DNA from: a virus
Direction: 5' to 3' (one strand)
Length of the DNA: 20,721 bases
IMG/VR virus record: IMGVR_UViG_3300008963_000726
Coordinates: 1-20,721 of that record
The notes under the pieces were generated by a model. It worked only from the letters and a program-made list of their open reading frames with translations, made no database searches and was not told the origin of the DNA. This document shows positions 1 to 20,721 of this stretch, piece after piece (within the stretch, counting starts at the first letter, position 1; each line of letters starts with the position of its first letter). Both the position numbers and the translations under genes were made by a program.

Positions 1-729
1 CACCCTTCGGTCAAAGATTTGGGTTTTGCGATGGCGAATTCTGAAGTCGTCCACAACATGGCGTACGAGAAGTTGCTCGATGTCCTTCAACTCACTCACG
101 TATTTGAGAAGAACCTGAATGAAGAAGTCATCCGCGGGCGCGTGAATTACCTCAAAAAGTATCTTGATCGGATCTACACCGATGACCGCAAACAGTACAT
201 TTACTCGATCGCCCTGTTCACCCTGTTCGTCGAGAATGTGAGCTTGTTCTCGCAGTTCTACATTGTCCTGCATTTCAACCGCACTCGTGGATTGCTCAAG
301 GACGTGGCTCAGCAGGTTCAGTATACGATGAAAGAAGAATCCCTACATTCACAGGTCGGGATCAAGCTGATCAACACGCTCCGCGAAGAGTATCCGGATC
401 TGTTCGATGAAGAGCTCGAGGCCCGGATCTCGGAAGAGTGTGTCGAATCCCTGAAAGCGGAAAATCGGGTCATCGATTGGATGATTGGAGATTATGCGGT
501 CGATGGGCTCGATGCCGACATCTTGAAGGCATTCGTTGCCAAGCGGATGAAGGATTCACTCGAGCAGATCGGTTTCGATCACTCACAGATCAAGGCGGAC
601 AAGGGTCTGGTTGATCAGACATTCTGGCTCGATGAATCACTTCTTGGGGCGACCATGACTGATTTCTTCCAGAAGCGCCCTGTCGAATATTCGAGGGGTC
701 AGGGGATTGGGGCAGACGAACTGTTCTAG
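1..729 (+). CDS. nrdB: Ribonucleotide reductase class I, beta subunit (5' truncated)
   Basis: NrdB carries the di-iron/tyrosyl-radical cofactor that starts ribonucleoside diphosphate reduction in NrdA. The frame is open from base 1, so the N-terminal part lies outside the window; the first in-window TTG (19) and ATG are internal codons. Seen directly: the pattern E-V-V-H-N-M-A-Y (codons 15-22) matches the E115/H118/Y122 block of E. coli NrdB, so the radical Tyr is present. A Glu in LFVENVSLFSQF and the later EESLHSQ motif supply the second Glu set and His of the di-iron site. The C-terminal tail after residue ~205 is where NrdB normally contacts NrdA. nrdA follows 74 bp downstream in the same direction. 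About 243 codons are visible against a usual ~340-390. The family assignment is secure. Confidence 0.95.
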   Translation, partial: HPSVKDLGFAMANSEVVHNMAYEKLLDVLQLTHVFEKNLNEEVIRGRVNYLKKYLDRIYTDDRKQYIYSIALFTLFVENVSLFSQFYIVLHFNRTRGLLKDVAQQVQYTMKEESLHSQVGIKLINTLREEYPDLFDEELEARISEECVESLKAENRVIDWMIGDYAVDGLDADILKAFVAKRMKDSLEQIGFDHSQIKADKGLVDQTFWLDESLLGATMTDFFQKRPVEYSRGQGIGADELF

Positions 730-803
730 CGACCTCTTTTTGCTGAGGCACCATTGATATGAATTATTATGATCACAACACTAAACAAACTACGGAGACA
801 CGC

Positions 804-2483
804 ATGAGTTTCGATTGGCTCAACAAAGATTCGCGCACATTTCTTTCTCGGGGGTATTTGAAATCAGGTCAGTCGGCAGAGGACAGAATCCGCGAGATTG
901 CGGACGCTGCCGAAAAAGTCCTTGACTACCCGGGATTCGCTGACAAGTTCTACAACTATATGGGCGAGGGGTATTATTCACTGTCTTCTCCTGTGTGGGC
1001 GAATTTTGGTATCAAGCGGGGCCTTCCGATCTCATGTAATGGTGTATATGTTGGTGATTCCGTACCCTCGATTCTTGGTAAGGTCGCGGAAGTAGGGATG
1101 CAGACCAAGCACGGGGCCGGTACCTCTGGGTACTTTGGGGACATCCGCCCGCGGGGCAAGAGGATCAGTTCGGGTGGTACTGCCGATGGTCCTGTGCACT
1201 TCATGAACATTTTCGAGACTGCGACATCGATTGTCTCACAGGGCAACGTGCGCAAAGGGTCTTTTGCCGCGTATGTCGATATCGAGCACCCTGACGTCGA
1301 AGAATTCCTTGAAATCCGTGAAGTCGGGCATTCGATTCAGGATATGTCGATCGGTCTGTGTATCGGGGATGAATGGATGGAAGAAATGATCGCGCAGGGT
1401 GAGGCGGTCAAGGCCAAGGAACTCGCCCCGAATGATGCCGACAAGCTCCAGCTTTGGGCCCGGATCATGCGCAAACGCAAGGAATCAGGATACCCGTATT
1501 TCTTCTTTCGGGATAATGTGAATAATCTAAAGCCCAAGGTACTCAAAGACAACAATATCCCGATCTATGCAAGTAATCTCTGCTCAGAAATATGCTTACC
1601 GTCCTCGGATGATGAATCATTTGTGTGTAACTTAGCATCCATGAATCTTCATACGTATGACCGTTGGAAGGATACAGACGCGGTCAAGATCATGACGTAC
1701 TTCCTCGATGCGGTGATGACCGAGTACATCGAAAAGACCGAAGGGGTTCCGTACATGGAGGCCTCGAATCGATTCGCCAAGCGCTGGCGGGCCCTTGGGA
1801 TTGGGCAGCTTGGATGGCACACGTACCTGCAGTACAAAATGATCCCGTTTGAGTCCTTCCAAGCGATTTCTCTTGCGACCGAGATTTCTGAGCACATCGA
1901 TCGGGAATCTCTCAAGGCGTCGAAGGAGATGGCTGACCGATTCGGCGAGCCGGACGGGATGATCGGGTACGGTGAAAGGAACCTGACGCGTTGTGCAATT
2001 GCACCAACGACATCTTCGTCTTTCATTCTCGGTCAGGTATCCCCGTCGATTGAGCCGTTGCGTTCAAATTACTTCGTCAAGGATCTGGCGAAGGGCCAGT
2101 TCACGTTCAAGAACCCGTACCTTGCCCGTGTGCTCGAGTCCTACGGGAAGAACGACGAAGAGACTTGGATGGATATTCTCACCCACGACGGGTCTGTGCA
2201 ACATCTCGACTTTCTCGGGGATACCGAAAAAGAAGTGTTCAAGACATTCGACGAGATCACCCCGATGACGATCGTACAGCAAGCGGCTGCTCGGCAGACC
2301 TACATCGATCAGGGCCAATCCCTGAATCTGATGATCCCACCGGATGCCCCGGCCAAGGATGTCAATCAGTTGGTCATCGAAGGATGGAGACTTGGAATCA
2401 AGACCTTCTACTACCAGCGTTCGGCTAACCCGGCGCAAGAACTGGTGCGCGACATCATGAATTGCGCGTCGTGTGAAGCCTGA
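804..2483 (+). CDS. nrdA: Ribonucleotide reductase class I, alpha (catalytic) subunit, no ATP cone
   Basis: Catalytic subunit that reduces NDPs to dNDPs with NrdB and a dithiol donor. I chose ATG 804 because GGAG (794-797) sits 6 bases upstream. An in-frame ATG at 759 would add 15 residues of poor similarity (GAGG 745-748, spacing 10). Motifs in order: SCNGVYVGDS (first active-site Cys), NLCSEICLPS (Asn/Cys/Glu catalytic triad), SFVCNLASMNL (second redox Cys), PTTSSSFILGQ (phosphate loop), YYQRSANP (radical-transfer tyrosines) and a C-terminal CASC pair for external reduction. At 559 residues it is much shorter than E. coli NrdA (~760) and begins directly with the catalytic domain. The N-terminal ATP-cone activity site is therefore absent, which suggests no dATP feedback through that domain. 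Its stop overlaps the glutaredoxin start. Confidence 0.96.
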   Translation: MSFDWLNKDSRTFLSRGYLKSGQSAEDRIREIADAAEKVLDYPGFADKFYNYMGEGYYSLSSPVWANFGIKRGLPISCNGVYVGDSVPSILGKVAEVGMQTKHGAGTSGYFGDIRPRGKRISSGGTADGPVHFMNIFETATSIVSQGNVRKGSFAAYVDIEHPDVEEFLEIREVGHSIQDMSIGLCIGDEWMEEMIAQGEAVKAKELAPNDADKLQLWARIMRKRKESGYPYFFFRDNVNNLKPKVLKDNNIPIYASNLCSEICLPSSDDESFVCNLASMNLHTYDRWKDTDAVKIMTYFLDAVMTEYIEKTEGVPYMEASNRFAKRWRALGIGQLGWHTYLQYKMIPFESFQAISLATEISEHIDRESLKASKEMADRFGEPDGMIGYGERNLTRCAIAPTTSSSFILGQVSPSIEPLRSNYFVKDLAKGQFTFKNPYLARVLESYGKNDEETWMDILTHDGSVQHLDFLGDTEKEVFKTFDEITPMTIVQQAAARQTYIDQGQSLNLMIPPDAPAKDVNQLVIEGWRLGIKTFYYQRSANPAQELVRDIMNCASCEA

Positions 2484-2716
2484 TGAGTGTCGTAATCTGG
2501 TCCAAGGACAATTGCTTTTACTGCCATATGGCAAAAGGACTCCTTGCCCGCGAAGGGATCGAGTATGAAGAGCGGAATATCGAATCAGGTGACTGGTCTC
2601 GGGCTCAAATGCTCGAGGCCGTACCTGACGCCAAAACCGTCCCGCAGATTTTCTTTGGTGAGGAGCACGTTGGTGGTTTTACTGAATTGCAAGAACACTT
2701 GAGGAGTTCTCGATGA
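2483..2716 (+). CDS. grx: Glutaredoxin (RNR reductant)
   Basis: A 77-residue glutaredoxin, comparable to T4 NrdC and bacterial Grx3. The sequence shows the N-terminal beta strand, the dithiol active site C-F-Y-C (residues 11-14), the cis-Pro motif TVPQIFF and the GG-F-T-E-L glutathione-binding turn near residues 63-70. It probably re-reduces the C-terminal cysteine pair of NrdA in the cytoplasm. The start codon overlaps the nrdA stop (TGATG, 2481-2485) and its own stop overlaps the glyA start, so the three are likely translationally coupled. A generic thioredoxin-like role is the alternative, but the position strongly favours service to RNR. Confidence 0.93.
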   Translation: MSVVIWSKDNCFYCHMAKGLLAREGIEYEERNIESGDWSRAQMLEAVPDAKTVPQIFFGEEHVGGFTELQEHLRSSR

Positions 2717-3873
2717 TGGATGAATACATCAGACAGACATTAGCTGGTGAGTGGGATCGTCAGAATCAGACTCTCGAGCTCATCGCGTCCGAGAATTTCG
2801 CATCTCATTACGTACGCGAGCTATGTGGTTCAGTATTCACGAACAAGTATGCCGAAGGTTATCCGGGTCGCCGATACTACAACGGGTGCGAGCAGGTCGA
2901 CAAGATCGAATCTTATGCGATCGATCTGGTAAGAAGATTGTACAATTGCAATTATGCGAACGTTCAACCACACTCCGGCGCCAACGCGAACACCGCCGTG
3001 TATCAGGCGTTCCTCAAACCCGGGGACACAATCCTCGGGATGGATTTGGCTTCCGGTGGCCATCTTTCTCATGGTGCCAAGGTCAACCAGTCGGGCAAAA
3101 CCTATAATGCAGTCGCTTATGGGGTCGTCGATTCAGGGCGTATCGATTATGACCAAGTGCGTGATCTTGCGAGAGAGCACAAGCCCCGAATGATTATCGC
3201 CGGCGCATCAGCGTATCCTCGCCAGATTGCTTGGCGGACTTTCCGTGAAATTGCCGACGAGGTTGACGCGTATCTGCTCGTCGATATGGCACACTATTCC
3301 GGGCTTATTGCCGGTAAATCATATGTAAGCCCCGTACCATTCGCGGATGTGGTCACATCAACCACACATAAAACCCTTCGTGGTCCACGTGGCGGGATGA
3401 TCCTTTGGAACAACCACGAATACACAAAGCGGATCAATTCTGCCGTATTCCCGGGTACGCAGGGTGGACCGCTGATGAATATCATCGCCGCTAAGGCTCA
3501 GTGCTACCGCGAGGCACTCGATCCTTCTTTTTCTGTATACACCGATGCAGTAGTCCGTCACGCACGGACTATGTGTCAAGAATTCCGTCGTCTAGATATC
3601 CCGATCCTGACTGACGGAACCGATTCTCACATCATCCTTATCGATCTATCCGGGAAGGACAAATCGGGAAGAGAAGTTGCCGACGAGCTCGAGACGCGTG
3701 GGATCACGGTCAACAAGAATGGCGTACCTAATGACCCGAGACCATTCACCGAGACATCGGGCATTCGAATTGGTACAGCGGCCGAGACAACCCGACTCGG
3801 GAGTGGCGCAGATGATACATTCCGGGAAATTGCACAGACCATCGCAGAGGTAATCAATGGAACAGCTACTTGA
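2713..3873 (+). CDS. glyA: Serine hydroxymethyltransferase
   Basis: PLP enzyme that converts serine and tetrahydrofolate to glycine and 5,10-methylene-THF, the one-carbon donor for thymidylate and purine synthesis. Seen: LIASENF (residues 23-29), YAEGYPGRRYYNGCE (46-60), QPHSGANAN (85-93), the aspartate that binds the PLP ring nitrogen in LLVDMAH (188-194), the PLP-lysine block TSTTHKTLRGPRGG with Lys220, and PGTQGGP. The length is 386 residues against ~415-420 for bacterial GlyA; the shortening is mostly toward the ends and no catalytic motif is missing. The start overlaps the grx stop (ATGA at 2713-2716) and a second ATG follows at 2716. The 3' end overlaps cydA by 17 bases. Placement after RNR and glutaredoxin suggests a deoxynucleotide-supply role, with thymidylate synthase expected elsewhere in the genome. 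Confidence 0.96.
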   Translation: MMDEYIRQTLAGEWDRQNQTLELIASENFASHYVRELCGSVFTNKYAEGYPGRRYYNGCEQVDKIESYAIDLVRRLYNCNYANVQPHSGANANTAVYQAFLKPGDTILGMDLASGGHLSHGAKVNQSGKTYNAVAYGVVDSGRIDYDQVRDLAREHKPRMIIAGASAYPRQIAWRTFREIADEVDAYLLVDMAHYSGLIAGKSYVSPVPFADVVTSTTHKTLRGPRGGMILWNNHEYTKRINSAVFPGTQGGPLMNIIAAKAQCYREALDPSFSVYTDAVVRHARTMCQEFRRLDIPILTDGTDSHIILIDLSGKDKSGREVADELETRGITVNKNGVPNDPRPFTETSGIRIGTAAETTRLGSGADDTFREIAQTIAEVINGTAT

Positions 3874-5179
3874 TCCTATTTTACTGTCGCGAGTTCAATT
3901 CGCATTTGTAGTATCCTTTCATGCGATCTTCCCGGTCTTCTCGATCGGTATTGCATCGTTTGTCGCGCTGCTCGAGGCACTATATTACAAGACAGGGGAT
4001 GAAGCATATGCCCGACTGTCGGCATTCTGGACCAAGATTTTCGCTATCGCATTCGGAATGGGAGTCGTGTCTGGTATTGTCATGTCGTTCCAATTCGGGA
4101 CTAACTGGTCGCAATTCGCGTACGCGACCGCCAATTTCCTTGGCCCTGTCCTGTCATATGAGGTGATCACGGCGTTCTTCCTTGAGGCTGCATTCCTCGG
4201 AGTCCTGTTGTTTGGGCGAGATCGAGTACCCAAGGGTGTCCATCTGTTTGCCGCGTGTATGGTCGCGCTCGGCACGTTTATATCTTCGTTCTGGATTCTG
4301 GCAGCGAATTCTTGGATGCACACGCCGGCAGGAGTCGAGGCCATCAATGGCTCTTTCCATGTAACCGATTGGACAGCGGCGATTTTTAATCCGTCTTTCC
4401 CATACCGATTTGCACACATGGGGGTCGCATCATTCCTGACCGGTGCATTTGTCGTGGGTGGCGTGTCATCGTGGTTCCTGATTCGTGGAGTTGATACACT
4501 TGCTCACCGAAAGGCCCTGTCAATGTGTCTGTGGCTGATGCTATTCTTAGCTCCCGCACAAGTTCTGATTGGTGACTTTCATGGACTGAATACGTTGGAG
4601 CATCAGCCGGCGAAAATCGCTGCGATGGAGGGGAATTGGGAGACGCAGTCGAATGTACCACTCTTGTTGTTTGCGATCCCCGATCAGGAGAATCAGACCA
4701 ATCATCTCGAACTTGGTATCCCATCACTCGCGTCGATCATCCTCAAGCATGAGGCCGATGGTGTAGTACCCGGGCTTGATATTCTGCCGGTCGAAGAGCA
4801 ACCACCCGTCGCGGCGGTGTTTTGGTCATTCCGCGTGATGGTCGGGATCGGTGTTCTGATGGTCCTTGCTGGTCTGTGGGGACTGATCGCACGACTTCGT
4901 GGGACGATCAATCAACCTTGTGTTCTGCATCGGTTCTTGGTGCTGATGATCCCGGCACCATTCATTGCAGTCCTCGCTGGATGGTTTGTCACCGAGATCG
5001 GGCGGTCCCCTTGGCTTGTCTATGGGCATATGCAGTACGCTGAGGGGATAACGCCTTCTCTTTCTGGGCCGTTAGCACTGACTAGCCTTGTCGGTTTTGG
5101 TATGTTATACTTGGTGGTATATGCATCAGGATTATATTATATCACCAAGACAGTTAAGGCGGGTACTTCAGATGGCTAA
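3857..5179 (+). CDS. cydA: Cytochrome bd-type quinol oxidase subunit I (CydA/CioA-like)
   Basis: Membrane subunit of cytochrome bd oxidase, which oxidises quinol and reduces O2 with haems b558, b595 and d. All expected residues are visible in the 440-residue product: His22 (RVQFAFVVSFH; haem b595/d), Glu102 and Glu110 (SYEVITAFFLE; proton path), His187 (RFAHMG) and Met328 (FWSFRVMVG) for haem b558, and the Q-loop set GDFHG...QPAKIAAMEGNW with Lys253 and Glu258. About nine hydrophobic segments are seen. The Q loop is short, as in the cyanide-insensitive (Cio) branch. ATG 3857 lies inside the glyA 3' end with GAGG 6 bases upstream. No cydB or cydX follows: the next genes are tiny and unrelated. 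The gene appears intact, so it is probably a phage auxiliary metabolic gene whose product pairs with host CydB. That pairing is inference. Confidence 0.95.
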   Translation: MEQLLDPILLSRVQFAFVVSFHAIFPVFSIGIASFVALLEALYYKTGDEAYARLSAFWTKIFAIAFGMGVVSGIVMSFQFGTNWSQFAYATANFLGPVLSYEVITAFFLEAAFLGVLLFGRDRVPKGVHLFAACMVALGTFISSFWILAANSWMHTPAGVEAINGSFHVTDWTAAIFNPSFPYRFAHMGVASFLTGAFVVGGVSSWFLIRGVDTLAHRKALSMCLWLMLFLAPAQVLIGDFHGLNTLEHQPAKIAAMEGNWETQSNVPLLLFAIPDQENQTNHLELGIPSLASIILKHEADGVVPGLDILPVEEQPPVAAVFWSFRVMVGIGVLMVLAGLWGLIARLRGTINQPCVLHRFLVLMIPAPFIAVLAGWFVTEIGRSPWLVYGHMQYAEGITPSLSGPLALTSLVGFGMLYLVVYASGLYYITKTVKAGTSDG

Positions 5180-5381
5180 CTACATGGTCTATAGGGTTCT
5201 GCAAACCGGGGATCTCGAATTCTACGGGAAAAAGAGCAGATGGTTCAGCGATTGGACCCGCGCCAAGCTATACGATTATGATGGCGCCAGAAGCGTCAGG
5301 GCGTTGATCCAAAGCAACTGGCGCAAAAATCCGAGGGATTTCGCTGGAGTTAGCAAGGTGGATTATTGTAGCACCCATTGA
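5172..5381 (+). CDS. Small hypothetical protein (69 aa)
   Basis: The start ATG overlaps the cydA stop by 8 bases, and an AAGGCGGG stretch about 9 bases upstream can serve as the ribosome site. The product is basic and aromatic-rich. Its central stretch (FYGKK-RW-SDW--AKLYDYDGA-SV-ALIQ) resembles the middle of the next small gene (5439-5678), so the two may be distant paralogues of one small phage family. The stop codon TGA lies within the -35 box of the next promoter, so the gene ends exactly where the following unit begins. I do not recognise a function and there are no membrane segments. Confidence 0.7.
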   Translation: MANYMVYRVLQTGDLEFYGKKSRWFSDWTRAKLYDYDGARSVRALIQSNWRKNPRDFAGVSKVDYCSTH

Positions 5382-5406
5382 CAACAATGCCGCCCCATGG
5401 TATAAT
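5378..5406 (+). promoter_or_regulatory. Sigma70 promoter P1
   Basis: TTGACA (5378-5383), 17-base spacer, TATAAT (5401-5406), with an extended -10 TGG just upstream of the -10. The -35 is embedded in CACCCATTGACA, a context shared with the other promoters in the window. It reads into the gene at 5439. The leader contains GTAGTCAAG (5413-5421), exactly 17 bases before that start codon. Confidence 0.92.
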
Positions 5407-5438
5407 AAAAGTGTAGTCAAGACGAAGGATATTAGATC

Positions 5439-5678
5439 ATGATTTATTGGGGCGAACACGTCGTATTTCAGCGGTATAAGAATTTTGAAACTCAAAAGAC
5501 TGATCATTTGTACTTTGCCGGCCGTGGTAAGTGGGTTACTGATCCTTCGAATGCCAAGATCTACAAAACGTGGCACTCGGCTTGTGTTGTGAAGGGTATG
5601 ATGCAAAAACGTCTTTATGAAGGTGCTGACGAATTCCAATACACCTATAGCTTTGGAACCCTTAAGGCCACCGATTAA
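5439..5678 (+). CDS. Small hypothetical protein (79 aa)
   Basis: Driven by its own strong promoter (P1). GAAGGAT, about 10 bases before the ATG, is a plausible ribosome site. The product is rich in Tyr, Trp, Lys and His. The stretch YFAGRGKWVTDPSNAKIYKTW (residues 25-45) resembles the preceding gene product (5172-5381). That layout, with a glycine/basic turn, W-x-x-D, A-K-x-Y, then an amphipathic helix, recurs in small early proteins of many phages. The function is unknown. A strong dedicated promoter suggests immediate-early expression, possibly acting on a host target (inference). Confidence 0.75.
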   Translation: MIYWGEHVVFQRYKNFETQKTDHLYFAGRGKWVTDPSNAKIYKTWHSACVVKGMMQKRLYEGADEFQYTYSFGTLKATD

Positions 5679-5686
5679 GACACCCA

Positions 5687-5715
5687 TTGACACCAGTGTC
5701 GACACATGGTATAAT
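5687..5715 (+). promoter_or_regulatory. Sigma70 promoter P2
   Basis: TTGACA (5687-5692), 17-base spacer, TATAAT (5710-5715), preceded by an extended -10 TGG. Upstream context is CACCCATTGACA. It begins 9 bases after the stop of the 5439 gene and reads into the gene at 5748. Its leader (GTAGTTTTTGGTTGATGA...) resembles that of the promoter at 18480. Confidence 0.92.
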
Positions 5716-5747
5716 GTAGTTTTTGGTTGATGAAAAGCGGAGTCCAC

Positions 5748-6020
5748 ATGATGATCAAGAATCGAAATCAGTTAGCCAGAATTCTGCGTGAAAACGATTT
5801 GGCCGATAAGGTGATTATCCACCACTACAACGAAGTCGAAATCTACCTCCAAGACGAGGAAGGTTATACCGATTACGGTGCTACGGATGACACTTTCAAC
5901 GAGGTCACCAAGCTCCTCGGTTGGGGTGGATTTTCTACCGGGTACGGTGGTTGGATCTTGAAGCAGAACTTTCAGGACTTGGGAGATTGGAATGACAAAT
6001 CAAGCCGTTGGCACTACTGA
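5748..6020 (+). CDS. Small hypothetical protein (90 aa)
   Basis: Two adjacent ATGs (5748 and 5751) follow GCGGAG (5737-5742); spacing is 5 or 8 bases, so either could be used. An in-frame TTG at 5727 lacks a ribosome site. The product begins with a basic helix (MIKNRNQLARILRENDLAD), continues with an acidic middle and ends in a Gly/Trp-rich part (LLGWGGF-TGYGGW). No known domain is recognised. The gene sits immediately downstream of P2 and its 3' end overlaps the next gene by 29 bases, so the two are probably cotranscribed. Confidence 0.72.
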   Translation: MMIKNRNQLARILRENDLADKVIIHHYNEVEIYLQDEEGYTDYGATDDTFNEVTKLLGWGGFSTGYGGWILKQNFQDLGDWNDKSSRWHY

Positions 6021-6180
6021 AGCTATGGAAACCGTCAAGGAATACGGTGAAAAAAATGGCATCACGGGGATCTACGAGATCCTCAATCGGATGTCCGAGG
6101 ACACCGATTCCTTGACCCCTGAACAAATCCGTGCGATGACGATGGTCATGGTAGAACTTTCCGCCCCCGATCTGTGGTAA
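5992..6180 (+). CDS. Small hypothetical protein (62 aa)
   Basis: ATG 5992 has GGGAG (5981-5985) six bases upstream, inside the end of the preceding gene. The product looks fully helical, with a C-terminal half like LTPEQIRAMTMVMVELSAP. It has no cysteines or membrane segment. It is likely cotranscribed from P2. The function is unknown. Confidence 0.65.
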   Translation: MTNQAVGTTEAMETVKEYGEKNGITGIYEILNRMSEDTDSLTPEQIRAMTMVMVELSAPDLW

Positions 6181-6237
6181 CAGGTTTGGGGATCGCGGGG
6201 ACTAAATAGCCGAGAAATCAATATACTGGAGGCTATA

Positions 6238-6408
6238 ATGACTAAATGTATGTCCTGTGAAGTATCCTTCGACGTCACTTTCGAGGAAGTCGACGCGGAG
6301 CTCAATTTTTGTCCCCAATGCGGTCAGGTTATCATCGAAGACATCGAGTTGATCGAAGATTCCTTCGACATCGACCACGACATCTTGTACGATGACGAAG
6401 CCGAATAA
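6238..6408 (+). CDS. Small zinc-ribbon protein (56 aa)
   Basis: A short gene with a strong GGAGG (6228-6232) five bases before ATG 6238. The product starts M-T-K-C-M-S-C and continues to F-C-P-Q-C-G, giving two CxxC knuckles about 18 residues apart, which is a classic zinc ribbon. A very acidic tail follows (many Asp and Glu, ending DDEAE). Such proteins often bind nucleic acid or partner proteins; the negative tail argues against simple DNA binding and suggests a protein partner such as RNA polymerase (inference). It is not part of a larger gene. Confidence 0.7.
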   Translation: MTKCMSCEVSFDVTFEEVDAELNFCPQCGQVIIEDIELIEDSFDIDHDILYDDEAE

Positions 6409-6421
6409 TCATTCAAACTTG

Positions 6422-6461
6422 ATAAATACTCTCGAGAATAATTATATGAGAGAGTGTTTAT
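6422..6461. repeat. 12-bp inverted repeat with late-promoter-like element
   Basis: ATAAATACTCTC (6422-6433) pairs with GAGAGTGTTTAT (6450-6461) over 12 positions with one G-T pair, around a 16-base A/T-rich loop. There is no T tract, so it is not a standard terminator. The left arm, GATAAATAC, matches the ATAAATA core of T4-family late promoters. The right arm ends about 4 bases before the GIY-YIG gene start (6466), so in RNA the hairpin could hide that gene's GAGAG ribosome site. Confidence 0.6.
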
Positions 6462-6465
6462 CATC

Positions 6466-6888
6466 ATGTCCGAGTGGATTTATGAAGGCCGCGAGTTCGA
6501 ACCCCCCGAAGATTTCAACCCCAAGACCCTATACGGATTCGTGTATCTCATCGAGAATCTCGCGAATGGGCGCAAATATATCGGGAAAAAATTGATGTGG
6601 GCCTCCAAGAGTTACCAGCTCAACAAGCGTAAACGGCGCCGGAAAGTCGAATCCGACTGGCGAGATTATTTCGGGTCATCCGAAGAACTCCTCGGGGATG
6701 TCGAAAAATATGGTCCCGAGAACTTCCGTCGTACCATCCTTCATCTTTGCACCACCAAAGGGGAGTGTTCATACCTCGAGGCCAAAGAGCAATTCGCTCG
6801 GGACGCTCTGTTGTCCGACGAATACTATAATTCATGGATCTCCGTCAAAGTCCGTAAATCCCACGTCCCCCATATGCTCGCGGAATAA
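6466..6888 (+). CDS. GIY-YIG endonuclease-like protein (SegE-like)
   Basis: The N-terminal half contains GFVYLIENLANGRKYIGKK (about residues 23-41). This fits the GIY-YIG nuclease core, with VYL replacing the GIY triplet and YIG intact. Later come a basic stretch (NKRKRRRKVESDW) and conserved YFGSS and C-S-Y-L-E-A-KEQ, where the Glu would be the metal-binding residue. It resembles the Seg-like GIY-YIG proteins widespread in T4-type phages, usually ~130-160 residues; this one is 140. ATG 6466 is preferred over GTG 6454, since GAGAG lies about 12 bases before 6466 but directly abuts 6454. The role could be homing or DNA processing. No intron or disrupted host gene is seen beside it, so it may be a free-standing, resident enzyme. 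Confidence 0.8.
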   Translation: MSEWIYEGREFEPPEDFNPKTLYGFVYLIENLANGRKYIGKKLMWASKSYQLNKRKRRRKVESDWRDYFGSSEELLGDVEKYGPENFRRTILHLCTTKGECSYLEAKEQFARDALLSDEYYNSWISVKVRKSHVPHMLAE

Positions 6889-6898
6889 TTCTACCCCA

Positions 6899-6927
6899 TT
6901 GACAACATATTCTGGGTATGATATAAT
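6899..6927 (+). promoter_or_regulatory. Sigma70 promoter P3
   Basis: TTGACA (6899-6904), 17-base spacer, TATAAT (6922-6927), in the context CTACCCCATTGACA. It lies in the short gap after the GIY-YIG gene. The leader contains GTAGTCAAG (6934-6942), 17 bases before ATG 6960, as in P1. Confidence 0.92.
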
Positions 6928-6959
6928 AAAAGGGTAGTCAAGAAAAAGAGATGTTAGAT

Positions 6960-7181
6960 ATGACCTACCGGATCAAGCCAATTGAAATGATGGACGCTGA
7001 CCAGATCGCTATCCATGTTCGCTGCGGCGACATTACGATGGCACAGGCCGAGGTGATTCATCACCCCAATCGCATTCGAGCTGCTAAACGCCGAATCGCG
7101 GATGTTGAGCAAATCGAAGAAGACCATCGTAATGCTCCTTGTATTAGCACCAAGGAAATGCTTGATATGGTGATGCGGTGA
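6960..7181 (+). CDS. Small hypothetical protein (73 aa)
   Basis: ATG 6960 is preferred over ATG 6951. It has AAGAG nine bases upstream, and its distance to the leader motif GTAGTCAAG (17 bases) is identical to that of the 5439 gene under P1. The product is mostly helical with many charged residues (AAKRRIADVEQIEEDH) and two isolated cysteines. No family is recognised. The stop codon forms part of the terminator stem at 7175-7195, so this is a monocistronic promoter-gene-terminator unit. Confidence 0.7.
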   Translation: MTYRIKPIEMMDADQIAIHVRCGDITMAQAEVIHHPNRIRAAKRRIADVEQIEEDHRNAPCISTKEMLDMVMR

Positions 7182-7199
7182 TTCTACCTCACCGCTTTT
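7175..7199 (+). terminator. Rho-independent terminator
   Basis: GCGGTGA (7175-7181), 7-base loop, TCACCGC (7189-7195), then TTTT. The left arm includes the stop codon of the 6960 gene. It ends the P3 transcript seven bases before the next promoter begins. Confidence 0.8.
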
Positions 7200-7205
7200 A
7201 CCCCA

Positions 7206-7234
7206 TTGACACGTATAACCCACTGTGGTATAAT
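7206..7234 (+). promoter_or_regulatory. Sigma70 promoter P4
   Basis: TTGACA (7206-7211), 17-base spacer, TATAAT (7229-7234), extended -10 TGG, context TTACCCCATTGACA. The leader again has GTAGTCAAG (7241-7249). It drives the genes starting at 7277 and 7491. Confidence 0.92.
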
Positions 7235-7276
7235 AAAAGGGTAGTCAAGGGAAAAATGACAATTGAGGTACTCGAA

Positions 7277-7468
7277 ATGATGAACTTCACTAGCGCGATT
7301 AACATCCTACGCGGTTATGCCGCAAATGAGCTTGGTGTCAACAGCAACGGCGTCCCTGAAATCATCGAAGCTGTCCAGCAGGATGACACCGATATCTCGG
7401 AAATCCCGATGGACGTACGACGAGCCTACCGCGTCGTGATGGGGGATTTGAGCAAGCTTCTTGGTTAA
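7277..7468 (+). CDS. Small hypothetical protein (63 aa)
   Basis: Lies just after P4. ATG 7277 has GAGG (7265-7268) eight bases upstream; an in-frame ATG at 7256 with AAGGG four bases upstream is the alternative and would add seven residues. Any start upstream of about 7240 would lie before the transcript start. The product is helical (INILRGYAANELGV; VRRAYRVVMGDLSKLLG) with a short acidic middle. The function is unknown. Confidence 0.65.
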   Translation: MMNFTSAINILRGYAANELGVNSNGVPEIIEAVQQDDTDISEIPMDVRRAYRVVMGDLSKLLG

Positions 7469-7490
7469 TTTGGTTACAGGAGATCATATC

Positions 7491-7703
7491 ATGAGCAACG
7501 AATTCAATAAGGTACTTGGGATGTCAGCTGAATACTTGGCGACTGCCATCGAAAGCAACTCCGATGATATCGTCGACATCGTGTTCGACAATTACTCAGC
7601 CGGCGAAGATGAGCAGAATGAGGTTGCCGAAAACGTCGAGCGGGTCTTGGTGGATCTTCTCCGCGATGTTGCCGCCAATCCCGACAAATACCGGGGACAA
7701 TGA
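7491..7703 (+). CDS. Small acidic hypothetical protein (70 aa)
   Basis: ATG 7491 has AGGAG (7478-7482) eight bases upstream, which settles the start over an in-frame upstream ATG at 7461. The product is acidic and helical (ESNSDDIVDIVFDNYSAGEDEQNEVAENV is spread over residues 21-50), with no cysteines. It is likely cotranscribed with the 7277 gene from P4. No family is recognised. Confidence 0.65.
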   Translation: MSNEFNKVLGMSAEYLATAIESNSDDIVDIVFDNYSAGEDEQNEVAENVERVLVDLLRDVAANPDKYRGQ

Positions 7704-7732
7704 TTGATCCGTGGGTTTCCCCATGGTACAAT
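7704..7732 (+). promoter_or_regulatory. Sigma70 promoter P5 (weaker)
   Basis: TTGATC (7704-7709), 17-base spacer, TACAAT (7727-7732), with the same CCCCATGG just before the -10 that P1 carries. It is less perfect than the others but has the same geometry and stands in the gap upstream of the 7756 gene. Confidence 0.7.
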
Positions 7733-7755
7733 AAAATTTTTATGATGGAGATATG

Positions 7756-7929
7756 ATGATGCGTGAAGCTACTAACAAATTGCTCGAGATGGTTGAAGAA
7801 GGGATCGTTGACAAAGACTACGTGATCATGGCTTGTGTCAAATACATGTCAGAAGACGATGTCGCGGACATGATGCAACTCAACGATTTGATGATCGACG
7901 ACGAGGAAGATGACGATGAAGATGCCTGA
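7756..7929 (+). CDS. Small acidic hypothetical protein (57 aa)
   Basis: Three consecutive ATGs (7753, 7756, 7759) follow GGAG (7747-7750); 7756 gives a 5-base spacing and 7759 gives 8. The product is helical with a strongly acidic C-terminus (DDEEDDDEDA). It overlaps the following membrane-protein gene by about 14 bases. P5 probably drives it. No family is recognised. Confidence 0.62.
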   Translation: MMREATNKLLEMVEEGIVDKDYVIMACVKYMSEDDVADMMQLNDLMIDDEEDDDEDA

Positions 7930-8107
7930 TATGATGTTCAAGATTGCAGCAATTATCTTTATGACCGGAATTGTGGTGGCCTTGGGTGCCGAGGCCCACT
8001 CCGATATGATTGGTTTCATGCTCCAGATCGCGATCGGTCTTTGTGTAATGACCATCGGGGTCATTATCGGAGCTCCTTATGTCGACGACAAGGATACGGA
8101 TGCATGA
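7916..8107 (+). CDS. Small two-helix membrane protein (63 aa)
   Basis: GAGGAAG (7903-7909) inside the previous gene precedes several in-frame ATGs (7910, 7916, 7922); 7916 has the best spacing. Two hydrophobic segments (about residues 8-27 and 33-54) are joined by a short polar turn, AEAHSD, and followed by an acidic C-terminal tail (DDKDTDA). It is likely an inner-membrane protein. Its stop overlaps the rnh start (ATGA at 8104-8107), so its expression is coupled to rnh. The function is unknown. Confidence 0.68.
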   Translation: MKMPDMMFKIAAIIFMTGIVVALGAEAHSDMIGFMLQIAIGLCVMTIGVIIGAPYVDDKDTDA

Positions 8108-8955
8108 TTCTAGTCGATTTTAATGGTGTGGCGATCGGGTCTATCGTATCTCAGAATCTTGAGGTCGATGAAGATCTGATTCGCCACACGATACTAAACA
8201 CGCTCCGAGCGGTCAACAAACGATTTCGATCCAAGTATGGGGGCATCGTAATCGCGTGTGATTCGAGATCATGGCGCCGGGATTATTTCCCGAATTATAA
8301 ATATAAGCGCCGGAAATCCAAGCGCGAGGATTCCAAGGACTGGGATGAGATCACCCGGATCGCGAATCAGATGCTCGATGAAATCCGCGAGAATTTCCAC
8401 TACAAAGTCATCAAGGTCGAGGGCGCCGAGGCTGATGATATCATCGGGGCGCTGGCGCTTGAGGCACAAGAATTCGGGCGCGGTGAAAACGTCTTGATCA
8501 TCTCGGCCGATAAAGACTTCTTGCAGCTCCAGAAGTTCAAGAACGTCGATCAGTATTCTCCGCACAAGGGCGAGTTCGTCCGAGAGCAAAATCCCCGGAC
8601 ATTCCTGTTTGAGCACATTCTCAAGGGCGATTCCTCTGATGGCATCCCGAATGTCCTGTCGGATGATGATATCTTCTTGCAGGAAGGTACCCGTCAGTCC
8701 CCGGTCACCAAAAAGAAGATCGAAGCTTGGACAGCCGGGATCGATGATCTCCAAGGGACTATGGACGAGGAGGTATACCGGAATTTCAAGCGCAATAAAG
8801 TGCTGATCGATCTGGAAGAGATGCCACAGGAGATACGGGAAGAGATCGTCGCTAAGTATGATGAATCCACCCCCACGGACAAGAGCAAAATCTTTAATTA
8901 CCTGATCAAGTATCGGTGCAAAAATCTACTTTCTGACATAGAGGACTTTTACTAA
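8104..8955 (+). CDS. rnh: RNase H / 5'-3' exonuclease, T4 Rnh type (FEN1 family)
   Basis: Removes RNA primers and short 5' flaps on lagging-strand fragments. The 283-residue product (T4 Rnh is 305) shows the FEN1-like acidic sites: Asp5 (MILVDFNGV), Asp53 (IACDSR), Glu109 with Asp111/Asp112 (EGAEADDIIG), Asp136 and Asp138 (ISADKDF), and then a helix-turn-helix-like GDSSDGIPN (175-183). The start is ATG 8104, overlapping the upstream stop, because the frame upstream of it does not look like this family. The order rnh then DUF6433-like gene is common in T4-like phages of marine bacteria (from memory), which supports the phage type. Confidence 0.92.
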   Translation: MILVDFNGVAIGSIVSQNLEVDEDLIRHTILNTLRAVNKRFRSKYGGIVIACDSRSWRRDYFPNYKYKRRKSKREDSKDWDEITRIANQMLDEIRENFHYKVIKVEGAEADDIIGALALEAQEFGRGENVLIISADKDFLQLQKFKNVDQYSPHKGEFVREQNPRTFLFEHILKGDSSDGIPNVLSDDDIFLQEGTRQSPVTKKKIEAWTAGIDDLQGTMDEEVYRNFKRNKVLIDLEEMPQEIREEIVAKYDESTPTDKSKIFNYLIKYRCKNLLSDIEDFY

Positions 8956-8957
8956 TC

Positions 8958-9398
8958 ATGCCGGTCAACAAAATTACAAACATGCGAGTCTACGAGATCT
9001 TCGAGAAGGTCGCGGAAGTTCATTCCCAGAAACAAAAAGCCGAGATTCTGCGCCAGTACAATAACCGGGCAGTTCGGGATGTGTTGAAAGGGGCGTTTGA
9101 TGATACAGTACAATTCGTTCTCCCGGAAGGTACGCCTCCGTATACCCCCGGATCGTCGGAGAGCCCGGGGTCATCGCTCCTGAAGCAGTCGAAGAAATTC
9201 CGGTACTTTGTCGTATCGTCGGATCGTAGCAAATCGGACCCCAAGGTAGAGAAGATTTTCATTCAGCTTCTGGAATCGATCCATCCCAAAGACGCAGAGA
9301 TCGTGGTGAAGATGAAAGACAAAGATCTCAAAGGGATGTATCACGGCTTAACTAAAAAGCTCGTACAAGACGCTTTCCCGGGTCTGATTCAGGAGTAA
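8958..9398 (+). CDS. Conserved T4-like phage protein (DUF6433-like)
   Basis: A 146-residue protein beginning two bases after the rnh stop. It shows features I associate with an uncharacterised family found next to rnh in T4-like cyanophages: an N-terminal helical region (EIFEKVAEVHSQKQKAEILRQ), then LKGAFDDTVQFVLPEGTPPYTP, a KKFRYFV strand and a C-terminal LVQDAFPGLI. The DUF number is from memory. No catalytic motif is visible. The neighbour suggests a role in DNA replication or recombination, but this is only guilt by association. Confidence 0.75.
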   Translation: MPVNKITNMRVYEIFEKVAEVHSQKQKAEILRQYNNRAVRDVLKGAFDDTVQFVLPEGTPPYTPGSSESPGSSLLKQSKKFRYFVVSSDRSKSDPKVEKIFIQLLESIHPKDAEIVVKMKDKDLKGMYHGLTKKLVQDAFPGLIQE

Positions 9399-9404
9399 TT
9401 GACG

Positions 9405-9956
9405 ATGTCTCGTGACATCTGGGTGATCTCCGATACACATTTTATCCACAAGAACATCCTCGGGTTCACCGACAACGATGGTAACCCAATGCGTCCGGGA
9501 TTTGACTCGGTTAGCCACATGAACGAGTACATGATCGAGAAGTGGAATTCGGTGGTCAAACCCGGGGATATCGTGTACCATTGTGGCGATGTGTTCATCG
9601 GTCCTAAAGAGGACTTCCTCCCGCTGTTCAAGCGGTTACACGGGACCAAACGATTGATCGTCGGGAACCACGATGACATCAAATTCATGGCCAAAAAGGA
9701 ACTGTTTACCAAGATTACGATGTGGCGGATGTTCCGTGAGTTTGGTCTGCTGCTGACTCATGCCCCTGTACATGAATCCTCTCTGCGGCGAGGACCACCC
9801 GGACATGAGCATGATCCCGAGTACGATAAGCGTAGATTGGTCAATATTCACGGCCATATTCATGATAAGCCATCTCCACCCGGGCCTTATCGCTGCGTGT
9901 GTGTTGAGCAGATCAATTATACCCCAGTCAACATTGAAGACTTGAGGATTAGATAA
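9405..9956 (+). CDS. Calcineurin-like metallophosphoesterase
   Basis: The 183-residue product has the full metallophosphoesterase signature: DTH (D10, H12), GD at 61-62, GNHD (87-90), a THAP histidine at 119 and NIHGHIHD (147-154). These residues bind a two-metal centre that hydrolyses phosphomonoesters or diesters. AGGAG (9391-9395) lies nine bases before ATG 9405, so the in-frame TTG at 9399 is not needed. Small enzymes of this type are frequent in phages. The substrate cannot be read from sequence; 5'-nucleotide, cyclic nucleotide or DNA-end substrates are all possible. The stop overlaps the next start (TAATG). Confidence 0.88.
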   Translation: MSRDIWVISDTHFIHKNILGFTDNDGNPMRPGFDSVSHMNEYMIEKWNSVVKPGDIVYHCGDVFIGPKEDFLPLFKRLHGTKRLIVGNHDDIKFMAKKELFTKITMWRMFREFGLLLTHAPVHESSLRRGPPGHEHDPEYDKRRLVNIHGHIHDKPSPPGPYRCVCVEQINYTPVNIEDLRIR

Positions 9957-10372
9957 TGACAGATTTCGATCATCGACCCGTCCATGACATCGAAGCTATT
10001 GCTCAGCATTACACCGAAAAAGACGGCGTCCCGGTGCGATATGTCTGTACGACGGCGCTTGGTGATGCGGCGATCGCCTTTGATATCTTCTATCGAGACA
10101 CACCGCACCCCAAGTTTGGCAACCGATACTTTGGGATTTATGATAATCCTAGAGACGGCAGAATGTATATCACCAACGCCGACGAAGTCGAGGATTATGA
10201 ATTCAAATGCGGTGTGACGGAAGATGACCGGCTCGTGTACTCTCGGCATCGGTACGATTTGGTCGAAGTCGACGGTGGTGCCCTTGACGGTGGTCGCTCG
10301 TATACCCGTGTGATCGGTGACGTCGGGGTATTGAACGCCCGCGTAAAAGATGGTATGATGTACATAGTATGA
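9956..10372 (+). CDS. Hypothetical protein (138 aa)
   Basis: The start overlaps the phosphoesterase stop (TAA 9954-9956, ATG 9956). The product is predicted beta-rich, with many Tyr, Asp and Gly residues (DIFYRDTPHPKFGNRYFGIY; RMYITNADEVEDYEFKCG). It resembles small folded phage proteins of unknown role. No known catalytic motif is seen. The next promoter (10331-10359) lies within its 3' end. Confidence 0.72.
   Translation: MTDFDHRPVHDIEAIAQHYTEKDGVPVRYVCTTALGDAAIAFDIFYRDTPHPKFGNRYFGIYDNPRDGRMYITNADEVEDYEFKCGVTEDDRLVYSRHRYDLVEVDGGALDGGRSYTRVIGDVGVLNARVKDGMMYIV
10331..10359 (+). promoter_or_regulatory. Sigma70 promoter P6 (inside the 9956 gene)
   Basis: TTGAAC (10331-10336), 17-base spacer, TATGAT (10354-10359), extended -10 TGG. 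It overlaps the end of the 9956 gene and points to the gene at 10391, where a run of small genes starts. The -35 context lacks the CCCA prefix of the other promoters. Confidence 0.6.
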
Positions 10373-10390
10373 AAGTGAAGGTCTTATATT

Positions 10391-10783
10391 ATGGAATACG
10401 AAGTGAATAATCACACACCGGGGCCGTGGCGCTTGAAACAAACTGATGGTCAAGATTTTACGGCTATAGAGACTTTGGATGCTGTTGAGGTGCTTGGCAC
10501 ATCCGAATGGCTAAGAGCGGAACCCAATGACTTGAAATTGATTGCCGCCGCGCCGAAAATGTATGAGGCACTAACAAATATCATAATGGCAGTCGGGTAT
10601 ACCATCCGTGAACCTGATGTAGAGAAAGCTATCCTTGAGGGGTTCCTAGCTTTGGAAGAAGCGAACGACGGAGTCAAAGGAAACCTCGCAACCGAGGAAG
10701 GAAACCGCGAACGTGCGAAGCTAAATTTTCTCTGTGATGGGCTCGAGGAAATGAATAATAAAGCCAAAGGAGAAGCTGAATGA
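10391..10783 (+). CDS. Phage protein with HTPGPW / LIAAAPxM motif (130 aa)
   Basis: The product begins with N-H-T-P-G-P-W-R-L and later has NDLKLIAAAPKMYEAL. This pairing of motifs recurs in small proteins of many unrelated phages; its function is unknown. The rest is helical and charged. It follows P6 with an AAGTGAAGG ribosome site, and its stop overlaps the next start (ATGA). Confidence 0.75.
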   Translation: MEYEVNNHTPGPWRLKQTDGQDFTAIETLDAVEVLGTSEWLRAEPNDLKLIAAAPKMYEALTNIIMAVGYTIREPDVEKAILEGFLALEEANDGVKGNLATEEGNRERAKLNFLCDGLEEMNNKAKGEAE

Positions 10784-10980
10784 ACGGATCAAAAACTGAC
10801 GCCTTGTACGCGTTCAAGCCAAACAAAGTAAAACGCTACCCCGATGTCGTTTGCTCGTACGCGAAGGACAATCCAATCCAGTATCGTCGACATGGAACAA
10901 GAGAATGGGTTGACTGGGATGGCTCCCTAGAGCTTCTTGCCAATGGTTTTGATTGGCGATCAAAAGTAAAAAGGGAGTAA
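10780..10980 (+). CDS. Small basic hypothetical protein (66 aa)
   Basis: ATG 10780 is preceded by AAAGGAGA (10766-10773) at good spacing and overlaps the previous stop. The product is basic, with a pattern Y-R-R-H-G-T-R-E-W-V-D-W-D in the middle that suggests a small beta fold. No family is recognised. Confidence 0.66.
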   Translation: MNGSKTDALYAFKPNKVKRYPDVVCSYAKDNPIQYRRHGTREWVDWDGSLELLANGFDWRSKVKRE

Positions 10981-10984
10981 CGGG

Positions 10985-11215
10985 GTGAGTGACGAAATTG
11001 TGATGCGGTGGTGCAAGGTCAACGAAAAGACACCACCAGAAGATACATTAATATTGTACCATGCACCGGGGATTTTTGATCCCAGCAATCCCGCAATATG
11101 GGTCGGGTATTACGAGGCAGATAGCGGGTGCTTTGGTTCCGGATTTGGATTTTTCTGTGGTGGCGAGGTGACACATTGGATGCCGATCCCAGACCCCAAG
11201 ACAGGCAAAATCTGA
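10985..11215 (+). CDS. DUF551-like small protein (76 aa)
   Basis: GTG start with GGGAG (10973-10977) seven bases upstream. It has W-C-K-V-N-E-K-T-P-P-E near the N-terminus and ends V-T-H-W-M-P-I-P-D-P, the hallmark ends of the DUF551 family, common in phages and prophages and of unknown function. The stop overlaps the next start (TGATG). Confidence 0.8.
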   Translation: MSDEIVMRWCKVNEKTPPEDTLILYHAPGIFDPSNPAIWVGYYEADSGCFGSGFGFFCGGEVTHWMPIPDPKTGKI

Positions 11216-11553
11216 TGATTTTCCAACAAGTGATTCAAGAACTGATTGACCTGCACGAGCAGACTCGGTGCGGGTGTGAGAATCCTGCGTGTCGTAAGTG
11301 TCGTGATGATCGTCAAATCGAGTATGTGATTGCGATGGGCCAAAGAGCTGATGATCCACTAACCGATACCGAGCGCAAGCAGTTCGAGGTACTCAAGAGG
11401 ATGTTTTTTCACATGATGCCTGACAAATCTCCTGACACATATTTTATATCAGGCGAAGGGGGTCCCAAAGATGACAACCGACTCCCCGAGTATATTTCGA
11501 TTTGCCCTGCGATGGGGGTCGATTTTTCTGTAATGTATAAGAAAGTGGAGTGA
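11215..11553 (+). CDS. Hypothetical protein with cysteine cluster (112 aa)
   Basis: ATG 11215 overlaps the previous stop, which supports this start over the upstream in-frame extension (which reads as out-of-frame DUF551 sequence). Residues 19-30 contain four cysteines in C-G-C-E-N-P-A-C-R-K-C, a possible metal-binding loop. The rest is helical and then acidic and loop-rich. No family is recognised. Confidence 0.65.
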   Translation: MIFQQVIQELIDLHEQTRCGCENPACRKCRDDRQIEYVIAMGQRADDPLTDTERKQFEVLKRMFFHMMPDKSPDTYFISGEGGPKDDNRLPEYISICPAMGVDFSVMYKKVE

Positions 11554-11557
11554 CAAA

Positions 11558-11854
11558 ATGACTACATTTGCAACTGAAGTGGCCGACACAGAGTGCTTTG
11601 TTGATGTCACATACTATGATCCGGGGCGTCCGATGATTATCACGGGTTGGGGCTTTGGTGATGCCGAGCCCCCAGAACCCGCGGAATATGATTTTCGACT
11701 GGTCGACGAGAAGGGCAATATCCTCGAATGGCTTGAAGAATTAATGAGCGATGATGATGTCGAGCGAATCGAACAGGAGATCGAAGAGGCCGTACAAAGA
11801 GACGCAGACGATGCAAAAATCGATGCCGCAATTGATCGACTGGAACTTTACTAA
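11558..11854 (+). CDS. Acidic conserved phage protein (98 aa)
   Basis: GGAG (11547-11550) lies seven bases before the ATG. An N-terminal beta-rich part (VDVTYYDPGRPMIITGWGFG), a proline turn (EPPEPAEYDF) and an acidic helical tail (SDDDVERIEQEIEEAV) form a layout I have seen in small hypothetical proteins of several phages. No catalytic residues are evident. Confidence 0.68.
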   Translation: MTTFATEVADTECFVDVTYYDPGRPMIITGWGFGDAEPPEPAEYDFRLVDEKGNILEWLEELMSDDDVERIEQEIEEAVQRDADDAKIDAAIDRLELY

Positions 11855-11868
11855 TAAAGGGGAATCTT

Positions 11869-12177
11869 ATGCTATACCGTCCAAATAAAAGCGAAAAGCA
11901 TGTCATGATTGATAGCTGGAGCGTTCGTGAAATCTCGAACGATGGGGTCACGACCCGGCACCTATGCGGCGTTGTGAACGGAGAAGGACGCGTATGTTCG
12001 CCGATTCAGGAATTCGACCCCTCGAATATGAGTTTTACCTCACAGTCAGGGAAGCTCTATGAAGCACGTGGATGGCCCGGGCGAAACAAAGATGCCGAAT
12101 ATATCTGGGCGGGCTTTTGCAAGGCAACTGGCGTCAAATCCACCGATTACACCGACGTGACCAAGGAGTACGTATGA
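11869..12177 (+). CDS. Conserved hypothetical phage protein (102 aa)
   Basis: AAAGGGGA lies about six bases before ATG 11869. The pattern is SWSVREIS...TRHLCGVVNGEGRVCSPI (about residues 16-46) followed by SGKLYEARGWPG, typical of a small beta-rich phage protein recurring next to short accessory genes. Two cysteines are present but no zinc motif. Its stop overlaps the next start (ATGA at 12174-12177). Confidence 0.7.
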   Translation: MLYRPNKSEKHVMIDSWSVREISNDGVTTRHLCGVVNGEGRVCSPIQEFDPSNMSFTSQSGKLYEARGWPGRNKDAEYIWAGFCKATGVKSTDYTDVTKEYV

Positions 12178-12794
12178 AGGTACACATCGGGAAATACCGA
12201 CACCATTACACGACATCGGGTATCGAGAGTTGGTGGCTTAAATTCAACCACGGGGTTGATTGGGATCTCGTGAGCGAAGCTGATTACACCCCAGTCGATC
12301 GTGCGATCATTAGGGTGCTCGACGGGGTGCAATGGATATTGAATCGGACGATTAACGCGTTCAACGGCTGGCGCGGGCAGCAGAAAATTCGGGTACATAT
12401 TGACCCGTGGGACACGTGGAGTGCCGACCACACTCTCGCACTCATCATCCTCCCGGTACTCGAGCAGTTTCGTGATTCATCGTACGGATACTTTTTTGTA
12501 GACCCTAAGGATGCTCCCAAGAACCTTCGACCATCAAAAGAGCAAATCGAGCACAACGAAAAGACCGGGATGCTCGATGATAAGTCTCTTGATCGATGGA
12601 AATGGGTGATGGGGGAGATGATTTTCGCTTTCGAGTGTAAGGTCAATGAGGACTGGGAAGACCAATTCTATCACTTCGGGGATGACATGCTCGATGTCAA
12701 GTTAGTCGACCCCAAGGGATACAAGAAGACCCACAAGCGGATTCAGAAGGGATTCGAGCTCTTTGGCAAATATTACCAGAATCTTTGGGATTGA
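12174..12794 (+). CDS. Conserved T4-like phage protein (206 aa)
   Basis: ATG 12174 is inside the previous stop. The product matches my recollection of a conserved but uncharacterised family in T4-like and other large phages: a start like MKVHIGKY, DTWSADHTLALIILPVL in the middle, RWKWVMGEMIFAFECK (about residues 142-157), DWEDQF and a C-terminal RIQKGFELFGKYYQNLWD. It is rich in Trp and His but has no recognised active site. The strong conservation suggests a folded structural or enzymatic role; which one is unknown. Confidence 0.8.
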   Translation: MKVHIGKYRHHYTTSGIESWWLKFNHGVDWDLVSEADYTPVDRAIIRVLDGVQWILNRTINAFNGWRGQQKIRVHIDPWDTWSADHTLALIILPVLEQFRDSSYGYFFVDPKDAPKNLRPSKEQIEHNEKTGMLDDKSLDRWKWVMGEMIFAFECKVNEDWEDQFYHFGDDMLDVKLVDPKGYKKTHKRIQKGFELFGKYYQNLWD

Positions 12795-12849
12795 AAATGA
12801 TCCCTTGACTATATAAAAATGAACCACACAACACTGAGAGAATTATAGG

Positions 12850-13083
12850 ATGCCGATTTACAATTTCCGTGATAATGAGACCGGCGAAGAATTTGAGAAG
12901 GTCATGGGGATATCCGAGCGCGAGGAATACCTCAAGGACAATCCTCAGATCGAACAGCTTATCAACTATGGTGCCAACGTGGTCCATGAGCGGGGCACCA
13001 ATTTAAAAGTCGACGATGGCTTCCGTGAGACTATGTCGAAAATCAAAGACACTTATAAAATCAACAAGATCAAGGATTACTGA
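12850..13083 (+). CDS. Conserved small T4-like phage protein (77 aa)
   Basis: Starts MPIYNFRDNETGEEFEKVMG and ends with a helix around DDGFRETMSKIKD. This resembles a family in T4-like marine phages whose first part is FmdB-zinc-ribbon-like, but here the cysteines are absent. A GAGAG stretch nine bases upstream is the likely ribosome site. The function is unknown. Confidence 0.7.
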   Translation: MPIYNFRDNETGEEFEKVMGISEREEYLKDNPQIEQLINYGANVVHERGTNLKVDDGFRETMSKIKDTYKINKIKDY

Positions 13084-13159
13084 ATTCATATGATGAGTGT
13101 GATGAGCGAGGTTGTAATGACACTACCACCACCACTACCAGTAAGGAATCCTGAGCCCA

Positions 13160-13840
13160 ATGCAGCAGCAGTCTCAGAAGAAAAAGAAGCTTACCACACA
13201 CGACATTGTATCCATCCAACCACTAACCGAAGCTCAAGAAGAAGCATTCCACGCATTCCACAATTACGACGTTCTATCACTCCTTGGCTCCGCCGGCACG
13301 GGGAAGACATTCCTCGCTTGCTATATGGGAATCCGAGCAATCGCCGAGGCAACTCATTCGAGACTCCTAATCGTGCGCTCTGCAGTCCCCTCGCGTGAAG
13401 TTGGGTACCTCCCGGGGACACTTGAAGAGAAAGAGCAAGTGTACGAGCGTCCTTATTATCCAATCTTTGACCAAATCTTGAAGTATAAATCGAACAATTA
13501 TATCAACATGAAAGACATCGGGGTCGTGGATTTCGAATCGACCTCGTATATGCGCGGTGAGACCTTCGACCACACAATCGTTATCTTCGACGAGGTGCAA
13601 AACGCATCATTTCAGGAATTGGACACCGTAATGACCCGGTGCGGTGAAAATACCAAGATGATCTTTGTCGGTGATGGACGTCAGGCAGATCTCCGGAAAA
13701 ATGGTCTGAATGACTTCATCACAGTGCTCCGGGAAATGGACTGCCATGGGGCAGTTGAATTCGGGGTGGCCGACGTGGTAAGATCAGGGATTGTGAAAGA
13801 ATATTTGATGGCAAAAGAAGAGGTCCTGAAATATGGATAA
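13160..13840 (+). CDS. phoH: PhoH-like ATPase
   Basis: The 226-residue product has a short basic, Gln-rich N-terminus, then Walker A GSAGTGKT (residues 43-50), IVRSAVPSREVGYLPGT (71-87, typical of PhoH) and Walker B IVIFDEVQNAS (Asp144, Glu145). It ends with the EVLKYG helix. PhoH-like P-loop ATPases are among the commonest genes of marine phages; their role, perhaps RNA metabolism or phosphate stress, is not settled. An in-frame stop at 13142 rules out a longer protein. The ribosome site is weak (AAGGA 12 bases upstream). Confidence 0.93.
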   Translation: MQQQSQKKKKLTTHDIVSIQPLTEAQEEAFHAFHNYDVLSLLGSAGTGKTFLACYMGIRAIAEATHSRLLIVRSAVPSREVGYLPGTLEEKEQVYERPYYPIFDQILKYKSNNYINMKDIGVVDFESTSYMRGETFDHTIVIFDEVQNASFQELDTVMTRCGENTKMIFVGDGRQADLRKNGLNDFITVLREMDCHGAVEFGVADVVRSGIVKEYLMAKEEVLKYG

Positions 13841-14003
13841 TGAGGACATAGTCCTAGACATTTCTAGCAAAGACTCGGGGTACATTGACCTGTGCCCCGG
13901 TCCCACCGTATTTGGTGGAATGATTGATTTGGGAGACGGTGGTGACGACGAGATCATCCTGTCGGTTAAAGACGATGATGACGACGAGGAAGACGATGGC
14001 TAA
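13833..14003 (+). CDS. Small acidic hypothetical protein (56 aa)
   Basis: The ATG overlaps the phoH stop by eight bases, with AAGAGG nine bases upstream. The product has a Cys-Pro-Gly turn, a Gly-rich middle and an acidic run of eight to ten Asp and Glu at the end. Its stop overlaps the next start (ATGGCTAA). No family is recognised, but overlaps on both sides and the ribosome site support a real gene. Confidence 0.6.
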   Translation: MDNEDIVLDISSKDSGYIDLCPGPTVFGGMIDLGDGGDDEIILSVKDDDDDEEDDG

Positions 14004-14160
14004 GCGTAAGAATGGTGCAACGAAATCAACCCGGCGTGAGCGTGTGGACAGTCGAATGTCGCATGTAGAATCTCGTAATTTCAAGCGCCAGAAGCACAGG
14101 GAAATGGAAGATATGCTTGTTGATGATATGGAGGATTACCTCTCGGATCATAGATTCTGA
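13996..14160 (+). CDS. Small basic hypothetical protein (54 aa)
   Basis: ATG 13996 overlaps the end of the acidic gene; GAGGAAG lies upstream within it. The N-terminal half is strongly basic (KRKNGATKSTRRERV, then NFKRQKHR) and the C-terminal half is acidic (MEDMLVDDMEDYLSD). A nucleic-acid or protein-binding role is conceivable but unproven. The stop is directly before the next promoter. Confidence 0.6.
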   Translation: MAKRKNGATKSTRRERVDSRMSHVESRNFKRQKHREMEDMLVDDMEDYLSDHRF

Positions 14161-14164
14161 CCCA

Positions 14165-14194
14165 TTGACCCATTTGCCCATTATCTGTTATAAT
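14165..14194 (+). promoter_or_regulatory. Sigma70 promoter P7 upstream of the Z-nucleotide cluster
   Basis: TTGACC (14165-14170), 18-base spacer, TATAAT (14189-14194), with the same GACCCATTGAC prefix as the other promoters. It is the first promoter before the 14233 gene and purZ-mazZ-datZ, so it is expected to transcribe the whole cluster. No terminator hairpin is obvious until much further downstream. Confidence 0.85.
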
Positions 14195-14232
14195 ATGCAT
14201 ACATGATGGAAGCAAAGTGTGAGGTGAACCCC

Positions 14233-14469
14233 GTGAGTATGAGATCGAGCATCACTGATGCAGAACACTATCACCTAGTTCAGTATATCAAGAATCTTAG
14301 ACTTACAGCCCCCGATCAGGTAGATCCTGATTCGTGGATTGTTGAAGGTCTATTATCCAAGGGTTGGGTGGCATCGACGACAACGAAGCCATCCCTCAAA
14401 CCCCGCCAAGTGGATCCACCCAAAAATCCTTGGCCTTTTGTGGTCGAGTCCGACGTAGATTACGATTAA
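14233..14469 (+). CDS. Small hypothetical protein (78 aa) before purZ
   Basis: GAGG (14221-14224) lies eight bases before GTG 14233. An in-frame ATG at 14203 would lie about 2 bases after the predicted transcript start, so it could only work as a leaderless start. The product has a helical N-terminal half (ITDAEHYHLVQYIKNLRL) and a proline-rich C-terminal half. No family is recognised. It ends 13 bases before purZ and lies in the same transcript. Confidence 0.62.
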   Translation: MSMRSSITDAEHYHLVQYIKNLRLTAPDQVDPDSWIVEGLLSKGWVASTTTKPSLKPRQVDPPKNPWPFVVESDVDYD

Positions 14470-14482
14470 GGAGATTATGAAT

Positions 14483-15577
14483 ATGAAGGCAAATCATGCG
14501 CCAAAGGCAACTATTATCTGTGACATGCAGTTCGGATCGACCGGGAAGGGTCTGTTCGCCGGCTATGCCGCACACCGGGACAAACCAGACGTCGTGATGA
14601 CCTCGTGGATGCCCAACTCAGGGCACACTTTTGTAGACTCGGACGGGCGCAAGTACGTCCACACTGCGCTAGCTAACGGGGTTGTATCCCCGAATCTACG
14701 GACCGTGCTTATCGGCCCCGGGTCGGTGGTCGACATCGATGCTCTGGCTGCCGAGGCCGCGAATTGTGCAGATCACCTCGAGAATGCCCGGATCTGGATT
14801 CACGAGAATGCGACGATCCTGTCCAAGGACCACAAAGAGGCTGAAGCTGGTGGGGCTAAAGTGTCGATCGGCTCTACCCGCAAGGGCTCAGGGGCTGCGA
14901 TGCAGCAGAAAATCGAGCGTGATCCCAAGATCCCGGTAACTGCGAAGCAGCACGAGGATATGGGCACCGGGGCTCTCGACAAGCTTCCTGAGTGCGCGGA
15001 AGTAATCACGCACATCGATTACATGGATGAGGTCATGCGGGCCGAACGCATCCAGATCGAGGGGGCACAGGGTTACTCACTCGGTGTGAATTCAGGATTT
15101 TACCCGTACACCACATCCCGTGAGTGCACCCCGACCCAGATCATGTCGGACACTCTACTCCCGGCTGATTATCTCAACAAAGTGATCGGGGTAGCGCGGA
15201 CGTTCCCGATTCGGGTGGCCAACCGTTACGATGACGAGGGCCGGATGATCGGGTGGTCGGGCCCTGTATACCCGGATCAGCGGGAACTAGATTGGGAAGA
15301 CTTGGGAATGGAGCCCGAGCTCACCACGGTCACCCAGCTTCCACGTAGGCTCTTTACCTTCTCGCGCTACCAGACCGGGGATGCAATTGTTGGAATTCGC
15401 CCGGACGAGATCGCCCTGAACTTCGCACAGTACTTGGAGCTTCCACAGTCCAAAGAAATGGGTCTGTCGCTTGATGCGGTGCACGAAATCATCGAGACTT
15501 GCTGTGAGACGTACGGAACTGGTAAACTGGCATACCTAGGATGGGGACCGAAAGAATCGGACATCGAGGTATTGTAA
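14483..15577 (+). CDS. purZ: N6-succino-2-amino-2'-deoxyadenylate synthase (PurZ; PurA homologue)
   Basis: PurA-family ligase that, as PurZ, joins Asp to dGMP; host PurB then gives dZMP (2-aminoadenine deoxynucleotide). Seen in order (numbering from ATG 14483, chosen because AAGGAG is 9 bases upstream, versus 3 for ATG 14477): MQFGSTGKG (residues 15-23), aligned with the PurA P-loop QWGDEGKG, with Ser19 in place of the catalytic Asp; NSGHT with His48 kept; LIGPGSVVD; STRKGSGAAM; the EGAQG...GFYPYTTS block; and TTVTQLPRR, the aspartate-binding loop. The 364-residue length suits PurZ-type and short PurA proteins (E. coli PurA is 432). The Asp-to-Ser change, with mazZ and datZ next door, separates it from ordinary PurA. 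Substrate use is inferred from the family. Confidence 0.9.
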   Translation: MKANHAPKATIICDMQFGSTGKGLFAGYAAHRDKPDVVMTSWMPNSGHTFVDSDGRKYVHTALANGVVSPNLRTVLIGPGSVVDIDALAAEAANCADHLENARIWIHENATILSKDHKEAEAGGAKVSIGSTRKGSGAAMQQKIERDPKIPVTAKQHEDMGTGALDKLPECAEVITHIDYMDEVMRAERIQIEGAQGYSLGVNSGFYPYTTSRECTPTQIMSDTLLPADYLNKVIGVARTFPIRVANRYDDEGRMIGWSGPVYPDQRELDWEDLGMEPELTTVTQLPRRLFTFSRYQTGDAIVGIRPDEIALNFAQYLELPQSKEMGLSLDAVHEIIETCCETYGTGKLAYLGWGPKESDIEVL

Positions 15578-15578
15578 G

Positions 15579-16355
15579 ATGGGTCTGGCCTACAAATTCG
15601 ACACTCACAAACCGAGACTAACCCTCGTCGACCCCAACTTCATCGAAATGATAGCTGGGGCTCTCGGGGAGGGGGAGCGCAAGTACTCGGGCCCTGCGTG
15701 GAAGCAGGGTCTTAAATTCTCGCGGATTCTGGATGCTGCTCGCCGTCACACCGCGGCGATCGAGAAGGGTGAAGATATTGACCCTGACTCCGGATACCCG
15801 CATTCTGCGCATGTTGCGTGTTGTATGATGATGTATGAATATTTGAGGAGCAATTGGAATGGAGATGAAGAACTCGACGATCGAAACTTCGGAAAGTCCA
15901 CCGACCGAGAAGATGTGCCGGGTGTGCAAGACTCTGAAGAGCGCCAAGGACTTTTACCCCTCGCGCCTAGCGAAGAAGGACTACGTGTGCAAGAAATGCA
16001 GCAACGTGAGAGCGTCCAAGACAATTCGCAAGCGCAGGGAAACGGCTGCAGCAGCTCCGACTCCCTAGGGGAGCTGTCGACCCGGATTATCGACTGGGCG
16101 AATCGCGAATTCCCGGGTCGGACCGCCGAGACCTCGCTAATCAAGCTCACGGTAGAAGAAATCCCGGAGCTTCTGAATGGGGGCTTGGATGACCCGCTAG
16201 AATTCGCTGATGTGTTAATCCTGTTGATTGATGTGGCATATCTTCGGGGCATCGATATCATCGGGGCTGCGAACCAAAAGATGGACATCAATGAACAAAG
16301 ACACTGGACAGTGGACCCGAACACCGGGATTTCACACCACATAGAAGGAACATAG
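15579..16355 (+). CDS. mazZ: dATP/dGTP pyrophosphohydrolase (MazZ), two-domain
   Basis: In Z-genome phages, MazZ hydrolyses dGTP (and dATP) to the monophosphate, feeding dGMP to PurZ. Residues 1-92 match the dATP/dGTP diphosphohydrolase N-terminal domain: KPRLTLVDPNFI, ERKYSGPAWKQGL, AARRHTAAIEKGEDIDPDSGYPHSAH. Residues 166-258 match the all-alpha MazG-like catalytic part: KLTVEEIPELL (Glu193, Glu194, Glu197) and LEFADVLILLIDVAY (Glu208, Asp211), the ExxE and ExxD metal sites. GAGG lies eight bases before ATG 15579. Residues 93-165 form an odd, low-similarity, Gln/Ser-rich linker that coincides with a zinc-ribbon gene in another frame. The C-terminal domain has no ATG, GTG or TTG of its own near its start, so it is probably made as part of this fusion. 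Confidence 0.85.
   Translation: MGLAYKFDTHKPRLTLVDPNFIEMIAGALGEGERKYSGPAWKQGLKFSRILDAARRHTAAIEKGEDIDPDSGYPHSAHVACCMMMYEYLRSNWNGDEELDDRNFGKSTDREDVPGVQDSEERQGLLPLAPSEEGLRVQEMQQRESVQDNSQAQGNGCSSSDSLGELSTRIIDWANREFPGRTAETSLIKLTVEEIPELLNGGLDDPLEFADVLILLIDVAYLRGIDIIGAANQKMDINEQRHWTVDPNTGISHHIEGT
15859..16068 (+). CDS. Zinc-ribbon protein overprinted in the mazZ linker (69 aa)
   Basis: Lies in the +1 frame wholly inside mazZ. ATG 15859 has a strong GAGGAG (15845-15850) eight bases upstream. The product shows M-C-R-V-C-K-T-L-K-S-A-K-D-F-Y-P and V-C-K-K-C-S-N-V-R-A-S-K (residues ~20-52), two CxxC knuckles about 20 residues apart with an aromatic motif between, and a basic tail (KTIRKRRETAAAAPTP). This is the look of the short zinc ribbons found in phage HNH/endonuclease-type or DNA-binding proteins. 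Codon choice in this frame (AAG, TCG, GCC) is closer to the rest of the window than that of the mazZ frame here. The function is unknown. Confidence 0.72.
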   Translation: MEMKNSTIETSESPPTEKMCRVCKTLKSAKDFYPSRLAKKDYVCKKCSNVRASKTIRKRRETAAAAPTP

Positions 16356-16357
16356 AA

Positions 16358-16897
16358 ATGTCAACAGCTAACATGAGCCTCCGAGACGTGTATCGCTCTT
16401 CCACCGTCAAGCGCTGGGGTATTGTCGCGATCTCAAAGGAGCAATCCGTGGCCGAGCACACTTTCCAAGTCACGATGATCGCATCCCGCTTGTGTGACAT
16501 GATGGGAGAGTCTGAAGTAGTACGGGGTCAGGTGATCGAGTACGCGCTGGTGCACGATATGGCCGAAGTGCTCACCGGTGACATGGCGACCCCGCTCAAA
16601 GACTTCATCGGACCAGAAGCGAAAGCTCGACTCGAGAAGTTCGAAGAGCAGATCTTAGTACTCGGCCGCTCAATCGAGACGGGTGACCGGATCAAGTGGA
16701 TCGTCAAGATTGCAGATTTGGTCGAGGCCATCACATTCCTGAATCAGCATTCGATCACCGAGCACGGCAAGCAGGTCGCCGGCTATTTACGAGAGAAGCT
16801 CGATCGGGTGTCCGCCGAGTACGGAACTAAGGCACTCGACGAGATCGAGAATTCAGAGATGGTCACCCTCGACCGAGTGATCAACAACGCGGTATAG
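16358..16897 (+). CDS. datZ: HD-domain dATP triphosphohydrolase (DatZ-like)
   Basis: Probably removes dATP, and perhaps dADP, to deoxyadenosine, keeping adenine out of Z-containing DNA. The 179-residue product has the HD metal set: SVAEHTFQV (His34), VHDMAEVLTGDM (His66, Asp67, Glu70, Asp75) and KIADLVEAI (Asp120). The conserved RW (residues 19-20) before it is also seen in YfbR and DatZ enzymes. YfbR 5'-deoxynucleotidases have the same motif layout and similar size, so specificity cannot be settled from sequence. The position directly after purZ and mazZ favours DatZ. GAAGGA lies eight bases before ATG 16358 and mazZ ends two bases upstream. Confidence 0.85.
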   Translation: MSTANMSLRDVYRSSTVKRWGIVAISKEQSVAEHTFQVTMIASRLCDMMGESEVVRGQVIEYALVHDMAEVLTGDMATPLKDFIGPEAKARLEKFEEQILVLGRSIETGDRIKWIVKIADLVEAITFLNQHSITEHGKQVAGYLREKLDRVSAEYGTKALDEIENSEMVTLDRVINNAV

Positions 16898-16903
16898 ATC
16901 ATA

Positions 16904-17128
16904 ATGCCATTCGACGAACTAATTGACGCCATGCACATCGGGACTTTCGTGAAAGTCTGGGATTCAGAAAATGAATCTTGGCTGTACGGCACTCTTGCCA
17001 CTAAAGACACGAAAAAGAGAATCGGGACCATCATGGTCCCCGGGATCAATGAAGGTGTAGTTAGGCATAAAGACGAAATCTACAAATCAGATGTTGCCGA
17101 GTGGATCGAGAACAACTCGAGGAGCTAG
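16904..17128 (+). CDS. Hypothetical protein (74 aa)
   Basis: Starts six bases after the datZ stop, with no strong ribosome site. The beta-rich sequence (GTFVKVWDSENESWLYGTL, then KKRIGTIMVPGI) suggests a small SH3-like barrel or nucleic-acid-binding fold, but no family is recognised. The 3' end overlaps the ribosome-binding region of the next gene. It probably shares the P7 transcript. Confidence 0.65.
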   Translation: MPFDELIDAMHIGTFVKVWDSENESWLYGTLATKDTKKRIGTIMVPGINEGVVRHKDEIYKSDVAEWIENNSRS

Positions 17129-17133
17129 CAGTT

Positions 17134-17844
17134 GTGATAGAAGAAGATTATCAGGCTTGGGAAGCATATCCGCAATACAGGTGGGTATTCAATAAGCTCG
17201 AAATGGCGCTTAGACTAGGGTATCGTGCAGGGCCGGCGGCAACCTCGGTCACAGAGCCCGGGTATTATGTCATTCGCCCGATCTATAACTTGTACGGGAT
17301 GGGTATAGGGGCTAGCGTTGTATATCTCGATCCCGATCAAGATCGTGAGGCGATGCTCAATCATGCGTATTGTGCCCCCGGGACTTTTTGGTGTGAGTAT
17401 TTTGATGGTGTCCACCAGTCAGTGGATTTCAATCGTATCAATGGTGAGTGGGTGGCCCGATCCGCCACCATTGGCAGTCATCGCAGCACAGACAATCTGG
17501 TAGAATTTGATAGTTGGATCAAAATCACCCCGACTAGCCATATCGCGGATTCCCTTCCCGGCTTTATCCATGATATCGGTGTACCGCATATGAACATCGA
17601 GTACAAAGGAGACAAGATCATCGAGGTGCATCTTCGTCTTGGGAATGATCCTTTTGATCAATATCCAATTGGTACTCACATCATCCCAGTCTGGGAGGGC
17701 GGTGATTATAGTGCATATGAAAGGGCCCCCAATTGGAAATTCATTGGCAACATGCACGATGATCTGGAGACATACCGAGCATCTGGGTTGATTAAGAGAG
17801 CCAGACTCGGATATTACGTATCACAAAATCTAGAGGTAAATTGA
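17134..17844 (+). CDS. Conserved large-phage protein of unknown function (236 aa)
   Basis: GTG 17134 is chosen because AGGAG (17120-17124) sits nine bases upstream; a GTG at 17101 overlaps the previous gene and lacks a site. The sequence matches a family I recall from T4-like marine phages: QYRWVFNKLEMALRLGYRAGP (about residues 15-35), YYVIRPIYNLYGMGIGA, PGTFWCEYFDGVHQSVD, then GDKIIEVHLRLGNDPF and GTHIIPVW. The series of strands and late H-L-R/N-D residues somewhat recalls ATP-grasp enzymes, but I cannot support that from motifs alone. It lies in the same transcript as the Z cluster. Confidence 0.78.
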   Translation: MIEEDYQAWEAYPQYRWVFNKLEMALRLGYRAGPAATSVTEPGYYVIRPIYNLYGMGIGASVVYLDPDQDREAMLNHAYCAPGTFWCEYFDGVHQSVDFNRINGEWVARSATIGSHRSTDNLVEFDSWIKITPTSHIADSLPGFIHDIGVPHMNIEYKGDKIIEVHLRLGNDPFDQYPIGTHIIPVWEGGDYSAYERAPNWKFIGNMHDDLETYRASGLIKRARLGYYVSQNLEVN

Positions 17845-17845
17845 G

Positions 17846-18082
17846 ATGAGTGATCTGGGCGATCCACCGGGATCTAATTTTGCAGGAGAAGATGTAAAAT
17901 CATATCGTATAGTGGCGATGCTTCCGACCGAAGTTCATGTCCAAGCTGACGATATAGAGGGCGCAGAGGTGATCGCAGAATTCTACATCGAGAAATATCC
18001 CCAAATAGATCATCCGATCGGGAGCGTCCATGGTAATCGATCGAAAGCAGGTGCCAAAATCCTGTCGGTCGAAGAATTGTAA
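17846..18082 (+). CDS. Small hypothetical protein (78 aa)
   Basis: AGAGGT (17832-17837) lies eight bases before ATG 17846, one base after the previous stop. The sequence YRIVAMLPTEVHVQADDIEGAEVIAEFYIE looks like a small alpha/beta domain of the type found in many phage proteins. No family is recognised and no cysteines are present. Confidence 0.65.
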   Translation: MSDLGDPPGSNFAGEDVKSYRIVAMLPTEVHVQADDIEGAEVIAEFYIEKYPQIDHPIGSVHGNRSKAGAKILSVEEL

Positions 18083-18107
18083 TTTTATAACCAAGGAGTA
18101 AGTAAAG

Positions 18108-18443
18108 ATGGGTAAATATTTTAATTTCGCAGGATATGCGTCACGTCAGCAGTATTGGGCAGTGCTTGCTATTGTCTTTGCCGCATCATTCGTGGTGTCA
18201 ACCATCCTGACGATCGTCATGGTATCAGGGTCTAGCGGCGCCGTCATCGGTGGCATCCTCATGTTGGCCGCAGTGGTCGTGGGTATCTGGCTTCAGTTCG
18301 CTGTCGGGGCTCGGCGTTGTCGGGATGCTGGTATCAATCCTTGGTGGGTACTGACGTATCTGCTTCCGTACGTGAATATCGCTTCGTTTATTGTGATCGG
18401 AGTCCTCAAGACCGAAGAGCGCGAAATGCTCCTCGAGGATTGA
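18108..18443 (+). CDS. DUF805 membrane protein (111 aa)
   Basis: The N-terminus has N-F-A-G-Y-A-S-R-Q-Q-Y-W (DUF805 start, F-x-G-R-x-S-R-x-x-Y-W), then three hydrophobic segments (about residues 17-40, 44-66 and 78-99). ARRCRDAGINPWW marks the family's R-R-x-x-D-x-G-x-x-x-W-W motif before the last helix. DUF805 proteins are small bacterial inner-membrane proteins of unknown function and occasional phage cargo. An AAGGAGTAAGTAA tract before the ATG gives a strong ribosome site. Confidence 0.85.
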   Translation: MGKYFNFAGYASRQQYWAVLAIVFAASFVVSTILTIVMVSGSSGAVIGGILMLAAVVVGIWLQFAVGARRCRDAGINPWWVLTYLLPYVNIASFIVIGVLKTEEREMLLED

Positions 18444-18479
18444 CCCGGACAGTCGTGGGGGTGAGATGACTTGCCCCCA

Positions 18480-18508
18480 TTGACAAAAGTGCCTGAGTAT
18501 GGTATAAT
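18480..18508 (+). promoter_or_regulatory. Sigma70 promoter P8
   Basis: TTGACA (18480-18485), 17-base spacer, TATAAT (18503-18508), extended -10 TGG. The leader AAAGTTTTTAGTTGATGATGA resembles that of P2. A short GGGGG/CCCCC inverted repeat (18457-18461, 18474-18478) lies just upstream of the -35. Confidence 0.92.
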
Positions 18509-18543
18509 AAAGTTTTTAGTTGATGATGAAGAGGCACTTTGAC

Positions 18544-18885
18544 ATGATGATCACCAACACGAACATCAAGAATCTCCCCCAGAACGCCAATTACTTTACC
18601 GAGCACCTCTACACCGACGCCCGTGTGTGGGTCGAGGTCAAGCGTACCGCCACGACCGTGACCCTCGCTGAGGTCGTCACCAAGAAAGATCCTGATTGGA
18701 AGCCTGATTTTCATGTCGGTGGGTTCGCCGCTCATTGCGCCAACCAGTCCCAGCAGACTTGGTTGTTCGATCGCATCAATTATGATGCTACTCGCACCGT
18801 CCGGATGACCAAACGCGGCTGGGCCTACAAAGGCACCAAATTCAGCGAGGGCAAAGCCCGCCGGTTCTACGACTACAACTTCTGA
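18544..18885 (+). CDS. Conserved phage protein (GGFAAHC / FYDYNF) (113 aa)
   Basis: Driven by its own promoter and closed by a terminator. ATG 18544, nine bases after AAGAGG, is followed by a second ATG. The product includes HVGGFAAHCANQSQQTW (about residues 57-73) and ends GKARRFYDYNF. These two motifs recur in small proteins of many phages; their function is unknown. The sequence is basic and beta-rich with no membrane segments. The Cys-Asn and His of the GGFAAHCANQ segment are a possible site, but this is unproven. Confidence 0.8.
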   Translation: MMITNTNIKNLPQNANYFTEHLYTDARVWVEVKRTATTVTLAEVVTKKDPDWKPDFHVGGFAAHCANQSQQTWLFDRINYDATRTVRMTKRGWAYKGTKFSEGKARRFYDYNF

Positions 18886-18894
18886 TCAGATAAG

Positions 18895-18916
18895 GCGGGG
18901 CTTCGGCCCCGCTTTT
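18895..18916 (+). terminator. Rho-independent terminator with UUCG loop
   Basis: GCGGGGC (18895-18901), TTCG loop, GCCCCGC (18906-18912), then TTTT. It is a perfect 7-bp GC-rich stem with the very stable tetraloop. It ends the P8 unit ten bases after the gene stop. Confidence 0.95.
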
Positions 18917-18932
18917 CACATGGAGCATTGAT

Positions 18933-19136
18933 ATGACGAACGATAACAAATCTTTCAATCCAGTTATGATGGGACCTGACCCACATCGTGTACCTGATCG
19001 CAGTGATTCTTCTCTTCCTGAGTCGCAAGGCACAATATTTGACATTTTGTGTGAAATGCTACAAAAGCACAATTGCACGTCTGCACGTGTTGACATGATA
19101 AATTCTCAACACATCGTTGTGACACCAGAGGGTTAA
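18933..19136 (+). CDS. Small hypothetical protein (67 aa)
   Basis: GGAG (18922-18925) is seven bases before ATG 18933. The N-terminal half is disordered-looking (many Asn, Pro and Ser); the C-terminal half is a helix (TIFDILCEMLQKHN) and a strand. No family is recognised. It lies after the strong terminator, with no obvious promoter of its own, so its transcription may depend on readthrough or a late promoter I cannot see. Confidence 0.6.
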   Translation: MTNDNKSFNPVMMGPDPHRVPDRSDSSLPESQGTIFDILCEMLQKHNCTSARVDMINSQHIVVTPEG

Positions 19137-19137
19137 T

Positions 19138-19527
19138 ATGAATTACGTTCATTGCGATGGCGGCAGATCACAGCATTTTAAAGGTACCGCCGGCGATTGC
19201 GCGGCTCGGGCAATGGCCATCGCTCTAGATTTAGATTATATGGATTGTTACCGAGAGCTTGCCGAGCAAAATCAGAAATCTACTGGAAAGCGTAGCGCTC
19301 GAGGTGGCATTTATCGAAAAGATTTGGATGCGATTCTGCGAAATCATGGTTGGGAATGGCGCGTCGCACCACAATTCGAGGGTCGGAAAGCCCGAGCCTC
19401 GGATATGCCTACCGGCCCTGTCGTTGCTAGAATGGCCAGACATTTTGCGGCTATCATCGATGGGGTGCCGCACGACATATTTGATAGCTCAGACAAAATG
19501 ATTTATGGATATTGGGTCAAATCTTAG
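19138..19527 (+). CDS. Papain-like fold protein, putative Cys protease/transglutaminase (129 aa)
   Basis: The sequence GTAGDCAARAMAIALDLDYMDCYRELAEQ (residues 16-44) resembles the N-terminal helix of papain-like cysteine enzymes, with Cys21 as candidate nucleophile. ARHFAAIIDGVPHDIFDSS holds a candidate His102 followed by an Asp. The G-D-C and H...D spacing fits a family of small phage and bacterial proteins of unknown role. Whether the enzyme is active is uncertain. AGAGGG lies about six bases before ATG 19138. Confidence 0.68.
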   Translation: MNYVHCDGGRSQHFKGTAGDCAARAMAIALDLDYMDCYRELAEQNQKSTGKRSARGGIYRKDLDAILRNHGWEWRVAPQFEGRKARASDMPTGPVVARMARHFAAIIDGVPHDIFDSSDKMIYGYWVKS

Positions 19528-19537
19528 GGGATATATC

Positions 19538-20721
19538 ATGACGGATAATTCAAGCCATATGGATATCAATTTTGTTGATATCGAGGGTCGTCGGATCTAC
19601 GCCGCTACCATCTATTGGCAGGACGGTTATATCACCAAGATCGAAGAATTCGGACCCGAGAATCCGGGTCTCGATTATTTGATCCCGGGGTTTGTCGACG
19701 CTCACGTTCACGTCGAAAGCACGATGCTCACACCGTCCGAATTCGGGCGGATGGCTTCGCGACAAGGGACCATTGCGACAATTAGTGACCCGCACGAGAT
19801 TGCCAACGTTCTCGGGATCGAGGGGGTGCGGTATATGGCAGAGAATGCGGCGACCCACAGCCCGATCCCGATTTACTTCGGAGCCCCGGCGTGTGTACCC
19901 GCCACCGACTTCGAAAACGCGGGAGCCACGCTATCTGTCGAAGATATCGAGCGGCTATTTGCCGAAGGAAGAGTAGATCATCTAGCCGAAGTCATGGATT
20001 TCCCCGGGGTGCTGGCGCGTGATCCTTCGTTGATGGACAAGATCGAGGTGGCTAAAAGTCGGGGATGTCGGGTCGATGGTCACGCCCCGGGACTAAAGGG
20101 CTCTGATGCACAGAATTATGCTGCTGCCGGAATTCATAATGATCACGAGTGTTCGAGCATCGAAGAAGCGGAAGATAAACTGGCCGCGGGCATGGATATC
20201 ATCATTCGCGAAGGATCAGCGGCCAAGAATCTCGATGCCTTGTGGCCTCTAATCGACCGGTATCCTGATCGGATCATGTTCTGCACCGATGATTTGCACC
20301 CCGATGACTTAGTCCTTGGACATGTCAATCGAATTGCCGCAGGGGCTATTAGGAAGGGAGCCGATCTCTTCAATGTCCTACGGGCGGCTTGCGTGAATCC
20401 GGTCAAGCATTACGATTTGGATGCCGGTCAACTTCGTGTGGGAGACTTCATGGATGGAGTGGTGGTCAAGGATCTCAATGATTTTGAGGTCATCCTCACT
20501 CTGGTTGGCGGCTTAGGGATCGTGCTCGAAGGCGAAAATGTCAGACACGATCATCATCCACCGGAAATCGTCAACAATTTTAATGCCGATCGTATCACCG
20601 CTGATGATTTGGTCGATGCACTCCCTCAGGGTAATTCGTCGTCTCAGATGCTTCGGGTTATCGAATGCCGAGAAGGGGCGCTTGATACCCGGGAGCTCAT
20701 CTTGGAACCGACTTGGGATGG
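19538..20721 (+). CDS. ade: Adenine deaminase (3' truncated by window edge)
   Basis: Amidohydrolase that converts adenine to hypoxanthine and ammonia. Seen: PGFVDAHVHVESTMLTPSEF (metal His pair), TISDPHEIANVLGIEG, DGHAPG, IHNDHECSS and FCTDDLHPDDL, the characteristic adenine deaminase blocks in order. The gene is open for 394 codons to the window edge; full enzymes are ~550-600 residues, so about a third is missing. The N-terminus is short, only ~50 residues before the metal motif against ~85-90 in E. coli Ade. AGGGG lies seven bases before ATG 19538. Together with purZ it would shift adenine toward hypoxanthine and guanine nucleotides (inference). Confidence 0.93.
   Translation, partial: MTDNSSHMDINFVDIEGRRIYAATIYWQDGYITKIEEFGPENPGLDYLIPGFVDAHVHVESTMLTPSEFGRMASRQGTIATISDPHEIANVLGIEGVRYMAENAATHSPIPIYFGAPACVPATDFENAGATLSVEDIERLFAEGRVDHLAEVMDFPGVLARDPSLMDKIEVAKSRGCRVDGHAPGLKGSDAQNYAAAGIHNDHECSSIEEAEDKLAAGMDIIIREGSAAKNLDALWPLIDRYPDRIMFCTDDLHPDDLVLGHVNRIAAGAIRKGADLFNVLRAACVNPVKHYDLDAGQLRVGDFMDGVVVKDLNDFEVILTLVGGLGIVLEGENVRHDHHPPEIVNNFNADRITADDLVDALPQGNSSSQMLRVIECREGALDTRELILEPTWD

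Follow-up and report, generated by a model that had tools for sequence, protein, structure and literature searches.

The three genes of a complete cassette for 2-aminoadenine (Z) synthesis, purZ, mazZ, and datZ, stand side by side in a T4-type phage contig from environmental DNA, as a first-pass annotation of its sequence had noted. We consider it likely (probability ca. 0.8) that a phage of the T4 superfamily acquired this siphovirus-type cassette and puts Z into its genome through a non-selective gp43 polymerase combined with the removal of dATP. The PurZ-MazZ-DatZ set lets some phages swap adenine (A) for Z, and Z-DNA has been associated with sipho- and podoviruses of smaller size whose polymerase is a PolA (DpoZ) or PrimPol. 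What is new here is a full Z cassette in a T4-type phage, given that the trait has so far been on record in the open-licence literature only in smaller phages with different replication machinery. If our reading is true, the Z trait would be a movable module compatible with virology’s best-studied replisome, and it could be tested directly how little it takes to turn an A genome into a Z genome and if control of the nucleotide pools is enough by itself.

Published Z phages have been described as members of the Siphoviridae or Podoviridae (PMC8342488, PMC8599892) and form at least seven gene-sharing groups (PMC12884076). Among the 198 records of the INPHARED database that match purZ, the matches listed measure 38–83 kb with none over 83.2 kb. 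Both the open-licence literature and these listed records agree with the earlier suggestion that the contig would extend the trait to another type of phage.

The purZ-mazZ-datZ operon

The window, i.e., the whole stretch of DNA that we analyzed, is the complete 20,721-base IMG/VR record IMGVR_UViG_3300008963_000726 and thus a fragment of a larger genome. Its list of open reading frames (ORFs) places purZ (positions 14477–15577; 366 aa), mazZ (15579–16355; 258 aa), and datZ (16358–16897; 179 aa) contiguously and head to tail on the plus strand with mazZ in the middle, so that together with the profile matches described below both the order and the enzyme identities originally given for these consecutive genes proved correct. 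The first gene of the operon is a small ORF of 88 aa (14203–14469, plus strand; ca. 78 aa if the GTG at 14233 is the start) between the promoter and purZ, for which we found no Pfam or PHROG match and no homologue among the Z loci tested. The GC content of purZ-mazZ-datZ is 0.54–0.57 compared to mostly 0.45–0.53 in the other genes measured (nearby phage genes), as expected if the block had been laterally acquired.

The purZ product is a predicted 2-amino-2'-deoxyadenylosuccinate synthetase that would join dGMP and aspartate. It scores 348 bits with the NCBI PurZ model NF038379 (cut-off 300), and phrog_1211 (“2-aminooxy adenylosuccinate synthetase”) matches it with 5.6e-80, while PurA models reach at most 121 bits (equivalog cut-offs of 368 or more). 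The best solved structures are those of PurZ from phiVC8 (6FM1) and S-2L (7ODX). In its motif QFGSTGKG, Ser21 occupies the position of PurA Asp13, and this serine is invariant in the 13 PurZs that we aligned; the description of the protein as a PurA homologue with serine in place of the catalytic aspartate therefore stands. A tree with characterized members, which had been proposed as a check, groups it with the PurZs of SH-Ab 15497, PMBT28, and S-2L in a clade of 22 rows (98/98), with the PurZ0 group apart. The closest PurZ that we found is 54% identical, and a single-sequence PurZ query against viral contigs gave no matches.

The candidate dATP/dGTP pyrophosphohydrolase MazZ does consist of two domains, PF18909 (residues 6–90) and PF04447 (residues 169–246), and is also matched by phrog_801. 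SH-Ab 15497 and PMBT28 are known to have this type of DUF5664-DUF550 fusion. Its best solved structure is S-2L MazZ (7ODY), and mapping onto the latter revealed that 8 of 8 residues are kept (E34, E35, E38, E50, D53, I56, D60, and R83), which include the catalytic E35/E38/E50/D53 as well as I56/D60 that confer guanine specificity in S-2L (PMC8342488). Similarly, the assignment of the third product as an HD-domain dATP triphosphohydrolase is supported by phrog_7076 (“dATP triphosphohydrolase”; 1.5e-32), by S-2L DatZ as best solved structure (6ZPA), and by conservation of all 16 checked residues with which S-2L DatZ contacts metal and phosphate or sets its specificity. In S-2L numbering, these are R19, W20, I22, Q29, A32, H34, H66, D67, E70, G74, D75, P79, K81, K116, D119, and E122, so that the HD metal ligands, R19/K81/K116, and W20/I22/P79 are all retained; residue roles, including that of I22 against the 2-amino group, have been described previously (PMC8065100). 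The three enzymes are predicted to have the activities of their characterized counterparts.

The closest parallels in gene order are SH-Ab 15497 (infecting Acinetobacter), PMBT28 (Salmonella), and Kokobel2 (Providencia) with genomes of 43–48 kb, which share the purZ-mazZ-datZ arrangement and the MazZ fusion; in alignments, their PurZ proteins are 51–52% and their DatZ proteins 29–35% identical to those of the window. However, in SH-Ab 15497 and PMBT28 a helicase, DNA polymerase I (DpoZ), and a DNA-binding protein precede purZ, whereas the window has an ORF without matches at this place, a T4-type core, and no PolA. In this respect it resembles S-2L, which also carries the triad without DpoZ (for the window, within the 20.7-kb fragment). 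Yet S-2L is a 45-kb phage with PrimPol and a single-domain MazZ, unlike the T4-type phage of the window with its fused MazZ and presumably gp43.

A T4-type lineage and its insertion site

The left 14 kb of the window encode a T4-type ribonucleotide reductase (RNR) cluster of nrdB, nrdA, and glutaredoxin (1–2716, plus strand), followed by glyA, a full-length cydA for cytochrome bd subunit I (3857–5179; 440 aa), the T4 RNase H gene rnh (8104–8955, plus strand; PF02739 and PF09293), phrog_461, phrog_385, and phoH (13160–13840, plus strand). The order RNR-phrog_447-rnh-phrog_461-phrog_385-phoH recurs in dozens of the 80 viral contigs that we found via rnh, and Melnitz, HTVC008M, and DLP6 have the same order from RNR to phoH, confirming the T4-type context that the first-pass annotation had recognized. 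Melnitz (Methylophilales), HTVC008M (Pelagibacter), and cyanomyoviruses share the RNR-rnh-phrog_461-phrog_385-phoH order with the window, but in these phages a PDDEXK nuclease follows phoH and there are no Z genes, while glyA-cydA are additional in the lineage of the window.

A query with cydA uncovered L399, a near-identical second assembly (99.86% identity over window positions 986–10269, i.e., 9.3 kb), and ten further contigs with 71–85% identical cydA and mostly the same gene order; in an eleventh, cydA is only 51% identical and nothing else is shared with the window. The run nrdB-nrdA-grx-glyA-cydA is typical of the lineage, in which cydA is conserved (L399–L410), and no cydB adjoins the cydA of the window. 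The window fragment contains none of T4-type gp43, gp23, gp17, and tail sheath. The lineage contig G091 has matches to gp17, tail sheath, uvsX, uvsW, and gp41. PurZ is absent from 12 lineage records of the cydA search and from 16 other T4-type records (mostly fragments in both cases), which suggests that the Z trait is sporadic.

The insertion site is covered by one member of the lineage, L411, a 14.1-kb sequence that represents the whole contig of L401. After its phoH, which is 81% identical to that of the window, come an acidic 65-aa ORF, a basic 60-aa ORF, and immediately a PDDEXK nuclease, and we therefore interpret L411 as the state without the insertion. These two small ORFs are the last genes common to the window (13833–14160, plus strand) and its Z-less sister, and DNA similarity stops at ca. 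14155 as the left edge of the insertion, beyond which the window carries the Z operon with its promoter. The PDDEXK nuclease is the next gene after phoH in most rnh-found contigs that extend beyond phoH and was not seen within 7 kb downstream of phoH in the window.

The promoter of the Z operon (14161–14194, plus strand) reads CCCATTGACC-N18-TATAAT. Its core TTGACC-N18-TATAAT at 14165–14194 matches at 11 of 12 promoter positions, in line with the sigma70 promoter that had been proposed ahead of the cluster, and makes early expression of the operon from a host-type promoter plausible. The window contains five more copies of the type CCCATTGAC-N18-TATAAT at 5374, 5683, 6895, 7202, and 18476 (0.00 expected in shuffles), and the copy at 14161 differs from them by a gap after CCCATTGAC of 19 bases, i.e., one base more. 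All six share the extended CCCATTGAC -35 region, appear to be phage-specific, and mostly lie ahead of runs of small ORFs, possibly as early promoters. The same promoter type is present in L399 and almost never occurs at any other locus.

These copies bear directly on whether the contig could be chimeric, with a T4-type phage and a fragment of a Z siphovirus joined near 14160. The phoH-purZ junction is joined in this contig only with no second contig across it, the join point falls between genes, and the GC content of the cassette is higher, all of which would fit such an artifact. However, the phage’s own promoter type occurs to the left, at the head, and to the right of the cassette as well as in near-identical L399, and for the gene at 17116–17841 in the right flank, the only homologues in the phage collection come from T4-type Synechococcus phages, with one more in the T4-type contig L170. 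These two observations make a chimera unlikely. Furthermore, the right flank is not shared by any Z contig that we found, and the nearest PurZ that our searches brought up is 54% identical. Altogether, we regard a chimeric contig as quite improbable and a Z operon residing in a T4-type phage genome as the better account.

Polymerase and proposed route to Z-DNA

We identified no polymerase gene in the 20.7-kb window, consistent with the earlier remark that a Z-specific polymerase is not encoded there. We expect that the phage uses gp43 because its T4-type relatives carry gp43-like PolB, as seen for Melnitz and two T4-type viral records; a DpoZ may also be encoded elsewhere in the genome outside of the fragment. 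In S-2L, the polymerase is non-selective, DatZ excludes A, and A is fully replaced (PMC8065100). Our proposed mechanism would follow this logic of S-2L rather than that of DpoZ. MazZ would convert dGTP to dGMP (and may cut dATP too), PurZ would join dGMP and aspartate, and host PurB together with host kinases would complete dZTP. With dATP cleared by DatZ, a T4-type family-B gp43 that need not discriminate would then insert Z. Virion DNA is thus predicted to contain Z.

Two other readings of the cassette have to be weighed. If the enzymes acted on nucleotide pools only, destruction of dATP would starve host replication or rival phages, and, with gp43 and ongoing dATP synthesis prevailing, the phage DNA would stay mostly A and contain Z in part or not at all. 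This idea draws on the lack of a Z-selective polymerase beside the cluster, compared to 183/241 purZ/mazZ loci whose fetched flanks include a DpoZ-like PolA, and on the phage’s own RNR, which would go on making dADP. It is nevertheless an unlikely explanation, since PurZ would be pointless if dZTP were left unused, the complete triad is retained with all specificity residues, and S-2L swaps A fully using a non-selective polymerase (PMC8065100). Even less credible, to the point of being nearly negligible, is that the three genes encode PurA, MazG-like, and YfbR-like enzymes of canonical purine metabolism. It is true that PF00709, PF12917, and PF13023 are general families and that an ordinary PurA does occur in the T4-type contig L162, but the serine in place of Asp13, the scores of 348 bits with the PurZ model versus no more than 121 bits for PurA models (cut-offs of 368 or more), and the position within the PurZ clade all speak against it. 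Incorporation of Z by a non-selective gp43 under dATP removal hence remains our preferred reading.

At its right end, the window encodes an adenine deaminase (19541–20719, plus strand; TIGR01178 with 353 bits and an alignment to 3NQB) that is cut by the contig end. None of the Z loci tested shares it, so that a role as a core Z gene is not supported; possibly, it is an accessory to purine recycling in which adenine from dATP breakdown would be turned into hypoxanthine and further into guanine nucleotides. In INPHARED, adenine deaminase was found in 10 records only, all of them unannotated Listeria, Campylobacter, or Enterococcus entries.

A second T4-type contig with PurZ

Using genes of the window and selected Melnitz genes, we tested 241 loci from the PurZ/MazZ scan (not all of them distinct contigs) and 44 more for a T4-type setting. 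The sole further T4-type Z contig for these 241 + 44 loci is IMGVR_UViG_3300033696_000004 with 119,931 bases, which was found via its PolB as the one match in ca. 70 record searches of large PurZ records; PolB was not found in 50 other purZ records. A locus-only tblastn misses this contig, whose replisome genes lie beyond the 10-kb flanks, and may miss other long-genome cases as well. On GTDB genome contigs, 0/7 loci were T4-like. The gene at 5297–6136 of L162, shortly after the PDDEXK nuclease of this T4-type contig, was rejected as a T4-type purZ: it encodes an ordinary PurA (QWGDEGKGK) without Z signature and represents the gain of a purine gene close to the same region.

The second contig encodes PurZ (336 bits with NF038379; 58% identical to phiVC8 PurZ) and the family-B polymerase gp43 alongside T4-type gp41, gp44, gp45, gp46, gp47, gp55, and uvsX, and it matches tail and baseplate proteins of Melnitz. 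Both contigs are thus T4-type with PurZ, but the PurZ of the second one groups with phiVC8 (clade 97/90), and forcing both T4-type PurZs into a common clade was rejected (p-AU 0.0001). From this placement and the rejected joint clade, we infer that T4-type phages gained PurZ at least twice. Also unlike the window, the second contig has no detectable PolA, HD_3, or MazG family and no DatZ or MazZ by profiles built for this analysis, which suggests that dATP clearance is not universal in the T4-type setting.

On balance, we lean slightly towards the view that the switch to Z-DNA took place at least twice among T4-type phages whose replisome is of the family-B kind (gp43, clamp, and clamp loader), each time through a separate gain of PurZ, once with a full dATP-clearing cassette and once apparently without DatZ or MazZ. 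Z-DNA would then need neither DpoZ nor PrimPol, and the second phage would have another means of excluding A or a mixed A/Z genome. Directly upstream of its purZ lies a radical-SAM gene.
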